Below the pieces are notes generated by a model that saw only the letters and a program-made list of their open reading frames with translations, had not been told where the DNA came from and did not search any database. Of a stretch of 63,169 nt of DNA, positions 1 through 63,169 are shown piece by piece. The stretch spans positions 1-63,169 of the forward strand of contig NZ_BJNF01000006.1 of assembly GCF_006539545.1 (NCBI RefSeq), given 5' to 3'. Made by a program: the position numbers and the translations under genes. The DNA is from Nitrobacter winogradskyi (GTDB taxonomy: Bacteria; Pseudomonadota; Alphaproteobacteria; Rhizobiales; Xanthobacteraceae). Position 1 is the first letter of the stretch. Each line of letters begins with the position of its first letter.

Positions 1-3
1 GCT

Positions 4-522
4 CTAATCGAGCGCGCTGACGATGCGATCGGTGATATCTTTTATGGTCGCGTCGATGTCGACAACAATAGGCCGCTCATCCTCGGTCGGCTCCTCCAGT
101 ATTGCGAACTGGCTCGCGAGCAGTCCCTGCGGCATGAAATGTTCGCCTCTCGCCTTGAGACGGCTCCCGATCAGGTCCTTGTCGCCACGCAGGTAGACGA
201 TGCGAGTGTCGCTGTGGCCCTGTACGAGAATATTACGATAGGCGCGCTTGAGCGCGGAGCAGGCCATGATCACGCTCGTGCCGTCTGCGCGCCTGCGGCC
301 GATCTCCGCGGCGACGGCGCGCAGCCACGGCCGCCTGTCGTCATCGGTCAACGCAATGCCGGCGCGCATTTTATCGATGCTGCTCTTGGCATGGAAACGG
401 TCGCCATCCTCGACGATCCATCCCAGCCGCCGGCCCAGCGCGCCCGCGATGATGCTTTTACCAGATCCCGACACACCCATGACGATCAGCGCGCAAAAGG
501 CGGCGCTTCCGCCGGCATTCAT
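4..522 (-). CDS. gntK: Gluconokinase
   Basis: Phosphorylates D-gluconate to 6-phosphogluconate with ATP in the cytoplasm, feeding the pentose phosphate and Entner-Doudoroff routes. The 172-residue protein has a Walker A loop GVSGSGKS at residues 16-23, then the DGD and DDDRRPWL segments typical of GntK/IdnK-type gluconokinases, and is of normal family length. The ATG overlaps the stop of the upstream 6-phosphogluconolactonase gene as ATGA, which fixes the start and implies translational coupling. It is the last gene of a minus-strand gnd-zwf-pgl-gntK run; the stop codon lies 4 bases from the window edge, so anything downstream is unseen. Family call is secure. Confidence 0.93.
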   Translation of the reverse strand: MNAGGSAAFCALIVMGVSGSGKSIIAGALGRRLGWIVEDGDRFHAKSSIDKMRAGIALTDDDRRPWLRAVAAEIGRRRADGTSVIMACSALKRAYRNILVQGHSDTRIVYLRGDKDLIGSRLKARGEHFMPQGLLASQFAILEEPTEDERPIVVDIDATIKDITDRIVSALD

Positions 523-1259
523 GCCGTCGATCCTGCGGCCGCGGTATCGGTCAACCAGGTGGTGACGCCGTTGGAACGCGCGCGCGCGCCGGGCAGATCG
601 GCGCCGGCCCTGATCTTCGAGAGGACGCCGTGCTTGGTTTCACCGCTGACGAGAAACAGCATCTCGCGTGAGGAAGCCAGCGCCGGAAGCGTCAGGGTGA
701 CACGGGGCACGAGAGGCTCGACGGGCGCGCGGTCTACGCCGACAACCCATCGATCGGTTTCGTCGAGCGCTCGATCTCCGGGAAACAACGAGGCGGTATG
801 CCCGTCCGGTCCAAGCCCCATCAGAACAAGATCGAAAAGCGGTTTGGCTGGATCAAGTCGATCCGCTCCGTAAAACGCTTGCAGTTCGTGCTCGTAAAGC
901 CGTGCCGCCGCATCCGGATCGGATGCGTCCGTTGGCATCGGATGGATATTGCCCGGTGGTGCGCAACGGTTCAGAAAAATCTCTCTGGCCATCGTCATAT
1001 TGTTGCGTTCGTCGCTTGCGCTCACGAAACGCTCGTCTCCGATGAACCAGTGAACGCGATCCCAGGCGATGCGCGAACGATAGTCCGGGCTGCCCAGCAG
1101 CGCATAAAGCGCTTTCGGGCCGGAGCCGCCGGTCAGGCATATCGCAGGCCGCGTCGCATTTTCCGCAATCCGAAGGATGATACGTTCAGCGGCTTCGGTT
1201 GCGATCGTCTCGGCGTCCGGCAGCACGTGAAAGCCGCGGTCGGATGCAGCGGAGGTCAT
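519..1259 (-). CDS. pgl: 6-phosphogluconolactonase
   Basis: Hydrolyses 6-phosphogluconolactone to 6-phosphogluconate, the second step of the oxidative pentose phosphate pathway. The product carries the glucosamine-6-phosphate isomerase/lactonase fold signatures LTGGSGPKALY near the N-terminus and WDRVHWFIGDERFV in the middle, followed by GLGPDGHTASLFPG, all characteristic of DevB/Pgl. An in-frame codon 15 nt further upstream is possible, but the ATG at 1259 overlaps the zwf stop as ATGA and is preferred; this gives 246 residues. It sits between zwf and gntK with 4-nt overlaps on both sides, matching its pathway position. Confidence 0.93.
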   Translation of the reverse strand: MTSAASDRGFHVLPDAETIATEAAERIILRIAENATRPAICLTGGSGPKALYALLGSPDYRSRIAWDRVHWFIGDERFVSASDERNNMTMAREIFLNRCAPPGNIHPMPTDASDPDAAARLYEHELQAFYGADRLDPAKPLFDLVLMGLGPDGHTASLFPGDRALDETDRWVVGVDRAPVEPLVPRVTLTLPALASSREMLFLVSGETKHGVLSKIRAGADLPGARARSNGVTTWLTDTAAAGSTA

Positions 1260-2770
1260 GTCAGCTCGCGCCATTGGTTGCCGTCCCGCGCCAGCAGGTC
1301 GTCGGCCTCACTTGGGCCTTCGCTGCCCGCCTCGTAGCCGACCAGCCCGTCGGCGCCGGCCTTCTTCCAGGCATCCAGGAAAGGCTGCACCGCCTGCCAG
1401 CCGGCCTCCACGCCATCCGCGCGCTGAAACAGGATGTTGTCTCCGGTCATGCAATCGTAGATCAGGGTTTCGTAGCCGGTGCTCGGCGCGGCGTGGAAGT
1501 AATCCTTGTAGCGGAACTTCATCTCGACGCCGTCGATCGAGATCGAGGGACCGGGCACCTTGGTGTTGAACTGCATGGTGATGCCCTCGGCCGGCTCGAT
1601 GCCGATGACCAGATAGTTGTGCGACAACTGGTCCACCGGCGTGCAGCGAAACATCGCGAACGGCGCCTGCTTGAACTTGATGGCCACCTCGGTGCGCTTG
1701 AGGCCGAGCGCCTTGCCGGTCCGCAGGTAGAACGGAACGCCGGCCCATCGCCAGTTGTCGATGGTCAGCTTCAGCGCCGCATAGGTCTCGGTGGTGCTGT
1801 CGGGCTTGACGTTGGGGGCGCTGCGATAATCGACGACCGCCTCGCCGCCGACCTGCCCGGCGTGATATTGTCCGCGTACCGAATTTCTCAGCGCCTCCGC
1901 CGGAGTCTGCGTCTGGATGGCGGCCAGCACTTCCGCTTTCTGTGAACGCACCGAGTGGGCTTCGAATCGCGTCGGCGGCTCCATCGTCACCAGCGACAGC
2001 AGCTGGAACAGATGGTTCGGCACCATGTCTCTCAGGGCTCCGGTGGCGTCGTAGAAACTGCCGCGATGCCCGACCGACAGCTTTTCCTCGACGGTGATCT
2101 GGATGTGATCGATGTGGTTGCGATTCCAGATCGGCTCGAACATGCCGTTGGCGAAACGAAGAACGAGGATGTTCTGGACGGTCTCCTTGCCGAGATAGTG
2201 GTCGATCCGATAGATCTGATGTTCGTTGGCGAACTTGAGTAGCCTGGCGTTGAGGGATCTGGCGGATGCGAGATCGGTCCCGAACGGCTTTTCGACCACC
2301 AGGCGGCGCCATATGCCGTTCGTCTCTCGCAGCAGCCCGACGCGGGCGAGTTGCTCCGCGATCGGGGCAAAAGCCGTCGGCGGGACGGCAAGATAGAACA
2401 GGCGGTTGCCGCACGTCCCCGTCTTCGTCGCAAGCCCTTCACACACCCCGTTCAGCGCATCGAACGAGGACGGATCGGACGGGTCGGCTTCGATGCACGT
2501 CAGGCAGTTGAGCACCTTTTCGGCGATGTCGGTTTTGACAGGCCGCGTGGCGTGCCTCTTCAGACCCTCCATCAGGCTTTGCCGGAGATCCTGGTCCGAC
2601 ATCTGCTTGCGGACGACGCCGACAATGCAAAACGGCTCCGGCAGCAAGCCGGATTCGGCAAGATTGTAAAGCGCCGGAATGATCAGGCGATGGGTGAGAT
2701 CGCCGGTGGCGCCGAAGATGACGAAGCAGCATGGCTCCGGTTTGCGCGGTATGTTGCTTGCGACCGTCAT
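1256..2770 (-). CDS. zwf: Glucose-6-phosphate 1-dehydrogenase
   Basis: Oxidises glucose-6-phosphate to 6-phosphogluconolactone with reduction of NADP (or NAD), opening the oxidative pentose phosphate and Entner-Doudoroff pathways. The N-terminal nucleotide-binding loop reads FGATGDLTHR, where the commoner form is GASGDLAKR, and the catalytic motif RIDHYLGKE is intact. Length, 504 residues, is normal. A TTG at 2773 is possible, but the ATG at 2770 shares one base with the gnd stop (TGATG) and is the better start. The gene is co-oriented and overlapping with gnd and pgl, so the three enzymes are probably made from one transcript. Confidence 0.95.
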   Translation of the reverse strand: MTVASNIPRKPEPCCFVIFGATGDLTHRLIIPALYNLAESGLLPEPFCIVGVVRKQMSDQDLRQSLMEGLKRHATRPVKTDIAEKVLNCLTCIEADPSDPSSFDALNGVCEGLATKTGTCGNRLFYLAVPPTAFAPIAEQLARVGLLRETNGIWRRLVVEKPFGTDLASARSLNARLLKFANEHQIYRIDHYLGKETVQNILVLRFANGMFEPIWNRNHIDHIQITVEEKLSVGHRGSFYDATGALRDMVPNHLFQLLSLVTMEPPTRFEAHSVRSQKAEVLAAIQTQTPAEALRNSVRGQYHAGQVGGEAVVDYRSAPNVKPDSTTETYAALKLTIDNWRWAGVPFYLRTGKALGLKRTEVAIKFKQAPFAMFRCTPVDQLSHNYLVIGIEPAEGITMQFNTKVPGPSISIDGVEMKFRYKDYFHAAPSTGYETLIYDCMTGDNILFQRADGVEAGWQAVQPFLDAWKKAGADGLVGYEAGSEGPSEADDLLARDGNQWRELT

Positions 2771-3783
2771 CAATTCGCGGTCCTTTCCTTTGTGGGGGGA
2801 TCGGTTTCTCCGGGCTCCCTGTGTCCTCCGAATCCTTCCCGCATTGCCGAAAGGATTTTTTCCGCGAACGTATGTTGTTGACGCGAGCGAAATCGCGCGA
2901 ACAACGCCGCTGTCAGAACTTCGGCGGGAACGGCTTCATCAATGGCGGCGTTGACGGTCCAGCGGCCCTCGCCGGAGTCCGCGACAAATCCCGAGTAAGC
3001 TTCGAGTGTGTCGCTGCGGGCCAGCGCGGAAGCGGTGAGATCGAGTAGCCACGACGAAATGACGCTGCCGCGGCGCCAGACCTCGGCAATATCCGCGAGG
3101 TCAAGGTTGAACCGATGATGCTCCGGCAGCGCAGGGATGTTTGCGTTCTTGAGTATGTCGAAACCTTCGGCATAGGCCTGCATCAGGCCGTATTCGATGC
3201 CGTTATGCACCATCTTGACGAAATGGCCGGAACCAACAGGCCCCGTATGGAGGTAGCCTTGCTCGACGCGCGGATCGCGGCCATCCCTGCTCGGCGTTCT
3301 CGGAATTTCGCCGTGGCCGGGCGCCAGCGCCGCGAAAATCGGATCGAGACGATCAACCACCGCTCTCTCGCCGCCGATCATCATGCAATAGCCGCGTTCG
3401 ATGCCCCACACTCCGCCGCTGGTGCCGACATCGACATAATGGATGCCCTTCTCGCGCAACGTTCCGGCGCGCCGGATATCGTCCTGCCAGAAGGTGTTGC
3501 CGCCATCGATGATGACATCGTCGCCATCAAGCAGTCCGGCGATCGTCGCGATGGTGGCTTCCGTCACCGCTCCGGCGGGCAGCATGATCCAGACGGCGCG
3601 CGGCTTTTCGAGCTTGCGTACGAAGTCTTCAAGATCGGTCGCGGCTGTTGCTCCCTCGGCGGCAATCGCGGCGACGGCCTGCTCGCTGATGTCGTAGACG
3701 ACGGCGTGATGGCCTCCCTTCTTCATCAGACGGCGAACGATGTTGGCCCCCATCCGTCCCAGCCCAATCATGCCTATCTGCAT
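2770..3783 (-). CDS. gnd: 6-phosphogluconate dehydrogenase (decarboxylating), short type
   Basis: Oxidatively decarboxylates 6-phosphogluconate to ribulose-5-phosphate. The chosen start, [15 protein letters not shown], places the Rossmann glycine-rich loop at the extreme N-terminus as expected; the open frame upstream adds 20 residues with no family resemblance. Further motifs are [21 protein letters not shown] and [16 protein letters not shown], the last containing the catalytic lysine. At 337 residues it is the short form of the family (about 300-340) and not the 470-residue enterobacterial type. It overlaps zwf by one base. About 260 bp without a recognisable gene separate it from tal-pgi upstream. 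Confidence 0.93.
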
Positions 3784-4044
3784 TCGTCCGATTCCTTCTT
3801 CGGGCGCAGGCTCGTGGTCTGGACATTCCGCCCGCGGTCCCATGGTCCAATGACGCGTAGGGAAGCATGATGCGTGAGGATCAAGGCGTGGCGCAACACC
3901 TCGTATGTTTCATGGAGGTTGGCGAACGGGAATCGTCAGATAAATGAACGGTGAGGGCAGGGTCCGGTTTGACGCAACTGGCGGAACCTCGATCCCCTGG
4001 TGATGATCGAAGCAGCGTCACAACTCGACTCGTCATGGCTACGG

Positions 4045-6897
4045 TCACATCAGAGCCCGGCTGATGGCATCGTCGAGCCGCGACAAGCCTGATTTCAGAT
4101 TTCCCTTAAGGTGAACGCGAAGCGCTCGTCGTCCCCGCCGCGTGAGCACATCGAAATCGCCGCGCGCCTGCGCCGCCTTGATGATGCTGAAACTCATTTT
4201 CCGGCCGGGGATCTTCAAATCGCGTGGATCGTCGGCAGTGATCTGAAGGAAAACGCCGCTGTCCGGGCCGCCCTTGTAGGCTTGCCCGGTCGAATGCAGG
4301 AAGCGCGGGCCGAACTCGGCGCAGGTGGCGACTTTCTTCCGATTGCGAACGGCGAGGCGCATCCGCTGCAGTTCGCCGATGTGATCGTCATTGCGCGCGA
4401 CATAGGCCAGGAAGGCGACATAATCGCCGGCCTCGGCGCGCGAAAGATGCGCCTTGAGCCACGAGGACAGCTCGCCGTCGGCGCCCTTCTCGCGTAACGC
4501 GCGCGCATTGTCGGCGTCGGTGTAGAGATCGAAGCCGTCGGCGGATATCGCCGGCTCTTCATCCGGAAGCCTGCCTGTCTTTTCGAAGGCCGACGTCAAC
4601 TCGCGAGTCCTGACCTTGGCCGCTTCGACATCAGGCTGATCGAACGGATTGATGCCGAGAACCGCGCCGGCGACCGCGGCCGCGATCTCGAACCGGAAGA
4701 ACTCCTGACCGATCTGGTCGATCGAGTTCATCACGATGCGAACCACGGGATGTCCGGCGTTTTCGAGCGCGCGCAACTTTTCATCATGGGCGGCATCCTC
4801 TTCGTCCGCCGTGCGGATATCGATGAAGAAGCGGTCATCGCCGTAGAGGTTCGCATCGCCGAGCGGTTCGCCGTCGATCGGAATCAGGCCCTTGCCCTCC
4901 TTGCCGGTCGATTCAGCGATCAGCTGCTCGGCCCATGCGCCGAAATCAGCGATCTTCGGAGACGCCAGGATGGTGATCTTGTCGCGGCCTTCGCGTCCGG
5001 CAAGACCCATCGCCAGCCCGAGCTGGACGCCGGGGTTGTCATGCGGCGGGATCTCTGCGCCACAGGATCGCACCATGACGAGTGCGCTCTCAAGCAATCC
5101 CGTCACATCGATTCCGGCCGTCGCCGCCGGGACCAGGCCGAAGGGAGACAGGATCGAGTAGCGGCCGCCGATCTCGGGATCGCCGTGGAAGGTGCGCGCA
5201 TAGCCGAGCCTTGCCGCCTCCGCGTCAAGCGAGGAGCCCGGATCGGTGATCGCGATGAAGCGATGGCCAGCCTTGTCAGCGCCGATCGCCTTGGCCACCC
5301 GCGCGTGAAAATAGTCCTTCAGCGCGTTAGGCTCTGTCGTCCCGCCGGATTTGCTGGACACGATGAAGACGGTCCTCGCGATGTCGATCGCGGTTTCAAG
5401 CGAACGAATCTCGGCCGGATCGGTCGAGTCCAGCACATGGAGCTTCGGGAAACCCGCCGCCTTCGGAAAAGTCTTCGCCAGCACCTCCGGACCGAGGCTT
5501 GATCCTCCCATCCCGAGCACGACGGCGTCGGTGAACTTCTGCTTCTTCACGCGCCGCGCATAGTCCTCGTAGTCGGCCGCCCGATCAAACTCGGCGGCGG
5601 GACTCGTCAGCCAGCCCAGCCACTTGTCCTCGTCCGTGTTGGTCCACACGGACTTATCCTTTTGCCATAGCTTGCGGACGGCGCCGGCGGCTCGCCAGTC
5701 ATCCGCCTTCGCTTCGACGGATTTCGCGGTCGATGAATCGAGCGACAGGGTCTGCTGGTTCGCGGCAGAACCAAGGATCTTTTCCCGCTTCCGGGCGACG
5801 GCGCCGAGCAGTTTGTCGGCCGCGTCCTCGAACAGCCTCACGCCCTCTGTCACGAGGTCGCGGGTGATCGCGTCGAGTGAAATTCCGGCGTCCGCGAGCG
5901 CTGCGAGCACTTGCCGCGCGTCATCGAGGTTTTCCTCCAGGCTGTCCCGCAGCTCGCCGTGATCGCGAAAACCGTCAAGGGTCGCCGGCGGCACGGTATT
6001 GACCGTATCCGGACCGATCAACTCCTCAATGTAGAGAACGTCACGGTAGTCCTTGTTCTTGGTACCGGTCGAAGCCCATAGCAGCCGCTGCGGTCTGGCG
6101 CCTTCGGCCTCGAGCTTTTGCCAGTCTTCGCCTGCGAACAACTGCTTGTACTCCTGATAGGCGAGCCTGGCATTGGCGATCGCGACCTTGCCCTTGAGCG
6201 CGGCAAGACGCGCTTTCTCCGCGGGATCGTTGGCCTGCGCGATCTTTTCGTCGAGTTGCTTGTCGGCGGCGCTGTCGATCCGGCTGACGAAGAAGCTGGC
6301 GACGCTTGCGACATGCGCGGGATCGCCGCCATTTCGGATATAGTCCCGAAGTCCGGCCTGATACGCTTCAGCCACCTCGATGTAGACCTTTTGCGAGAAC
6401 AGCAGCGTGATGTTGATGCTGATTCCTTCCGAAATCAGTTGCCGGATCGCGGGCAGGCCGTTCGGCGTCGCGGGTACCTTGATCATCAGGTTTTTGCGAT
6501 TGACCGACTTCCACAGCCTCCTGGCCTCGGCGATTGTCCCCTCGGTATCGTTCGCAAGGTAAGGCGAGACCTCAAGGCTGACGAAACCGTCCGCGCCGTC
6601 GAGCCGGTCGTAGGCCGGCCGCAACACGTCGGCGGCGTGCTGGATGTCCTCTATCGCAAGTTGCTCGTAAATATCGGCGACCGACCGGTCATCCTTCTTC
6701 ATCAGGCTGACGATAGCACTGTCATATTCGTCCGAACTCCCGATCGCCTTCTCGAAAATCGAGGGATTGGAGGTGACCCCGCGCAATCCATCTGTGTCGA
6801 CAAGCTGTTTCAAATCGCCGTTGATGATGAAACCGCGTGCAAGGAAATCGAGCCAGATGGCCTGGCCGTGGTTCTGGAGTTCTCTGACTGGATTCAT
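4045..6897 (-). CDS. tal-pgi: Bifunctional transaldolase / glucose-6-phosphate isomerase
   Basis: One 950-residue polypeptide joins transaldolase (sedoheptulose-7-P plus glyceraldehyde-3-P exchange) to phosphoglucose isomerase. The N-terminal third carries transaldolase motifs GVTSNPSIFEKAI and the Schiff-base lysine region MIKVPATPNGLPAI. From about residue 420 onward the isomerase half shows MGGSSLGPEV, SSKSGGTTE and LASPKIADFGAWAEQL. The ATG at 6897 starts directly with the conserved MNPVRELQNHGQAIWLD; the 33 residues upstream look non-coding. Such fusions are known in Bradyrhizobium relatives and some methylotrophs. It lies upstream of gnd-zwf-pgl-gntK on the same strand, so the window encodes a compact sugar-phosphate block. 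Confidence 0.95.
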   Translation of the reverse strand: MNPVRELQNHGQAIWLDFLARGFIINGDLKQLVDTDGLRGVTSNPSIFEKAIGSSDEYDSAIVSLMKKDDRSVADIYEQLAIEDIQHAADVLRPAYDRLDGADGFVSLEVSPYLANDTEGTIAEARRLWKSVNRKNLMIKVPATPNGLPAIRQLISEGISINITLLFSQKVYIEVAEAYQAGLRDYIRNGGDPAHVASVASFFVSRIDSAADKQLDEKIAQANDPAEKARLAALKGKVAIANARLAYQEYKQLFAGEDWQKLEAEGARPQRLLWASTGTKNKDYRDVLYIEELIGPDTVNTVPPATLDGFRDHGELRDSLEENLDDARQVLAALADAGISLDAITRDLVTEGVRLFEDAADKLLGAVARKREKILGSAANQQTLSLDSSTAKSVEAKADDWRAAGAVRKLWQKDKSVWTNTDEDKWLGWLTSPAAEFDRAADYEDYARRVKKQKFTDAVVLGMGGSSLGPEVLAKTFPKAAGFPKLHVLDSTDPAEIRSLETAIDIARTVFIVSSKSGGTTEPNALKDYFHARVAKAIGADKAGHRFIAITDPGSSLDAEAARLGYARTFHGDPEIGGRYSILSPFGLVPAATAGIDVTGLLESALVMVRSCGAEIPPHDNPGVQLGLAMGLAGREGRDKITILASPKIADFGAWAEQLIAESTGKEGKGLIPIDGEPLGDANLYGDDRFFIDIRTADEEDAAHDEKLRALENAGHPVVRIVMNSIDQIGQEFFRFEIAAAVAGAVLGINPFDQPDVEAAKVRTRELTSAFEKTGRLPDEEPAISADGFDLYTDADNARALREKGADGELSSWLKAHLSRAEAGDYVAFLAYVARNDDHIGELQRMRLAVRNRKKVATCAEFGPRFLHSTGQAYKGGPDSGVFLQITADDPRDLKIPGRKMSFSIIKAAQARGDFDVLTRRGRRALRVHLKGNLKSGLSRLDDAISRALM

Positions 6898-6937
6898 GAC
6901 GTTATTCTCGGTTCGAGGACGCGCCGTTTGGAGAAAT

Positions 6938-6968
6938 TCCATACCTGTCGCAAGCCGCGCTGTGTCAA
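6938..6968 (-). promoter_or_regulatory. Possible sigma70-type promoter of tal-pgi
   Basis: On the minus strand a perfect TTGACA (6963-6968) is followed 19 bp later by TATGGA (6938-6943), about 40 bp upstream of the chosen ATG. The spacing is longer than ideal and the -10 is weak, so this is a candidate only. Confidence 0.28.
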
Positions 6969-7184
6969 CATGACGAGGAAAAGATGGCCTGATCAAGAGC
7001 AGGCCCCGTTGCTAACGTTTGAAGTGGAATATTGATCCGCTAAAGGAATGACCGGCAGATTGAAGCAGGACGGACGCAATTTTGCGACAAATAAAGCCTA
7101 TTGCAGGGCGGGCCTGTCGTTCGATAAAGAACTTGTGAGAGCGGCTGGCTGGAAAGTCCGAACTAGGCCGTTATGGGTTCGTTC

Positions 7185-7442
7185 ATGCCCCGATATTTCT
7201 TCAATACCCGCATCGGAAACGACCTGATACTCGATCCGGAGGGCGAGGAGTTGCGCGATCCCGATCATGCCTGGCGCGCCGCCCGGAAAACGATTCGCGA
7301 GATCCTCAAGTCTGACGGCGAACAGCGGGCGATTCTCAATGCGGTGCTGGAAGTTACCGACGCTACCGGTGAGATCGTGCTCGAATTTCCGTTCACCGAG
7401 GCGATCCTCAATCCCGTCGCCCGGTCTTCCACGCGGCATTGA
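7185..7442 (+). CDS. DUF6894-type small protein
   Basis: An 85-residue protein beginning MPRYFFNTRIGNDLI, followed by DPEGEEL and DHAWRAARKTIREI. This pattern (PRYFF..., then a D-x-E-G segment and an Ala/Arg-rich helix) is that of the small DUF6894 family abundant in Bradyrhizobium relatives; no biochemical function is known. Four residues (MGSF) could precede it if the ATG at 7173 is used. It stands alone 48 bp before the glutathione peroxidase gene and is divergent from tal-pgi. Confidence 0.8.
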   Translation: MPRYFFNTRIGNDLILDPEGEELRDPDHAWRAARKTIREILKSDGEQRAILNAVLEVTDATGEIVLEFPFTEAILNPVARSSTRH

Positions 7443-7490
7443 CCGGCATCGAGTGATCGCTCGGTCGCTGACTGATCGAAAGGTTGTTGA

Positions 7491-7967
7491 ATGGGCAGCG
7501 TCTTTGATTTTTCCGCGAACACGCTGGATGGCGAGCCCTGCGAGTTGAAGCAGTTCGAAGGTCGTGTCCTTCTGATCGTGAACACCGCGAGCGCCTGCGG
7601 GTTCACGCCGCAATACAAGGATCTTGAAGAGTTGCACCGCACGATGAGCCCGCGCGGATTTTCGGTGCTGGGATTCCCGTGCAATCAGTTCGGCAAGCAG
7701 GAGCCGGGCTCCTCCGCCGACATTCAGCAGTTCTGCGCCAGCAAGTATGACGTGACTTTTCCGATGTTCGAAAAGATTAATGTCAATGGCGCGGATGCGC
7801 ATCCGTTGTTCAGGCACCTGAAGAGCGAGAAGCCGGGTTTGCTTGGCGGGTCGATCAAGTGGAATTTCACCAAGTTTCTCGTGGACCGGCAGGGGAGGGT
7901 GGCTGCCCGCCACGCTCCGACCACCAACCCCAAAAAACTAACGGAAGAAATCGAGGCCCTGCTTTGA
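7491..7967 (+). CDS. Glutathione peroxidase, thiol (Cys) type
   Basis: Reduces hydrogen peroxide and organic hydroperoxides in the cytoplasm. The catalytic tetrad is visible as Cys36 (NTASACGFTP), Gln66 (FPCNQFG), Trp124 and Asn125 (KWNFTKF). Cys82 (QQFCASKYDV) occupies the position of the resolving cysteine of yeast Gpx3, so the enzyme probably forms a Cys36-Cys82 disulfide and may use thioredoxin and not glutathione. Length (158 residues) is normal for the family. The next gene starts inside its stop codon, implying coupled translation. Confidence 0.94.
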   Translation: MGSVFDFSANTLDGEPCELKQFEGRVLLIVNTASACGFTPQYKDLEELHRTMSPRGFSVLGFPCNQFGKQEPGSSADIQQFCASKYDVTFPMFEKINVNGADAHPLFRHLKSEKPGLLGGSIKWNFTKFLVDRQGRVAARHAPTTNPKKLTEEIEALL

Positions 7968-8227
7968 ACGACCAGACCGCGAAGGACCATTTGCCCGACC
8001 GCTTGTCCACCGATCCGCGCAGCGCATATTATAATGCCGAACTTCTGTCGCGCGATATCGGCATCCGTTTCAAGGGTGTCGAGAAGAGTAACGTCGAGGA
8101 GTATTGCGTCAGCGAAGGCTGGATACGTGTTGCCGTCGGCAATGCCAGGGATCGCCATGGCAATCCGCTGACGATCAAGCTCCGCGGCACGGTTGAACCC
8201 TATTTCCGGACCGACAATCAAGCCTAG
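7964..8227 (+). CDS. DUF3297 family protein
   Basis: An 87-residue protein (NDQTAKDHLPDRLSTDPRS at the start, then RDIGIRFKG, NVEEYCVSEGWIRVAVG and NPLTIKLRGTVEPYF) that matches what I recall of DUF3297, a family without an assigned role. No ATG is available in a sensible place; the TTG at 7964 overlaps the glutathione peroxidase stop as TTGA and is the likely start, making this a translationally coupled pair. A copy of intergenic repeat family A begins immediately after the stop. Confidence 0.85.
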   Translation: MNDQTAKDHLPDRLSTDPRSAYYNAELLSRDIGIRFKGVEKSNVEEYCVSEGWIRVAVGNARDRHGNPLTIKLRGTVEPYFRTDNQA

Positions 8228-8320
8228 AGCGTTTTCCGGCAAAGTGGATGACCTGTTTGCGTGAAGAAACGCGTCAGACAAAACCATTAAGCCTCGCTTC
8301 TGACGAGCAGAAGCGGAAAG
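8228..8320 (+). repeat. Dispersed intergenic repeat, family A, copy 1 (diverged)
   Basis: Begins AGAGCGTTTTCCGGCAAAG and contains AGAAACGCGTCAGACAAAA, then ends in an inverted repeat around CGCTTCTG/CAGAAGCG. This is a diverged form of the module seen at 21535, 43091, 53773, 58991 (inverted) and 63151. It lies between the convergent ends of the DUF3297 gene and the cytochrome c fusion gene. Confidence 0.7.
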
Positions 8321-8321
8321 C

Positions 8322-9605
8322 CTAGCGGGTTATCCGGGTGAACTCGACAAGCTCTGTTCCATTCTTCGGAAGCCGTCTGTAGTCGAGGTCAGGCCAACCG
8401 GCGCATTGAACGTGGACACTCGCAACGGCGTCGAGGAAGCGCGTGCGAGTCAGTGGACGGCCGACGGTGACCAGGGCTGCCTCCAGCACAGCGACCAGAG
8501 GTGAGGCATAGGCGACGGGATCGGACCAGTCTCCGGCAGGCTTTGCCGCGATCACGTCGGTACCCTGACGTAACAGGTCTTCGATGAGATCCGGATCCTC
8601 CGACATCGTATCGAGAGGAGCGATGACCGTCCGCCCTTTGAGGTTTTGCTGGTTCATCCTGACGAACGAGCGTGCCTGCGCGGCGCCGACTGCCAGCACG
8701 ATACGTTTTGAATGGGGTGGCATCGCGTCCTGGGGCGTGATCGCGCCGGGCGGGCGCGTGCTTTCGCCTCGAGACGGAGCATCGATCACCACCGTCGTTG
8801 TCGGGCTGGCCAGACGGAGCAGGGCGTCCATGACCTGATCCCGGCTCGCGCGAACGGAGACGATAGTTCGGGGGAGCTTGATTGGGAGATGGCCTCGTGG
8901 TCCAAGGATCGGAAGCCCGGACCGTTGCAGCTTGTCGAGAACGTGCCCGCCGTCATCGAGCTGGGGACCGATCGCAAGAAAGAACGCCGCCGTACGCGCA
9001 GGGTCGCCCGACGCAAGCGACTCGACGGGAGCCACGGTGAACAGAACGCGGCGGCCATGGATCGTGGATATCCCACGCGCAGCCCATTGTCGCTCAAGTT
9101 CGTCGCGCAGGCGCGCGGCATCCGCGGGATTTCCGGTCATGGCCGGGACGACGATCCGGATTTGATCCGCCGAGACGCCACCGCGATCCTCTTCAGCGAT
9201 GTGAGCAAGATATTCCCATAGCGAGTCGGATTGAGACGGGGACAGATCGAAACGCGGCATCGCCAACGACAACGTTCGTCCATCGCTTGCGTGGCCTTGC
9301 GACACGGCCGCCCGAAAGGTTCCGGCATCGTAAGCCGGACGTCCCGGCGTCGGCGAGGCGAGCGTCGCGCCGTCGATCGGCGGCACACGCGAACGGCCTT
9401 CTCCGCCGCCGGCGGCGTTGTATCCGTGGCATCCGGCGCAACTCAGGCCGGGCCGTTCCACGCCAGCGATCCGGGCGGTTGGTGCGTCCGCGAGATAGCC
9501 GTGATAGAGCGCCCGGCCGGCATCGTCGGCCCATGTGGCCGGGGCGCACAACGACAGGACGATCGCGAGCGCGAGGCGGCTATCGAAGGGTCGAAAGAAC
9601 CGCAA
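8322..9605 (-). CDS. Exported cytochrome c fused to a periplasmic-binding-protein-like domain
   Basis: From the TTG at 9605, which has a good GAGG ribosome site 6 nt upstream, the protein has a clean signal peptide (MRFFRPFDSRLALAIVLSL, cut after TWA). A GTG at 9656 would add 17 residues and overlap the SCO1 gene by 77 nt. A single c-type heme motif CAGCH lies near mature residue 30, with a likely axial Met in LAMPRFDLSP about 70 residues later. The remaining roughly 270 residues (starting near IRIVVPAMTGNP, with many alternating strands and helices) resemble the periplasmic ligand-binding fold of ABC receptors, but no transporter genes are nearby. It is the last gene of the giant multicopper oxidase operon, so electron transfer or ligand sensing linked to that oxidase is inferred. 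Heme attachment is secure; the C-terminal fold is tentative. Confidence 0.75.
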   Translation of the reverse strand: MRFFRPFDSRLALAIVLSLCAPATWADDAGRALYHGYLADAPTARIAGVERPGLSCAGCHGYNAAGGGEGRSRVPPIDGATLASPTPGRPAYDAGTFRAAVSQGHASDGRTLSLAMPRFDLSPSQSDSLWEYLAHIAEEDRGGVSADQIRIVVPAMTGNPADAARLRDELERQWAARGISTIHGRRVLFTVAPVESLASGDPARTAAFFLAIGPQLDDGGHVLDKLQRSGLPILGPRGHLPIKLPRTIVSVRASRDQVMDALLRLASPTTTVVIDAPSRGESTRPPGAITPQDAMPPHSKRIVLAVGAAQARSFVRMNQQNLKGRTVIAPLDTMSEDPDLIEDLLRQGTDVIAAKPAGDWSDPVAYASPLVAVLEAALVTVGRPLTRTRFLDAVASVHVQCAGWPDLDYRRLPKNGTELVEFTRITR

Positions 9606-10185
9606 TGAGATCCTCAGGCTCCGGCAGACCGGCGACCGTTCTGATATCGCGTCCACCCGTTCCGATCAGCAGGAATTGAATGTCATGATCCTGGTTCGGC
9701 CCCGGCTGCACTCTCAGCCCCTCGAGCACCGACCAGACATTGGCCGGATCGCCCGACAGGAAGATGCGGTCGCGATGCATCTGGTCGGCGCGCTCGCGGC
9801 GAAGGTGTTCGGGCGAATCGGTGAGGGGATCAAGGGTGAGCGTGACGAGTTTCAAATGCTGAAGGCCATCTTTTCCCAGACGTTGCGCGATAACATCCAT
9901 GATGACATCGCTTGGAGGGCATAGTTGGACGCAGCCGGTGAATGTGAACGACAGCAGGATCGGCTGCTTCGCGATAAGCCCGCTTACGAAATTCACCTCC
10001 GCGCCTTGCGCGGTGACGAGAGGCCGATCGACGAGATGGACGGTGCGCGATTGTGTTTCGACGGTGAGGTCCTTGGCAAGCGCTGGCCACAGCGTGGGCG
10101 CAGGTGCAGGAAGGTTGGCAAGAACACTGACGGCGAGGCACGCTGTCGCTATGACGACCGCCCGGAGCAGACGTTGCCGCTTCAT
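9580..10185 (-). CDS. SCO1/SenC family copper chaperone
   Basis: A 201-residue membrane-anchored or exported thioredoxin-fold protein. An N-terminal hydrophobic segment (residues 8-24) is followed by the SCO copper site: Cys85 and Cys89 in TFTGCVQLCPP (CxxxC) and His167 in NQDHDIQF, the usual third ligand. SCO proteins deliver copper to, or reduce, the copper sites of oxidases. There is no cytochrome oxidase nearby; instead it overlaps by 4 nt (ATGA) the beta-propeller gene behind a giant multicopper oxidase, so loading of that oxidase is its likely job. It overlaps the start of the downstream cytochrome gene. Confidence 0.9.
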   Translation of the reverse strand: MKRQRLLRAVVIATACLAVSVLANLPAPAPTLWPALAKDLTVETQSRTVHLVDRPLVTAQGAEVNFVSGLIAKQPILLSFTFTGCVQLCPPSDVIMDVIAQRLGKDGLQHLKLVTLTLDPLTDSPEHLRRERADQMHRDRIFLSGDPANVWSVLEGLRVQPGPNQDHDIQFLLIGTGGRDIRTVAGLPEPEDLIAVLSTLR

Positions 10186-12020
10186 GGCTTCACATCCACG
10201 ACAGCGGGAGCGATGCGTCCGCCTGCGGCTTCGACCGACACCGCGTAGCGGCCCTCGCGTGGAAAGGTGAAGGGAAGCGCCATGGCGGAGTCGCGGCCCG
10301 GCTTCGCCGCCACACGAGCGGACCAGCCGAACGCCAGATCGTCGATGCGGATGACCAGCCCTCCCGGTAGCGCGCGTGGCCAGTTGTCGAGCGCGAGCGC
10401 CAATGTGCCCGGAACATTCGCCGATGGCGGCTTACCCACCACGCGCAATGCGGCGGGCGGAGGCTCGTCGGCTCCAGGACCATCGACGGAGAACCCTGCG
10501 CACGTCGTCGTGCCGCCCGCTCCCGTGGTGCTGACGACTTCATAGGCGCCGCCTTTCGCCAGGCGAAGGTTCGCCTCGAAACGGCCGGTTGATGTTTCGA
10601 CCATACGCTGGTCGAAGCGCGCGATCATGCGCGGCTGGTCGCCCCGGATCGCCACGGCCGCCATCGGCGCGTCACTCAGGCCGCCGCCGGATGCGATCGC
10701 GTATGCGACGTTGGATCCGGGCCGCACCGTCAACATGCTGGCCGTCGCGGGCGATACCGCGACGCGGCTCCGGCTTTGCTCGCGGTTCGCGCCGGCGACC
10801 AGGGGAAGCCGCACACGGCGCTCGGCGAAAGCCGCCTCCGGCGAGGGCGTGGACGCCAGATCGATGACGATCACCGTCGGCGATGTGCGATGCGTGAGAA
10901 AAATGGCGGAGCCGGCCGCCGCGGCCTCATCGACCAGATCGTCTGTTCGAACGACGCCGGCAATACGGGCGCGTGCCACGTCGACGATGACGGCCTTGGG
11001 TTCTCGCGCCGACCAGGCGACGAGATAGCGGCCGTCATCGCGAACGAACAGGCCGTCGATGGCGATGCCGACCGGCACGGGGACGGCTCGGTCGAGATCA
11101 TCCAGCCAGCGCAGCAACACCTCCTGTCGCGGTCCGGTGGAGGCGATCACACCGCCGCCGGCCGCCACCGGACCATTGAGGCTTCCCGCCGCGAGACGGC
11201 GCGGCGCCGTGTCACCGGCTGCGATCACGATCGCGGACCCGTCCTTTGCCGCGGCGGCAACGGTGTCGTTGTTCGGACGGACGAGCGCAGAGATCCCCGA
11301 TGCGATGGAAATGGTAGCGAGTTGAGCACCGCTGGCGTCGAATTTGATCAGCCTTCCTCCGCCGTCATGATCAGCCACGACGATGTGGTTGCCGAGCGGC
11401 GCGATCATCGTGGGCTGCGTCAGACCTTGCGCGAAGCGGCTGGCGTGGCCCCAGGGAAGATCGACGGCGAGTATATTTCCCGTGGTCTGTTGAGCGATGA
11501 ACGCACGAGGCAGAATCGGATGAACGATGAAGTCATCGGCATGGCCACCCAGTGGGGTGACGCTGATCTGGTCTGCGCTCTTCAGCCGATGATCGAGATC
11601 GACGACGCGCAAGGTATCGTGGTTGCCGGACAAGTCGGCGCTGCCGATCGAGATGAGATACGATCGTTCCAGCGGAATGTCGTCCGCGGAGATCGCGCCC
11701 GTAGCGCGCGCGATCCAGGCGGCGTTGGCGCAACTCGGGCGATCCGGCGCCACGCGCCGCACCCACGCGGCAGGCTTGAGGTTCGCGGCTGGCGTCTTTT
11801 GCAGCGCATCCGTAAAGCTCAGGACGATGCGAAAGTCCTCGTTCGCGCCGATCCGCTCGACCTTCCGTCCTTCATGATCGATGAGGCTTGCCGTGACGGC
11901 AACGCCGCTTGCGCCGCTCGCGAAGACGCCTTGCGCCATCGCTTCCGGAGTTGCGGCGAGGGTAACCATCGCCAGAATGCAGGGAAACCCGCTTCTCAGT
12001 CGAACCGTGGCAAGTTGCAC
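10182..12020 (-). CDS. Exported beta-propeller-like protein of the multicopper oxidase operon
   Basis: A 612-residue protein with a signal peptide (residues 1-30, ending EAMAQ). From about residue 150 to 460 it shows repeated segments of the form FIVHPILPRAFIAQQTTGN, VDLPWGHASRF, APLGNHIVVADHDGGG and LVRPNNDTVAAAAKDGS, the spacing expected of a YVTN/WD-like propeller. The C-terminal 150 residues look like an all-beta immunoglobulin-type domain. The start is GTG with a strong GGAGGAG site, inside the last 25 nt of the oxidase gene. No enzyme motif was recognised; a scaffold or substrate-docking role beside the oxidase is inference. Confidence 0.72.
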   Translation of the reverse strand: MQLATVRLRSGFPCILAMVTLAATPEAMAQGVFASGASGVAVTASLIDHEGRKVERIGANEDFRIVLSFTDALQKTPAANLKPAAWVRRVAPDRPSCANAAWIARATGAISADDIPLERSYLISIGSADLSGNHDTLRVVDLDHRLKSADQISVTPLGGHADDFIVHPILPRAFIAQQTTGNILAVDLPWGHASRFAQGLTQPTMIAPLGNHIVVADHDGGGRLIKFDASGAQLATISIASGISALVRPNNDTVAAAAKDGSAIVIAAGDTAPRRLAAGSLNGPVAAGGGVIASTGPRQEVLLRWLDDLDRAVPVPVGIAIDGLFVRDDGRYLVAWSAREPKAVIVDVARARIAGVVRTDDLVDEAAAAGSAIFLTHRTSPTVIVIDLASTPSPEAAFAERRVRLPLVAGANREQSRSRVAVSPATASMLTVRPGSNVAYAIASGGGLSDAPMAAVAIRGDQPRMIARFDQRMVETSTGRFEANLRLAKGGAYEVVSTTGAGGTTTCAGFSVDGPGADEPPPAALRVVGKPPSANVPGTLALALDNWPRALPGGLVIRIDDLAFGWSARVAAKPGRDSAMALPFTFPREGRYAVSVEAAGGRIAPAVVDVKP

Positions 12021-15000
12021 GGGGTCGCTCCTCCGGCTCCGCTATTGCTGACGTGCAGATGCCCCCACACGCCGGCCGCGAAGATCGACTGCGGGCCGTC
12101 GCGCCACAGGTAGTCACCGGCGGTGCGCGGCGCGCAGCTCCATGCCGTCATCGCCTTGCCCGGCGCAAGCAGTGTCGAATGTCCTGAGCCGAAGCCGGGG
12201 AACAGATCGTCATAGCCGGCGATCATCGACAGGAACGCCCGCTGCCGCGCACGCCCGTCGGGATGAACGACGCGGATCGCGATTTCGTCGGCGGGTCTCG
12301 CATCCAGCCGGGGCGTTGAAACGGGAGCGGCGAAGAAGTTCGCGGGGAAACGCACGGCGTTGAGGTCGTCTTCGTCCCGGGGATAGGTACGCAGCCCAAA
12401 ATCGGCGCGGACGCCGTTGCGACCGGCGACTCGAAAATTGAAAGGAGCCGAGCGGTAGCTGACGCCTTTTTCTCCAAGGTCATAGGAATCGTCACAGACG
12501 CGGCAGTCGGGCACGGGGCGGCCGCTCAGGCCGAGATAGCCGCTGGATGCGCGCCGCCAGTGATTGAGGCCATCCTGCCACAACAGGACATGCTCACGGA
12601 ATGACCCGGCGGGAATCGAAGCCTGCTGGCCTTGCAGCGTGAGCGCGGGCGTCTCGACGGCGACGGTTGCGGCGTGACGGTAGGTGAAGTCGCGCGCCGG
12701 CGACTCGCCGGTCGGGACGCCGTTGTCGCCGATCGCCGTGGGTTCGACGATGAGCGTGCCGGTGAGTCCTTTCGCTCCATGTGAGATCACGTCGCCGACG
12801 GACCGGATCGGCAGCGCCCCGAAGGCATAGGGGATCGCCCGCATCGCCGCTTTCCGGATGTCTTCGCGCGCGAAGTAGAGGTCGGCGCCGTCCTGCGCGA
12901 TCCGGCGAACCTGATCCTGCTTGTCTTGCGGGACCGGCACCGAATCGTCGTTCTCATTGCGCGCGTCGATGCACAGATTGACGCCGTAGATCACGACCTG
13001 CTGATCGGCGCCGCAAGGCGTCTCGGTGAGCAACTGGAACGTGAGACGGGACGGAATATGCGCTCCGATCCGGTCCTTGATCGCGTTCCAGAACGCACCC
13101 TCTCGCGCCAGATCCCTGATAGTGGCGTCTTTTGACCAGAGGAAGCCGGCATAGTGACGGGTGACGCGGAAAACCGGCGATCCGGCTCCGTCCGGCGCGA
13201 TCGCCGCGATATTGTTTACGCCAACCGGCAGCGTTCCGTCCGGTTTCAGCATCGGACTCGGCAACGGCAACGCCAGGGCAATGTTGCGGGACGGGGTGAC
13301 CTGAGGGCGAAACTGCGATGGCTGCCCGGTCCACTCGGCAAAGCTCTTTGAGCCGCCATACTGGCGTTCATCGCCATCGATGTTGAGCGGCACGATCTTC
13401 GGCATCGGCGCGTCGCCATGCGTGTCCCAAGGCTCACCTTGTCCCGGCAAGGCATTGATCACCATCAGATCAAGGCAATCTCCCGCCCTGACGCGCAGGA
13501 CGAAGGGAGATCCGATGGCGTCCCCGGCCTTCTTCAGCCTGGCGGCGGCGATGGACTGGATTTGCGCGATGGATTTCGGCAGGGCGCTGTCGTTTCCATA
13601 GTCGATGAGCGGTTTGGAGAGACCGAGGTCGCGTGCCTCAAGCGGCACAAGCAGCAGGCCGTCGCGATCGAACATGCCCGCTTTATCGACGATAGTCCCA
13701 GGGAAGCCGACGGCGGACTTGTCCAGCACCTTTCCGGCGCGCACCGCGACGGCGATCGCTTCCACCCTCGGCGCTCCGGCAGGACACCAGCTTGTCAGGC
13801 GCGATGCCGTCGGCGAAAGCGCCTCGACCGCGTTCTGCTGGCCCGGCTCCGCTGCGGCGGAAGAAGCCCCGCCGACGCGCTGGCGCAATGCCGCAAAGCT
13901 TTCGATGCGGTTGCCGATCGGTGGCTGTCCCTGGCCCGCCACGCAGGCGGCGAACGCATCTGACGACGGCGCCTTGCCGAGGCAGGCGCTCAGATCCGGC
14001 GCGGCGCTGCTGTCATAGCTCCGCACCAGGCCCCAGGCCCCGTTCCAGAGCGCGTCGGTTGATCCGAAATGATAGAGATGGTCGAGCGCGGGACGGCCCG
14101 GCGTCCGCGCGCTGAGAGGCGCCGTAGCGCCGGCGGGCTCCCGCGTTCGCAACGGGGCGAAGACGGCGGTTCCGGATGCGAACAGCGAGCCGACCTCGAA
14201 ATGCTCGGAAATACCGATTTCCTGTGCGGCTACGAAGCCGAGCGGATTGTCGCAACCCGCCACCAGCCGGTCGAGGCTGGTCCACGCCGGATCGCCGAGG
14301 CCGATCGTCGCCCATCCGGGAAAATCGCGAGGCCGGCCCGCGCGAGCGATGTCGCTCGAAGCGCAGCGCGCCGCCCGCGATATGAGGCTTCCGTTCGCGT
14401 CGGCGCCAAGGGGACGCTCGCTCGGGAACGGCTGATCGACGTTGCGCCGCGCCGGGCGGCCTTCGACGACGAACGTATGCTGGACTTCCTGAGCGCCCTG
14501 AATCAGGCGAGCCACGATGCGGTCGCCGGCGAGACCCTCAAGGACGGGCGTACAGGGATCGCCGTGAATGCGTGACTGGAAGAACTGTGAGAGGTCGCCC
14601 TTGTCGCTCAGTGGGCGTTGGCGGACGATACTCTCGCCGGACTCGCTTGCTGCGAAGGACTGCTCCTGTGGTCCCGGGAGCCGGCACGGATTGCCGAGGA
14701 ACGATGGCGGTGTGCCGTTCGAGGTGGCGCCGACGCGCAATGGAACAGGCTCGTTGCGATAATTGACGAGGTAGGGATCGTGATGCCTTTGCGAGATTGT
14801 CTCGGGGCGCGGCGGTGGCGCGACGGGCTTTCCGTAGGCTGTCCGCATGTCTTTCTGGCGTGTTTTCAGTTTCTCCACGTCGCCGGTTGTCGGTGTCAGT
14901 CCACGCTCACGCAGGAAACTGGCCGGCGCTGTTTCTTCCGCCTCGTCGTCGGCGCTCGGCGGCGGGTTGCCGGTCGTTGCCTCGAAGATCAGCCGATCGA

Positions 15001-18000
15001 TGCCGTTGGATTCGCCTGCCGTCGCCGGGGTTCCAGTCGTTTTCCTGCCGTCGTAAAGCAGCGCGAAATCCGCGATCGCGATCGCGTATTCTCGCGAGTC
15101 GATGTGGACGGGATCGCCGGATACGCCGTCCGGCGTCGCGTCGGGGCGCGGCAGGAACACGTTGGCGCGGACGCCGACGAGATCGCGTGGCGCTGCCTGC
15201 GAGAGCTTGTAAGGGAATTCGGGAAGCGCCGTCGCCGCCGGGCCGGTCTGGCAGCTTTTGCCCTCGTGGGTGGTGGAATTGGCTTCGGCCAGGGGGCATA
15301 TCGCATGCGTCGCGGGCTCGATCAGCAGCGCCGAGTAGAATCCGTGCTGCTGAATGTTGGATGGCGCGAAATGATCGTGTGTGAATACCGTCCGCATCGT
15401 GCGGTCGGTGACGCCGGCCACCCCGTTCTCGCCGTTGTCCGACAGGATCGGGTCGGCGAACCAGCGTTGGATGGTGGTCTGGAAATACTTGATGTTGTTT
15501 CCTTCAAGCCGCGGAAGGGTCGCGACCTTGTCGATGAAGTCTGGGGCGCATTCCTGCTCGGTGCGGGCGGCGACCGTCTCGCTGACCGACTCATGCGGAC
15601 GCGGCATCACCGAGCCGCCCGCCGCGGCGCGCGATTTGCAGATTCGCTCCAGCACCTCGTCCGGCGCGAGCGTGCCGTCCTCGTAGTTGAAGCCGTTGCC
15701 GCTGCCGTCCGAGGAAGTCACGTCGAACTTCACCAGATGAATGTGCTGGCCGATGGTGTCGGTCGGCACCGCCGTCTGAAAATCGTCGAGCTTGAGCTTC
15801 TTCGGCGTCTCGTTGGTATGGTGAAACTCGATGCACTCGCCGGAGAAGGCACGGAAGAAGAATGGCTCCGCATCGGACCGCCATCTGCCCTTGTAGTCAT
15901 CGGCGACCGCCGACAGCACATTGATCCGCGCTTGCGGATCGTGCCAGCCGGCGCGGTTGACGATCAGTTTGAGCTCGACCGCCGACACGTCGAATCGCCG
16001 GAAGCCGATCAGCGCCGGATCAGGAGTCATGATGCTCGGCGCGCCGAAGGCGTCGGCCTGGAAACGGAAAGGTTCGCTTGCCTGCCGCCAGGCGCTACGG
16101 AAGGCATCGAATCTGCGCAGCTGTGGTCCGCCTTCGCGGGAGAACAGGAGCGGCGCGGAGCAGGGATCCGCGAACGGCGCGCCCGGCGCGCCCGGCGATC
16201 CGTTCACCGCGAAGCGGGCGTCGTCGACGAGGCTCGCGGCTCCGCCGGACGGACCGGCCCGGACGCTGTCGAGCGCGATGGCTTTGACCGGGTAACCTCC
16301 GCTGTCGGGATCAAGGCGGGTATCGATCGGTGGTGGAGCCGGGACCGCCGGATCGCCCGTCAGGGTCACCGTGCGTTGCGCGGGCTCGCGGCCGGTCGCG
16401 TCGAACACGCGAATGCCGCTGCCGGTGCCATGGAACGCCATGGCGTTCCGCTCCAGAACCGTTCCCTGCTGCGGCAACAGTTCCAGATCGAGATGCTCAT
16501 ATTCCGACGTCATGTCGCCGAGCGCCAACATCCGCGCCAGCACACCCTTCTTGGCGATGACCTCGGCGCGCTGCGCGGGAGCGAGATCCTTCAGCACGGT
16601 CGGAATCGCGGCGCCGCCGGTGACGACGTGACGCGGCAGGCCGCCGTCGAGATGAGAACGTCCGTCGAGTGCCGCGATCTGGGCATCGCCGATGCCGGCT
16701 GGTTCGTGCTTCTCCGCGCGCGCCATGTCGAGCGGCGGTTGCGGCGAGCGATGACCGGGTTTTCCCGCCACATAGAAGGGGTAGCCGGGCATCGTGTCAG
16801 TGTTGAGTGGTTGAGTTGCATCGAGCGCTGCAGCGGCCGCGTCGGAATAGGTGGGCAGCGGCGGCAGACCCTGACCGGGCAGCGGAAGCAGGCCCGGAAT
16901 CGGCGTGCCGAGGCTCGACGGCTTGCCGCCGGCTACCGTGGCCGGATCGAGCCACTCGCCGGCGCGGCCGACGCTGCCCGGCCGCACCTTGCCCGTCTCT
17001 GGATCAGGAAGCACCGACAGTCGCGCCTCCCGCTGTCCGTCGGGAAGAACCCGCGTTCCATCTTCCAGGACATCGTGAACCCGCCAAAGCGACCACATGC
17101 CTTGCGCGAAATGCGGATAGAGATGGCAATGGAAGATGGCGTCGCCCGGCGTGCGGTTACGGTTGCCGGAGCCGAGCGAATCCCACCATCCCTTAGGAGC
17201 CGCGGCACCCGGACGATCGCTAGCGAACCGTTCCAGGCCGCCATGATAGATGCGGTAGCTGAAGCCCTGTTGCGGACCGATGGTCTGGCTGTCGAGATAG
17301 GCGCCACGACCGGCGTCGTTACCGGCGAACCATTGATGACTGTGCAGGTGGAAGACGTGGGTTTCCTTGCCGGCATGAAAATTCCGGAAAACAACTTTAT
17401 CGTTCAGATAGGAGTGATGGACATTGGAGGGGTCGTCCGGGAAAACTTCGAGCAGGGCGGGATCCCCGTTGGCCCAACTCTCCAGGAAAAACTCCTCATA
17501 CATGCATTCGGGACAGTTGGCGGCCGGGCCGATGCCGAGCCGATTGGACAGCAGGGTCGAGCCGAGGCCGCTGGCGCCGTAGTTGATGCCGAATCCGTCG
17601 CGTACGCCGGAAAGCTGCCCGAAGGCGCCGAGCTGCTTCAATTCGTCGGCGTAGAAGGTCTTCAGCTCGTCGTGGAAAATAACAGTGAACTCGCGGAACG
17701 GAGTCTGCGCTTCATGCGCCTGACGCCATTTGCGTCGATCGCTCTCCGACGTCGTCGGCTCGATCGCCGCCAGTTCGGTTGCCGGCGGCACGACGATGGC
17801 ATTGAGGTCGCCATGTATGATCTCTTCGACGACCGATCCGTTTCGGGCGTCGCACGGCCGCCGGATCGCAAGAACCGGGGCAGCATTGCCGTTCGCGCAG
17901 GAAAACGCCGCATTGTTGAGCGGCGCGGCGACACGGCCGGGCGCTTCGGAGTCCGGCACCGTTAAATTGAAATCGACCGCCTCGCTTCGGGCATGGCGGA

Positions 18001-18973
18001 CGGCGTCCTGCCGGCTCGGCCATGCCCGTTCAAATGCGGTGCGGCTCACCTGACTGCGGAAGGCGCGGCTCCCAGCCGGCTCGACGATCAACGCGCCGAA
18101 CAGGCCATGCCCGAGCGAACCGGCATCGCCTTCGCCTCCCGCCGGCGCGGCAAGGCTGGAGAACAGATGCGTGCCCTCGCGCAGCAACTGCCAGCGGCAA
18201 GTGACGGTCTGGCCCGGCTGGATCGCGTCCAGTCCGGTGCAGGCGCCGTGAATCTTCGATGTTTTTCCATCGCGGACCGGGATCGGCTCGACGCCGGGAA
18301 TGACGAACGAAAGTCCGCGCGTCAGAGGCCAGTCCGTACCGGGTTGGGCAGCCTCATGCGCCTCCTGCTTTTCGTGTGCGGGATCCTTGCGGCACTGCTC
18401 CTCGCCGAACGCCGTCCTGACGTCCCGCCGAACCGGCGCGAGGGCTGAGCCGTCTTCCGACCGCCGCTCCTCGCAAAAGCCGGTACCGGTGTTTTTTTCT
18501 TCAGAAAAGCTTCCGCTGACGCCGGGCTGATCTTTCCTAAGCAGGTTGGTGAAGGTGATCTCGAGAATATCGCCGGCATTGGCGCGCAGCACCAAAGGCC
18601 GCGGCCGCTTGCAGTCCCGCAGGCGAACCTCGCCCGGTTCGAGCTTGCCGTTTCCTGCCTCGGCGCCGGTCTGTTCGGCGCAGCGGTCCGCCGTCGGACG
18701 CTCCGCGTCGCTGGCCGAGGTTACGTCGCGGCGCAACGCATAGATCATTCCGAAGGGATTGAAAGAGCCAAAGCGATTGTAAACGAGCAGATGATCGAGC
18801 GCGACGACGTCGGCGTGGACGATGCGAGGCGTGTCCGCGCTGAGGGCGTGACCTGCTCCCGGCGTCAGCAGCGCGGTGCAGGCGAGAAGGGGTAATGCAA
18901 ATTTTCTTCGTCTTCGTTCATGGCTGGATGTCGAACCGGTAACCGCCTCGGCAATCTGATTCCAGGCAAACAT
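11996..18973 (-). CDS. Giant exported multicopper oxidase (2325 residues)
   Basis: One open frame of 2325 codons with a Tat/Sec-like signal (RRRRKFALPLLACTALL, cleavage near AGHALSA) and a good AGAGGG ribosome site. Copper ligands are visible: His542-Leu-His544 (HVFHLHSHQW) and His615-Cys616-His617, His621 and Met626 (FHCHLYPHFAQGM), the standard type 1/type 3 signature, then His1077-x-His1079 (GQHIHLVKF) and His1199-x-His1201 (FTHDHFAPS) with a later QQHGFYSALLIEP. These four HxH pairs could form one trinuclear site, in permuted order relative to laccases. Further cupredoxin-like blocks run to the C-terminus, including AGVWGHLHV (His2305, His2307). Bacterial MCOs this long are mainly known, from memory, as Mn(II) oxidases of Pseudomonas (MnxG, McoA). 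The substrate is not provable here. It heads an operon with propeller, SCO1 and cytochrome genes. Confidence 0.9.
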   Translation of the reverse strand: MFAWNQIAEAVTGSTSSHERRRRKFALPLLACTALLTPGAGHALSADTPRIVHADVVALDHLLVYNRFGSFNPFGMIYALRRDVTSASDAERPTADRCAEQTGAEAGNGKLEPGEVRLRDCKRPRPLVLRANAGDILEITFTNLLRKDQPGVSGSFSEEKNTGTGFCEERRSEDGSALAPVRRDVRTAFGEEQCRKDPAHEKQEAHEAAQPGTDWPLTRGLSFVIPGVEPIPVRDGKTSKIHGACTGLDAIQPGQTVTCRWQLLREGTHLFSSLAAPAGGEGDAGSLGHGLFGALIVEPAGSRAFRSQVSRTAFERAWPSRQDAVRHARSEAVDFNLTVPDSEAPGRVAAPLNNAAFSCANGNAAPVLAIRRPCDARNGSVVEEIIHGDLNAIVVPPATELAAIEPTTSESDRRKWRQAHEAQTPFREFTVIFHDELKTFYADELKQLGAFGQLSGVRDGFGINYGASGLGSTLLSNRLGIGPAANCPECMYEEFFLESWANGDPALLEVFPDDPSNVHHSYLNDKVVFRNFHAGKETHVFHLHSHQWFAGNDAGRGAYLDSQTIGPQQGFSYRIYHGGLERFASDRPGAAAPKGWWDSLGSGNRNRTPGDAIFHCHLYPHFAQGMWSLWRVHDVLEDGTRVLPDGQREARLSVLPDPETGKVRPGSVGRAGEWLDPATVAGGKPSSLGTPIPGLLPLPGQGLPPLPTYSDAAAAALDATQPLNTDTMPGYPFYVAGKPGHRSPQPPLDMARAEKHEPAGIGDAQIAALDGRSHLDGGLPRHVVTGGAAIPTVLKDLAPAQRAEVIAKKGVLARMLALGDMTSEYEHLDLELLPQQGTVLERNAMAFHGTGSGIRVFDATGREPAQRTVTLTGDPAVPAPPPIDTRLDPDSGGYPVKAIALDSVRAGPSGGAASLVDDARFAVNGSPGAPGAPFADPCSAPLLFSREGGPQLRRFDAFRSAWRQASEPFRFQADAFGAPSIMTPDPALIGFRRFDVSAVELKLIVNRAGWHDPQARINVLSAVADDYKGRWRSDAEPFFFRAFSGECIEFHHTNETPKKLKLDDFQTAVPTDTIGQHIHLVKFDVTSSDGSGNGFNYEDGTLAPDEVLERICKSRAAAGGSVMPRPHESVSETVAARTEQECAPDFIDKVATLPRLEGNNIKYFQTTIQRWFADPILSDNGENGVAGVTDRTMRTVFTHDHFAPSNIQQHGFYSALLIEPATHAICPLAEANSTTHEGKSCQTGPAATALPEFPYKLSQAAPRDLVGVRANVFLPRPDATPDGVSGDPVHIDSREYAIAIADFALLYDGRKTTGTPATAGESNGIDRLIFEATTGNPPPSADDEAEETAPASFLRERGLTPTTGDVEKLKTRQKDMRTAYGKPVAPPPRPETISQRHHDPYLVNYRNEPVPLRVGATSNGTPPSFLGNPCRLPGPQEQSFAASESGESIVRQRPLSDKGDLSQFFQSRIHGDPCTPVLEGLAGDRIVARLIQGAQEVQHTFVVEGRPARRNVDQPFPSERPLGADANGSLISRAARCASSDIARAGRPRDFPGWATIGLGDPAWTSLDRLVAGCDNPLGFVAAQEIGISEHFEVGSLFASGTAVFAPLRTREPAGATAPLSARTPGRPALDHLYHFGSTDALWNGAWGLVRSYDSSAAPDLSACLGKAPSSDAFAACVAGQGQPPIGNRIESFAALRQRVGGASSAAAEPGQQNAVEALSPTASRLTSWCPAGAPRVEAIAVAVRAGKVLDKSAVGFPGTIVDKAGMFDRDGLLLVPLEARDLGLSKPLIDYGNDSALPKSIAQIQSIAAARLKKAGDAIGSPFVLRVRAGDCLDLMVINALPGQGEPWDTHGDAPMPKIVPLNIDGDERQYGGSKSFAEWTGQPSQFRPQVTPSRNIALALPLPSPMLKPDGTLPVGVNNIAAIAPDGAGSPVFRVTRHYAGFLWSKDATIRDLAREGAFWNAIKDRIGAHIPSRLTFQLLTETPCGADQQVVIYGVNLCIDARNENDDSVPVPQDKQDQVRRIAQDGADLYFAREDIRKAAMRAIPYAFGALPIRSVGDVISHGAKGLTGTLIVEPTAIGDNGVPTGESPARDFTYRHAATVAVETPALTLQGQQASIPAGSFREHVLLWQDGLNHWRRASSGYLGLSGRPVPDCRVCDDSYDLGEKGVSYRSAPFNFRVAGRNGVRADFGLRTYPRDEDDLNAVRFPANFFAAPVSTPRLDARPADEIAIRVVHPDGRARQRAFLSMIAGYDDLFPGFGSGHSTLLAPGKAMTAWSCAPRTAGDYLWRDGPQSIFAAGVWGHLHVSNSGAGGATPCNLPRFD

Positions 18974-19022
18974 GCAACCCTCTCTGATGAGGCAGGCGTG
19001 GCCGTCCGATCCAACAATCCGG

Positions 19023-19051
19023 ACGATAATTTAAGCGCGTGAATGTGACAA
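19023..19051 (-). promoter_or_regulatory. Candidate promoter of the multicopper oxidase operon
   Basis: Minus strand TTGTCA (19046-19051), 17-bp spacer, TATCGT (19023-19028), placing a start near 19016, about 43 nt upstream of the oxidase ATG. Five of six and four of six bases match the sigma70 consensus. No obvious operator was seen in the 210-bp divergent region. Confidence 0.4.
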
Positions 19052-19183
19052 GACGCCGCCTCGCCTGTAATCAGTCAGCCTGAAGGATTTTAGGTTCGAT
19101 ACATTCTTTTAGAGATAACATTTAGATGCTTGACGATCGCGTCCGTCAGTCGACAGGAGCGATATGTGGGAAGGTTTTGTCCT

Positions 19184-20992
19184 ATGTCAGGGATTGTTGA
19201 GGGGCGCTATGCGGGAGCCTTCCAGCCCGGCGGCCTGACGGTCGAAGCCCGCATCGGGCGAAGCCATGACGGCAGGCTGGAAAACCTCAGTGGCGATGTG
19301 TTCGCCGGCCTCCGGCATGTTCTCTCGTTCATTGGCCGTGCCGGTGCATTGTCCGAAAGCACCGATGGCGGCCTGAGCGGAATGGTTTCATTCTTCTCAG
19401 CTCAAACACTTCATCATAACGGAAGCCCGATCACGGTGTCGCCGAACCGGCAAGCTGCTGATGGAAGCACGTCGATATCGCTGACGCTGGACCCGGGCGA
19501 GGGCGAAATCACCGTCGAGCTTGAATGGGCCGGACCTGAGCTGCGCAGCTTGCGGATCGATATCGACGGGCTGTCGGGACTTCCCGAGCCCGATACTTCA
19601 CTCCTCGACGGGGATCAGGATGGTCAGGATCTCGTCGCCGTGCTGAAACGGGCGTCGATCTCCTCGACCGTTCATCCGTCTCCTTTCCGGCCCGACGCAT
19701 CGGGGCGGAAACGTCACACGATGGCGGAGCTGCATGCCCTGATGCAGGACTGGAGTCCGCCGCCGCAGCAAGATAACCGGCAGTGGCGGCTGCATGTGCT
19801 GTTTGCAAATCGTTTCGACGGTCGCAACGGCGATGATGTGACAGGCATCATGTATGATGTCGAGCCGGGCATGAGACCCTCGCGACAGGGCCTCGCCGTT
19901 TTCCTCAACAGCAACACGATCAAAGGCTGCGAGCCCGCGAACGGCCCCGATTGGCGGCGCGAAGTCTCTTTCACGCTGGTTCATGAGATCGGTCACGCCC
20001 TGAATCTTCCTCATGCCTTCGAGGATGGCCGGCCGGAGGCGTTGACCTGGATGAACTATCCCGACCGGACGGCGAATGGCGTCGCCGGGTTCTGGTCGCA
20101 GTTTCAGGGAGCGTTTGATTCCACCGAACTGGCTTTCCTGCGCCACGCCCCGTTCTGTGACATCGCGCCGGGCCAGTATGACTATGCGCAACGCGACAGC
20201 GGCCTGCTTTCGGGTGGAGGGTTTTCGGCGTTTCGCGCGGCCTGTCATCATGAGGCTGCCCCGCAGCCGGCGAAGGCCGTGCTGGCAATCGCACCGCTCA
20301 AGCCGGTCTATGCGTTCGGTGAGCCGATCTTCCTGAAAGCATCCGTCACCAACAATGGCCGCAGGCCGCTCGATGTGGCCAAGGCGCTCGACCCGAGCGA
20401 CGGGTTTCTCTCCATTCAAATTCGCTCGCCGCATGGAAAGGTCCGGCGGATAAGACCGCCTGCGATGCTGTGCCAGCGTACACCGGGTATCACGCTGCGA
20501 CACAGGCAGTCGGTCAGTTTCGACGGCATTCTCGCCTCGTTCGATGCCGAAGGGCCGATCTTCGACGCACCCGGCCGCTACCAGATCGACGCGACCTTCA
20601 CCGGCGTCGCAGGCGTTACGCTTGCCTCAAAGCCGGCCTTTCTGCGCGTTCTCCATCCCAGCCGCGCCGAGGAAATCTTCGCCATTTCCATATGGGATGA
20701 TCCGCAACTGATGCGTGCGATCTATTGCCGGCAACCTTTGCTGGCGCTGGACAGCTGGCAATGCCTTGTCGAGGAAACCGCCCGGGCGCTCTCCGTCGAT
20801 CAGGGCAATACGAGCCTGTCCTATCTGAAGTACATATCGGCAATGGGTTGGCTCTCGTCCTTCGCGCCGGCATCCCGAACCAAAAAATACCTGCCCCGGA
20901 AGCGCAAGGCCGCGTCGCATCTTTCAGTGATCGAGACGCGCGGCCTTCCGAGCGGGGTGCGGTTGCGGCGCGATGAACTCTTGCTTCGCTGA
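19184..20992 (+). CDS. Metzincin-type zinc metalloprotease
   Basis: A 602-residue protein with the extended zinc motif HEIGHALNLPH at residues 267-277 (three His ligands and catalytic Glu) and a following Met-turn, LTWMNYP, with Met290; this arrangement is that of metzincin endopeptidases. The N-terminal 180 residues and the C-terminal beta-rich region (PLKPVYAFGEPIFLKASV, an Ig-like start) were not assigned to families. The ATG at 19184 has GGAAGG upstream; the open frame extends 18 residues further but without a ribosome site. No signal peptide is visible. It is divergent from the giant oxidase operon, sharing a 210-bp intergenic region, so a functional link is possible but unproven. Confidence 0.78.
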   Translation: MSGIVEGRYAGAFQPGGLTVEARIGRSHDGRLENLSGDVFAGLRHVLSFIGRAGALSESTDGGLSGMVSFFSAQTLHHNGSPITVSPNRQAADGSTSISLTLDPGEGEITVELEWAGPELRSLRIDIDGLSGLPEPDTSLLDGDQDGQDLVAVLKRASISSTVHPSPFRPDASGRKRHTMAELHALMQDWSPPPQQDNRQWRLHVLFANRFDGRNGDDVTGIMYDVEPGMRPSRQGLAVFLNSNTIKGCEPANGPDWRREVSFTLVHEIGHALNLPHAFEDGRPEALTWMNYPDRTANGVAGFWSQFQGAFDSTELAFLRHAPFCDIAPGQYDYAQRDSGLLSGGGFSAFRAACHHEAAPQPAKAVLAIAPLKPVYAFGEPIFLKASVTNNGRRPLDVAKALDPSDGFLSIQIRSPHGKVRRIRPPAMLCQRTPGITLRHRQSVSFDGILASFDAEGPIFDAPGRYQIDATFTGVAGVTLASKPAFLRVLHPSRAEEIFAISIWDDPQLMRAIYCRQPLLALDSWQCLVEETARALSVDQGNTSLSYLKYISAMGWLSSFAPASRTKKYLPRKRKAASHLSVIETRGLPSGVRLRRDELLLR

Positions 20993-21166
20993 AGTTGCGT
21001 ATTGTCCGTCAGCCCCCGAGACAGGTTGAGGGGGTCACTCTCGTTCCCTGAAACTCCGATGAACGGAAACCCTGGTAAGCTGGCAACCGATTTTCCTTGC
21101 ATTCCGCGGACACAGGTTGCGAGCGGTCGGCGCCTTCCCTCCGATCATTCCCGAAAGCCGAAAATC

Positions 21167-21520
21167 ATGCCCATCGCGATTCCGCCGTGGCTCCTGCCGA
21201 TCCTGATGCTGTTCTGCTCGAATGTTTTCATGACTTTCGCCTGGTACGGGCATCTGAAATTCAAGGAGAGCCCGCTTCCTCTGATTGTCCTGGCCAGTTG
21301 GGGAATAGCGTTCTTCGAATAGTGGCTCGCGGTGCCGGCCAATCGCTGGGGCAGCGCGGTCTATTCGGCTGCCGAGCTCAAAACCATTCAGGAAGTGATC
21401 ACACTTGTCGTTTTTGCCGGATTCTCGGTGCTGTATCTGAAACAGCCGTTGGGCTGGAATCACGGTCTGGGCTTCGCGTTCGTTGCCCTCGGCGCGTTCT
21501 TCATCTTCCACAAATGGTGA
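21167..21520 (+). pseudogene. DUF486 family membrane protein, interrupted by an amber codon
   Basis: Read through, this is a complete DUF486 protein of about 117 residues with four membrane segments: it begins MPIAIPPWLLPILMLFCSN, continues FMTFAWYGHLKFKESPLPL, and ends GFAFVALGAFFIFHKW. A single in-frame TAG at 21320-21322 falls in AFFE-stop-WLAVPANRWGS, where relatives normally have Tyr (FFEYxxAVPANR). Both halves are in the same frame and otherwise intact, so this is one substitution (TAT/TAC to TAG), a recent inactivation, or a sequencing error. DUF486 proteins are small DMT-like membrane proteins of unknown function. Confidence 0.85.
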
Positions 21521-21534
21521 TCGCGCGGTGGCTA

Positions 21535-21662
21535 TAGCGTTTTCGAGCGAAGCATGTCCTCGGGCCTGAGCCCTAAGGATGGAATCCGGTTCGCGTCAAG
21601 AAAACGCGTCAAAACATAAAGCTGGAGTCTTTCACCGTTTCCATGAACCGTGAAAGACTCTA
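21535..21662 (+). repeat. Dispersed intergenic repeat, family A, copy 2
   Basis: Starts TAGCGTTTTCGAGCGAAGCA, then a CCTCGGGCCTGAGC segment, CCGGTTCGCGTCAAGAAAAC and GCGTCAAAAC, and ends in a hairpin with an 11-bp stem GAGTCTTTCAC/GTGAAAGACTC. It sits between the DUF486 pseudogene and the convergent metallophosphoesterase gene, and its hairpin could act as a terminator. Confidence 0.85.
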
Positions 21663-22565
21663 GATGAGCTGTGTCCGCTGCAATTCGCTGATTTCCTTGC
21701 GCTTGATCGCTGCCTGGTCGGCGAAGCCGCGCACCCGTTGCTCGCAGCGCCAGCCGTTCCCGTCCGGCGTGATTGTGAACAGGTTGTAGGCGGCGGGCGG
21801 ATAATGCCGATGCGGCATCGCGGAGGCCGACGGCACGCCGATGGCGGGAATGCGGCCCTGCGGTCCGTCGAACCACATGGTCGAATGGATATGATCATGG
21901 CCATGCAGGATCAGGTTCACGCCGCGACGCTTCAGAAGATCCAGCAGCGCGTCGGCATCCGTCAGCCGTTTGTGCGAGTCTTTCGAAGACAGCGGATGAT
22001 GGATCAGCAGCACCCGAAAGTTCGGGTCGCTCTCAAGCTGTGACAGCCCGCGATCCAGCGCATCGAGCTGTTTGGGGCCGAGCCGGCCCGTGGCCATGAA
22101 TGGACGCGTCGGTACCGACGACGACGCTCCGATCAGCGTCAGCGGCCCTCTGCGTCGCAGGAATGGAAATGAAAGCGGCGTCCCTTCGCGGACGCTATCG
22201 CCGCGCATATAGTCTTCCCATTCGGAGATCTGTTTCTGTGTCGGGCGAACATAGGCATCGTGGTTGCCGGGCACGAGGGTGACGTCGTAGGGAGCGCCGA
22301 CCTCGCTTAGCCATGCGCGCGCCTGCGTGAACTCGTCCGGGAGGGCGAGATTGATGAGATCGCCGGTGACAGCGATATGGTCGGGCGATTGCGCCTTGAT
22401 ATCGGCGACCAGGGCGTCCAGCACATCGCGCCGATGGATGGCGTGCCGGCCGCGCTTCCAGTTCAGATAGCCGATCGCGCGCTTGCCTGCGAGCTGATGC
22501 AGTCGCAGCGGAGGCAGCGGTCCAAGATGCGGATCGGACAGGTGTGCGAGCGTGAGTACGGTCAT
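21660..22565 (-). CDS. Metallophosphoesterase
   Basis: A 301-residue calcineurin-like phosphoesterase. The dinuclear metal motifs are complete: DPH (Asp11, His13) at the N-terminus, AVTGDLINL, VPGNHDAY, LLIHHPL and the C-terminal HGHDHIH. Family members hydrolyse phosphodiesters, cyclic nucleotides or phosphoproteins; the substrate is not evident. The start, MTVLTLAHLSDPHLG, is canonical. The gene is convergent with the DUF486 pseudogene and divergent from a NUDIX gene. Confidence 0.9.
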   Translation of the reverse strand: MTVLTLAHLSDPHLGPLPPLRLHQLAGKRAIGYLNWKRGRHAIHRRDVLDALVADIKAQSPDHIAVTGDLINLALPDEFTQARAWLSEVGAPYDVTLVPGNHDAYVRPTQKQISEWEDYMRGDSVREGTPLSFPFLRRRGPLTLIGASSSVPTRPFMATGRLGPKQLDALDRGLSQLESDPNFRVLLIHHPLSSKDSHKRLTDADALLDLLKRRGVNLILHGHDHIHSTMWFDGPQGRIPAIGVPSASAMPHRHYPPAAYNLFTITPDGNGWRCEQRVRGFADQAAIKRKEISELQRTQLI

Positions 22566-22791
22566 CTGGCGCCGCCGGTCGGAACGCCGGGGACAAACAC
22601 CGTCGCACCGGCAATGGCGATCCGGTGCGTTGCCCGCCGCGATGGCGTGCCGCTTTCCCTGTCATGAAGCTGCTTCACTTTTACCTCGTATCCGGGAATA
22701 TTCTGAGGTTTTGGCAAGAGCGCCGCTGTGATGCAAGCGATCATGCGAAAGCAAGTGCTCGCTTCGCGCGGTGTCGGGGGCTTACGATATC

Positions 22792-23280
22792 ATGAACTTT
22801 CACCGTTTGCGGCGCTTTGAGGAGTCCGCGCGTCGCCGGCTGTTTCATCTGTATTTTCGGTTCGCCCGCGGCATGACGCTCGGCGTGCGCGGCGTGGTGC
22901 TCGACGCCGATAACAGGATTTTTCTGGTCAGGCACAGCTATGTGGCGGGCTGGCATTTGCCCGGCGGTGGCGTCGAGGTCGGCGAGGCGTCGCGTACGGC
23001 GCTGGAGCGCGAGCTCATGGAGGAAGGGCGAATCGAAATCTGCGGCGAGCCGGTGTTGCACGGTATTTTTTTCAACAGCCATGTTTCGCGGCGTGATCAC
23101 GTCACCGTCTATGTCGTCCGCGACTTCCGGCAGGATCGCAAGCCCGAGCCAAACCGGGAGATCATCGATTGCGGTTTTTTCGCCGCCGATGCCCTGCCGG
23201 CCGACACCACGGCCGGTACGCGGCTGCGGATCGCGGAAGTCCTTTATCACGAAGCGCCCGTTCCCACCTGGCGCGGGTGA
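22792..23280 (+). CDS. NUDIX hydrolase
   Basis: A 162-residue NUDIX domain protein starting MNFHRLRRFEES. The Nudix box spans GGGVEVGEASRTALERELM followed by EEG, giving the metal-binding REL-MEE core, preceded by RHSYVAGWHLPGG. These enzymes cleave nucleoside diphosphates linked to another moiety; the exact substrate cannot be read. Seven extra residues are possible if an upstream ATG at 22771 is used. An acetyltransferase gene follows after 79 bp on the same strand. Confidence 0.88.
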   Translation: MNFHRLRRFEESARRRLFHLYFRFARGMTLGVRGVVLDADNRIFLVRHSYVAGWHLPGGGVEVGEASRTALERELMEEGRIEICGEPVLHGIFFNSHVSRRDHVTVYVVRDFRQDRKPEPNREIIDCGFFAADALPADTTAGTRLRIAEVLYHEAPVPTWRG

Positions 23281-23359
23281 CCGGACCGGCCGCAATCAGC
23301 GGCCGCGAGCAGTGGCAGGTGATGGACCGCGCCCCTGGCAGATGCTATCCGCCTTCCTC

Positions 23360-23887
23360 ATGTCAGATCTGTCCCTTACCCTCCTGACCGAAACCGCTGG
23401 TGACGCGCAGGCCATCGAGCGTCTGCATGAACGCACCTTCGGTCCCGGCCGTTTCGTGCTCAGCGCTTACCGCCTGCGCGAGCATGTCGATCATTTGCTT
23501 GAACTTTCCGTGACCGCGCGCATCGGCACGCTGCTGGTCGGCTCGGTCCGGTTGCTGCCGGTCTGCATCGGCGACACGCCGGCGCTGCTCCTCGGTCCGC
23601 TGACGGTCGAGCCGCCGTTCCGCGGCCGGGGGATCGGGCACGCGCTGCTTGAGCGCGCGCTCGAAGACGCGAAAGCGAAGGGGCATCGTCTCGTCGTGCT
23701 TGTCGGCGATGAATCCTATTACGGTCGCTCCGGTTTCAGGATGATTCCGAAAGGACAGGCCGACATGCCGGGCCCGGTCGATCGGGCGCGGCTGTTGGTG
23801 TGTGAGCTGGCTCCTAGCGCGTTCGAGGGCGTGTCCGGCATGATCCGGCCGGACTGGGCGTTCGCGCGGGAGGCCGTGGTAAGCTGA
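23360..23887 (+). CDS. GNAT family N-acetyltransferase
   Basis: A 175-residue acetyl-CoA-dependent acyltransferase. The acetyl-CoA binding signature is LGPLTVEPPFRGRGIGHALL (the R-G-x-G-I-G loop), followed by LVGDESYYGRSGFR, a pattern common in YhbS-like GNATs. The ATG at 23360 begins MSDLSLTLLTE; the longer open frame upstream overlaps the NUDIX gene and is unlikely. Substrate unknown. It ends 80 bp before the convergent TonB receptor gene, with a hairpin between them. Confidence 0.88.
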   Translation: MSDLSLTLLTETAGDAQAIERLHERTFGPGRFVLSAYRLREHVDHLLELSVTARIGTLLVGSVRLLPVCIGDTPALLLGPLTVEPPFRGRGIGHALLERALEDAKAKGHRLVVLVGDESYYGRSGFRMIPKGQADMPGPVDRARLLVCELAPSAFEGVSGMIRPDWAFAREAVVS

Positions 23888-23927
23888 GATAGACGCTCTT
23901 TGCTGTTGGCAATCCGCCGTTTGGTGC

Positions 23928-23957
23928 GGTGATGCCGGGCACAAGCCGGGCATCACC
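23928..23957. terminator. Hairpin between convergent genes
   Basis: GGTGATGCC and GGCATCACC form a 9-bp stem separated by a short GGGCACAAGCCG loop. There is no T-tract on either side, so it may be a bidirectional pause or a remnant of repeat family B, which shares the GCCGGGCA-type arms. Confidence 0.45.
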
Positions 23958-23966
23958 GGGACGCAT

Positions 23967-26366
23967 TCAATACTTCACATTCGCGAACAGCCGCACGTTC
24001 AGTCCCGGCAGCAATACCTGGTCCTTGTTGTAGGCGGCGGCGTTGCGAATCTGCTCATTTAGCAGGTTATCGCCGACGAGACCGACGGTCACCGCCTGTC
24101 CGCCCAGCCAGTGGTTTCCGGGCAGCATGGTCGTATAGCTGATCTCGGCTCGCAGCCGGTTGTAGCCGGGGGTGGGTGTCTCGACGTCGCTCACGTTGTT
24201 CTGCGCGAAGGCATGGAGCAGGTTGATGCGGGCGAGCCAGTTGGCGTCGCGGTAGAAGAAACCTCCGCCCAGGCGCTGCGGCGGAATCCGCGGCACGTTG
24301 GTGCCATCCGTGAAAGTCGCGCGGACGATGTCGTACTGCCCCTCGATGCCGAACATGCCGTTCCACAACGGAATCGCGTCGTACTGAAACTGCAATTCGC
24401 CGCCGCGGAACGTGGCGTCGCGCTGGCTGTAAACCGCCTGGTTGAGGTGGTGGCCGTGGCCGTGCGCGTCGTCATGGCCATGGTCGTCGTGATCATCGTG
24501 ATCGTGGTCGTCATGGTCGTCGTGATCGTGATGATCATGGGTGTGGCACGAGGCGAAGTCGTCGTCGCAGAATGCGCCGGTCAGGCGCCGGTAGATGAAG
24601 TTGTTGAAACGCGTGTAGTAGCCCGTCGCCTCGAAGCGGAGCGGGCCCTTGGCGCGCCGCAGACCCACTTCGACCGATTGCGCGGTCTCGATCTTCAGGT
24701 TCGGATTGCCGATGTCGAAAGTGGTGGTGGCGTGATGGATGCCGCGGGAGAACAGCTCCGCCGGCTTCGGCGCGCGCTGGACAAACTGGCCGGTGACGCT
24801 GGCGACAAGGTCACCCGGCAGGTCCTGCAGCAGGCCGACGCTGGCGCTGGCCGGCGTGAAGGAGAGATCGCGCGCGATCGGCAGCTGCGCCGACCCGTCC
24901 GGCATGAAACTGGCCGGAAAGTCCGGCATCGTGCCGTTCAGCCACACATGCTCCACGCGACCGGCGATTTGCGCGCGCGTCGTGGGCGCGAGCTGAAACT
25001 CGTTGAAGATGTAGGTTCCGATCCGGGAGTTCGAGTTCGGCGCAAACAATCCGTTGTAGAGCGCCCCCGCGTTCTCTGGACTGCTCGCTGCGAGATCCTG
25101 ATGTCCGCCCTGAATCCCGATCGCGGTGGTGACAGGGATGGCCCCGAGCATGTAGGGCGCGAGTTGGACCTCGAGCCGGCCTTCCTGCGAACGGTCGGTG
25201 AAGGTCTGATGGATGCCGTCGCTGGACGGATCGTGGGCGTCTTCCAGTCCGCGTTCGTGGTGCCTGTAGTCCACGGCGCCGAGCCAGATACGCACGGCGT
25301 CGATCAGCGCGGAATCAGGGCGATATTCTCCCTTGACGGTCACGCGGTTCTGGCGGCCGTCGATACGCTCCTTGAAGTCGGCGCCGTGATCGCCGGGGAT
25401 ATGGTAGAGGACGTTGTTGTGAGCGATGGAAGCGCCAATGAAGCCGCCATCGAACAGGTACGACGCTCCGACGGATGCGCCCATGCTGCGGTTCGAGGTA
25501 TTGGCCTGGTAGCGGCCGCCGGGGATCGCATAGTCGTCGGCGCGGCGGCCATAAGCGTCGGCGTGAACCGCCACGTTGTCGGCGCCGGCGTCGATCAGCA
25601 CGGCCCCTTCGAGACCGTTGTTGACGGACGAAAGCGCCGAGCGGGTCTCGGCATTGAGGCAGCCATTGGCGGTGGCCGGGGGCTTGACCCCGAAACCGTA
25701 GGCCTGCCACGGCGTCGGACCGCACGGCATTTGCTCCGGTATGCGATTATTACTGGCGCTGACCACGCCGCCGATGGCCGTCGACCCGTAACGCAGCGCC
25801 GCCGGGCCGCGGATCACCTCGACCTGATTGGTCGAAAGCGGATCGATCGGCACGAAGTGGTCCTCGCCGAGATCGGAGGCCCCATTGCTTCCGATGCCGT
25901 TCTCCACGATGCCGACGCGATTGACGTCGAGGCCGCGAATGATGGGCCGGCTCGATGCGCCGGGTGCATAGGAGGAGCCGGTGATGCCGGGCTTGTCGTT
26001 GAGAAGGTCGCCCAGCGTCGCGGCTCCGTTGCGGCGAATCTCTTCATTCGTCACCACGGTCACGGTCGCGAACTGATCGGTCACGATGGGGAGCGTGCCC
26101 CGGAGATCGGGGGAAGCCGGCTGCGGTGCGCTGGCTATCTCGGGTTGCTGCGGCGCGGAAGGCCTCGTCGTGCCGCGGCGGGCTGTGCGCGCTGGTGTCG
26201 TTGGAGCCGGCCGTGCGTGGCGCACGATCGGACTGGGCGCGTTGACCACGATTCCGGGCAGGGTTGTCTGGGCGGAAACGTCATCGGGGATTCCCATGGC
26301 AAGGGCTGGAAGCGACATTGCGCCGAGGCGCGCCATCGCAAGAAAATGATTGGAAGAAAAAGGCAT
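23967..26366 (-). CDS. TonB-dependent outer-membrane receptor, ZnuD-like, His-rich
   Basis: A 799-residue outer-membrane barrel for energised uptake. The signal region follows MPFSSNHFLAMARLGAMSLP and ends near DDVSA; the plug domain is recognisable from VTNEEIRRNGAATLGDLLN, RPIIRGLDVNRVG and VIRGPAALRYGS, and the C-terminus ends in a Phe-x-x-x-Val-Lys-Tyr strand. Residues about 600-640 form an extracellular-loop-like stretch of alternating His and Asp with roughly twenty His, bounded by two Cys, as in zinc receptor ZnuD. A DUF2946 gene with a Zur-like operator lies just upstream on the same strand, so zinc uptake under zinc limitation is the likely role. The 29 codons before the chosen ATG look non-coding. 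Confidence 0.9.
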   Translation of the reverse strand: MPFSSNHFLAMARLGAMSLPALAMGIPDDVSAQTTLPGIVVNAPSPIVRHARPAPTTPARTARRGTTRPSAPQQPEIASAPQPASPDLRGTLPIVTDQFATVTVVTNEEIRRNGAATLGDLLNDKPGITGSSYAPGASSRPIIRGLDVNRVGIVENGIGSNGASDLGEDHFVPIDPLSTNQVEVIRGPAALRYGSTAIGGVVSASNNRIPEQMPCGPTPWQAYGFGVKPPATANGCLNAETRSALSSVNNGLEGAVLIDAGADNVAVHADAYGRRADDYAIPGGRYQANTSNRSMGASVGASYLFDGGFIGASIAHNNVLYHIPGDHGADFKERIDGRQNRVTVKGEYRPDSALIDAVRIWLGAVDYRHHERGLEDAHDPSSDGIHQTFTDRSQEGRLEVQLAPYMLGAIPVTTAIGIQGGHQDLAASSPENAGALYNGLFAPNSNSRIGTYIFNEFQLAPTTRAQIAGRVEHVWLNGTMPDFPASFMPDGSAQLPIARDLSFTPASASVGLLQDLPGDLVASVTGQFVQRAPKPAELFSRGIHHATTTFDIGNPNLKIETAQSVEVGLRRAKGPLRFEATGYYTRFNNFIYRRLTGAFCDDDFASCHTHDHHDHDDHDDHDHDDHDDHGHDDAHGHGHHLNQAVYSQRDATFRGGELQFQYDAIPLWNGMFGIEGQYDIVRATFTDGTNVPRIPPQRLGGGFFYRDANWLARINLLHAFAQNNVSDVETPTPGYNRLRAEISYTTMLPGNHWLGGQAVTVGLVGDNLLNEQIRNAAAYNKDQVLLPGLNVRLFANVKY

Positions 26367-26491
26367 CTGGCTGGTCCTGACACGACCGACGTTCCGCTCG
26401 CAGCGGTCGGGGCCGTCGAAGTCGATAAACAACTTGCGAAATTCGTCGGTCAAAAGCCCCGCGCGGCGCGGCGGCCGTTACCGGATCGACG

Positions 26492-26920
26492 TCAGGACGA
26501 AGGAGGGGCGCGTGGCTGAAAGACGACACGCCGTGATTCGAGGTGATTGAATTCGGCCGCGGCGGTCAGATAGCGGACATGATACGCGTCCGGGAGCGGC
26601 AGAACTGGAGGTGCCGAGAACAGTACCGTCCGCGCGAGCGCAAGGACGGCACAAACGGCGCAGTGATCGCTGTCCTGATCCTGGCTCGACGCCGGTTCCG
26701 CCGGCCGCGTGGCCGAGGCATTTGCGGGATCACTGAGCGATGCGTCGTGGGTCGCGAGGGTCTTGTCGGTCCCGGCGGCGTCGCTGGCCTGAATCGCGAT
26801 GGCGGGCGCCGCGAGCGCCACCGCGCCGTGATGATGGCCGAACGACAGCACAAACTGGATCGCGAGCGCGAACAGCGCGAGCCGCGATCCATGTTTGATG
26901 TTCGACCGGAACCACTTCAT
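26492..26920 (-). CDS. DUF2946-like small exported protein
   Basis: A 142-residue protein with an N-terminal hydrophobic segment (SRLALFALAIQFVLSFG) immediately followed by HHH, a low-complexity Ala/Asp-rich middle, and DHCAVCAVLALA (CxxC) before a second hydrophobic stretch. This combination of GHHH and H-C-x-x-C is that of DUF2946 proteins often found beside metal TonB receptors. Its function is unknown; metal binding in the periplasm is inferred. It lies 125 bp upstream of the TonB receptor gene and 48 bp downstream of a Zur-like palindrome. Confidence 0.8.
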   Translation of the reverse strand: MKWFRSNIKHGSRLALFALAIQFVLSFGHHHGAVALAAPAIAIQASDAAGTDKTLATHDASLSDPANASATRPAEPASSQDQDSDHCAVCAVLALARTVLFSAPPVLPLPDAYHVRYLTAAAEFNHLESRRVVFQPRAPPSS

Positions 26921-26967
26921 TGCATCTGCCCTATGCCCTCGCGGGATCGTTCCGCAGCGGCTCGGAT

Positions 26968-26980
26968 GTTATAATATAAC
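26968..26980 (-). promoter_or_regulatory. Zur-like operator (perfect 13-bp palindrome)
   Basis: GTTATAATATAAC is a perfect palindrome about a central base and equals the core of the known Zur box (GTTATAWTATAAC). It sits 48 bp upstream of the DUF2946 ATG and covers the expected -10 region of a promoter whose -35 is at 26999-27004, a position suited to repression when zinc is sufficient. Confidence 0.8.
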
Positions 26981-26998
26981 GCCTGGGTTCCGGCCGGA

Positions 26999-27004
26999 TG
27001 TCAA
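26999..27004 (-). promoter_or_regulatory. -35 element of the DUF2946/TonB receptor operon
   Basis: A consensus TTGACA on the minus strand, 18-20 bp before the TATA-rich Zur-like palindrome that would contain the -10. Start of transcription would fall around 26960. Confidence 0.5.
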
Positions 27005-27089
27005 CGGCGACCTGCCGGCGGTAGCTCAAGATGTGGCCGCCAATTCGGGAATGTGGATTTTGTGCAACGGATCGCGCGACCGGATCGGT

Positions 27090-29153
27090 TCAGCGCCCTT
27101 CCCGAAGCCAGGTCGCGGCAAAGGCGCCGAGCAGCAGCAACAGGCCGATCAGTCCGGCGAACACCGGCAGCACGCCGACGCCGCGCACCACGCTGGCGTC
27201 ACGCATCCGCACGCCCAGCCAGCCCTCGCCGCGAAACACGCTGGAGGCATGCACCGGGACGATGCGCGGAACGTCGATGGCGGAGCCATCCGCGATGCGC
27301 CGGGCGTCACCGCCGCTGGCCTGCGCGAGCGGCCTGAGCGCCTCGATGGTTGAGGTGACCTCGGAAAACTCCTTTGGATTGGCGGGACCGACGTTGATCA
27401 GGGCTTTCAGGGTGCCGTCGGTTGCCTGCCACAATCCGAGTTCGTCCGCCGCCAATGCCGCCTTCCACAAACCGGGTTCCGCGGCCTCCAGCGTGAGTTC
27501 GCGGGTCTTGCCGGAGGGCGAGGTGACGGTGACCGGCGTGACGGTATCGGCCATGGTCTGGCGCTGCACGAGGAGGTCCTTGCCCTGCACGGCGAGCCGC
27601 AGCGTTTCTTCCTCGAGTTCGGGCTGCTTCATCAGCCAGTGCGACATCCGCCGCAGCAGGTCGAGATGCGGACCGCCGCCCTCGAAACCCCTCGCCCACA
27701 GCCAGATGTGATCCGACAACAGCAGCGCCACCCGGCCTTCGTCATAACGGGACAGCAACAGCAGGGGCTGGCCGTCGGCGCCGGTCATGACCGGCGGCAC
27801 CGCGACGTTGCGGGTGTCGACTTCGCGGAAGAATCGGCTCCAGCGCGGCGGATCGCTCGCGGAGCCTTCAAGCCCCCGCGTGACGGGATGGCGCTTGCCG
27901 GCTTCGCTGAGCCGGGCGTGGAACGGCTTTTCAGTGACGCCGACCGGCTCGGCCGGCAGCACAGTGTCCAGCGGCGTCCGCCAGATGCTGGTGGTCGAGG
28001 CGTAGTCCGGTCCGGCCGAAACCAGCACCGCGCCGCCCGCGCGCACGTAACGCGCGATGTTGTCGAAATAGGCGGTTGGCAACACGCCCTGGCGCGCATA
28101 GCGGTCGAAGATGATGAGCTGAAATTCGTTGATCTTCTCCTGAAACAGCTCACGCGTCGGGAAAGCGATCAGCGACAGTTCGTGGATGGGCGTGCCGTCC
28201 TGCTTTTCGGGCGGACGCAGGATCGTGAAGTGAACCAGGTCGACGCTGGGGTCCGACTTCAAGAGGTTGCGCCATGTGCGCTCGCCGGAATGCGGCTCGC
28301 CCGATACCAACAGCACCCGCAGCTTGTCGCGGACGCCGTCGATCGGCACCACGGCGCGATTGTTGACCAGCGTCAGTTCGTCCGCGAGAGGCGAGGCTTC
28401 GATCTCGACGATGTTCTGCCCGGCATGTTTGATGCCGACCTCGACCTTCACGGTTTCCCCGCTCAGAACGCTACGCTCGCTGATGATGTCGCCGTCGCGG
28501 CGCACCACCACTTTCGCGAGTTCGCCGCTGACGCCCTGGTCGTCGAGCCGGTAGGTGACGGTCTGGCTCTGGCCGACGATGCCGAAGCGCGGCGCGGCGA
28601 CAATAGCGACGCGGCGGTCGCGTTCGTTTGTGTGGCCGGTGATCAGGGCATGGACCGGCGCCTTGAATCCGAGCGCGGCGGCGTTGTCCGGAATGTCGTG
28701 AACGCGCCCGTCGGTGATCAGGAAGGCCCCGGCGACGCGGTCGGTCGGCACATCGGACAGGGTCGAGGAAAGCGCCGAGAACAACCGGGTGCCGTCGGTC
28801 TCGCCGTCCGCCTGGCCTGCATCGACGACGCGGACTTCAAGTCCCTTGACCTGCTTGAGGCGGTCGACAAGCGCGTCGCGCGCCTTCGCGGCCTGATCGG
28901 CGCGGTCCCCGAAATTCTGGCTCGGGCTCTTGTCGACGATGACGGCGGCCACCGATGGCAGCGGTTCGCGCTCCTCCCGGGTGAACGACGGATTGGCGAG
29001 CGCGAGCAGGATCAGCGCCAGCGCCGCCACCCGCACCGCCGCGCCGCGCGCGCGGCCTATCAGAAGCAGCACCGTGATCACGGCGATCGCGGCGAAAGCG
29101 CTCCACAGCACGATCGTGGGAACCAGCGGCGCGAAGGCGATGCTATACTGCAT
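27090..29153 (-). CDS. Membrane protein of a MoxR/DUF58 operon (glutamine-amidotransferase-like fold)
   Basis: A 687-residue protein with two N-terminal membrane segments (about residues 10-60) and one near the C-terminus (VLPVFAGLIGLLLLLGAF). Between them lie a VWA-like region (VAAVIVDKSPSQNFGDRA, then GAFLITDGRVHD) and a class-I glutamine-amidotransferase-like region (VLLVSGEPHSGERTWRNLL, YVRAGGAVLVSAGPDY) without an obvious catalytic Cys. It is the distal gene of a moxR-DUF58-DUF4159 operon, 9 bp after the DUF4159 gene. Role unknown; envelope stress or complex maturation is typical of such clusters. Confidence 0.78.
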   Translation of the reverse strand: MQYSIAFAPLVPTIVLWSAFAAIAVITVLLLIGRARGAAVRVAALALILLALANPSFTREEREPLPSVAAVIVDKSPSQNFGDRADQAAKARDALVDRLKQVKGLEVRVVDAGQADGETDGTRLFSALSSTLSDVPTDRVAGAFLITDGRVHDIPDNAAALGFKAPVHALITGHTNERDRRVAIVAAPRFGIVGQSQTVTYRLDDQGVSGELAKVVVRRDGDIISERSVLSGETVKVEVGIKHAGQNIVEIEASPLADELTLVNNRAVVPIDGVRDKLRVLLVSGEPHSGERTWRNLLKSDPSVDLVHFTILRPPEKQDGTPIHELSLIAFPTRELFQEKINEFQLIIFDRYARQGVLPTAYFDNIARYVRAGGAVLVSAGPDYASTTSIWRTPLDTVLPAEPVGVTEKPFHARLSEAGKRHPVTRGLEGSASDPPRWSRFFREVDTRNVAVPPVMTGADGQPLLLLSRYDEGRVALLLSDHIWLWARGFEGGGPHLDLLRRMSHWLMKQPELEEETLRLAVQGKDLLVQRQTMADTVTPVTVTSPSGKTRELTLEAAEPGLWKAALAADELGLWQATDGTLKALINVGPANPKEFSEVTSTIEALRPLAQASGGDARRIADGSAIDVPRIVPVHASSVFRGEGWLGVRMRDASVVRGVGVLPVFAGLIGLLLLLGAFAATWLREGR

Positions 29154-29162
29154 GCTGCGGTC

Positions 29163-31976
29163 CTACTGCCCCAGCCGTTCGATCAGCGCGGGCGCATGAA
29201 CCTGATCGGCCTTGTAGTTGCCGGTCAGCGTATACATCACGATGTTGACCCCGGCGCGGAACGCGAATTCGCGCTGGCGCGGCGCGCCCGGCGAGAGCGG
29301 CAGCATCGGCTGGCCGTCGGCACGCATCGCCCAGGCGCCCGCGAGATCGTTCGAGGTGATGATGATCGGCGAGACGCCGTCGCCGCCGCGTGCCGGACGT
29401 GAAGCTGCTTCGTCATCCTCGCTGCGCGGCAGGGCCTCGACCCAGGTCTGGCCGGTGGTGAAGCGGCCCGGAAAGCCGTGCAGAAGGTAGAACGTCTTGG
29501 CCAGCACATGCTCGTGCGGCACCGGCTCTAGCTCGGGGATGTCGAGCGACGCCAGAATGGTGCGCAGTTGTTGCATTCCGGGCGTTCGGGATTCGCCGTC
29601 GGTCCCCGGCAGCGCATCGATCGCGTCGCGGGTGTCGAACAGAATGGTGCCGCCCTGCTTCATGTAGGCGTCGATCCGGTCGAGCGCCTTTTGCGGCGGC
29701 TTCGGCGCGCCCGGCACCACCGGCCAGTAGATCAGCGGGAAGAACGCCAGTTCGTCGCGCGCCGGATCGACGCCGACCGGATCGCCGGCTTCAAGCGCCG
29801 TGCGCTGCGCCAGGAACAATGTCAGTCCGCTCATTCCCGCCTTGACGATGGCGTCGACGCCGGCGTCGCCGGTCACGACATAGGCGAGCCGGGTCTGCGC
29901 CACGGCCTTCATCGCGAAGGTGTCGTTTGCGCCGTCGGCGCGGGACGGCGAGGGTGTTATCGCGATCGCCGGCAATGCGAGAGCGAGAGCCAGCGCCGCC
30001 TGGGCCGCGCGGCGGCGCAGCAGCATCGCCAGGCCGCCGCCGAGCAGCGCCACGATGACGGCGTCGGCCAGAAACAGCGCAAGCGCCGACGATAGCAGGA
30101 TGCCGCGCAGATCAAGCGGTTCGGCGTTGGTGAAACTTGCGCGCCGCGCCGTCAGGTTCGACGTGTCGAGCGGTACGATCCGGTCGGTGGCCGCCAGCGT
30201 GTTGACGGCGATCGGCCCGTCGGCCGGGCCGTAGAATCCCGGTGGATGCTCAATGGTGCCACGGCCGCGATCATCGACCGGCAAGGGTTTGACATTGGCG
30301 GGCGGCGGCGTGAGAACGCCGAAACCATCGAGCGTCCGCAGCGGCGCGGCGGTTTCCGTCCGGGTGTCCGTGTCGATCCTGCCGATGTTCGCCGTGTAGC
30401 CGGAGGCATCGACGATCCGCCGCAGCATCTCGACGAAAGTGCCGGACATCGGCAGATCGGACCAGCGCATGTCGGCGCTGATGTGGAATAGCGCCAGCAG
30501 GCCCTTGCCGCGGCGCTCGCCGGTCACCAGCGGCGTGCCGTCGACCAGCGACGCCCAGCTCTTCGTTGCGAGCGTCGCATCCGGTTCGGCGAGCACCTGC
30601 CGGCTGACGGTCACGTCATTCGGCACCGGCAGGCCAGCGAACGGTCCGTCCTCGGCCAGCGCCGCCAGATGCTGCGGTTTTTCCCAGGTCAGGCTGCCGC
30701 CGAGGCTACGGCCGCCGCGCCGTAATTTGACCGGGACCAGGCCGTCGTCCGCTTGCGCCAAACGCGGCCCCGCGAACCGCACCAGCACGCCGCCACGGTC
30801 GATCCAGTCGTCGATCCGATGGCGTAGTTCCGGTGAAAGCGCCCCGACGTCGGCCATGACGATCATCGGCAGCTTCTGATCCAGAAACTGGGTGATGGCC
30901 TGCTGCGGGGCGCTCTTGTCGCCGAGCCGGACATCGGCGAACGGCGCCAGCGCGCGGCTCAAATAGAAGGTCGGCGCGAGCAGCGGCTGCGCCCTTTCGG
31001 CGCTCGATCCGCTGACCACGCCGATGGCGCGCCTTCGCCAGCGCTTGTCGAGCAACTGCACCGCGCCCGCCGACCGTTCCCCGGCGATCTCCAGCCGGGC
31101 GATGTCGTTGCGCAGCTCCAGCGGCAGGTCGAACGCGGCTTCGGTTTCGCGATCCTGAAGCGCGAACGCATATGGCGCTTCGCCGATCGGCGCGCCTTTC
31201 TGGTCGAGCGCACGGACCATCCCGGCATCCATGCCGTTCGCGGCGGCGCGCAGCACCTTCACGGTCATCCGGGCGGCCGCATTCTCCGCCGCGGTCAGCG
31301 CGCGGGCGGGCGGCGCGCCGCCTTCGATGATGGTCAGCGAACGGTCGCCGATCACCTTGCGAAGTCCATCGACGAGTTCGGCCCCGCGCCCGCTGTCGAT
31401 TCCGTCGGACAGCCATGCGATGTCGCTGTCGCCCGTCGCCATCAGGAAGCGTTCGAGCGCCGGCAGCGTCTCGACGCGTTCGACGGCGAAGGGTTTTGGC
31501 ACGAGTTGGCGCAGCGCCACGCGCGCGGTGCCGGTGGGCATCAGCGTGATGTCGCGCGCCGGCTCCGACAAGGGCACGATGGCGACGCCCCGCCGGTCGC
31601 CGTCGGCTTCAGTGATCAGTTCATCCGCGGCCTTGATCCGGGTTTCCCAGCTCGATGCCGCGCTCCACCCATCGTCGAGCAGGATCGTCAGGGGTGCGGT
31701 GCTGCGGGCCGCGCCGGTTTTCGGATTCCAGACCGGACCGGCGGCCGCGAGAATCACCAGCGCCGCCGCCGCAAGCCGCAACGCCGTCAGCCACCACGGG
31801 GTGCGCGAAGGCGTTTCTTCCTTCGGGGCGATATCGAACAACAGCCGTGTCGGCGGAAAATCGATGCGGCGCGGGCGCGGCGGCATCACGCGAAGCAGCC
31901 ACCACAGCAGCGGCAGGCTGAGCAGGCCGAGCAGCATCAGCGGTTGCAGGAATGACAGCGGAAGGGCCGGCATCAT
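29163..31976 (-). CDS. BatA-type N-terminus and DUF4159 domain membrane protein
   Basis: A 937-residue protein that opens with the BatA aerotolerance-regulator-like N-terminus: FLQPLMLLGLLSLPLLWWLL and a second helix at WLTALRLAAAALVIL, followed by a VWA-like region (PLTILLDDGWSAASSWETR). A mid-protein membrane pair near residues 625-665 precedes a C-terminal DUF4159 domain (FFPLIYWPVVPGAPKPPQKA, then GGTILFDTRDAID and LLHGFPGRF). The ATG overlaps the DUF58 gene stop by 4 nt. Function unknown; these proteins travel with MoxR ATPases. Confidence 0.85.
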   Translation of the reverse strand: MMPALPLSFLQPLMLLGLLSLPLLWWLLRVMPPRPRRIDFPPTRLLFDIAPKEETPSRTPWWLTALRLAAAALVILAAAGPVWNPKTGAARSTAPLTILLDDGWSAASSWETRIKAADELITEADGDRRGVAIVPLSEPARDITLMPTGTARVALRQLVPKPFAVERVETLPALERFLMATGDSDIAWLSDGIDSGRGAELVDGLRKVIGDRSLTIIEGGAPPARALTAAENAAARMTVKVLRAAANGMDAGMVRALDQKGAPIGEAPYAFALQDRETEAAFDLPLELRNDIARLEIAGERSAGAVQLLDKRWRRRAIGVVSGSSAERAQPLLAPTFYLSRALAPFADVRLGDKSAPQQAITQFLDQKLPMIVMADVGALSPELRHRIDDWIDRGGVLVRFAGPRLAQADDGLVPVKLRRGGRSLGGSLTWEKPQHLAALAEDGPFAGLPVPNDVTVSRQVLAEPDATLATKSWASLVDGTPLVTGERRGKGLLALFHISADMRWSDLPMSGTFVEMLRRIVDASGYTANIGRIDTDTRTETAAPLRTLDGFGVLTPPPANVKPLPVDDRGRGTIEHPPGFYGPADGPIAVNTLAATDRIVPLDTSNLTARRASFTNAEPLDLRGILLSSALALFLADAVIVALLGGGLAMLLRRRAAQAALALALALPAIAITPSPSRADGANDTFAMKAVAQTRLAYVVTGDAGVDAIVKAGMSGLTLFLAQRTALEAGDPVGVDPARDELAFFPLIYWPVVPGAPKPPQKALDRIDAYMKQGGTILFDTRDAIDALPGTDGESRTPGMQQLRTILASLDIPELEPVPHEHVLAKTFYLLHGFPGRFTTGQTWVEALPRSEDDEAASRPARGGDGVSPIIITSNDLAGAWAMRADGQPMLPLSPGAPRQREFAFRAGVNIVMYTLTGNYKADQVHAPALIERLGQ

Positions 31977-32914
31977 GCGGTGCGCTCCGCTCCGGCCGAG
32001 GCGCCGCCGCTTCCCCGGCTCGCCATCATGCCGCTGTGGAGAAACAACAGCAGGTCGGCGGCGGACCGGTCAGTGGTGTGAGTCGAGAACAGCCAGCCGA
32101 GTGTTCTGGTCTCAGAGCGAATCTGGTCGCGATGCAGCGCGACGCGCTTGACATAGTCGCCGGCCCATCGCTCGGCGCGGCCGGCGGTGATGACCCGGCC
32201 GTCCTCGGGCTCGACGAATTCGACGCGTCCCGAATAGGGGAATGTCTCCTCGGCGGGATCGACGACCTGTAAGAGCGTGCCGTGCGCGCCGGAAGCCGAC
32301 AGCCCGGCCAGCATGGTCCGGATGTCGGCCACAGGCGACCAGAAGTCCGACAGCACCACGATCTCCGACCGGGCCGATGGCACGAACGAGGGCGGCAGAC
32401 TGGCGCGGGCGCGATCGTCATGAAGCATCGCCTGGGCGATCCTGTCGATGACGTTGCGGCTCGCGGTCGGATTGATCAGTCCGGGAACGCCGACGCGTTC
32501 ACCGCCGGCCACCAGCAATTCGGCAAGTGCGAACGTCACGATCAAGGCGCGCTCGAGCTTGCTGTCGCGCGCATCCCGGGAGGCGAAGGCCATCGACGCT
32601 GAGCGATCGGGCCAGATCCAGACGGTGTGCGCGGCCTCCCACTCGTGCTCGCGGACGTAGAGATGATCGTCGCGCGCGGAGCGGCGCCAGTCGACGTTCT
32701 GCGACGGCTCCCCGGACACGAAGCGCCGGTATTGCCAGAAGCTTTCGCCGGGGCCGGGGCGGCGGCGGCCATGCAGGCCATGAATGACATTGGCGGCGAT
32801 GCGCCGGGCCTCCAGCACCAGACGCGGCAACGACGCCGCCAGCGTGCGGCTTTCACCATCGGCACGTCTGACGGCTTCGATCTCCTGCCTGACGTGCCCG
32901 GCGGCGGCGGCCAT
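31973..32914 (-). CDS. DUF58 domain protein
   Basis: A 313-residue protein with the DUF58 core: RRRPGPGESFWQYRRFVSGE, VDWRRSARDDHLYVREHEWE and the MIDAS-like WPDRSASM, where the last segment resembles the DxSxS of VWA domains. No membrane segment is visible, so it is probably cytoplasmic, as usual for this family. The ATG at 32914 shares a base with the moxR stop (TGATG); a TTG one codon earlier is less likely. It acts with the adjacent MoxR ATPase. Confidence 0.9.
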   Translation of the reverse strand: MAAAAGHVRQEIEAVRRADGESRTLAASLPRLVLEARRIAANVIHGLHGRRRPGPGESFWQYRRFVSGEPSQNVDWRRSARDDHLYVREHEWEAAHTVWIWPDRSASMAFASRDARDSKLERALIVTFALAELLVAGGERVGVPGLINPTASRNVIDRIAQAMLHDDRARASLPPSFVPSARSEIVVLSDFWSPVADIRTMLAGLSASGAHGTLLQVVDPAEETFPYSGRVEFVEPEDGRVITAGRAERWAGDYVKRVALHRDQIRSETRTLGWLFSTHTTDRSAADLLLFLHSGMMASRGSGGASAGAERTA

Positions 32915-33927
32915 CAACCGATCCGTGATTTAAGTTGTTCGATGACGCCGGAGATGGAGCGACCTTCGGCGCGGGCCGAGAATGTCAGCGCCATGCGATG
33001 CTTGAGCACGGGCTCGGCGAGGTCGAGAACGTCGTCGATCGACGGCGCAAGGCGTCCGTCAAGCAGCGCTCGGGCGCGCACGGCCAGCATCAGCGACTGG
33101 CTGGCGCGCGGCCCCGGTCCCCACGCGATCAGTTTTCCGGTTTCGCCGCTCTCCGGGCCCGGACGCGCCGACCTGACCAGCGAAAGAATGGCTTCGACCA
33201 CGCTGTCGCCGACCGGCAGCCGCCGCACCAGCCGCTGCGCGGCAAGAACGGCGTCGGCGTTCATCGCGGCTTTCGCGAGGGTCTCTCCGGCGCCGGTGGT
33301 CTCGAACAGGATGCGGCGTTCCGCGTCACGATCCGGATAGTCGACATCGATCTCCATCAGGAAGCGGTCGAGCTGCGCTTCCGGCAGCGGGTAGGTGCCT
33401 TCCTGCTCCAGCGGATTCTGCGTCGCAAGCACATGAAAGGGTTTCGGCAGATCGTGGCGCACGCCGGCGACGGTGATGTGCTGCTCCTGCATCGCCTGCA
33501 ACAGTGCGGATTGCGTGCGCGGGCTGGCGCGGTTGATTTCATCCGCCATCAAAAGCTGTGCGAAGACCGGTCCGGGAATGAAGCGGAACGACCGCTTGCC
33601 GATGCTGCTCTCGTCCAGCACCTCGGCGCCGAGGATGTCCGACGGCATCAGGTCCGGTGTGAACTGGACGCGCTTGGCGTCGAGTCCGAGCGTGACGCCG
33701 AGCGTTTCGACGAGCTTGGTCTTGGCGAGGCCGGGAACGCCGATCAGGAGCGCATGACCCCCGGAAAGGATGGTCACCAGCGTATTTTCGACAACCCTGT
33801 CCTGACCGAAGATGACGGTGGAAATCGCGTCCCGCGCCGCGCGAACTTGCCCCGCGACCTGCTCCGCGGAGCGGACGATCACGTCTTCCAGTTTCTCAAC
33901 GCCTTTGTCGGGGTCTGCGGCGGTCAT
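32914..33927 (-). CDS. MoxR family AAA ATPase
   Basis: A 337-residue AAA+ ATPase with Walker A GVPGLAKT, Walker B LLMADEINRASP, the sensor 1 segment VLATQNPLEQEGTYPLPEAQ and arginine-finger DRF. MoxR proteins are chaperone-like ATPases that work with VWA or DUF58 partners on metal-cofactor insertion or envelope complexes. A clear AAGGAG site precedes the ATG. It heads an operon of four overlapping or near-contiguous genes. Substrate complex unknown. Confidence 0.95.
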   Translation of the reverse strand: MTAADPDKGVEKLEDVIVRSAEQVAGQVRAARDAISTVIFGQDRVVENTLVTILSGGHALLIGVPGLAKTKLVETLGVTLGLDAKRVQFTPDLMPSDILGAEVLDESSIGKRSFRFIPGPVFAQLLMADEINRASPRTQSALLQAMQEQHITVAGVRHDLPKPFHVLATQNPLEQEGTYPLPEAQLDRFLMEIDVDYPDRDAERRILFETTGAGETLAKAAMNADAVLAAQRLVRRLPVGDSVVEAILSLVRSARPGPESGETGKLIAWGPGPRASQSLMLAVRARALLDGRLAPSIDDVLDLAEPVLKHRMALTFSARAEGRSISGVIEQLKSRIG

Positions 33928-34027
33928 CCGTCACTCCTTGCGCGTGGCCGCGCATCCGCGCCGTCACGCCATGAACTGTTAAACATACGCGATCGCTGTG
34001 TATTCCTCGAATTAAACTATCCCCATG

Positions 34028-34067
34028 TGATCGTCTGTGATCGTCTGTGATCGTCTGTGATCGTCGG
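34028..34067. repeat. Four tandem copies of a decamer
   Basis: TGATCGTCTG is repeated four times head to tail (the last copy ends CGG) at 34028-34067, in the 263-bp divergent region between moxR and the DUF1285 gene. Nothing else recognisable lies in that region. The period of 10 bp would put each TGATC on the same face of the helix. Confidence 0.9.
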
Positions 34068-34190
34068 GGAGTTCGAACTCCGGGCGGAGTCACAGATCGG
34101 GACCCGGTGTGACGGTTCCGGCATCCGGTGCGCCCATTGGTGTTGCGCCTGTTTTGTGCCAGAACAGGCTGGGCAACCTCAGGGTAAACC

Positions 34191-34796
34191 ATGGCGAAGC
34201 AAGGGCAGCCGGAAAGCCGGACACTGGACGCGCTGATGACGGCCGCCCGTGACGCCGCCGGACCGCCTGGCAAGGGCCTGCCGCCGGTGCATCTGTGGAA
34301 CCCGCCGTTTTGCGGCGATCTGGATATGCGAATAGCCAGCGACGGCACCTGGTTCTACATGCGAACCCCGATCGGCCGCCCGACATTGGTGCGGCTGTTC
34401 TCCACGATCCTAAAGCGTGAAGGCGATAGCCACTTTCTGGTGACGCCGGTGGAGAAGGTTGGCATCACCGTCGATGACGCGCCGTTCCTGGCCGTCGAGA
34501 TGATCGAGGATCGGGATGCAGATGACCGTCTGCTGCATTTCCGCACCAACGTCGGCGACTGGGTGCCATGCGATTCCGGGCACCGGCTGCGTTTTGAGCC
34601 CTCGGCGGGCGGCGGATTGAAGCCTTATCTGCACGTTCGGGCTGGTCTCTGGGCCAAAGTGACGAGGGCCTTGTATTACGATCTTGTTGACATGGGCGCG
34701 CAACGGATGGTCGATAACAAAATGATGTTCGGCATCGAATCGGGAGGCGAGTTCTTTGCGATGGCGGATGCCGAGCAGGTGAGGGACGCAGGTTGA
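34191..34796 (+). CDS. DUF1285 domain protein
   Basis: A 201-residue cytoplasmic protein containing the DUF1285 landmarks PVHLWNPPFCGDLDMRI, GTWFYMRTPIGRPTLVRLF, STILKREGDSHFLVTPVEK and VRAGLWAKVTRALYYDLVD. Structural studies of the family show a two-domain beta fold but no proven activity. It is the first gene of a coupled set with a CoA-type NUDIX gene, DUF6111 and cca; the NUDIX TTG lies inside its stop codon. Confidence 0.9.
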   Translation: MAKQGQPESRTLDALMTAARDAAGPPGKGLPPVHLWNPPFCGDLDMRIASDGTWFYMRTPIGRPTLVRLFSTILKREGDSHFLVTPVEKVGITVDDAPFLAVEMIEDRDADDRLLHFRTNVGDWVPCDSGHRLRFEPSAGGGLKPYLHVRAGLWAKVTRALYYDLVDMGAQRMVDNKMMFGIESGGEFFAMADAEQVRDAG

Positions 34797-35467
34797 ACGT
34801 GCCCATGGTGAGGACAGGCGCCGCCACCACTGTCGGCGCCGGGGAGTTTTTCGACCGCGCGCGGGAGCGGTTGCGTTTCGACATTCCGCCGGGGCTCACC
34901 GACGCCGGCATCGTTCCCTTGACCGGTGACGATGACAACGATGCAGTGCTCCGCACGATCGCTCTGGAAACGCCGATCCGGCCGGCGGCGGTGCTGATTC
35001 CGGTGATTGCGCGCGAACAGCCGACGGTGCTGCTGACGCAGCGCGCGGCGCATCTCAAGGAGCATGCCGGTCAGATCGCGTTTCCCGGCGGCAAGATCGA
35101 CGCCACCGATGCCTCGCCGATCGACGCGGCGCTGCGGGAGGCGTGGGAAGAAGTCGGGTTGACCCGCGACTTCGTGGAGCCGATCGGGTATCTTGATCTT
35201 TACGGGACGAGTTTCGGCTTCCGCATCCTGCCGACACTGGCGCGGGTGAGGCCGGGATTTGATCTTCGCATCAATACGAATGAAGTGGACGACGCATTCG
35301 AGGTACCGCTGTCGTTTCTGATGAACCCTCTCAATCACAAACTCGGCCGGAAGCAATTCCGCGGCAGAACGCGCTCGTTCTACGAGATGCCGTTCGCCGA
35401 GCGAAATATCTGGGGTGCGACTGCCGGGATCCTGCGCGTACTGTATGAGCGAGTCTATCTGAAATGA
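34793..35467 (+). CDS. CoA pyrophosphatase-type NUDIX hydrolase
   Basis: A 224-residue NudL-type hydrolase, expected to cleave coenzyme A to phosphopantetheine and 3',5'-ADP. It shows the family-specific LLTQRAAHLKEHAGQIAFPG ahead of the Nudix box GGKIDATDASPIDAALREAW and EEVGL. The likely start is TTG at 34793, overlapping the DUF1285 stop as TTGA; GTG (34799) and ATG (34805) follow within 12 bases and would shorten it only slightly. The next gene overlaps its stop. Confidence 0.9.
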   Translation: MNVPMVRTGAATTVGAGEFFDRARERLRFDIPPGLTDAGIVPLTGDDDNDAVLRTIALETPIRPAAVLIPVIAREQPTVLLTQRAAHLKEHAGQIAFPGGKIDATDASPIDAALREAWEEVGLTRDFVEPIGYLDLYGTSFGFRILPTLARVRPGFDLRINTNEVDDAFEVPLSFLMNPLNHKLGRKQFRGRTRSFYEMPFAERNIWGATAGILRVLYERVYLK

Positions 35468-35727
35468 TGCGTCCAATTCTAATGGAGCTCGGGATCTTCC
35501 TGATTCCGTTCGCCGTTTACGCGGCATATCTCATCGCCAACCGTGTGGACTTCATGATCGCCGCCTCATGGCCGGCGCACATCGTCTTGAGGCTCTCGCT
35601 CGCGGCACTGGTGCTGGTCGTCGTCAGTTTCATTTTGCTGGCGAATTTCTCCGGCTCGCCGCCGGATTCGACCTATGTTCCGGCGCATCTCGAAAACGGG
35701 AAGCTTGTGCCCGGAGTCGAGAGGTGA
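35464..35727 (+). CDS. DUF6111 family small membrane protein
   Basis: An 87-residue protein with two predicted membrane helices (MELGIFLIPFAVYAAYLI and LRLSLAALVLVVVSFILL) and a short tail ending PPDSTYVPAHLENGKLVPG, the conserved end of DUF6111 proteins that occur just before cca in this group. Function unknown. Both ends overlap neighbours: ATGA with the NUDIX gene and GTGA with cca. Confidence 0.82.
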   Translation: MMRPILMELGIFLIPFAVYAAYLIANRVDFMIAASWPAHIVLRLSLAALVLVVVSFILLANFSGSPPDSTYVPAHLENGKLVPGVER

Positions 35728-36980
35728 ACGTGGCCCGCTCGCTATGCGATGCGGGCTGGCTCAAATCAGGTCCGGCGGTACGCGTTCTTTCGCTGCTCAG
35801 CGGAAACGGCGAGGAGGCGCGGGTCGTCGGCGGCGCCGTTCGCAACGCCTTGATGGGCCTGCCCGTCGTCGAGATCGATATCGCCACCACCGCGCCGCCC
35901 GAGGAAATCATGCGCCGCGCGGCCGCGGCCCGCATCAAGAGCATTCCGACCGGGGTCGAGCACGGCACCGTCACGCTGGTCGTCGAGGGCAAGCCGGTCG
36001 AGGTCACGACGCTGCGCGAGGATGTTGAAACCTTCGGCCGCAAGGCCAGGGTTGCATTCGGTCGGGATTGGGCGCGCGATGCCGAGCGTCGCGATTTCAC
36101 CATCAACGGCCTGTCGGTCGATAGCGACGGCACGGTGCACGATCATGTCGGCGGACTCGACGACATCGCGGCCAGGCGGGTGCGCTTCATCGGCGATCCG
36201 GACCGTCGTATCGCGGAGGACTACCTGCGCATTCTCCGCTTTTTCCGGATCCACGCCGCCTATGGCGCAGGCGAGCCCGATCGCGATGGCTATCTTGCCT
36301 GCATCCGCGGCCGCGCCGGATTGGCCACGCTGTCGGCCGAACGCCTGCGGGCCGAGATACTGAAGCTGCTTCTCGCCGATGGCGCCGTGGACGCGGCGGT
36401 GGCGATGGAGGATGGCGGCCTGCTGCTGGCCGTTTTCGGCGGGGTGGCCTATCGCGGGCCGCTCGCGGTGATGATGGCGGCGGAATCCGCGCTCGAACTT
36501 GCGCCCGATCCGATCCGCCGGCTCGCGGCGCTTGCGGTGTCGGTGACTGAAGATGCGCGGCGGCTCGCGCAGCGATTGCGGCTCTCCAATGCCGAGGCGA
36601 AACAGCTGGACTCGATGGGACATCGCTGGTGGCGGCTCGGCAGCATGGACGAGGCGACCGCCCGCCGGCGGCTGTATCGTCTTGGCGCGACGCGCTTTCG
36701 TGACCGGCTGATGCAGGCCTGGTCAAAGGCGGGGCTCGGCGCCGATCCGGCGCCGTGGCTAAACGTCGCAACCCTGCCGCGGCGCTGGCAGCCGCCGGCC
36801 TTCCCTTTGAAGGCCGAGGATTTCATCGTTCGCGGAATCGCGGAAGGCCCTGCGCTCGGACACGTTCTGACGATCGCGGAAGACGCCTGGCTCGCGGAGG
36901 ACTTCCCGCTCGACTCCGCGCGGCTTTCGGCGATCGCCGATCAGACCGTCGCACGGTTCACGCGTGATCACCGGCTGTGA
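35724..36980 (+). CDS. cca: CCA tRNA nucleotidyltransferase, class II
   Basis: Adds or repairs the 3' CCA end of tRNA. The head domain has the nucleotidyltransferase motif EARVVGGAVRNALMGLPV followed by EIDIATT, then GVEHGTVTLVV, DAERRDFTINGLSVD and DPDRRIAEDYLRILRFFRIH. The metal-binding pair is normally Asp-x-Asp; here the first position reads Glu (EID), which is unusual. The 418-residue product starts at GTG 35724, overlapping the DUF6111 stop as GTGA; the open frame extends further upstream across the preceding gene but without family similarity. Confidence 0.93.
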   Translation: MNVARSLCDAGWLKSGPAVRVLSLLSGNGEEARVVGGAVRNALMGLPVVEIDIATTAPPEEIMRRAAAARIKSIPTGVEHGTVTLVVEGKPVEVTTLREDVETFGRKARVAFGRDWARDAERRDFTINGLSVDSDGTVHDHVGGLDDIAARRVRFIGDPDRRIAEDYLRILRFFRIHAAYGAGEPDRDGYLACIRGRAGLATLSAERLRAEILKLLLADGAVDAAVAMEDGGLLLAVFGGVAYRGPLAVMMAAESALELAPDPIRRLAALAVSVTEDARRLAQRLRLSNAEAKQLDSMGHRWWRLGSMDEATARRRLYRLGATRFRDRLMQAWSKAGLGADPAPWLNVATLPRRWQPPAFPLKAEDFIVRGIAEGPALGHVLTIAEDAWLAEDFPLDSARLSAIADQTVARFTRDHRL

Positions 36981-36999
36981 GCCTGGCCGAAATACTCCC

Positions 37000-37899
37000 T
37001 TAGGGCCATTTCACCTCGGGAGGCATCGAGGAGAGGATCGACTCCACGTTGCCGCCGGTCTTCAGCCCGAAAATGGTGCCGCGATCGTAGAGAAGATTGA
37101 ACTCGGCGTAGCGTCCGCGCCGGATCAACTGCTCCTCGCGATCCGCCGCCGTCCACGGCGTGCTGAAGTTGCGGCGCACAAGCTCGGGGTAGACCTTGAG
37201 CAGCGCCCGTCCGACCTCCTGCGTGAAGGCTAGATCGGCGTCCCAGTCGCCGCTGTCATGCCAGTCATAGAAGATGCCGCCGATTCCGCGCGCTTCCTTG
37301 CGGTGCGGCAGATGGAAATACTCGTCGCACCAGGTCTTGTATTTGTCATAGTCGGCCACGGCATGGGCATCGCAGGCGGACTTCATCGCCGCGTGGAACG
37401 CGACGCTGTCGGGGTCTTCCTGCGTGCGCCGCCGCATCAGCACGGGCGTCAGGTCGCCGCCGCCGCCGAACCACGCTTTCGTGGTCACCACGAAGCGCGT
37501 GTTCATGTGAACGGCGGGAATATGCGGATTGCGCATGTGGGCGATCAGCGAGATGCCCGACGCCCAGAAATTCGGATCATCCGCCGCTCCCGGAATCTGC
37601 GCGCGAAACTCCGGCGCGAATTCACCATGCACGGTCGAGCAGTGCACGCCGACCTTCTCGAACAGCCGCCCGTGCATCATCGACATGACACCGCCGCCGC
37701 CCGGCTGGCCGGTGTGGTCGGTCCGCTCCCACGGCGTGCGGACGAAACGCCCCGCGTTGCCGGGATAGAGCGAGGCGGGAGCGTCGTCTTCCAGCTTCTC
37801 GAAAGCCGAGCAGATATCGTCGCGCAGTTGCTCGAACCAGGATCGCGCGCGGGCCTTGCGATCCTCCAGCGTGCGATCCTCCAACCGGGTTGCCTCCAT
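37000..37899 (-). CDS. hemF: Oxygen-dependent coproporphyrinogen III oxidase
   Basis: Converts coproporphyrinogen III to protoporphyrinogen IX with O2 in heme synthesis. Family blocks are plain: [60 protein letters not shown] and [20 protein letters not shown]. The start at 37899 has AAGGAGA eight bases upstream; an upstream ATG would add 11 residues. It follows queD on the minus strand with a 36-bp gap and may be co-transcribed with trmL-queE-queD. Confidence 0.95.
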
Positions 37900-37935
37900 C
37901 GAGGTCTCCTTCACGGGATAAAACCGATTCATTCT

Positions 37936-38307
37936 TTACGACGGAACATGCGGACCGAAATAGGCGCAGCTTTCGCCGCAGCTGTCGCGATGCACGCTGA
38001 CGCGGGTCACGGCTCCCGCGTGCTGGACATGATCCCAGATGAAGCGCGCCAGATTCTCCAGCGTCGGCGGGCCAAGTCCTTCGACGTCGTTGAGGAGCTT
38101 ATGGTCGAGCTTGTTCCGGACCTCGCCCATGCCCCGTTCGAGCAGGCCGAGATCGAGCACCATGCCGCTCGCGGGATCGGGCGTACCGCGCAGGCTCACC
38201 TCGGCCCGGAACGAATGGCCGTGGATCTCCATGCTCGCGGCTCCCAATGTCGTTCCCGGCAGCGCATGCGCGGCCTCGAAGCGGAACGATTTCGTCAACT
38301 CCCACAT
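37936..38307 (-). CDS. queD: 6-carboxytetrahydropterin synthase-like protein (QueD), variant without the usual Cys
   Basis: QueD makes 6-carboxytetrahydropterin from 7,8-dihydroneopterin triphosphate in queuosine/7-deazaguanine synthesis. The three zinc-binding His are present in RFEAAHAL and MEIHGHSFRAEV. The catalytic Cys normally found a few residues before HGH is absent (GAASMEIHGH); instead the C-terminus has DSCGESCAYFG. The 123-residue length fits, and the ATG at 38307 has GGAGG upstream; an ATG 18 nt earlier lacks a site. It follows queE by 82 bp. Adjacent queE supports a QueD role, but this subtype could have altered chemistry. Confidence 0.85.
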   Translation of the reverse strand: MWELTKSFRFEAAHALPGTTLGAASMEIHGHSFRAEVSLRGTPDPASGMVLDLGLLERGMGEVRNKLDHKLLNDVEGLGPPTLENLARFIWDHVQHAGAVTRVSVHRDSCGESCAYFGPHVPS

Positions 38308-38389
38308 TCTGAAGTTCGCCTCCATATGGATGCGCGGGTGGAGCCCGCGTCCGCGCATGACGTCTTTACGCGTTGCCGCTCGTCCATTT

Positions 38390-39022
38390 CTACCTGATCC
38401 CAAGCGTCTTGTGTGTTTGCAGGCTGAGCCGCCACTGCGGATGCCGCAGGCAATAATCGATGGCGCGCGCAGTGTTTTCGGCCGCATCCGGCCCATCCAT
38501 CGGTTGCAACGAGAACCGATCGAAGGCGAGATTGACAAAATCCTCCGGCCGGGCATCCGCCTGCGGATAGACCAGCTTGAGTTCGTGACCTCGCCTGATG
38601 CGCAGATCGGCGCCGGCCTTTGGGCTGACGCACAGCCAGTCGATGCCGTCGGGCGGCGCAAGGGTGCCGTTGGTCTCGATTCCGACTTCGAAGCCGCGGG
38701 CGTGCAGCGCGTCGACGAACGCCTTGTCGACCTGCAACAGCGGCTCGCCTCCGGTCAACACCGTGTAGCGATGAGCGGCCGGTCCGGCCCATTGCCCGGC
38801 GACGGTGTCGGCCAGCGCATCGGCGGTGGCGTAGCGTCCGCCCAGCGTGCCGTCGGTGCCCACGAAATCCGTGTCGCAGAACCGGCAGGTGGCTGAAGCA
38901 CGATCTTCTTCGCGGCCGCTCCAGAGGTTGCAGCCGGAGAAGCGGCAGAATACCGCGGCGCGGCCCGCATGGGCGCCTTCGCCTTGCAGCGTCAGAAAAA
39001 TTTCCTTGACCGCGTAACTCAC
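38390..39022 (-). CDS. queE: 7-carboxy-7-deazaguanine synthase
   Basis: Radical SAM enzyme converting 6-carboxytetrahydropterin to 7-carboxy-7-deazaguanine in the preQ0/queuosine pathway. The iron-sulfur Cys motif is the QueE variant C-x14-C-x2-C (CNLWSG ... CRFCDTDF), preceded by LTLQGEGAHAGRAAVFCRFS, and the SAM-contact TVLTGGEPLLQ follows. The start is GTG at 39022, overlapping the trmL stop as GTGA with AAGGA upstream; 210 residues, normal for the family. The longer upstream frame runs over trmL and is not coding. No queC is present in the window. Confidence 0.93.
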   Translation of the reverse strand: MSYAVKEIFLTLQGEGAHAGRAAVFCRFSGCNLWSGREEDRASATCRFCDTDFVGTDGTLGGRYATADALADTVAGQWAGPAAHRYTVLTGGEPLLQVDKAFVDALHARGFEVGIETNGTLAPPDGIDWLCVSPKAGADLRIRRGHELKLVYPQADARPEDFVNLAFDRFSLQPMDGPDAAENTARAIDYCLRHPQWRLSLQTHKTLGIR

Positions 39023-39489
39023 GGGATCCTTTCCGTCAGGGCCGGTTCTGTCTGCCGCAGAGCCTCGCCCACAGCCATGGCGGCTGCCATGGCGACGTTC
39101 AGCGAACGTAACGCGGGCTTCAAGGGTATCACCAGACGCGCGTTCGCGGCTGCTGCCACGGCATCCGGCACCCCGGCGCTTTCGCGGCCGAACAACAGAA
39201 TATCGGTAGCCGCATAACGATGGTCCAGATAGGGCAGGGCGCCCCTGGTCGTGAACAGGACCAGCCGCCCGCCGTCGCCGGCGCGCCATTGCTCGAATTT
39301 CAGCCAGGAATCGTGGCGCACGATGGTGACCTGGTCGAGATAGTCCATGCCCGCCCGGCGGAAATGCCGGTCCGAGACCGGAAATCCGGCGGGCTCGATG
39401 ATGTGGGCTTCAACGCCGAGGCACGCGCACAGACGCAGGATTGTCCCGGTGTTCTGCGGGATATCGGGTTGAAAAAGTGCGATCCGCAT
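39019..39489 (-). CDS. trmL: tRNA (cytidine/uridine-34-2'-O)-methyltransferase
   Basis: SPOUT-class methyltransferase that 2'-O-methylates the wobble base of some leucine tRNAs. The 156-residue protein starts MRIALFQPDIPQNTGTILR, the canonical TrmL N-terminus, and ends with the knot motifs LLFGRESAGVP and IPLKPALRSLNVAMAAAMAV. An upstream extension of 47 codons is not family-like. It is the first gene of trmL-queE-queD-hemF; queE starts inside its stop. Two wobble-position modification functions are therefore linked. Confidence 0.92.
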   Translation of the reverse strand: MRIALFQPDIPQNTGTILRLCACLGVEAHIIEPAGFPVSDRHFRRAGMDYLDQVTIVRHDSWLKFEQWRAGDGGRLVLFTTRGALPYLDHRYAATDILLFGRESAGVPDAVAAAANARLVIPLKPALRSLNVAMAAAMAVGEALRQTEPALTERIP

Positions 39490-39501
39490 TGGCTCGATGA
39501 T

Positions 39502-39528
39502 TGTCCTGAGATGACTGTCCTGAGATGA
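39502..39528. repeat. Tandem 13-bp duplication upstream of trmL
   Basis: TGTCCTGAGATGA occurs twice, at 39502-39514 and 39516-39528, separated by one base, in the 202-bp region between trmL and the divergent Rieske gene. It starts 13 bp upstream of the trmL ATG, so it would lie in the 5' untranslated region or core promoter. Confidence 0.85.
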
Positions 39529-39691
39529 TTTCGCGGCTGCCGCATTTTGTGCGCTGCACGAATGAGACCGATAGCGCACTTGCGCTGATCCGGCGAGGGT
39601 GCCAATAAAACGGCCGCTTGCAAGATGCATCCCTGGAATGGTTACACCTCATAGCAACAAGACCGGCAGCGGGTAGGAAAGGGTTGGAATC

Positions 39692-40219
39692 GTGACGACA
39701 TCGTCTTCGGCAGGACAAAGCCGCCGTGATTTCCTTTTTGTGGCGACCGGCGCGGTCGCCGCCGTCGGTGCGGCCGCCGCGGCCTGGCCGCTGGTGGCCC
39801 AGCTCAACCCGGACGCCTCCACGATCGCCGCGGGCGCGCCGATCGAGGTCGATCTCTCTCCGATCGCCGAAGGGCAGGACATCAAGGTGTTCTGGCGCGG
39901 CAAGCCGATCTTCATCAGCCACCGCACCAAGAAGCAGATCGAGGAAGCCCGCAACGTCAATGTCGCGAGCCTGCCTGACCCGCAGCCGGATTCGGCGCGC
40001 GTCAAGGAAGGCCATGACCAGTGGCTGGTGGTCATCGGCATCTGTACCCACCTGGGCTGCGTGCCGATCGCGCATGAGGGCGCTTATGACGGCTTCTTCT
40101 GCCCCTGCCACGGCTCGGTGTACGACACCTCCGGCCGTATCCGCCAGGGCCCCGCGCCCTCCAACCTTCCGGTGCCGCCTTACGCCTTCATTTCCGACAG
40201 CAAGATCAAGATCGGCTAA
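39692..40219 (+). CDS. petA: Ubiquinol-cytochrome c reductase Rieske iron-sulfur subunit
   Basis: Rieske [2Fe-2S] subunit of the cytochrome bc1 complex, anchored in the inner membrane with the cluster in the periplasm. A twin-arginine signal-anchor ([20 protein letters not shown]) opens the 175-residue protein. The cluster ligands are CTHLGC and CPCHGS, and [12 protein letters not shown] and PPYAF complete the fold. The start is GTG at 39692. The fused cytochrome b/c1 gene follows after 51 bp, forming the fbc operon. Confidence 0.95.
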
Positions 40220-40270
40220 GGCCCAGCCGTCCCGAACCGAACGCGTCGTCTCATTCGTCAGGATCGCATC

Positions 40271-42334
40271 ATGAGCGGACCCTCCACCTTCCAGCCGAAG
40301 AATCCCGTCCTTAAATGGATCGAGCGTCGTCTGCCGATCTTCGGTCTCGTTCATTCCTCGTTCGTCGCCTATCCGACGCCGCGCAACCTGAACTACTGGT
40401 GGACGTTCGGCGGCATCCTCTCCTTCATGCTGGGCGTGCAGATCGTCACCGGCGTCATCCTTGCGATGCACTATACGCCGCACGCCGATCTCGCCTTCAA
40501 CTCGGTCGAAGCGATCGTGCGCGATGTCGATTACGGATGGCTGCTGCGTTACCTCCATTCGAACGGCGCCTCGATGTTCTTCATCGCCGTATATATCCAC
40601 ATGCTTCGCGGCCTTTATTACGGCTCCTACAAGGAGCCGCGCGAGATCCTCTGGATCCTCGGCGTCATCATCTACCTGCTGATGATGGCGACCGGCTTCA
40701 TGGGCTACGTGCTGCCGTGGGGCCAGATGAGTTTCTGGGGCGCGACCGTCATCACCAATCTGTTTTCCGCCATTCCCTATTTTGGCGAAAGCATCGTGAC
40801 CCTGCTATGGGGCGGCTACTCGGTCGGCAATCCGACGCTGAACCGCTTCTTCTCGCTGCACTACCTGCTGCCGTTCGTGATCGCGGGCGTGGTCGTGCTG
40901 CACGTATGGGCGCTGCATGTCGCGGGACAGAACAATCCGGCCGGGGTCGAGCCCAAGACGTCGAAGGATACGGTGCCGTTTACACCCTATGCGACGATCA
41001 AGGATGCGTTCGGCCTTGCCTGTTTCATTCTGTTCTTTTTCTGGTTCGTCTTCTATATCCCGAATTATCTCGGCGATCCCGACAACTACATCCCGGCCAA
41101 TCCGGGCGTGACGCCTCCGCACATCGTGCCGGAATGGTATTATCTGCCGTTTTACGCGATCCTTCGCTCGATCCCGGACAAGCTCGCGGGCGTGGTGGCG
41201 ATGTTCAGCGCCATTCTGGTCCTGGCGTTCCTGCCCTGGCTCGATTCCTCCAAGACCCGCTCCATGCGTTATCGTCCGCTGGCCAAGCAGTGCTTCTGGA
41301 TCTTTGTCGGCGTGTGTCTGGGTCTCGGTTATCTCGGCGCGAAGCCGCCGGAGGGCGTCTATGTGATCGCCGGCCGCATCCTGACGGCGTGCTACTTCGC
41401 CTACTTCCTGATCGTGCTGCCGATCCTGAGTCGCATCGAGAAGCCGCGAGCCGTCCCCAATTCGATCGCCGATGACGTGCTGGGGAAGAAGAAAAGTGTC
41501 GTGGCCTCGGCTCTGGCGGTGATCGGAGTTGTCGGGCTGCTTGCGCTGGATAGCGGCTCGACGGCAAGAGCGTCCGATCATGGCTCGACTCCGCCCTCGA
41601 TGAGCTGGTCGTTCGCCGGCCCGTTCGGAAAATTCGATCAGGGCCAGTTACAGCGCGGCTACAAGGTCTACAAGGAAGTCTGTGCGGCCTGCCATTCGAT
41701 GAATCTGGTGCACTATCGCAATCTGACGGATCCGGGCGGCCCGGGCCTCTCGGTCGCCCAGGCTGAGGCGCTGGCTGCCGAGATTCAGGTGAAGGACGGG
41801 CCCAACGACGCCGGCGACATGTTCGAGCGGCCGGGACGCATCGCCGACAAGTTTCCGTCGCCGTTCCCAAACGAGAACGCTGCCCGTGCGGCCAATGGCG
41901 GCGCGGCTCCGCCCGATCTCTCTCTGATGGCCAAGGCGCGCGGCTATGAGCGCGGCTTCCCGCAGTTCATCTTCGATGCCTTCACCCAGTTTCAGGAGAA
42001 GGGCCCGAACTACATCCACGCTCTTCTGACGGGGTTCGAGGACACCCCGCCGGAAGGGTTCAAGCTGCCGGACGGATCGACCTACAACAGGTACTTCCCC
42101 GGCCATGCCATGAAGATGCCGAACGTGCTGTCGGACGATCAGGTCACCTATGACGACGGGACCCCGCAGAGCGTCGATCAGTATGCCAAGGACGTGGCGG
42201 CGTTTCTGATGTGGGCCGCGGAGCCGAAGCTCGAGGAGCGCAAGCGGCTTGGCTTTCAGGTCATGATTTTCATGGTCATCCTTGCGGGACTGCTTTACTT
42301 CACCAAGCGGGCGGTGTGGGCCGACGCGCACTGA
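40271..42334 (+). CDS. fbcH: Fused cytochrome b / cytochrome c1 of the bc1 complex
   Basis: One 687-residue precursor carries cytochrome b then cytochrome c1. The b part has the heme-ligand helices ([16 protein letters not shown] and [20 protein letters not shown]) and the quinol-site [11 protein letters not shown]. After a hydrophobic linker near residue 410-430 that can act as an internal signal, the c1 part begins, with heme motif CAACH at residues 471-475, a later Met region HAMKMPNVL and a C-terminal membrane anchor. In Bradyrhizobium FbcH is cut by signal peptidase into two subunits. An AGGA site precedes the ATG. A strong terminator follows. Confidence 0.97.
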
Positions 42335-42354
42335 ACCGCGTTCGTGCTCAAGTT

Positions 42355-42387
42355 AAAAAGGGCTCCCTTGCGGGAGCCTTTTTTGTT
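42355..42387 (+). terminator. Rho-independent terminator of the bc1 operon
   Basis: GGCTCCC-TTGC-GGGAGCC stem-loop flanked by an A-run before and a TTTTTT tract after, 21 bp downstream of the fbcH stop. Confidence 0.92.
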
Positions 42388-42427
42388 TGCAGCGAAGCCG
42401 ATTCAGGCAGCGATGGCATTTCTCTTT

Positions 42428-42514
42428 CGTCATGTCTGGCTTTATGCCGGGCATTCACGTCTTCTTTTGCTGGTTTCCAAGACGTGGATGGCCGGAACAA
42501 GTCCGGCCATGACG
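42428..42514. repeat. Palindromic intergenic repeat, family B, copy 1
   Basis: Outer arms CGTCATGTCTGGC and GTCCGGCCATGACG with inner arms CACGTCTT and AAGACGTG. It sits between the convergent fbcH and PEBP genes, after the terminator. Other copies are at 45693, 49958 and 55276. Confidence 0.85.
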
Positions 42515-42569
42515 GTGATTGAGCGAACCGCCTCTCTCGTATTACGCATTTGTTCGAGACGAACCTCGC

Positions 42570-43067
42570 TCAGCGCTTGAACAGGCCCATCACCGCGGAT
42601 TTCGCCAGCGTGTTGAAATGAAGCTGGAACCCGATCACCGCCGCCGAGGTGTCGGCGTCGGCGTTGATGTCGCCGCCGACCGCATGCACGGTGAAGACAT
42701 ATCGATGCGGATGATCGCCTTCCGGCGGGCAGGGGCCGCCGTAGCGCGCGGCGCCGTAATCGGTGCGGGTCTGCAACGCGCCAGCCGGTAGCTTGCCGCT
42801 ATCGGGATTGCCGGCATCGAGCTCAAGCTCGCTCACCGAGGCCGGAATATTGATGACGACCCAGTGCCAGAAGCCGCTGCCGGTCGGCGCGTCCGGATCG
42901 AAACAGGTCACGGCGAAGCTCTTCGTGCCTTCCGGCGCGCCGCTCCAGCGCAGGTGCGGCGAGCGGTTGCCGCCCGCGCAGCCGAAACCGAAATCCGCCG
43001 ATACGACATGATCCGTGCTGAGGTAGTCGCCGTCCTTGAAACTGTCGCTCACGACTTTGAAGGCCAT
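42570..43067 (-). CDS. YbhB/YbcL-type phosphatidylethanolamine-binding-like protein
   Basis: A 165-residue member of the PEBP/Raf-kinase-inhibitor-like family. Landmarks are GFGCAGGNRSPHLRWSG, then SFAVTCFDPDAPTGSGFWHW and YGGPCPPEGDHPHRYVFTVH, with the DPDAP and GxHRY ligand-pocket signatures. No signal peptide is visible, so it is probably cytoplasmic. Physiological ligand is unknown. The gene is monocistronic, convergent with the bc1 operon. Confidence 0.92.
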   Translation of the reverse strand: MAFKVVSDSFKDGDYLSTDHVVSADFGFGCAGGNRSPHLRWSGAPEGTKSFAVTCFDPDAPTGSGFWHWVVINIPASVSELELDAGNPDSGKLPAGALQTRTDYGAARYGGPCPPEGDHPHRYVFTVHAVGGDINADADTSAAVIGFQLHFNTLAKSAVMGLFKR

Positions 43068-43090
43068 GATGTTCTCCCGGTGTGGAATTA

Positions 43091-43214
43091 TAGCGTTCTC
43101 GAGCCAAGCATGTCCTCGGGCCTGACCCGAGGATGGATATCGGCTTCGCGTGCAGAAAACGCGTCAAAACAACAATTCCAGAGCTTCCGCTTCTGTTCAA
43201 TCAGAAGCGGAAAT
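43091..43214 (+). repeat. Dispersed intergenic repeat, family A, copy 3
   Basis: TAGCGTTCTCGAGCCAAGCA, a CCTCGGGCCTGACCCGAGG hairpin, CGGCTTCGCGTGCAGAAAAC and GCGTCAAAAC, ending in the hairpin TTCCGCTTCTG/CAGAAGCGGAA (11-bp stem). It lies upstream of both the PEBP gene and the trp leader. Confidence 0.85.
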
Positions 43215-43306
43215 GCTTCAGGGGGCATCTCGATCCTGATCCACCTGAGTTGAATCAGGATGAAGCAGGATCCTGTCCCAAAGCGGCGCGTCGCCGGTGA
43301 ACGCTC

Positions 43307-43335
43307 TTGACATCGTACCCCCGGAATGATGACTT
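43307..43335 (+). promoter_or_regulatory. Candidate promoter of the trpL-trpE(G) transcript
   Basis: A consensus TTGACA (43307-43312) is 17 bp from a weak TGACTT (43330-43335). Initiation would be close to the leader-peptide ATG at 43343, giving a nearly leaderless leader, as I recall for rhizobial trpL. Confidence 0.4.
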
Positions 43336-43342
43336 CGCCGCC

Positions 43343-43390
43343 ATGGATACCGTCGTCCGCCCGCTCCGCTTCTGGCGACCCACCTTCTGA
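43343..43390 (+). CDS. trpL: Putative trp leader peptide
   Basis: A 15-codon open frame, MDTVVRPLRFWRPTF, with a single Trp codon at position 11, lies 41 bp before an intrinsic terminator and 118 bp before trpE(G). Position and arrangement match ribosome-mediated attenuation of trpE(G) described in rhizobia. Having one Trp codon and not two or three in a row is atypical, so the identification is tentative. A small stem CCACC/GGTGG spans its stop codon. Confidence 0.5.
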   Translation: MDTVVRPLRFWRPTF

Positions 43391-43430
43391 AGGGTGGCTG
43401 ATACGATTTTGCTTTTAATTCCAATCGTCG

Positions 43431-43464
43431 AAGGCCGTCATGCAGAGCGACGGCCTTTTTGTTT
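43431..43464 (+). terminator. Intrinsic terminator (attenuator) before trpE(G)
   Basis: AAGGCCGTC and GACGGCCTT form a perfect 9-bp stem with a 9-nt loop, followed by TTTGTTT. Being 44 bp upstream of trpE(G) and downstream of a Trp-containing short frame, it is best read as the attenuator of the operon. A second stem, ACGATT/AATCGT (43403-43428), lies just before it. Confidence 0.82.
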
Positions 43465-43507
43465 GTCCTGTGTGGCGCTCTCTCCGCAAGTCTCGTAAGA
43501 GGACTGC

Positions 43508-45691
43508 ATGAACAGGACCGTCTTTTCCCTTCCCGCGCAAAGCGAGTACCTGACCGCCGGTGGCCTTTCGATCAGCCGGTCGATCGAACATTTTACCGGC
43601 GGCAGCAGGCTCGACGACCTGATCGGTCTGCTCGACAGCCGCCGCGGCGTGGTGCTGTCATCGGGCACGACGGTGCCGGGCCGTTATGAGAGTTTCGACC
43701 TCGGCTTCGCCGATCCGCCGCTTAAGCTCGAAACCACGGGATTCAATTTTACCATCGAAGCCACCAATGCTCGCGGCGAGGTGCTGATCGCTTTCCTTGG
43801 CGAGACCTTGAGCGAGCCGTGCGTGGTCGTCACCGACAAGACCGCTCGCCGGCTCTCCGGTCATATTGTCCGCGGCGATGCGCCGGTGGAGGAAGACCAG
43901 CGTACCCGGCGCGCCAGCGTGATGTCGCTGGTGCGGGCGCTGGTAACGGCTTTCGCGTCGACGGCGGATCCCATGCTCGGGCTGTACGGCGCGTTCGCCT
44001 ATGACCTCGTGTTCCAGATTGAAGATCTGGTGCAGAAACGCGCGCGCGAAGGCGATCAGCGCGACATCGTGCTGTTCATTCCTGATCGCCTGCTCGCTTA
44101 TGATCGTGCCGCCGGCCATGGCGTCGTACTGTCGTACGATTTCGCATGGAAAGGCCGCTCCACCGAAGGGCAGCCGCGCGATACCTCCGAAAGCGTCTAT
44201 ACGAAGACGCAGCGCCAGGGCTTCACCGATCACGCTCCCGGCGAATATCAGGCGACGGTGGAAACGGCGCGCGCCGCGTTCGCGCGCGGCGACCTGTTCG
44301 AGGCGGTGCCCGGGCAGTTGTTCGCCGAGCCCTGCGAGCGCTCGCCGGCGGAGGTGTTTCAGCGACTGTGCCGGATCAATCCGTCGCCCTATGGCGGACT
44401 GGTCAATCTCGGAGACGGCGAGTTTCTTGTCTCCGCCTCGCCGGAAATGTTCGTGCGCAGCGACGGCCGCCGTATCGAGACCTGTCCGATTTCCGGGACC
44501 ATCGCGCGCGGCGCCGACGCCATCGGCGACGCCGAGCAGATTCGCGAATTGCTCAACTCGGAGAAGGACGAGTTCGAACTCAACATGTGCACCGACGTCG
44601 ATCGCAACGACAAGGCGCGCATCTGCATGCCGGGAACGATCAAGGTGCTCGCGCGCCGCCAGATCGAAACCTATTCGAAGCTGTTTCATACGGTCGATCA
44701 TGTCGAAGGCATCCTGCGGCCCGGCTTCGATGCGCTCGATGGATTTCTCACCCACGCATGGGCGGTGACGGTGACGGGCGCGCCGAAGAAGTGGGCGATC
44801 CAGTTCGTCGAGGATAACGAACGCTCGACGCGGCGCTGGTATGCCGGCGCGTTCGGCGTCGTCGGCTTCGACGGCTCGATCAACACCGGCCTGACCATCC
44901 GCACCATCCGCATGAAGGACGGCCTCGCGGAGGTGCGCGTCGGCGCTACCTGCCTGTTCGACAGCAAGCCGGAGCTTGAGGACCGCGAGTGCCAGACCAA
45001 GGCGGCGGCGCTGTTCCAGGCGTTGCGCGGCGATGCGCCGAAGCCGCTCTCGGCCGTGGCGCCGGATGCGACCGGCTCGGGAAAACGCGTGCTGCTGATC
45101 GACCACGACGACAGCTTCGTGCACATGCTGGCGGATTATTTCCGCCAGGTCGGCGCGCGCGTCAGCGTGGTGCGCTACGTCCACGCGCAGGACATGCTCG
45201 ACAGGCAAAGCTATGATCTGCTGGTGCTGTCGCCCGGTCCCGGCCGGCCCGAGGATTTCGGCATGGCCCGAACCATCGGTCTCGCGCTGGAGAAGAAGCT
45301 GCCGGTGTTCGGCGTTTGCCTCGGCCTGCAGGGGATCGGTGAGTATTTCGGCGGCCGTCTCGGTCAGCTTGCGCAGCCGGCGCATGGCAGGCCATCGCGC
45401 GTGCAGAATCGCGGCGGCCGGCTGATGCGCAATCTGCCGAACGAGATCGTGATCGGCCGCTATCATTCGCTCTATGTCGAGCGCGACCGTTTGCCCGATG
45501 TGCTGGAAATAACGGCGACCACCGACGACGGGGTGCCGATGGCGATCGAGCACAGGTCGCTGCCGGTTGGCGGCGTGCAGTTTCATCCGGAATCGCTGAT
45601 GTCGCTCGGCGGCGAGGTCGGCTTGCGGATTGTGGAGAACGCGTTCCGGTTGGGAAGGGAGCGACACGAAAATAGCAATGATCTCGTATGA
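43508..45691 (+). CDS. trpE(G): Anthranilate synthase, fused components I and II
   Basis: A 727-residue fusion that makes anthranilate from chorismate and glutamine, first step of tryptophan synthesis. The TrpE half contains GLYGAFAYDLVFQIEDL, the catalytic blocks SASPEMFVRSDGRRIETCPI-SGTIARG and the C-terminal GAFGVVGFDGSINTGLTIRT. The TrpG half begins near residue 525 (RVLLIDHDDSFVHMLADYFR), with the amidotransferase nucleophile in FGVCLGLQG and His/Glu in GGVQFHPESL. A good AGAGGA site precedes the ATG. Regulated by the attenuator just upstream. This fusion type is typical of rhizobial relatives. Confidence 0.97.
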   Translation: MNRTVFSLPAQSEYLTAGGLSISRSIEHFTGGSRLDDLIGLLDSRRGVVLSSGTTVPGRYESFDLGFADPPLKLETTGFNFTIEATNARGEVLIAFLGETLSEPCVVVTDKTARRLSGHIVRGDAPVEEDQRTRRASVMSLVRALVTAFASTADPMLGLYGAFAYDLVFQIEDLVQKRAREGDQRDIVLFIPDRLLAYDRAAGHGVVLSYDFAWKGRSTEGQPRDTSESVYTKTQRQGFTDHAPGEYQATVETARAAFARGDLFEAVPGQLFAEPCERSPAEVFQRLCRINPSPYGGLVNLGDGEFLVSASPEMFVRSDGRRIETCPISGTIARGADAIGDAEQIRELLNSEKDEFELNMCTDVDRNDKARICMPGTIKVLARRQIETYSKLFHTVDHVEGILRPGFDALDGFLTHAWAVTVTGAPKKWAIQFVEDNERSTRRWYAGAFGVVGFDGSINTGLTIRTIRMKDGLAEVRVGATCLFDSKPELEDRECQTKAAALFQALRGDAPKPLSAVAPDATGSGKRVLLIDHDDSFVHMLADYFRQVGARVSVVRYVHAQDMLDRQSYDLLVLSPGPGRPEDFGMARTIGLALEKKLPVFGVCLGLQGIGEYFGGRLGQLAQPAHGRPSRVQNRGGRLMRNLPNEIVIGRYHSLYVERDRLPDVLEITATTDDGVPMAIEHRSLPVGGVQFHPESLMSLGGEVGLRIVENAFRLGRERHENSNDLV

Positions 45692-45692
45692 T

Positions 45693-45813
45693 CGTCATGG
45701 CCGGGCATAGCCGTTCGAAGAACGGCGTCGCTTCCGTTCGCCTATGTCCCGGCCATCCACGTCTTCCTTGGTAACCGAGGACGTGGATGCCCGTGCCAAG
45801 CACGGGCAGGCCG
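45693..45813. repeat. Palindromic intergenic repeat, family B, copy 2
   Basis: CGTCATGGCCGGGCATAGCC opens the element; inner arms CCACGTCTTCCTTGG and CGAGGACGTGG and a terminal GCCCGTGCCAAGCACGGGC hairpin follow. This is the longest copy (about 120 bp), between trpE(G) and apt. Confidence 0.8.
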
Positions 45814-45842
45814 GAGAGGCCTTTATTGATAGGAAAACCTTG

Positions 45843-46382
45843 ATGACTTTCGAAGATGACCTGCAGGATTCTGTCCGCACCATTCCGGATTACCCCAAGC
45901 CGGGGGTCATGTTTCGGGACATCACCACGCTGCTCGGCGATGCGCGCGCGTTCCGTCGCGCCGTCGATCAGCTCGTGCATCCCTGGGCCGGCTCGAAGAT
46001 CGACAAGGTCGCGGGCATCGAGGCGCGCGGCTTTATCCTGGGTGGCGCGGTGGCGCATCAGGTCTCCGCGGGTTTCGTGCCGATCCGCAAGAAAGGCAAG
46101 CTGCCGCACCAGACCGTACGGATGGCCTATGCGCTGGAATACGGCACGGACGAAATGGAAATGCACGTCGACGCCATCGCCCGGGGCGAGCGCGTCATTC
46201 TGGTGGATGATCTGATCGCCACCGGAGGCACCGCCGAGGGCGCGGTGAAGCTGCTGCGCCAGATCGGCGCTGACGTGGTGGCGGCATGTTTCATCATCGA
46301 TCTGCCGGATCTCGGCGGCGCCGCCAAGCTGCGCGCGATGGATGTCCCGGTGCGGACGCTGATGGCGTTCGAGGGACATTGA
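45843..46382 (+). CDS. apt: Adenine phosphoribosyltransferase
   Basis: Salvages adenine with PRPP to AMP in the cytoplasm. The 179-residue protein has [20 protein letters not shown] at the N-terminus, [26 protein letters not shown] and the PRPP-binding [17 protein letters not shown]. The ATG at 45843 has AGGA upstream. The frame is open further upstream through repeat copy B2 but that is not coding. It is monocistronic, followed by a convergent M48 protease gene. Confidence 0.95.
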
Positions 46383-46430
46383 TCCCTTCATCAAGGGTGG
46401 GATCAAACGACCGTTCACGGCTGATGAAGA

Positions 46431-47582
46431 TCAGGAGCGATGGCTCCACGGGCCGGGAACAGGCGGCGGCGGCGCGGCGTCAGGTGTCGTGGCGTTCGGT
46501 ATCGGGGGCTTGCTCCAGGGTCCCGGCGGGAGATCGGGTAATTCTGGATCGGTCACGGCGCTCTCGGTGGGCAACTGCATCGGTCCGGGATCGCGGCCGC
46601 CGGCATATCTCACCAGCGCGCGCACGCGGGTTTCAACGGACGGATGGGTGGCGAACAGGTCGGCGAAACCCTGACGCGGGTTGTCGACGCACATTTCCAT
46701 CACCGACGAGGTGACGCCAGGCAGTTCGCCGCGGTTCTCGATCTTGCGCAGCGCCGAGATCATGGCGTCCGGATTCTTGGTCAGTTCAACCGAGCCCGCG
46801 TCCGCCATCAGTTCGCGCGAACGCGACAGCGCCATCCGCACCACCTGCGACAGGAACCAGGCCAGCACGATAAGCACCATCGCCAGGATCACGGCGATGA
46901 CGGCGCCGCCGCTCTTGCCGTTGCGGGAGGATGATGAGCGCGAGGTCCGCCCGCTGCCGCCGCTCAGTCGTGCGCCGCTGCGCAGGAAGGTACGGAAACA
47001 TAGTTCCGCGACGAAGCCGACGACGCCCGCGATGATGACGGCGACCACCATCAACTGCACGTCGCCGTTGCGAATGTGGGTCAGCTCGTGGCCGAGCACC
47101 GCTTCCATCTCTTCGTCGTTGAGCCCGTTCATCAAACCGGTGGTGACGGTGATCGCATACTGACGGCGGTTGAGGCCGGTTGCGAAGGCGTTGAGCGCGT
47201 CGGTGTCCATCACCTTCAGCTTGGGCATTGGAATGCCGCGCGAAATGCAGAGGTTTTCCAGCAAGTTGTAGAGTCGCGGTTGTTCCTTGCGGCTGACGTC
47301 ATGGCCGCCGGTGACCGCGTCGATGATCGACTGGTGGAAAAAATACGCGATCACGATCCACAGCACTGATCCTGCCGTGGCCCAGGGGAGGGCGGCGATC
47401 AGGTCATGCCAGGCTTGTCGGATGTAGAATCCCGCGGGATAGTCCGCGCCGAGCCGGAACACTTCGGCGATCAGCGCGCCGGCGAAAACCATCACGTAGA
47501 TCAGCACGAACAGCCCACCCAGCAGAAACATCGAACGGATCTTGTTCGATGCGATGTGGGTGTAGAGACCGTAGGCTGCCAT
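46431..47582 (-). CDS. M48 family membrane zinc metalloprotease (HtpX-like)
   Basis: A 383-residue integral membrane protease. Two N-terminal helices (MFLLGGLFVLIYVMVFAGAL and AGSVLWIVIAYFF) precede the zinc motif VLGHELTHIRNGD, then two more helices and the conserved SRELMADAGSVELTKNP with the third ligand Glu. A Pro-rich tail (PPPPVPGPW) ends the protein. The ATG at 47582 is preferred over a TTG one codon earlier. HtpX-type enzymes degrade misfolded membrane proteins. It follows lemA on the same strand, a common pairing. Confidence 0.92.
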   Translation of the reverse strand: MAAYGLYTHIASNKIRSMFLLGGLFVLIYVMVFAGALIAEVFRLGADYPAGFYIRQAWHDLIAALPWATAGSVLWIVIAYFFHQSIIDAVTGGHDVSRKEQPRLYNLLENLCISRGIPMPKLKVMDTDALNAFATGLNRRQYAITVTTGLMNGLNDEEMEAVLGHELTHIRNGDVQLMVVAVIIAGVVGFVAELCFRTFLRSGARLSGGSGRTSRSSSSRNGKSGGAVIAVILAMVLIVLAWFLSQVVRMALSRSRELMADAGSVELTKNPDAMISALRKIENRGELPGVTSSVMEMCVDNPRQGFADLFATHPSVETRVRALVRYAGGRDPGPMQLPTESAVTDPELPDLPPGPWSKPPIPNATTPDAAPPPPVPGPWSHRS

Positions 47583-47684
47583 CAAGCGAATCCGTTCGCA
47601 GCGCGCGGCGCGCGGACGATCCGTTTCCTCGCCCGTAGGGGGGCAGAGAGCCTGTCCTGTTGGTGCCGGTGCATCGCAAGAACC

Positions 47685-48245
47685 TCAGAACTTCACCTGT
47701 GGCGTCTGTTCCACGGTGGCGCGGCTGGCGCCGAGATCGAAAAACTCCTTCTGCGTGAAACCGAACGCGCCCGCGAACAGTGCTGCCGGCAACTGCTGGA
47801 TGGCGGTGTTGTATTCCTGCACGGCGTTGTTGAAGAAGCGGCGGCTCGCGGCGACCTTGTTTTCGATGTCGGACAGTTCGCTGGCAAGCTGCTGGAAATT
47901 GGCATTGGCCTTGAGGTCCGGGTAAGCTTCCGATAACGCGATCAGCCGGCCAAGCGCGCCGCTCAACTGGTTCTCGGCGGCGCCGACCTGCGCGGGCCCT
48001 TGCGCGGACATCGCGATGTTCCGGGCCTTGATCACGTCATCCAGTGTTCCGCGCTCGTGCGCGGCGTAGCCTTTCACGGTTTCAACAAGGTTCGGGATCA
48101 GATCGTGACGCTGCTTGAGCTGCACGTCGATGTCGGCGAAGGCCTGTCCGACGCGCTGGCTGAGTGCGACCAGCCGGTTATACGCGACGAGCGCGAACAC
48201 GGCGGCGGCAACGATGACGCCGAAAATAATCAAGCCGGTCGACAT
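47685..48245 (-). CDS. LemA family protein
   Basis: A 186-residue protein with one N-terminal membrane helix (LIIFGVIVAAAVFALVAYN) followed by the LemA helical domain: QRVGQAFADIDVQLKQRHDL, IPNLVETVKGYAAHE, LSEAYPDLKANANFQQL and SRRFFNNAVQEYNT. Probably anchored with the helical part outside the cytoplasm. LemA proteins commonly sit beside M48/HtpX proteases, as here, but their role is unclear. It is the first gene of a two-gene unit. Confidence 0.94.
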   Translation of the reverse strand: MSTGLIIFGVIVAAAVFALVAYNRLVALSQRVGQAFADIDVQLKQRHDLIPNLVETVKGYAAHERGTLDDVIKARNIAMSAQGPAQVGAAENQLSGALGRLIALSEAYPDLKANANFQQLASELSDIENKVAASRRFFNNAVQEYNTAIQQLPAALFAGAFGFTQKEFFDLGASRATVEQTPQVKF

Positions 48246-48429
48246 GAGAAGAGCTCCTGATGAGACGACGCGAAAGCGGTCACCGTAGACGAAATTCCGC
48301 GCGAACGGCAGGCTTCGCCCGAAGGCAGCGGTTTTTGGTCGGGAAAACGGTTAGAAAAGTTCAAGTTGTCCGGTATTTTGTTCTGTGTGAAGCTAGGATG
48401 TGGATGTGGCGGATCAGGATGGCGAACGA

Positions 48430-48858
48430 ATGATAGCGGACGACCCATCTTTCGGCTCGGGTGTGGCCGGCGCCTTGGATTCGCGTGTCGGCACGTCGCG
48501 GATGATGCGCGGCGTTTTTCTGGTGGCGGGCATCTTTTTCGTCGCGCTCGGGTTTATCGGCGCATTCCTGCCGGTGCTGCCGACGACGCCGTTTCTGATT
48601 CTGGCCGCCGCCTGTTTCACTCGTTCCTCGCCCCGGCTGGAGAACTGGCTGTTGCAGCACCCGCGTTTTGGGTCGCTGCTGTGTGCCTGGCGCGAGCGCG
48701 GCGCGATCCCGGTAAAAGCCAAGCTGATGGCGCTTGGCGGCATGGCGATCGGCTTTGCGGGGTTCTGGTTCGGCAGCCATCCTGGCCCGTGGCTCACGGC
48801 GGCGGTGGCGCTGCTGATGCTGACCGGGCTGGCCTACGTCTTTACGCGGCCGTCCTGA
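48430..48858 (+). CDS. YbaN/DUF454 family inner-membrane protein
   Basis: A roughly 142-residue membrane protein; the conserved part starts MRGVFLVAGIFFVALGFIG, with AFLPVLPTTPFLILAAACF, the Pro-rich DUF454 signature, and SSPRLENWLL. A last helix pair ends LLMLTGLAYVFT. Starts are uncertain: GTG at 48400, ATG at 48430 (AGGA ten bases upstream) or ATG at 48505 are all possible. Function unknown. Divergent from lemA and convergent with the Rsm22-like gene. Confidence 0.85.
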   Translation: MIADDPSFGSGVAGALDSRVGTSRMMRGVFLVAGIFFVALGFIGAFLPVLPTTPFLILAAACFTRSSPRLENWLLQHPRFGSLLCAWRERGAIPVKAKLMALGGMAIGFAGFWFGSHPGPWLTAAVALLMLTGLAYVFTRPS

Positions 48859-48869
48859 TCTTCAAATGA

Positions 48870-49937
48870 TCACGTCTCGGTTGGGTTGACGGCGTCGCCC
48901 CATCCGATCCGGCGCACGCGGGCATAGCTGGCCTTGTCACGACGGGGGAACGTCGTGAAGCCGACGCTGCCGTTGGGCCGGCACAGCTTGAGCCGCATCG
49001 CGGCCTTGGTGACCATTGGCGGCGCCAGCACCCGTGCCGGACGCGCCCGGTCAGGCGTTCGCGCCAGCACGACGTAGCTGAATTTTTCATCCTCGAAAGG
49101 AAGTTCCGCGCCCTTGATATGCTTGTGCGCGCGAGATCTCGGTAGCCGCTGCACGAAATGGCACCAGTCCGGCGTGGCTTTCTGGCGGGATGCGTTTTCC
49201 CGAGGTGGAGCGGTGCCCGTTTCGTCCGGGAACGCGGCGAGCGGACACTCGCCGTCGTGCGGGCAGGGCGCGATCACATGCGCGCCTCGCGCAACCAGCC
49301 GACGCCGCAAGTCGATGATACGCTGGTAGCCGGCGGGCGTGCCGGGTTCGACGACGACCAGCGTGTCGCGTGTCGCCGTCCACATCAACTCGGCGAGCGC
49401 GGCCTGCCGCTCCATCTGCATCTCGCCGAGGACATAGCTGGCGATGACGAGATCGGCGCTTTCAGGCGCATCGCGAAGCCCGGCCGACGCTTCGCGTTGC
49501 GCATAGCGGAGCCCGGCGAGACGTAAGTCATCACGCACGAGATCGAGCGCGAGCGACCGCAGCGCCGGATTGGCGTCGATCGCCGAGAACGCGTCGAGGG
49601 ATTCGAACGCCTGTACCGCGGCCCATGTCGCTGTTCCAGGTCCGGCCCCGATGTCGAGCAGGCTGACCGGCGTGAACTTGGGACATATTTCGCGGAGCGC
49701 ATTGAGGCTGGCCACCACGGCCGCATAGGTCGCGGGCATCCGCGCCAGCGCATAGGCAAGCGCGTCGGATTCGCTTCGGATCGTGCTCGAACCGCCGCCG
49801 CTCCGATAGGTTTGCGAGATCGCGGCCGCGCGGGCAGCGGCGTCAATGCGGGAAAGGCCCTGCGCATGTTGCTCAAGCGCGGCGCGCAACGCGGCGGGAA
49901 GGGCAGGAGCGATCATTTCGAGATGGATGCCATCCAT
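48870..49937 (-). CDS. Rsm22-like small-ribosomal-subunit-associated methyltransferase
   Basis: A 355-residue SAM-dependent methyltransferase of the Rsm22 family (known best from mitochondrial ribosome assembly). The SAM motif is SLLDIGAGPGTATWAA, then DLVIASYVLGEM and VVVEPGTPAGYQRI. A C-terminal Cys cluster, CPHDGECPL, DWCHFVQRL and LKLC, fits the family's iron-sulfur site. Start at 49937 (MDGIHLEM) or 49916 (MIAPALP) cannot be separated. A copy of repeat B lies immediately upstream. Confidence 0.88.
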   Translation of the reverse strand: MDGIHLEMIAPALPAALRAALEQHAQGLSRIDAAARAAAISQTYRSGGGSSTIRSESDALAYALARMPATYAAVVASLNALREICPKFTPVSLLDIGAGPGTATWAAVQAFESLDAFSAIDANPALRSLALDLVRDDLRLAGLRYAQREASAGLRDAPESADLVIASYVLGEMQMERQAALAELMWTATRDTLVVVEPGTPAGYQRIIDLRRRLVARGAHVIAPCPHDGECPLAAFPDETGTAPPRENASRQKATPDWCHFVQRLPRSRAHKHIKGAELPFEDEKFSYVVLARTPDRARPARVLAPPMVTKAAMRLKLCRPNGSVGFTTFPRRDKASYARVRRIGWGDAVNPTET

Positions 49938-49957
49938 GAAATCTGCAACGCGAAGAC

Positions 49958-50053
49958 AGTCATGCCGACCTTGCCGCCGCGCATCCACGTCTTCCCTTCA
50001 AGGGCGATCCGACAAATCAAGACGTGGATGGCCGGGACAAGCCCGGCCATGAC
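49958..50053. repeat. Palindromic intergenic repeat, family B, copy 3
   Basis: Inner arms CATCCACGTCTT and AAGACGTGGATG are perfect, with outer arms GTCATGCCG and CGGCCATGAC. It lies between smc and the Rsm22-like gene, both on the minus strand. Confidence 0.88.
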
Positions 50054-50103
50054 AGATGCTCGTGACGCATGCGGATCCTTCCAGAGGGAGAGGAGCGCTC
50101 GCC

Positions 50104-53100
50104 TTACGCGACGTGCTGGTCGAGAATCTTCACCGCGTTTTCGAGATCGACCGACACCAGTTGCGAGACGCCGCGCTCGGCCATGGTCACGCCGAACAGC
50201 CGGTTCATCCGCGCCATGGTGATCGGATTGTGGGTGATGATGATGAAGCGCGTCTCCGTGGACGACGTCATCTCGTGCAGGAGATTGCAGAAGCGTTCGA
50301 CGTTGTGGTCGTCGAGCGGCGCATCGACTTCGTCGAGCACGCAGATCGGTGATGGATTGGTGAGGAATACCGCAAAGATCAGCGCCAGTGCCGTCAGCGC
50401 CTGTTCGCCGCCGGAGAGCAGCGATAGCGTCTGCGGCTTCTTGCCGGGCGGCTTGGCGATGATCTCGAGACCGGCTTCCAGGGGATCGTCGCTCTCGATC
50501 AGATGCAGCGCCGCCTCGCCGCCGCCGAACAGATCGGTGAACAGCCGCTTGAAATGCGTATTGACGGTTTCGAACGAGGTCAGGAGCCGCTCCCGCGCCT
50601 CACGATTGAGGCTCTGAATGCCGGTGCGCAGCTTCTTGATGGCCTCCACCAGGTCGTCGCGCTCGGTGGCGAGCGAGCCGTGCTGGGTGTCGACCTCGCG
50701 CAGTTCCTCCTCGGCGCGCAGGTTGACGGCGCCGAGACGGTCGCGGTCGCGGCGCAGCTTTTCGAGATCGGCCTCGATCTCCGGCAGCGGTGGCAGATCG
50801 ACGCCGGACTGAATTTCAGCCAGTGAAGCCACCGCGTCGGGTTCGACCTCAAGCATGTCGCGGATTTCCCGCTCGGTATCCTCGAGCCGCCGCTTGCTTC
50901 CGTCCATGCGTTCCTCGGCGCGCGCCGTCGCCTCGCGGGCGCTGGACAGCGTTTCCAGCGAGACTCTCGCGGCGCGATCGGTTTCCGCCATCACGGCCTC
51001 GGCGGCGGCAAGCGCGTCTGCCGCCTCCCTGCGATCCTTTTGGGCGTGCTCGATTTCGCTGATGACCGCGCTGCGCTTTTCCGCAAACAGCGCCGGAGCG
51101 TTGTCGAGATCGGCGCGCTCGGCCTTGACCTCGGTCAAGCGCGCCTCGATGGTCGCGATCTGCGAGGCCGCGCTCTGCTTGCGGGTTTGCCATTCGTTGC
51201 GTTCGGCCGATATCGCCTGCAGGCGGCGATCCGCGAGTTCGGCTTCGCGCGCCAGCGCCTGCGCCTCGGCGCGCACCTGGGCGGCGGCGCGCCGATGGCC
51301 GTCGATCTCGGCCCGCACCTCGCCGAGTTTGGTCTCGGTGTCGAGGCTCGGCGGCAGTTCGCCAAGAGCGGCCGTCGCGGCTTCATGGGCGCCAGCGGCC
51401 TCGAGCCGATCATTTGTCAGCCGGCTATGCGCCTCCGTCAGCGCCGAGCGCCGCGCCGCGTGACGATTGATCTCGCGCTCAGCCCGCGCATGACGCTCGC
51501 GCGCGGCGTCGACCTCGCGCTGCGCCGCGCGCCAGGCGTTGCGCGCCTCGCTTTCGGTCGATGCGGCGGCGGTGACGACCTGGCTCGCGGCGGCGACGGC
51601 CTGCTGCGCCGCCTCCAGCGCCTGACGCCGCTCGGAGACCTCAGCGCGCGCGCGCTCGATCTCGCTCTCGATATCGGCCAGCCGCGCGCGCTCGGCAAGA
51701 CGCCGCGCCGCGCCGGTCGGCGCATGGGCCGCGGTCACAAAGCCATCCCAGCGCCAGACGTCGCCGTCGAGTGAGACCAGCCGCTGGCCGGTCTTCAGAT
51801 GGGCGACCAGTTCCGCGCCGCGCTCCCTGGCGACGACGCCGATCTGTTCAAGGCGCCGGGCCAATTCAGGCGGCGCCTGCACATGGGCCGCAAGCGATTC
51901 CACGCCTTCGGGCAGCACTGGGTCGTCCGCCGTCACAGCCGCGCCGGTCCAGCGCATCGGCGCGGACGGGTCCACGGGGGCGTCGAGGTCGTCGCCGAGC
52001 ACGGCGCCGATCGCCTTCTCGTAACCCTTGTCGACGCTGACGCCGTCGATGATCGGCGGCCACAGGTTCTTGCTTTCGCCGTTGAGAATTTTGGCGATGG
52101 TCTTGGCTTCGGTCTCGAGCCGCTGCGCGCGCTTGTCGGCGTCCTGCAGCGGTCCGCGCGCCGCCTCGACGCCGGCGCGGGCGGCATCGAGCTGGCCTCG
52201 CGCGGCCGCATGTTCGGCCTCGCGCTCGCGGCTTGAACTTTCCGATTGCGCCAGCGTCTGCTGCGCGTTTTCGATCGCCGCGGTCAGCGCGTCGAGATCG
52301 CCAAAGCCGCTGGTCTGCTGCGCCAGCGCTTCGGTCTCGCGCTGCACGTCCGTGATCTGCTGATCAATGCGCGCCAGACGGTCGCGATGGGTCCGCACAT
52401 TCGCTTCAAGCTGATTGCGTTTGGCGGTGAGGTCGGCCAGCACCCGCGTCAAATCGGCGAACGTGGCCTCGGCCGCGGCGAGCGTCGCTTCCGCCTGCGC
52501 CGCGCGTTCATCGACGCCGCTGCGCGTCTCGACCCGCGACTTGATTTCATCCTTCAGCTCGGTGTCCTCGACATCGAGCCGCTGCAAGGCGGCATCGGCG
52601 TCGGATGACTGCCGCTGCTCGCGTTCGACATCGGAGGCAAACTGCGTCAGCCGGCGATCGAGTTCGGCGGCGCGCTCCTTCGCGCGCTCCTCTTCGCGAT
52701 CCAGCGTCTCGCGCGCGTTGATAAGGCGCTGCAGACCGGCGGCGGCGCGGGCTTCCGCCTCGCGCAGCGCCGGCAGTTCAGCCGCGCGTTCCGCCTGAAG
52801 GCGGGCGGCTTCGGCCTGCTCGCGGGTGCGTTCGGCCAGTTCGCGGACATTGAGGTCGTGAGTCCGGGCGGCTTCCGCCACCTCGGCCTGGGCTTCGAGC
52901 CAGCGCAGGTGGAACAGCGTCGCCTCCGCCTTGCGCACCTTCGCGGCGACGTCCCGATAACGGATCGCCTGCCGCGCCTGCTTCTTGAGCCCTTCCATCT
53001 GGCCGGCGAGCTGGCCGATCACGTCCTCGACGCGCGTGAGATTGGTCTCGGCGGCCTTCAGCCGCAACTCGGCCTCGTGACGGCGCGCATGCAGGCCAGC

Positions 53101-53610
53101 CACGCCGGCGGCGTCTTCCAGCACGCGGCGGCGCTGTTCGGGCTTGGCCTGGATGATCTCGCCGATCTTGCCCTGGTGCACCAGCGCCGGAGAGCGCGCG
53201 CCGGTGGCGGCGTCGGCGAACAAAATCTGCACGTCGCGGGCGCGCACGTCCTTGCCGTTGATGCGGTAGACCGAACCGGACTCGCGTTCGATCCGGCGCG
53301 AAATCTCAAGCGCCTCGGATTCGTTGAAAGCGGAAGGCGCGGAGTGATCCGAGTTGTCGATCGACATCACCACCTCGGCGTGGTTGCGCGCCGGACGGTT
53401 GCCGCTGCCCGCGAAGATCACCGCGTCCATGTCGGCGGCGCGCAGCGATTTGTATGAGGTTTCGCCCATCGCCCAGCGCAGCGCCTCGACAAGATTTGAC
53501 TTGCCGCAGCCGTTCGGCCCGACCACGCCGGTGAGACCCGGAGCGATCACGAAATCGGTGGGTTCAACGAACGACTTGAAACCGTGAAGGCGAAGGCGCG
53601 TGAGTTTCAT
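50104..53610 (-). CDS. smc: Chromosome segregation protein SMC
   Basis: A 1168-residue SMC ATPase that compacts and resolves chromosomes with ScpA/ScpB. The N-terminal Walker A is GPNGCGKSNLVEALRW; two long coiled-coil arms rich in Ala, Glu and Arg flank the hinge near residues 500-640 (IDGVSVDKGYEKAIGAVLGD begins it); the C-terminal head has signature LSGGEQALTALAL and Walker B CVLDEVDAPLDD. The ATG at 53610 opens MKLTRLRLHGFKSF; a GTG two codons earlier is less likely. It follows the DsbA-like gene (same strand), separated by repeat A copy 4. Confidence 0.96.
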   Translation of the reverse strand: MKLTRLRLHGFKSFVEPTDFVIAPGLTGVVGPNGCGKSNLVEALRWAMGETSYKSLRAADMDAVIFAGSGNRPARNHAEVVMSIDNSDHSAPSAFNESEALEISRRIERESGSVYRINGKDVRARDVQILFADAATGARSPALVHQGKIGEIIQAKPEQRRRVLEDAAGVAGLHARRHEAELRLKAAETNLTRVEDVIGQLAGQMEGLKKQARQAIRYRDVAAKVRKAEATLFHLRWLEAQAEVAEAARTHDLNVRELAERTREQAEAARLQAERAAELPALREAEARAAAGLQRLINARETLDREEERAKERAAELDRRLTQFASDVEREQRQSSDADAALQRLDVEDTELKDEIKSRVETRSGVDERAAQAEATLAAAEATFADLTRVLADLTAKRNQLEANVRTHRDRLARIDQQITDVQRETEALAQQTSGFGDLDALTAAIENAQQTLAQSESSSREREAEHAAARGQLDAARAGVEAARGPLQDADKRAQRLETEAKTIAKILNGESKNLWPPIIDGVSVDKGYEKAIGAVLGDDLDAPVDPSAPMRWTGAAVTADDPVLPEGVESLAAHVQAPPELARRLEQIGVVARERGAELVAHLKTGQRLVSLDGDVWRWDGFVTAAHAPTGAARRLAERARLADIESEIERARAEVSERRQALEAAQQAVAAASQVVTAAASTESEARNAWRAAQREVDAARERHARAEREINRHAARRSALTEAHSRLTNDRLEAAGAHEAATAALGELPPSLDTETKLGEVRAEIDGHRRAAAQVRAEAQALAREAELADRRLQAISAERNEWQTRKQSAASQIATIEARLTEVKAERADLDNAPALFAEKRSAVISEIEHAQKDRREAADALAAAEAVMAETDRAARVSLETLSSAREATARAEERMDGSKRRLEDTEREIRDMLEVEPDAVASLAEIQSGVDLPPLPEIEADLEKLRRDRDRLGAVNLRAEEELREVDTQHGSLATERDDLVEAIKKLRTGIQSLNREARERLLTSFETVNTHFKRLFTDLFGGGEAALHLIESDDPLEAGLEIIAKPPGKKPQTLSLLSGGEQALTALALIFAVFLTNPSPICVLDEVDAPLDDHNVERFCNLLHEMTSSTETRFIIITHNPITMARMNRLFGVTMAERGVSQLVSVDLENAVKILDQHVA

Positions 53611-53772
53611 GGACACTCTGCTGCTGGCAAGACGCGAATCAGCCCACAGTCACAATATCATATGTCCTGTCGGCAGCTTTGGGCCGCGCGCCTCGCGAGG
53701 TTCGACAATGGCCATGGCGGCGAGCCGGGGCAACCGCGAAAACAGGCTTTTCCAGAGGCTTTTTCAAAGGTT

Positions 53773-53905
53773 ATGGCGTTTTTCGATTGAGGCGTGCCCT
53801 CGCGCCTGACCCGGAGATGGATGCCGGTTGCCGTGAAAACAGCGCGCCAGATCGAATCGTGGAGTTCCGCTTCTGAATTTCATCGGAAGCGGAAAGAACT
53901 CTGGA
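53773..53905 (+). repeat. Dispersed intergenic repeat, family A, copy 4
   Basis: ATGGCGTTTTTCGATTGAGG, CCTCGCGCCTGACCCGGAG, GGTTGCCGTGAAAACAGCGC and a final hairpin GAGTTCCGCTTC/GAAGCGGAAAGAACTC. A diverged copy, in the 334-bp region between smc and the DsbA-like gene; nothing else was recognised there. Confidence 0.8.
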
Positions 53906-53944
53906 AACCCCAACCGCTGTCTGCCGCGCGCCTGCTTGCTGATC

Positions 53945-54652
53945 TCATTTTTTCAACAGCGGATCGATCTTCTTCTTGAAGTCCTCGAATGCGATCTCGC
54001 CCTTCACCATATCGCCGTTGATGAAGAACGACGGCGTCGAATTCACCTTCAGAACCTCATTGGCGTATTTCTGGTCGGCTGCGATCTTGTCGAGCAGGGC
54101 CTGATCCTTCAGGCAGCTTTCAACCTCGCCTTCCGTCAGCCCGGTCTGCTTGCCGATCAGTTTCAGCGATTCCGTGGTTTTCGCTCCCGTCCATGTGTCC
54201 TGCGACTTGAACAGCGTGTCGATCACCGCGAAGTATTTTCCGGCGTCGTCCTTGGCGATGCAGCGGGCCAGCATCGCGCCGGCGGCGGCCTTGATGTCGA
54301 GCGGAAACTCGCGGAATACATAGCGGATCTTGTTGGTGTCGATGTATTCCGTCTTGATCTTCGGGAACACGTCTTCCGCGAACCGCGCGCAATGCGGACA
54401 CGTCATCGAGGCGTATTCGGTGATGGTGACGGTGGCATCCTTGGGGCCGAGCGCCATGTCGGGCAGCGAGACGGGCTTCGCCACGTCGGCGGCGATGGCG
54501 GTGGCGTCCTGGGCTTGAGCCTCGCCGAGCAGGCGCCAGGGCGAAAGACCTGCGACGGCGGCGAGGCCGGTCAGCGAGAGGGCGGCATTGAAGGCGCGGC
54601 GCGTGATGATCAAGGGTCTGCTCCCGAAACGGCGCAATCGCGCCTGAAACAT
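53945..54652 (-). CDS. DsbA-family thiol-disulfide oxidoreductase
   Basis: A 235-residue periplasmic thioredoxin-fold protein. The N-terminus has a twin-arginine-like signal, TRRAFNAALSLTGLAAVAGL, cleaved near EAQAQ. The redox site is CPHC in EYASMTCPHCARF, followed by REFPLDIKAAAGAMLARC and, near the end, the cis-Pro loop VNSTPSFFINGD. This is the Bdb/Com1-like DsbA class common in alphaproteobacteria, which oxidises or isomerises disulfides. It sits between a DciA-like gene and smc. Confidence 0.93.
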   Translation of the reverse strand: MFQARLRRFGSRPLIITRRAFNAALSLTGLAAVAGLSPWRLLGEAQAQDATAIAADVAKPVSLPDMALGPKDATVTITEYASMTCPHCARFAEDVFPKIKTEYIDTNKIRYVFREFPLDIKAAAGAMLARCIAKDDAGKYFAVIDTLFKSQDTWTGAKTTESLKLIGKQTGLTEGEVESCLKDQALLDKIAADQKYANEVLKVNSTPSFFINGDMVKGEIAFEDFKKKIDPLLKK

Positions 54653-54722
54653 GTTTCTTCGCTAGCTTGAAACCAGAATTGTGGCAATGGCGCGCTGGCG
54701 GGAGGCGCGGTCCACCGTCGCG

Positions 54723-55208
54723 TCAGTTCCGCTTGATCGAGGCTCCCAGACGCGCCAGCGCGGCGCGCAGGTCGTCGTCCTCGATCGAGGTCAGCGTTCC
54801 GGCCACCCTCGCCACGTCGGCCGCGTCAGGCCGCCGGGCGCTCTTCCGCGAGGTCTTGCGCGACAAAGGGGCCTGGCGCAGGGCCAGCCGGCCGACCGCG
54901 TTCCAGCCGAAGAAGCGATTGACCCTCTGCAGGATGACATCGGACGAATGCTGGATCTCCAGCGCGACCGGACCTTCGACCCGCAACACCAGCGTCGCCG
55001 GTTCCTGCCGCTGCCCCTCGACCGGGCGAGGCCACTGGATCTTTATCGGTTCGGAATGCGCGGCGATCTCGGGTCCGGCGATGGCCGCCCAACGGGTCAC
55101 CAGTTCGCGTGAGGCAAATCCCTGCCGCGCATAGGCGTCGGAGAAGACACGGCCGAGCAGGGCGGACAGCGGCTTGGCTGAGATCGGGCCGGGCTTGGAC
55201 ATTCGCAT
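54723..55208 (-). CDS. DciA-like (DUF721) protein
   Basis: A 161-residue protein with the DUF721 pattern: FASRELVTRWAAIAGPEIAAHSEPIKIQWPR, then LVLRVEGPVALEIQHSSDVI and LQRVNRFFGWNAVGRLALRQ. DciA proteins help load the replicative helicase in bacteria without DnaC. The C-terminal 40 residues are basic and variable. It begins 200 bp from the divergent mutY gene, with repeat copy B4 in between, and precedes the DsbA-like gene. Confidence 0.85.
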   Translation of the reverse strand: MRMSKPGPISAKPLSALLGRVFSDAYARQGFASRELVTRWAAIAGPEIAAHSEPIKIQWPRPVEGQRQEPATLVLRVEGPVALEIQHSSDVILQRVNRFFGWNAVGRLALRQAPLSRKTSRKSARRPDAADVARVAGTLTSIEDDDLRAALARLGASIKRN

Positions 55209-55275
55209 TTTATAGCATGCCGCAATCTCGTTTGGGACACGATTGACGTTTGGGACGCAACCGACGTTATGTCGT

Positions 55276-55377
55276 CGTCATGGCCGGATTTATTCCGACT
55301 GCCCCACCTCTTTTGCACGTCTTTTGCGGCAACTCACAAAAAAGACGTGGATGCCCGGCACGAGGCCGGGCATGACG
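55276..55377. repeat. Palindromic intergenic repeat, family B, copy 4
   Basis: CGTCATGGCCGGATTTATTC at the left, AAAAGACGTGGATGCCCGGC and GGCCGGGCATGACG at the right, with inner arm CACGTCTTTTGCGG. It lies in the divergent region between the DciA-like gene and mutY. Confidence 0.85.
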
Positions 55378-55411
55378 TGGAGAGGTTGATTCCATCGACG
55401 AGAATGGCGCG

Positions 55412-56617
55412 ATGGCCCGGGCGGCAACGACGATACGTCACACGCACAAGATGGAAGGCGGAGACCGCGACCGCCCGGTGTTGCTGCTGGAGTGGTACGA
55501 CCGCAACCGCCGCCTTCTGCCGTGGCGCGCGCTGCCCGGCGAGACGGTCGATCCCTATCGGGTCTGGCTGTCCGAAATCATGCTGCAGCAGACCACCGTG
55601 AAGACGGTCGGACCTTATTTTGAAAAGTTCCTGGCGCGCTGGCCCGACGTTGAGGCGATGGGACGCGCCTCGCTCGATGACATCTTACGGATGTGGGCCG
55701 GGCTCGGCTATTATTCGCGCGCGCGCAATCTTCATGCCTGCGCCGCCAGGGTGCTGCGCGATCATGGCGGGCGGTTTCCTGATACGGAAGCGGACTTGCG
55801 TGCGCTGCCGGGGGTCGGTCCCTATACCGCGGCGGCGATCGCCGCCATCGCCTTCAATCGCCGCACCATGCCGGTCGACGGCAATATCGAACGTGTGGTG
55901 TCGCGGTTGTTCACCGTGGACGAGCCGCTGCCGAAGGCGAAGCCGCGCATTCACGCGCTCGCCGCGACCCTGCTCGAGCCATCACGATCCGGGCGCGACG
56001 GCGAGAGCCGCGCTGGCCACGACGGCAAGAGCCGCGCTGGTGATATCGCGCAGGCGTTGATGGACCTTGGCGCCACCATTTGCACGCCGAAGAAGCCTTC
56101 TTGCGTGCTGTGTCCGCTGGGCGATGACTGCGCCGCGCGGGCGCGCGGCGATCAGGAGACCTTTCCTCGCAAGACTCCGAAGAAGGCGGGCGAGTTGCGG
56201 CGCGGCGCGGCCTTCGTCGTGAGGCGTGGCAATGAGGTGCTGGTTCGTACACGGCCGGCAAAAGGCCTGCTCGGCGGCATGACCGAAGTTCCGACATCGA
56301 CGTGGCTCGCTGCGCAGGATGATGCGGCCGCCCTGAAGCAGGCGCCCTGCCTTCAAAGCGCGCCGCGCTGGCAGCGCAAGGCTGGCGCCGTCACGCATGT
56401 TTTCACGCATTTCCCGCTGGAGCTTGCTGTCTATACTGCCATCGTCGCTGCGCGGACCGCCGCGCCCGAGGGGATGCGCTGGGTTCCGATCGCCCGGCTG
56501 AACGATGAAGCGCTGCCCAACCTGATGCGCAAGGTCATTGCACACGGCTTGGGTGATGAGATGGAAATCCATGCGCTCGCAACCCGTCGCAAGCAACAGG
56601 AAGACCCTCCGTCATGA
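55412..56617 (+). CDS. mutY: A/G-specific adenine glycosylase
   Basis: Removes adenine mispaired with 8-oxoguanine. The catalytic Glu lies in WLSEIMLQQTTV, the helix-hairpin-helix in LRALPGVGPYTAAAIAAIAF, and the catalytic Asp in VDGNIERVVSR. The iron-sulfur loop is C-x6-C-x2-C-x5-C (CTPKKPSCVLCPLGDDC). A NUDIX-like MutT domain follows for 8-oxoG recognition. Unusually, an 8-residue tandem duplication (GRDGESRA, GHDGKSRA) is inserted before the AGDIAQALMDLG helix. At 401 residues it is slightly long. Several upstream starts are possible. Confidence 0.95.
   Translation: MARAATTIRHTHKMEGGDRDRPVLLLEWYDRNRRLLPWRALPGETVDPYRVWLSEIMLQQTTVKTVGPYFEKFLARWPDVEAMGRASLDDILRMWAGLGYYSRARNLHACAARVLRDHGGRFPDTEADLRALPGVGPYTAAAIAAIAFNRRTMPVDGNIERVVSRLFTVDEPLPKAKPRIHALAATLLEPSRSGRDGESRAGHDGKSRAGDIAQALMDLGATICTPKKPSCVLCPLGDDCAARARGDQETFPRKTPKKAGELRRGAAFVVRRGNEVLVRTRPAKGLLGGMTEVPTSTWLAAQDDAAALKQAPCLQSAPRWQRKAGAVTHVFTHFPLELAVYTAIVAARTAAPEGMRWVPIARLNDEALPNLMRKVIAHGLGDEMEIHALATRRKQQEDPPS
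55996..56040 (+). repeat. In-gene tandem duplication (24-bp period) in mutY
   Basis: CGACGGCGAGAGCCGCGCTGG and its near copy with one G to A change are separated by CCA, giving two 8-residue units. They lie in a surface loop region before the iron-sulfur domain. Confidence 0.88.
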
Positions 56618-56634
56618 GCCGGAGGGTCCGTTTT
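56603..56634 (+). terminator. Terminator overlapping the mutY stop codon
   Basis: GACCCTCCG and CGGAGGGTC form a perfect 9-bp stem whose loop contains the mutY TGA, followed by CGTTTT. The coding end itself therefore builds the terminator. Confidence 0.75.
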
Positions 56635-56651
56635 GCTCACGAGGCGAGGGA

Positions 56652-57335
56652 TCAGGACGCCTTCGTCTTCATGTGACGGTACAGGAAGCCCAGCGCTTCC
56701 TCGTCGTTTTCCGTCTTGAAGGTGAACTTGTCCTTCAGTGCAATCGCTTTCGCCGCCGCCGGACGCGCCGAAACCTCATCCAGCAGCCGTTTGAAGTTCG
56801 GATATTTGGCGACGCTGTCGCCGATCACGCGGGGCGCCATGCGGGCCCAGCCCCAGAACGCCATATCGACGATCGAATAGGTGTCGCCGACCATGTAGCG
56901 GTTGCCGGCAAGATGGTCGTCGAGAACCTTGTAGTGACGATGCGCTTCGAACTGATAGCGGTTGAGCGCGTAGTCCAGACCTTTCGGCGCGTAATCCTTG
57001 AAATGCACGGCCTGTCCTGAATACGGCCCCAGCCCGCTTGCGATGAACATCATCCACGACAGCAGTTGCGCGCGATGGGCCGGGGTGTTTTCCGGCATGA
57101 ACTTGCCCGTCTTCTCGCCGAGGTAAAGCAGGATCGCGTTGCTGTCGAAGACGAACACGCCGTCGTCATCGATTGCGGGGACCTTGCCGTTCGGATTCAC
57201 TTTCAGGAATTCCGGTTTGAACTGATCGCCCTTGCGGGTGTCGATCGGCACGAGTTCGAAAGGAAGACCGGCTTCTTCCAGAAACAGCGCGACCTTGTTG
57301 GGGTTCGGCGCGCCATTGAAATAGAACTTGATCAT
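56652..57335 (-). CDS. Glutathione S-transferase family protein
   Basis: A 227-residue cytoplasmic GST. The N-terminal thioredoxin-like domain shows KFYFNGAPNPNKVALFLEEA and the glutathione-binding KVPAIDDDGVFVFDSNAILL-YLGE; the helical domain contains YMVGDTYSIVDMAFWGWARM, the conserved N-capping motif region. This resembles YfcG/Ure2-like GSTs, which act as disulfide reductases. Substrate unknown. It is convergent with mutY and downstream of ccrM on the same strand. Confidence 0.92.
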   Translation of the reverse strand: MIKFYFNGAPNPNKVALFLEEAGLPFELVPIDTRKGDQFKPEFLKVNPNGKVPAIDDDGVFVFDSNAILLYLGEKTGKFMPENTPAHRAQLLSWMMFIASGLGPYSGQAVHFKDYAPKGLDYALNRYQFEAHRHYKVLDDHLAGNRYMVGDTYSIVDMAFWGWARMAPRVIGDSVAKYPNFKRLLDEVSARPAAAKAIALKDKFTFKTENDEEALGFLYRHMKTKAS

Positions 57336-57493
57336 CGGAAAACTCCACTGTCCGTGCTTGAGTAGGGCGAGACCTGAACCGGGGATGACCGGAGGGCGTT
57401 CGCAAGACAGCCACTCACTGCGTGGATTCTGTGATCAATGCAACGGGCGCTCGGCGCGTATCCGCCCGGCATTATGCCGGGTGCGACAGGTGA

Positions 57494-58669
<1,176 letters not shown>

Positions 58670-58802
58670 CTAACAACCGACTGGCGCTATAGTGACCTGT
58701 CAAAGTAAAAATCGACTTAATTGCAGAAAGCTTTTGTTGAACCCGATGCAAGTTCGACAAACGATGCGCAGCTTTTCACAAGCGGGTGCCCGCAACCATG
58801 TC

Positions 58803-58873
58803 TTGGTTTGTCGGCTATCTTGGTTCATCAGCTATCCCTGGTTCATCCGCTATCCTGGTTCGTCCACGATGTC
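58803..58873. repeat. Imperfect 18-bp tandem repeat
   Basis: Four units of the form TTGGTTCATCCGCTATCC: 58803-58819, 58820-58837, 58838-58855 and 58856-58873, the middle two nearly identical and the outer two diverged. Confidence 0.8.
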
Positions 58874-58990
58874 GGGTCGTGGTTTCGTCGTCGTCGTTGA
58901 TGGAAGCCGTTTCGCTCGTGGTGCTTTAAAAGCTCTCCAGTGCAGTTTGGTTGAATCTCAAACCCAAGCGTCATGGAGAGAATTGATTCG

Positions 58991-59041
58991 GCGCGTTTTC
59001 TTCACGCGAACCGGATTCCGCTTCGATCGAAAACGCTATAG
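58991..59041 (-). repeat. Dispersed intergenic repeat, family A, copy 5 (inverted, short)
   Basis: On the minus strand it reads TATAGCGTTTTCGATCGAAG, then CGGAATCCGGTTCGCGTGAA and GAAAACGC, matching the first and third modules of copies 2 and 3 but lacking the middle module and terminal hairpin. Confidence 0.75.
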
Positions 59042-59145
59042 GCAATTGTTGCCGGGCAGGTTATTGATTAACGAGATGAGTATTTTAGCCGGGCGTCGCC
59101 ACTTGCGGCCAGGTGACCGATCGATCGGACACGAGGAAAAACCTC

Positions 59146-60081
59146 ATGCGTGATGATGATTTTCGCCGGAGCGACAACATCGACGACCGTCGCGGGGAAG
59201 GCGGTTTCGGAGGCGGCGGTGGCGGTGGTTTCGGTTTTCCGAGAGGGCGCGGTGGTCTCGGCATCGGCACCATTCTCATACTCGGCATTGTCGGCTATGC
59301 CTTCGGCATCGATCCCCGCCTTTTGATCGGCGGTGCGGAAATCCTGACCGGCGGCGGCCAGGCGCCGAGCTATCAGACGGACGGCCGCGGCTCGCAGGGC
59401 AAGCCCGGCGCGCCGACCGACGAGATGGGCAGCATGATCTCTGGCGTGCTGGGCGAGATCGACGATCGTTGGGATGAAATCTTTCAGGCCAGCGGGCAGC
59501 GTTATTCGGGACCCCGTATCGTGCTGTTCCGCAACGCCACGAACGGCGGCCGCTGCGGCATGGCGCAGTCCGCGATGGGGCCGTTCTATTGCCCGCCGGA
59601 CAAGCAGATCTTCCTCGACACCGAGTTCTTCAAGCAGGTGGAAACGCGCTTCCGGGGCTGCTCGGGCAGCGCTTGCCGGTTTACCGCTGCCTACATCATC
59701 GCGCACGAGGCCGGTCATCACATCCAGAACCTGCTCGGCATTCTCCCGAAAGTCTCGCGATTGCAGCAGCAGGCCGGTAGCAAGGCGGAGGCGAATGCGT
59801 TGCAGGTCAGGGTCGAGTTGCAGGCGGATTGTCTTTCGGGAGTCTGGGTCAATCGCCAGTCGAAGAAACGTCCGAACTTCCTTGAGCCGGGTGATATCGA
59901 GGCCGCGCTGACCACGGCATCGGCGATCGGTGACGATACGCTGCAACGCAAGTCGACGGGCCGTGTGGTGCCGGATTCGTTCACGCATGGCTCGGCCGCG
60001 CAGCGCAAGCGCTGGTTCATGACCGGTTACCAGCAGGGCACCGTGCAGGCCTGCAATACCTTCGCGACGGATGATCTGTGA
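59146..60081 (+). CDS. YpfJ-like neutral zinc metallopeptidase
   Basis: A 311-residue membrane-anchored putative metallopeptidase. The N-terminus is charged (MRDDDFRRSDNIDD), followed by a Gly-rich linker and one hydrophobic helix (GLGIGTILILGIVGYAFGI). The catalytic domain carries the zinc motif IIAHEAGHHIQNLLGI, with ELQADCLSGVW as the likely third ligand region, and Cys pairs that suggest an extracytoplasmic location. The start at 59146 has GAGGA; an earlier ATG would add 11 residues. Function unknown. moaB follows 13 bp downstream. Confidence 0.9.
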   Translation: MRDDDFRRSDNIDDRRGEGGFGGGGGGGFGFPRGRGGLGIGTILILGIVGYAFGIDPRLLIGGAEILTGGGQAPSYQTDGRGSQGKPGAPTDEMGSMISGVLGEIDDRWDEIFQASGQRYSGPRIVLFRNATNGGRCGMAQSAMGPFYCPPDKQIFLDTEFFKQVETRFRGCSGSACRFTAAYIIAHEAGHHIQNLLGILPKVSRLQQQAGSKAEANALQVRVELQADCLSGVWVNRQSKKRPNFLEPGDIEAALTTASAIGDDTLQRKSTGRVVPDSFTHGSAAQRKRWFMTGYQQGTVQACNTFATDDL

Positions 60082-60094
60082 GTGAGAAGTCGCC

Positions 60095-60658
60095 ATGCCG
60101 TCCATCGACGAGACAAAACCGTTCGTCCCTCTTAACATCGCGGTGCTGACCGTTTCCGACACGCGATCGCTTGAGGAGGACAAGTCGGGCGCGACGCTGG
60201 CCGAGCGGCTCACCGCCGCCGGTCACAAGCTGGGCGCGCGCGAGATCGTTACCGACGATGTTGAAGCGATCCGCACGTTGATCAAGGAATGGATCGCCGA
60301 CCCCGGCATCGACGTCATCATCACCACCGGCGGCACCGGCTTCACGGGACGCGACGTCACCCCCGAGGCCGTCGAGCCGCTGTTCGACAAGCGGATGGAC
60401 GGCTTCTCGATTGCTTTCCACATGCTGAGCCACGCCAGGATAGGCACCTCGGCGATCCAGAGCCGCGCGACCGCCGGAACCGCGGGTTCCACTTTCGTCT
60501 TCTGCCTGCCGGGTTCGCCAGGCGCTTGCCGGGACGGCTGGGACGGTATCCTCTCGCACCAGCTTGATTACCGCACTCGCCCCTGCAACTTCGTCGAGAT
60601 CATGCCACGGCTGGACGAACATCTTCGCCGGCCGAAGACGAGGGGAGCGTCGGCCTGA
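60095..60658 (+). CDS. moaB: Molybdenum cofactor biosynthesis protein B
   Basis: MoaB/MogA-type protein acting in adenylylation of molybdopterin. The 187-residue sequence shows IAVLTVSDTRSLEEDKSG, the central TTGGTGFTGRDVTPEAV and a C-terminal LPGSPGACRDGWDGIL, all diagnostic. Length is normal. It starts 13 bp after the YpfJ-like protease gene and may share its transcript, although no functional link is known. Confidence 0.95.
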   Translation: MPSIDETKPFVPLNIAVLTVSDTRSLEEDKSGATLAERLTAAGHKLGAREIVTDDVEAIRTLIKEWIADPGIDVIITTGGTGFTGRDVTPEAVEPLFDKRMDGFSIAFHMLSHARIGTSAIQSRATAGTAGSTFVFCLPGSPGACRDGWDGILSHQLDYRTRPCNFVEIMPRLDEHLRRPKTRGASA

Positions 60659-60724
60659 GCCGCACGGTCGGAAAGGCCTGAAATATGTTCTTGCTTTGTT
60701 CTTTGTGGCTGCTATTGTCTCGCC

Positions 60725-61885
60725 ATGAGCAGAGCCTCGTCTGTCACCCGCAGAAACCCGACCGTCACGCCGCCTCCCGCATCGGCGCTCGCGTCGTCCT
60801 TTACCGAGCTTGAGGTCACGATCGATCGCGAGCGGCGGAGGGGGCGCGGCGCGCAATCCAATGTCAGCGGCCGATTCGAGGCGGAAGCGCGAACCGCGTT
60901 CGACGATGGCTGGCAAAGCCTCGACGATCTGCCGCCGTTCAAAACTACGGTCGCTGTCGACACCGCGCGGAAAGTCATCACCCGCAACGACTCGCCCGAC
61001 ATCGGTTTCGACCGCTCGATCAACCCTTACCGGGGCTGCGAGCACGGCTGCGTCTACTGTTTCGCAAGGCCGACCCATGCCTATCTCGGCCTTTCGCCGG
61101 GGCTGGATTTCGAATCGAAGCTGTTCGCGAAGCCGGACGCGCCGGCCTTGCTGGAGAAGGAACTGGCTGCCGAGGGCTACGAGCCCAAGATGATCGCGAT
61201 CGGGACCAACACCGATCCCTATCAGCCGATCGAGCGCGGCAGCGGGATCATGCGCGGCATCCTCGAAGTGCTGGAGCGTGCGTCGCATCCGGTCGGCATC
61301 GTCACGAAATCGGCGTTGGTGACACGCGACATCGATATCCTGGCGCGAATGGCGAAGCGCAATCTCGCCAAGGTGGCGATTTCCGTGACATCGCTCGATG
61401 CCCGGCTCGCGCGCTCGATGGAGCCGCGGGCGTCAACGCCAATGCGGCGGCTGGAGGCATTACGCAAGCTGTCGGAAGCAGGCATTCCGACCACGGTGAT
61501 GGTGGCTCCCGTGATCCCGGCGCTGAATGACAGCGAGATCGAGCGGATTCTCGATGCGGCTGCCCATGCCGGCGTCAGGGAAGCCAACTATGTGCTGCTG
61601 CGCCTGCCGCTGGAAGTGCGCGATCTGTTCCGCGAATGGCTCATGGCGAGCTATCCGGATCGCTACCGTCATGTGTTCGCGATGATCCGCGATATGCGCA
61701 ACGGCCGTGATTACGATTCACAATGGGGCACGCGGATGAAGGGCGCGGGACCGATCGCATGGATGATCGGCCGCCGCTTCGAGATCGCCTGCGAGAGGTT
61801 GGGGCTCAACAGGAAGCGCTCGAAGCTGACGACGGACCATTTCGCCAGACCGAAACGCAGCGGGCAGCAGTTGAGCCTGTTCTGA
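60725..61885 (+). CDS. PA0069-type radical SAM protein
   Basis: A 386-residue radical SAM protein related to the spore photoproduct lyase group. The iron-sulfur motif is C-x3-C-x2-C in NPYRGCEHGCVYCFARPTH; later segments are AIGTNTDPYQPIERG and GIVTKSALVTRDIDIL. A basic Arg-rich N-terminus (RERRRGRGAQSNVSGRF) precedes it. Members of this family are of unknown function, possibly nucleic-acid repair. It stands alone between moaB and the convergent SMR gene. Confidence 0.9.
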   Translation: MSRASSVTRRNPTVTPPPASALASSFTELEVTIDRERRRGRGAQSNVSGRFEAEARTAFDDGWQSLDDLPPFKTTVAVDTARKVITRNDSPDIGFDRSINPYRGCEHGCVYCFARPTHAYLGLSPGLDFESKLFAKPDAPALLEKELAAEGYEPKMIAIGTNTDPYQPIERGSGIMRGILEVLERASHPVGIVTKSALVTRDIDILARMAKRNLAKVAISVTSLDARLARSMEPRASTPMRRLEALRKLSEAGIPTTVMVAPVIPALNDSEIERILDAAAHAGVREANYVLLRLPLEVRDLFREWLMASYPDRYRHVFAMIRDMRNGRDYDSQWGTRMKGAGPIAWMIGRRFEIACERLGLNRKRSKLTTDHFARPKRSGQQLSLF

Positions 61886-61936
61886 CGGTTTCAGGGCGGG
61901 AAGCGAACGCGGAATCTCGTCAGAAGAAAACGATCG

Positions 61937-62266
61937 TCAATGCGAGACGCTGGTGGTCAGGTTGAGACCGACCGCGCCAATCACGATCAAGCTGATAAAC
62001 AGTATCTGGATCATGCTGGGCGACTGGCGCAGGAATATGGCGCCGATCAGCGAGATCAGCACCACGCCGGCCCCGGACCAAATGGCATAGGCGACGCCGA
62101 CCGGAATGCGGGTTAGAACCTGTGATAGCGCCCAGAAGCAGCCGGCGAAGATCGCCAGCGCGGCGACGCCGTAGACCGGTTTGCTGAAGCCTTCGGATTT
62201 AGTGAGCAGCGTTGTGGCGGTGACTTCGGCGACGATGCTGATGGCAAGAAGTCCCCAGGCGTTCAT
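61937..62266 (-). CDS. Small multidrug resistance (SMR) efflux protein
   Basis: A 109-residue four-helix membrane pump of the EmrE/Qac type. It starts MNAWGLLAISIVAEVTATTL, carrying the essential membrane Glu14, and has VGVAYAIWSGAGVVLISLIG, a signature of drug-type and not guanidine-type SMR proteins. The last helix is ILFISLIVIGAVGLNL. Such pumps work as dimers; only one gene is present here. A longer upstream frame overlaps rnhB and is not coding. No guanidine riboswitch was recognised upstream. Confidence 0.92.
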   Translation of the reverse strand: MNAWGLLAISIVAEVTATTLLTKSEGFSKPVYGVAALAIFAGCFWALSQVLTRIPVGVAYAIWSGAGVVLISLIGAIFLRQSPSMIQILFISLIVIGAVGLNLTTSVSH

Positions 62267-62412
62267 GGCTGTTCTCTTGTGATGTTCGATGTTGCGGAGT
62301 GCCTCACGAATAGCTGCCGGGCACGACAATCCGATGCAGGACGGAAGCGAATTGCGGGAATAATCCGTCGTTTGCGGTTGCGCCGCCGGGCGGTCCACCG
62401 CACCATCACGCC

Positions 62413-63147
62413 ATGATTCGTGCAACGCCCCCGAGGCGTCGTCTGAAGGCAGGGACGATCGACGTCGCGCCGAGCTTCCGGCGTGAGCGTGACCTGATGG
62501 AGCGTGGCGTCTGGCCGGTTGCGGGGTGCGACGAGGTCGGGCGCGGGCCATTGGCGGGGCCGGTGGTCGCCGCCGCGGTCGTGCTGGATCCGAACCGTAT
62601 TCCCAAAGGCATCGACGATTCCAAGCGACTGACCGCCGCGCGCCGCGAGGAGCTGTTCGAGGAGATCGTGGCGACCGCATCTTTCGCGGTGGCCTGCGCG
62701 TCGATCGAGCGGATCGACCGCGACAATATCCTGCGCGCATCATTGTGGGCGCTCGCGCGTGCTGTCTGTGCTTTGCCGGATGCTCCGAAGCACGTTTTCG
62801 TCGACGGGCGCGACAGAATCGAGATCGCTTGCGCGTGCGAGCCGGTGATCGGCGGCGACGGCCTCGTGCTGTCGATCGCCGCCGCCTCGATCGTCGCCAA
62901 GGTCACGCGCGACCGGCTGATGTGCAAGCTGGCGCGGGATTGCCCCGGCTACGGCTTCGAGACACACAAGGGCTACGGGGTCCCCGGCCATCTCGAAGCG
63001 CTCGGCCGTCTTGGGCCAAGCCCTCATCATCGCAGTTTCTTCGCGCCGGTTGTCGCCGCGCGCGAACGTCACCGCGCGCTGCTCGCCGGAGAAAGCGCCT
63101 CCACCAGTGAAACGTCGGCCACGGTAGCGGTCGAGGCCGTCATCTGA
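62413..63147 (+). CDS. rnhB: Ribonuclease HII
   Basis: Cleaves RNA in RNA-DNA hybrids and at single ribonucleotides. The active-site carboxylates are Asp40 and Glu41 in [20 protein letters not shown], the Asp in [10 protein letters not shown], and the Asp in [36 protein letters not shown] is the conserved substrate-contact loop. The 244-residue protein has a basic 30-residue N-terminal tail and a variable Ser/Thr-rich C-terminal tail. Divergent from the SMR gene. Confidence 0.96.
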
Positions 63148-63150
63148 CCA

Positions 63151-63169
63151 TAGCGTTTTCGAGCGAAGT
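63151..63169 (+). repeat. Dispersed intergenic repeat, family A, copy 6 (cut by window end)
   Basis: TAGCGTTTTCGAGCGAAGT, identical to the first 18 bases of copy 2, starts 4 bp after the rnhB stop and runs off the window. Confidence 0.85.

Follow-up and report, generated by a model that had tools for sequence, protein, structure and literature searches.

A five-gene block around an MnxG-like multicopper oxidase and a head-to-head metzincin-like protease in Nitrobacter winogradskyi

MoxA of Pedomicrobium is a multicopper oxidase from the Alphaproteobacteria. The manganese oxidase described for this class in PMC6247904 is the heme peroxidase MopA. For Pseudomonas putida GB-1, Table 4 of PMC11409713 lists mnxG together with genes for a YVTN beta-propeller protein, two SCO1/SenC proteins, an ABC substrate-binding/cytochrome c protein and SurA. 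Bacillus MnxG has the subunits MnxE and MnxF (PMC5622069), and the mof operon of Leptothrix and Rubrivivax sp. A210 is described as containing a giant oxidase, a cytochrome c gene and the Mip-like MofB (PMC8218464).

The window analyzed here is a stretch of 63,169 nucleotides from Nitrobacter winogradskyi (GCF_006539545.1, contig NZ_BJNF01000006.1, positions 1 to 63,169 of the forward strand). An earlier note on this DNA had described a minus-strand run of four overlapping genes with a 2325-residue oxidase, and four such open reading frames are indeed found at 8322-18973, for the oxidase, the propeller-like and SCO proteins and the cytochrome c fusion. A chance origin of these four frames is excluded by their protein-level conservation in other genomes. 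The features of the locus are the following:

8214..21095, no strand: five-gene block, missing at the matching site of relatives (genome matches and alignment)
8322..9605, minus strand: c-type cytochrome fusion with a C-terminal region (Pfam cytochrome c 4.9e-4; CAGCH; leader-like start)
9580-10185, minus strand: SCO1/SenC-type copper chaperone, 201 aa (Pfam SCO1-SenC 1.7e-12; CVQLC and DH)
10182-12020, minus strand: propeller-like protein, 612 aa (family HMM and position after mnxG; leader-like start)
11996-18973, minus strand: MnxG-like multicopper oxidase, 2325 aa (NF041487, PDB 9bxa, copper ligands)
18974..19183, no strand: head-to-head intergenic region, 210 bp, between the oxidase and protease genes
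19184-20992, plus strand: leaderless metzincin-like protease, 602 aa (HEIGHALNLPH and Met-turn WM)

The frame coordinates give overlaps of 25 nt between the oxidase and propeller genes and 4 nt between the propeller and SCO genes. The longest frame of the cytochrome fusion (8322-9656, 444 aa) begins with GTG at 9656 and overlaps the SCO gene by 77 nt; with TTG at 9605 the overlap is 26 nt, and the range of 4-26 nt reported previously is right for the starts chosen there. Each of the four proteins begins with a leader-like hydrophobic segment, judged by hydrophobicity rather than by a signal-peptide program, in agreement with the export signals or anchor assigned to them before, and the SCO protein retains the intact CxxxC and histidine that had been claimed. 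The Pfam cytochrome c match is barely above the cut-off. The cytochrome family HMM matches 3' of the SCO gene in relatives, and from its operon position the fusion would be the counterpart of the P. putida 'ABC substrate-binding protein, cytochrome c domain'. A Pfam scan gave no family for the propeller-like protein, whose own family HMM places homologues beside the oxidase in relatives. Between 8214 and the cytochrome gene there is no further operon gene, and the unit contains a single SCO. A long plus-strand frame at 14618-17965, antisense within the oxidase gene, is taken as a shadow of that gene. Short interspersed repeats occur near the block site, but not as a matched pair on its two sides.

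The unit had previously been drawn as far as 19051. Coding ends at 18973, and a weak sigma-70-like promoter site begins at 19051 (19051-19023, minus strand, 9/12 matches); four sites of this kind were seen in the region against 1.6 expected. The sigma-54 pattern used had no match in the head-to-head intergenic regions. A promoter shared by the diverging genes was considered and rejected, since seven head-to-head regions gave neither a match to this pattern nor a clear conserved block.

MnxG (NF041487) was the sole NCBIfam family matched by the oxidase, with an E-value of 2.4e-156 and a score of 522 bits. The equivalog cut-off of this family is 3100 bits, and we therefore call the protein MnxG-like and not an NF041487 equivalog; the Bacillus-type MnxG from Priestia scores 333 bits on the same model, below the N. 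winogradskyi oxidase. The only strong match in the PDB was Bacillus MnxG (9bxa, E-value 4.9e-61), with strong local matches in three stretches, while the next match had an E-value of 0.0052. Pfam returned just a sub-cut-off Cu-oxidase match. Both searches thus favor MnxG among the oxidases that the earlier note had proposed for comparison.

The oxidase contains four copper motifs, assigned to a type 1 copper and a trinuclear copper site. The ligands are H539, H542, H544, H615, C616, H617, H621, M626, H1077, H1079, H1199 and H1201. Those other than M626 (11 of the 12 expected) are identical in 28/28 sequences, and the axial methionine M626 is found in 27. An AlphaFold model of the N-terminal half (1200 aa, 11 rows) was poor, with a mean pLDDT of 38.2. 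A division of oxidases into long and short forms was rejected and comparison was made by clade, because two proteins outside the N. winogradskyi oxidase clade are equally long (L072, 2482 aa; L073, 2436 aa). The genomes G820 and G809, with the highest NF041487 scores seen, stood in as the nearest to the Pseudomonas-type model. The oxidase tree was built without L078 and without L005, the latter because its oxidase gene spans two overlapping frames. One locus (L007) has a single open frame across oxidase and propeller, with a signal-peptide-like stretch persisting at the join; we do not treat this fusion as evidence of contact, as it may represent two genes or an assembly effect.

The four-gene order singled out previously is kept elsewhere: the gene set and order of the unit recur in 22 of the 25 proteobacterial loci with downstream sequence. 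In the N. winogradskyi unit the oxidase gene is followed by those for the propeller, SCO and cytochrome c proteins, which is the succession of the P. putida GB-1 operon (oxidase, YVTN propeller, SCO1/SenC, substrate-binding/cytochrome c; PMC11409713), and the two SCO1/SenC entries in the same table confirm the earlier note's statement that SCO1-type genes lie near Pseudomonas mnxG. Unlike the GB-1 operon, the N. winogradskyi block has one SCO instead of two and lacks SurA, its oxidase falls below the equivalog cut-off, and it has a head-to-head protease, which is missing from the paper's six-gene operon table (PMC11409713). Bacillus MnxG (9bxa) has the same succession of copper motifs along the chain, HCH then HIH and HDH, but its chain is 1227 aa long against 2325 aa here, and where Bacillus has MnxE and MnxF, N. 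winogradskyi has propeller, SCO and cytochrome (PMC5622069). The mof operon resembles our locus in its giant oxidase and cytochrome c gene, and in Rubrivivax sp. A210 also in a copper metallochaperone, but differs in having MofB; MofA is likened here by description (PMC8218464). The MopA proteins of Aurantimonas and Erythrobacter are a parallel in alphaproteobacterial Mn oxidation, but as heme peroxidases they are unrelated to the N. winogradskyi oxidase (PMC6247904). PF03098, with which MopA was sought, had no match in this genome, nor in any control, and this result does not establish that MopA is absent.

Because the oxidase is MnxG-like and the gene order is that of the published mnxG operon, the oxidation system envisaged in the earlier note holds, except that it had been confined to four genes and the protease gene at 19184-20992 had been overlooked. 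Family and operon suggest Mn(II) as the substrate. We consider it unlikely that the protein is an MnxG relative acting on Fe(II), Cu(I) or phenolic/humic compounds, in an operon for a general periplasmic oxidase and its copper loading. Multicopper oxidases differ in substrate, and the clade is distant from Pseudomonas MnxG (522 vs 3100 bits), but the one strong PDB match is to a Mn oxidase. Moreover, ferroxidase and laccase partner genes differ from the mnxG operon set. The partner genes at this locus match those of the mnxG operon as tabulated in PMC11409713.

Comparison with five genomes of the same genus delimits the block. Four of them (G001, G002, G003 and G005) have a clean empty site without all five genes, at which matches stop at 8211-8213 and restart at 21096-21134, with 68-197 bp between. 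The fifth (G004) has a scarred site, where pieces of the propeller gene and of the ends of the protease and cytochrome genes persist. A search of 60 further genomes from the genus, family and order of N. winogradskyi gave no oxidase match, and a second genome set gave matches in 3 of 99. Units of the clade are located on plasmids of Methylobacterium, Paracoccus, Shinella and Roseivivax, one of them typed as conjugative. Among culturable environmental carriers with an apparently complete unit, Antarcticirhabdus aurantiaca R10 has the metzincin and Shinella sp. PSBB067 a trypsin-like protease. That an ancestral operon was lost in the sister species, instead of a cassette having been transferred, is improbable: the three scars in G004 show that loss occurs, but the scarcity of matches in both genome sets and the presence of the unit on plasmids argue against it. 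In the reading that we favor, the five genes probably belong to a single cassette that is acquired or lost as a whole and has probably moved between species; the MnxG-type oxidase that it encodes would be extracytoplasmic, with Mn(II) as its most likely substrate. Insertion by a mobile element was considered and discarded, as the window contains no tRNA, the edges of the block lack a pair of repeats, and there is no integrase among the neighbouring genes scanned with Pfam.

The fifth gene lies head-to-head with the oxidase gene on the opposite strand. Its HEIGHxLNLPH zinc motif and Met-turn WM are invariant in 6/6 aligned protease sequences, which by the motif definition of the group (extended zinc motif plus Met-turn) makes it metzincin-like. 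Pfam matches were all sub-cut-off, and PDB profile matches had E-values of 0.13 or weaker, with ADAMTS and archaemetzincin first; an AlphaFold model (6 rows) had a mean pLDDT of 56.6, and Foldseek with this poor model gave unrelated folds. The N-terminus is of low hydrophobicity and no signal peptide was seen, so the protease would be cytoplasmic or exported by some other route. With the oxidase exported and the protease leaderless, the two would not share a compartment unless one of them moves.

A protease is present head-to-head in 13 of the 15 loci of the N. winogradskyi oxidase clade, and none was found in 12 loci outside it. The two remaining clade loci (L006 and L081) have a full-length oxidase frame without one, and the protease is thus not essential. 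Loci of a sister subclade have a trypsin-like protease at this position, in many cases as a fusion with a papain-like region; the make-ups seen at the site are metzincin, trypsin-papain, trypsin alone and trypsin plus subtilase (the subtilase once). Protease and oxidase distances correlate across seven loci (r 0.99; 7/5040 permutations), a correlation that leans on two close pairs, and the two proteins appear to co-diverge. The flanks of the 13 loci have no other gene in common, apart from those of the near-identical L003/L008 and generic genes (TonB, ABC-transporter and GlxA-type). A role in defence was rejected, as PADLOC gave no match for the metzincin or for L044; the L009 protease weakly matches a NACHT model (7.5e-4). 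A phage origin was likewise rejected, the metzincin having no PHROGs match.

It is quite conceivable that the protease is a passenger, at a head-to-head position that is a hot spot for accessory leaderless proteases with no functional link to the oxidase. The several protease make-ups at one site and the two clade loci without a protease would fit this, as would distant relatives of the metzincin located away from mnxG, one of them near LodA-like and ferritin-like genes. On the other hand, the gene falls within the block missing from empty sites, its catalytic motif is invariant, its distances track those of the oxidase, and the 13 loci share no other specific neighbour. We tentatively suggest instead that the system has a fifth working component, a leaderless protease dedicated to it, and that unrelated proteases fill the same head-to-head site in this alphaproteobacterial branch.

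By analogy with the family, Mn(II) would donate electrons to the type 1 copper of the oxidase, from which they would pass along His-Cys-His to reach the trinuclear cluster, where O2 would be reduced. The SCO protein may load copper, and the cytochrome may act as electron carrier or sensor. Less surely, the protease might work on a product of the unit; the giant oxidase or a regulator could be its target, for maturation, trimming or turnover.

The known part of this locus is an mnxG-type system; what is new is the variant with a head-to-head protease. Because the oxidase is annotated as 'hypothetical protein' in all six clade plasmid records examined, annotation-based surveys would overlook it. 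The finding bears on why bacteria oxidize manganese and on how giant oxidases are built. A compact cassette that is either present or absent makes the MnxG route testable in the Alphaproteobacteria by comparison of strains, and the protease is a candidate processing enzyme for giant oxidases. If it is indeed a fifth part, the production, release or regulation of giant Mn oxidases would include a proteolytic step that has gone unrecognised.

The earlier note had described four overlapping minus-strand genes around a very large multicopper oxidase, and ORF coordinates bear out both the genes and their overlaps. Together with a divergent fifth gene they form the following unit:

8322-9605, minus strand: cytochrome c
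9580-10185, minus strand: SCO1/SenC protein
10182-12020, minus strand: propeller-like protein, 612 aa
11996-18973, minus strand: multicopper oxidase, 2325 aa
19184-20992, plus strand: metzincin-like protease, 602 aa

The smaller redox proteins carry the features claimed for them: a Pfam SCO domain with CVQLC and DH motifs (the proposed CxxxC and His), and a Pfam cytochrome c domain with a CAGCH motif. All four proteins have a hydrophobic N-terminal stretch, in line with the suggested export signals or membrane anchor, "leader-like" being used here as a judgment from hydrophobicity. A Pfam search with the proposed beta-propeller-like protein (612 aa) returned no family, and the name "propeller" rests on likeness to a family HMM, the position of the gene and the annotation of its P. 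putida counterpart.

MnxG, the Mn(II)-oxidizing multicopper oxidase, is the only NCBIfam family returned for the oxidase (E 2.4e-156), at 522 bits, which falls below the 3100-bit cut-off of the curated model. A Bacillus-type MnxG encoded on a Priestia plasmid has a still lower score against the same model (333 bits), and thus the missed cut-off reflects distance from the model's own subtype and not from MnxG overall. In a PDB search the only strong match was Bacillus MnxG (9bxa, E 4.9e-61), followed by a laccase-like oxidase at E 0.0052. Of the 12 copper ligands expected, 11 are identical in all 28 aligned oxidases, the axial Met626 is kept in 27 of the 28, and His1499 is likewise invariant; from general knowledge of multicopper oxidases, we take these ligands to be divided between the type 1 and trinuclear sites. 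The oxidases closest to the MnxG model were those of L072 and L073 (loci of genomes G820 and G809, of one genus, possibly Nitrosomonas), each with two SCO genes; the search that yielded them matched 22 of 61 genomes, seven strongly (G527, G806, G809, G820, G821, G826 and G830). Long alphaproteobacterial relatives of MnxG were already known, as a 2493-aa Methylobacterium populi oxidase was included in the 2013 tree of six-domain copper proteins in the available part of PMC3600357.

The P. putida GB-1 operon, in the accessible portion of PMC11409713, consists of mnxG, a YVTN propeller gene, two successive SCO1/SenC genes, a substrate-binding protein gene with a cytochrome c domain, and SurA. Its gene order is the same as that in the window, whereas the window block has one SCO gene to the two of GB-1 and is without SurA. 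Conservation of gene order, which the earlier note had proposed checking, was found in 22 of the 25 proteobacterial loci with sequence beyond the oxidase: searches by BLAST with the window proteins and by family HMMs placed propeller, SCO and cytochrome genes downstream of the oxidase on the same strand. About ten of the counted loci went into each HMM together with the window and match by construction; the remaining loci are independent. The exceptions are L012, where all three genes are oriented divergently from the oxidase, L048, with two SCO genes and no cytochrome found, and L075, where none of the three was found. Variants within the 22 include an extra gene behind the oxidase (L046), a propeller spread over two ORFs (L041), a cytochrome running off the contig (L013), and a split propeller and SCO with a weak cytochrome match whose ORF has no CxxCH (L042). 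The split genes in L041, L042 and L005/L083 (the oxidase in the latter) suggest decay or assembly errors. The count omits L002, L004, L051 and L081, whose contigs end too soon, and L083, a second copy of the L005 genome. Outside the 25, the Priestia (L047) and Rubrobacter (L078) loci were without the gene set, save for a weak propeller-like match in L047. In L007 (1-6933) a single open frame covers oxidase and propeller, and a signal-like segment is present where the two meet. In L077 (729-21098), Paracoccus sp. SMMA_5_TC, methylamine dehydrogenase genes follow the unit and a PCu(A)C copper chaperone gene lies a few genes upstream.

In a 27-row oxidase tree built by a quick method, with SH-aLRT as its only support measure, the window oxidase pairs with that of L002 (the first 1690 residues are 74% identical), next to Methylobacterium and Aurantimonadaceae rows (support 99-100). 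These belong to one clade of 14 oxidases (support 100) that splits in two; subclade A holds the window and subclade B holds Rhodobacterales and Shinella. The very long branch of the Priestia row leaves the deep branching order unsure.

The start Met of the 602-aa protease lines up with residue 1 in related proteins, and no leader-like stretch was detected by N-terminal hydrophobicity. HEIGHxLNLPH and a subsequent WM, which we take to be the metzincin signature, are invariant in 6/6 aligned sequences. Neither Pfam, a PDB profile search nor fold prediction placed the protein in a known family. Seven loci have a metzincin-like protease head-to-head with the oxidase (window, L002, L003, L004, L005, L008 and L041), and six others of the clade have a trypsin-like protease there (L009, L042, L043, L044, L076 and L077). 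Four of the latter (L009, L042, L044 and L077) were tested for a leader-like stretch and had none; all four are longer chains that include a papain-like region, for which the Pfam papain match is above cut-off in L009 only. In L043 a separate subtilase adjoins the trypsin-like protease. A head-to-head protease is thus present in 13/15 loci of the clade (14 tree rows plus L005), or 11/13 when the close pairs L003/L008 and L005/L041 (92-93% identical) are counted once; L006 has a heavy-metal P-type ATPase in its place and L081 a Fic protein.

No protease was found in 12 loci outside the clade (L010, L011, L012, L045, L046, L048, L049, L050 and L072-L075), a zero softer than the 13 because L012, L046, L048 and L074 were judged by ORF lists and annotation only. 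No ORF in these 12 loci matched the metzincin or trypsin-papain HMM, and a Pfam scan of eight nearby ORFs (one each from L010, L011, L045, L049, L050, L072, L073 and L075) returned no protease, those of L011, L045 and L050 matching nothing whatever. The counts omit L007 and L013, whose upstream side is missing, and L047 and L078. All 11 plasmid records covering at least 80% of the oxidase have a head-to-head protease (five called by annotation, Methylobacterium DM1 by metzincin homology, and five from match coordinates in two protein searches), eight of them being Paracoccus and hence not independent. The mnxG literature covered, mostly listings and with most subscription papers outside it, yielded no description of a head-to-head protease; in the two papers checked for the word, "protease" occurred just in a reference title and as a protease inhibitor.

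Pairwise distances of protease and oxidase across the seven metzincin loci correlate at r 0.99, a value reached by 7/5040 permutations and carried in large part by two close pairs. This shows joint descent, not function. Among 240 class genomes there was one other metzincin match, a weak one (1.8e-4), and 5/6 matches in the plasmid set were distant (24-28% identity). One of these distant relatives, on a Rhizobium leguminosarum plasmid (L079, 16-7530), has a LodA-like and a ferritin-like gene next to it, a second case of such a protease near redox enzymes.

Host genes flanking the unit were located in seven of eight same-genus genomes. In G001, G002, G003 and G005 the left-flank match stops at 8211-8213 and the right-flank match picks up again at 21096-21134, leaving 68-197 bp in between; missing are all four genes of the operon together with the protease gene, and no further gene was recognized in that stretch. 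At the same site the closest relative, G004 (L099), retains three remnants, from the end of the protease, a part of the propeller, and the end of the cytochrome, so the unit decayed there and was lost by deletion. The flanks lie on different contigs in G006 and G008, and neither flank gene was found in G007. The oxidase was absent from all 60 other genomes searched. The MnxG family model matched 4/385 class genomes, including that of the window; of the other three, one (G191) has a long gene in which several segments match strongly. Matches numbered 4/398 among phylum genomes and 3/99 in a set centered on G584.

In Methylobacterium sp. DM1 the unit lies on a plasmid typed as conjugative, with transposase genes on both sides. 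Among 13 loci no two had a flanking gene in common, apart from the near-identical L003/L008 and generic genes of the TonB, ABC-transporter and GlxA types. TonB receptors 45% identical to each other occur on the protease side in the window (23967-26453) and L004 (1257-3386); this likeness is probably coincidence, as window relatives that lack the unit retain part of the TonB region. Short interspersed sequences at 8227-8323, 21580-21663, 43134-43217 and 58983-59044 match stretches near the site in relatives. These appear to belong to a repeat family, and they do not stand as a pair on either side of the insert; with the 8227-8323 copy as query, no second copy was found within the window. Four neighbors are ordinary chromosomal surroundings:

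4045-6996: transaldolase-glucose-6-phosphate isomerase fusion
27090-33927: MoxR-DUF58-BatA/DUF4159 run
40271-42334: cytochrome b-c1 fusion
57494-58624: RAMA-type DNA methylase

The leader-like starts, the copper, SCO and heme motifs, the common block and the protease catalytic motif are all read from sequence. The oxidase would oxidize Mn(II) with O2. A cytochrome partner for it fits the role of cytochrome c maturation genes in Mn oxidation by P. putida MnB1, noted from other work in the available part of PMC11409713. The protease may have a role within the unit. These results confirm an operon of the MnxG-like kind, here in a new five-gene version gained or lost as a block. What makes it of interest is the protease and the testable presence-or-absence design, not a new enzyme class.
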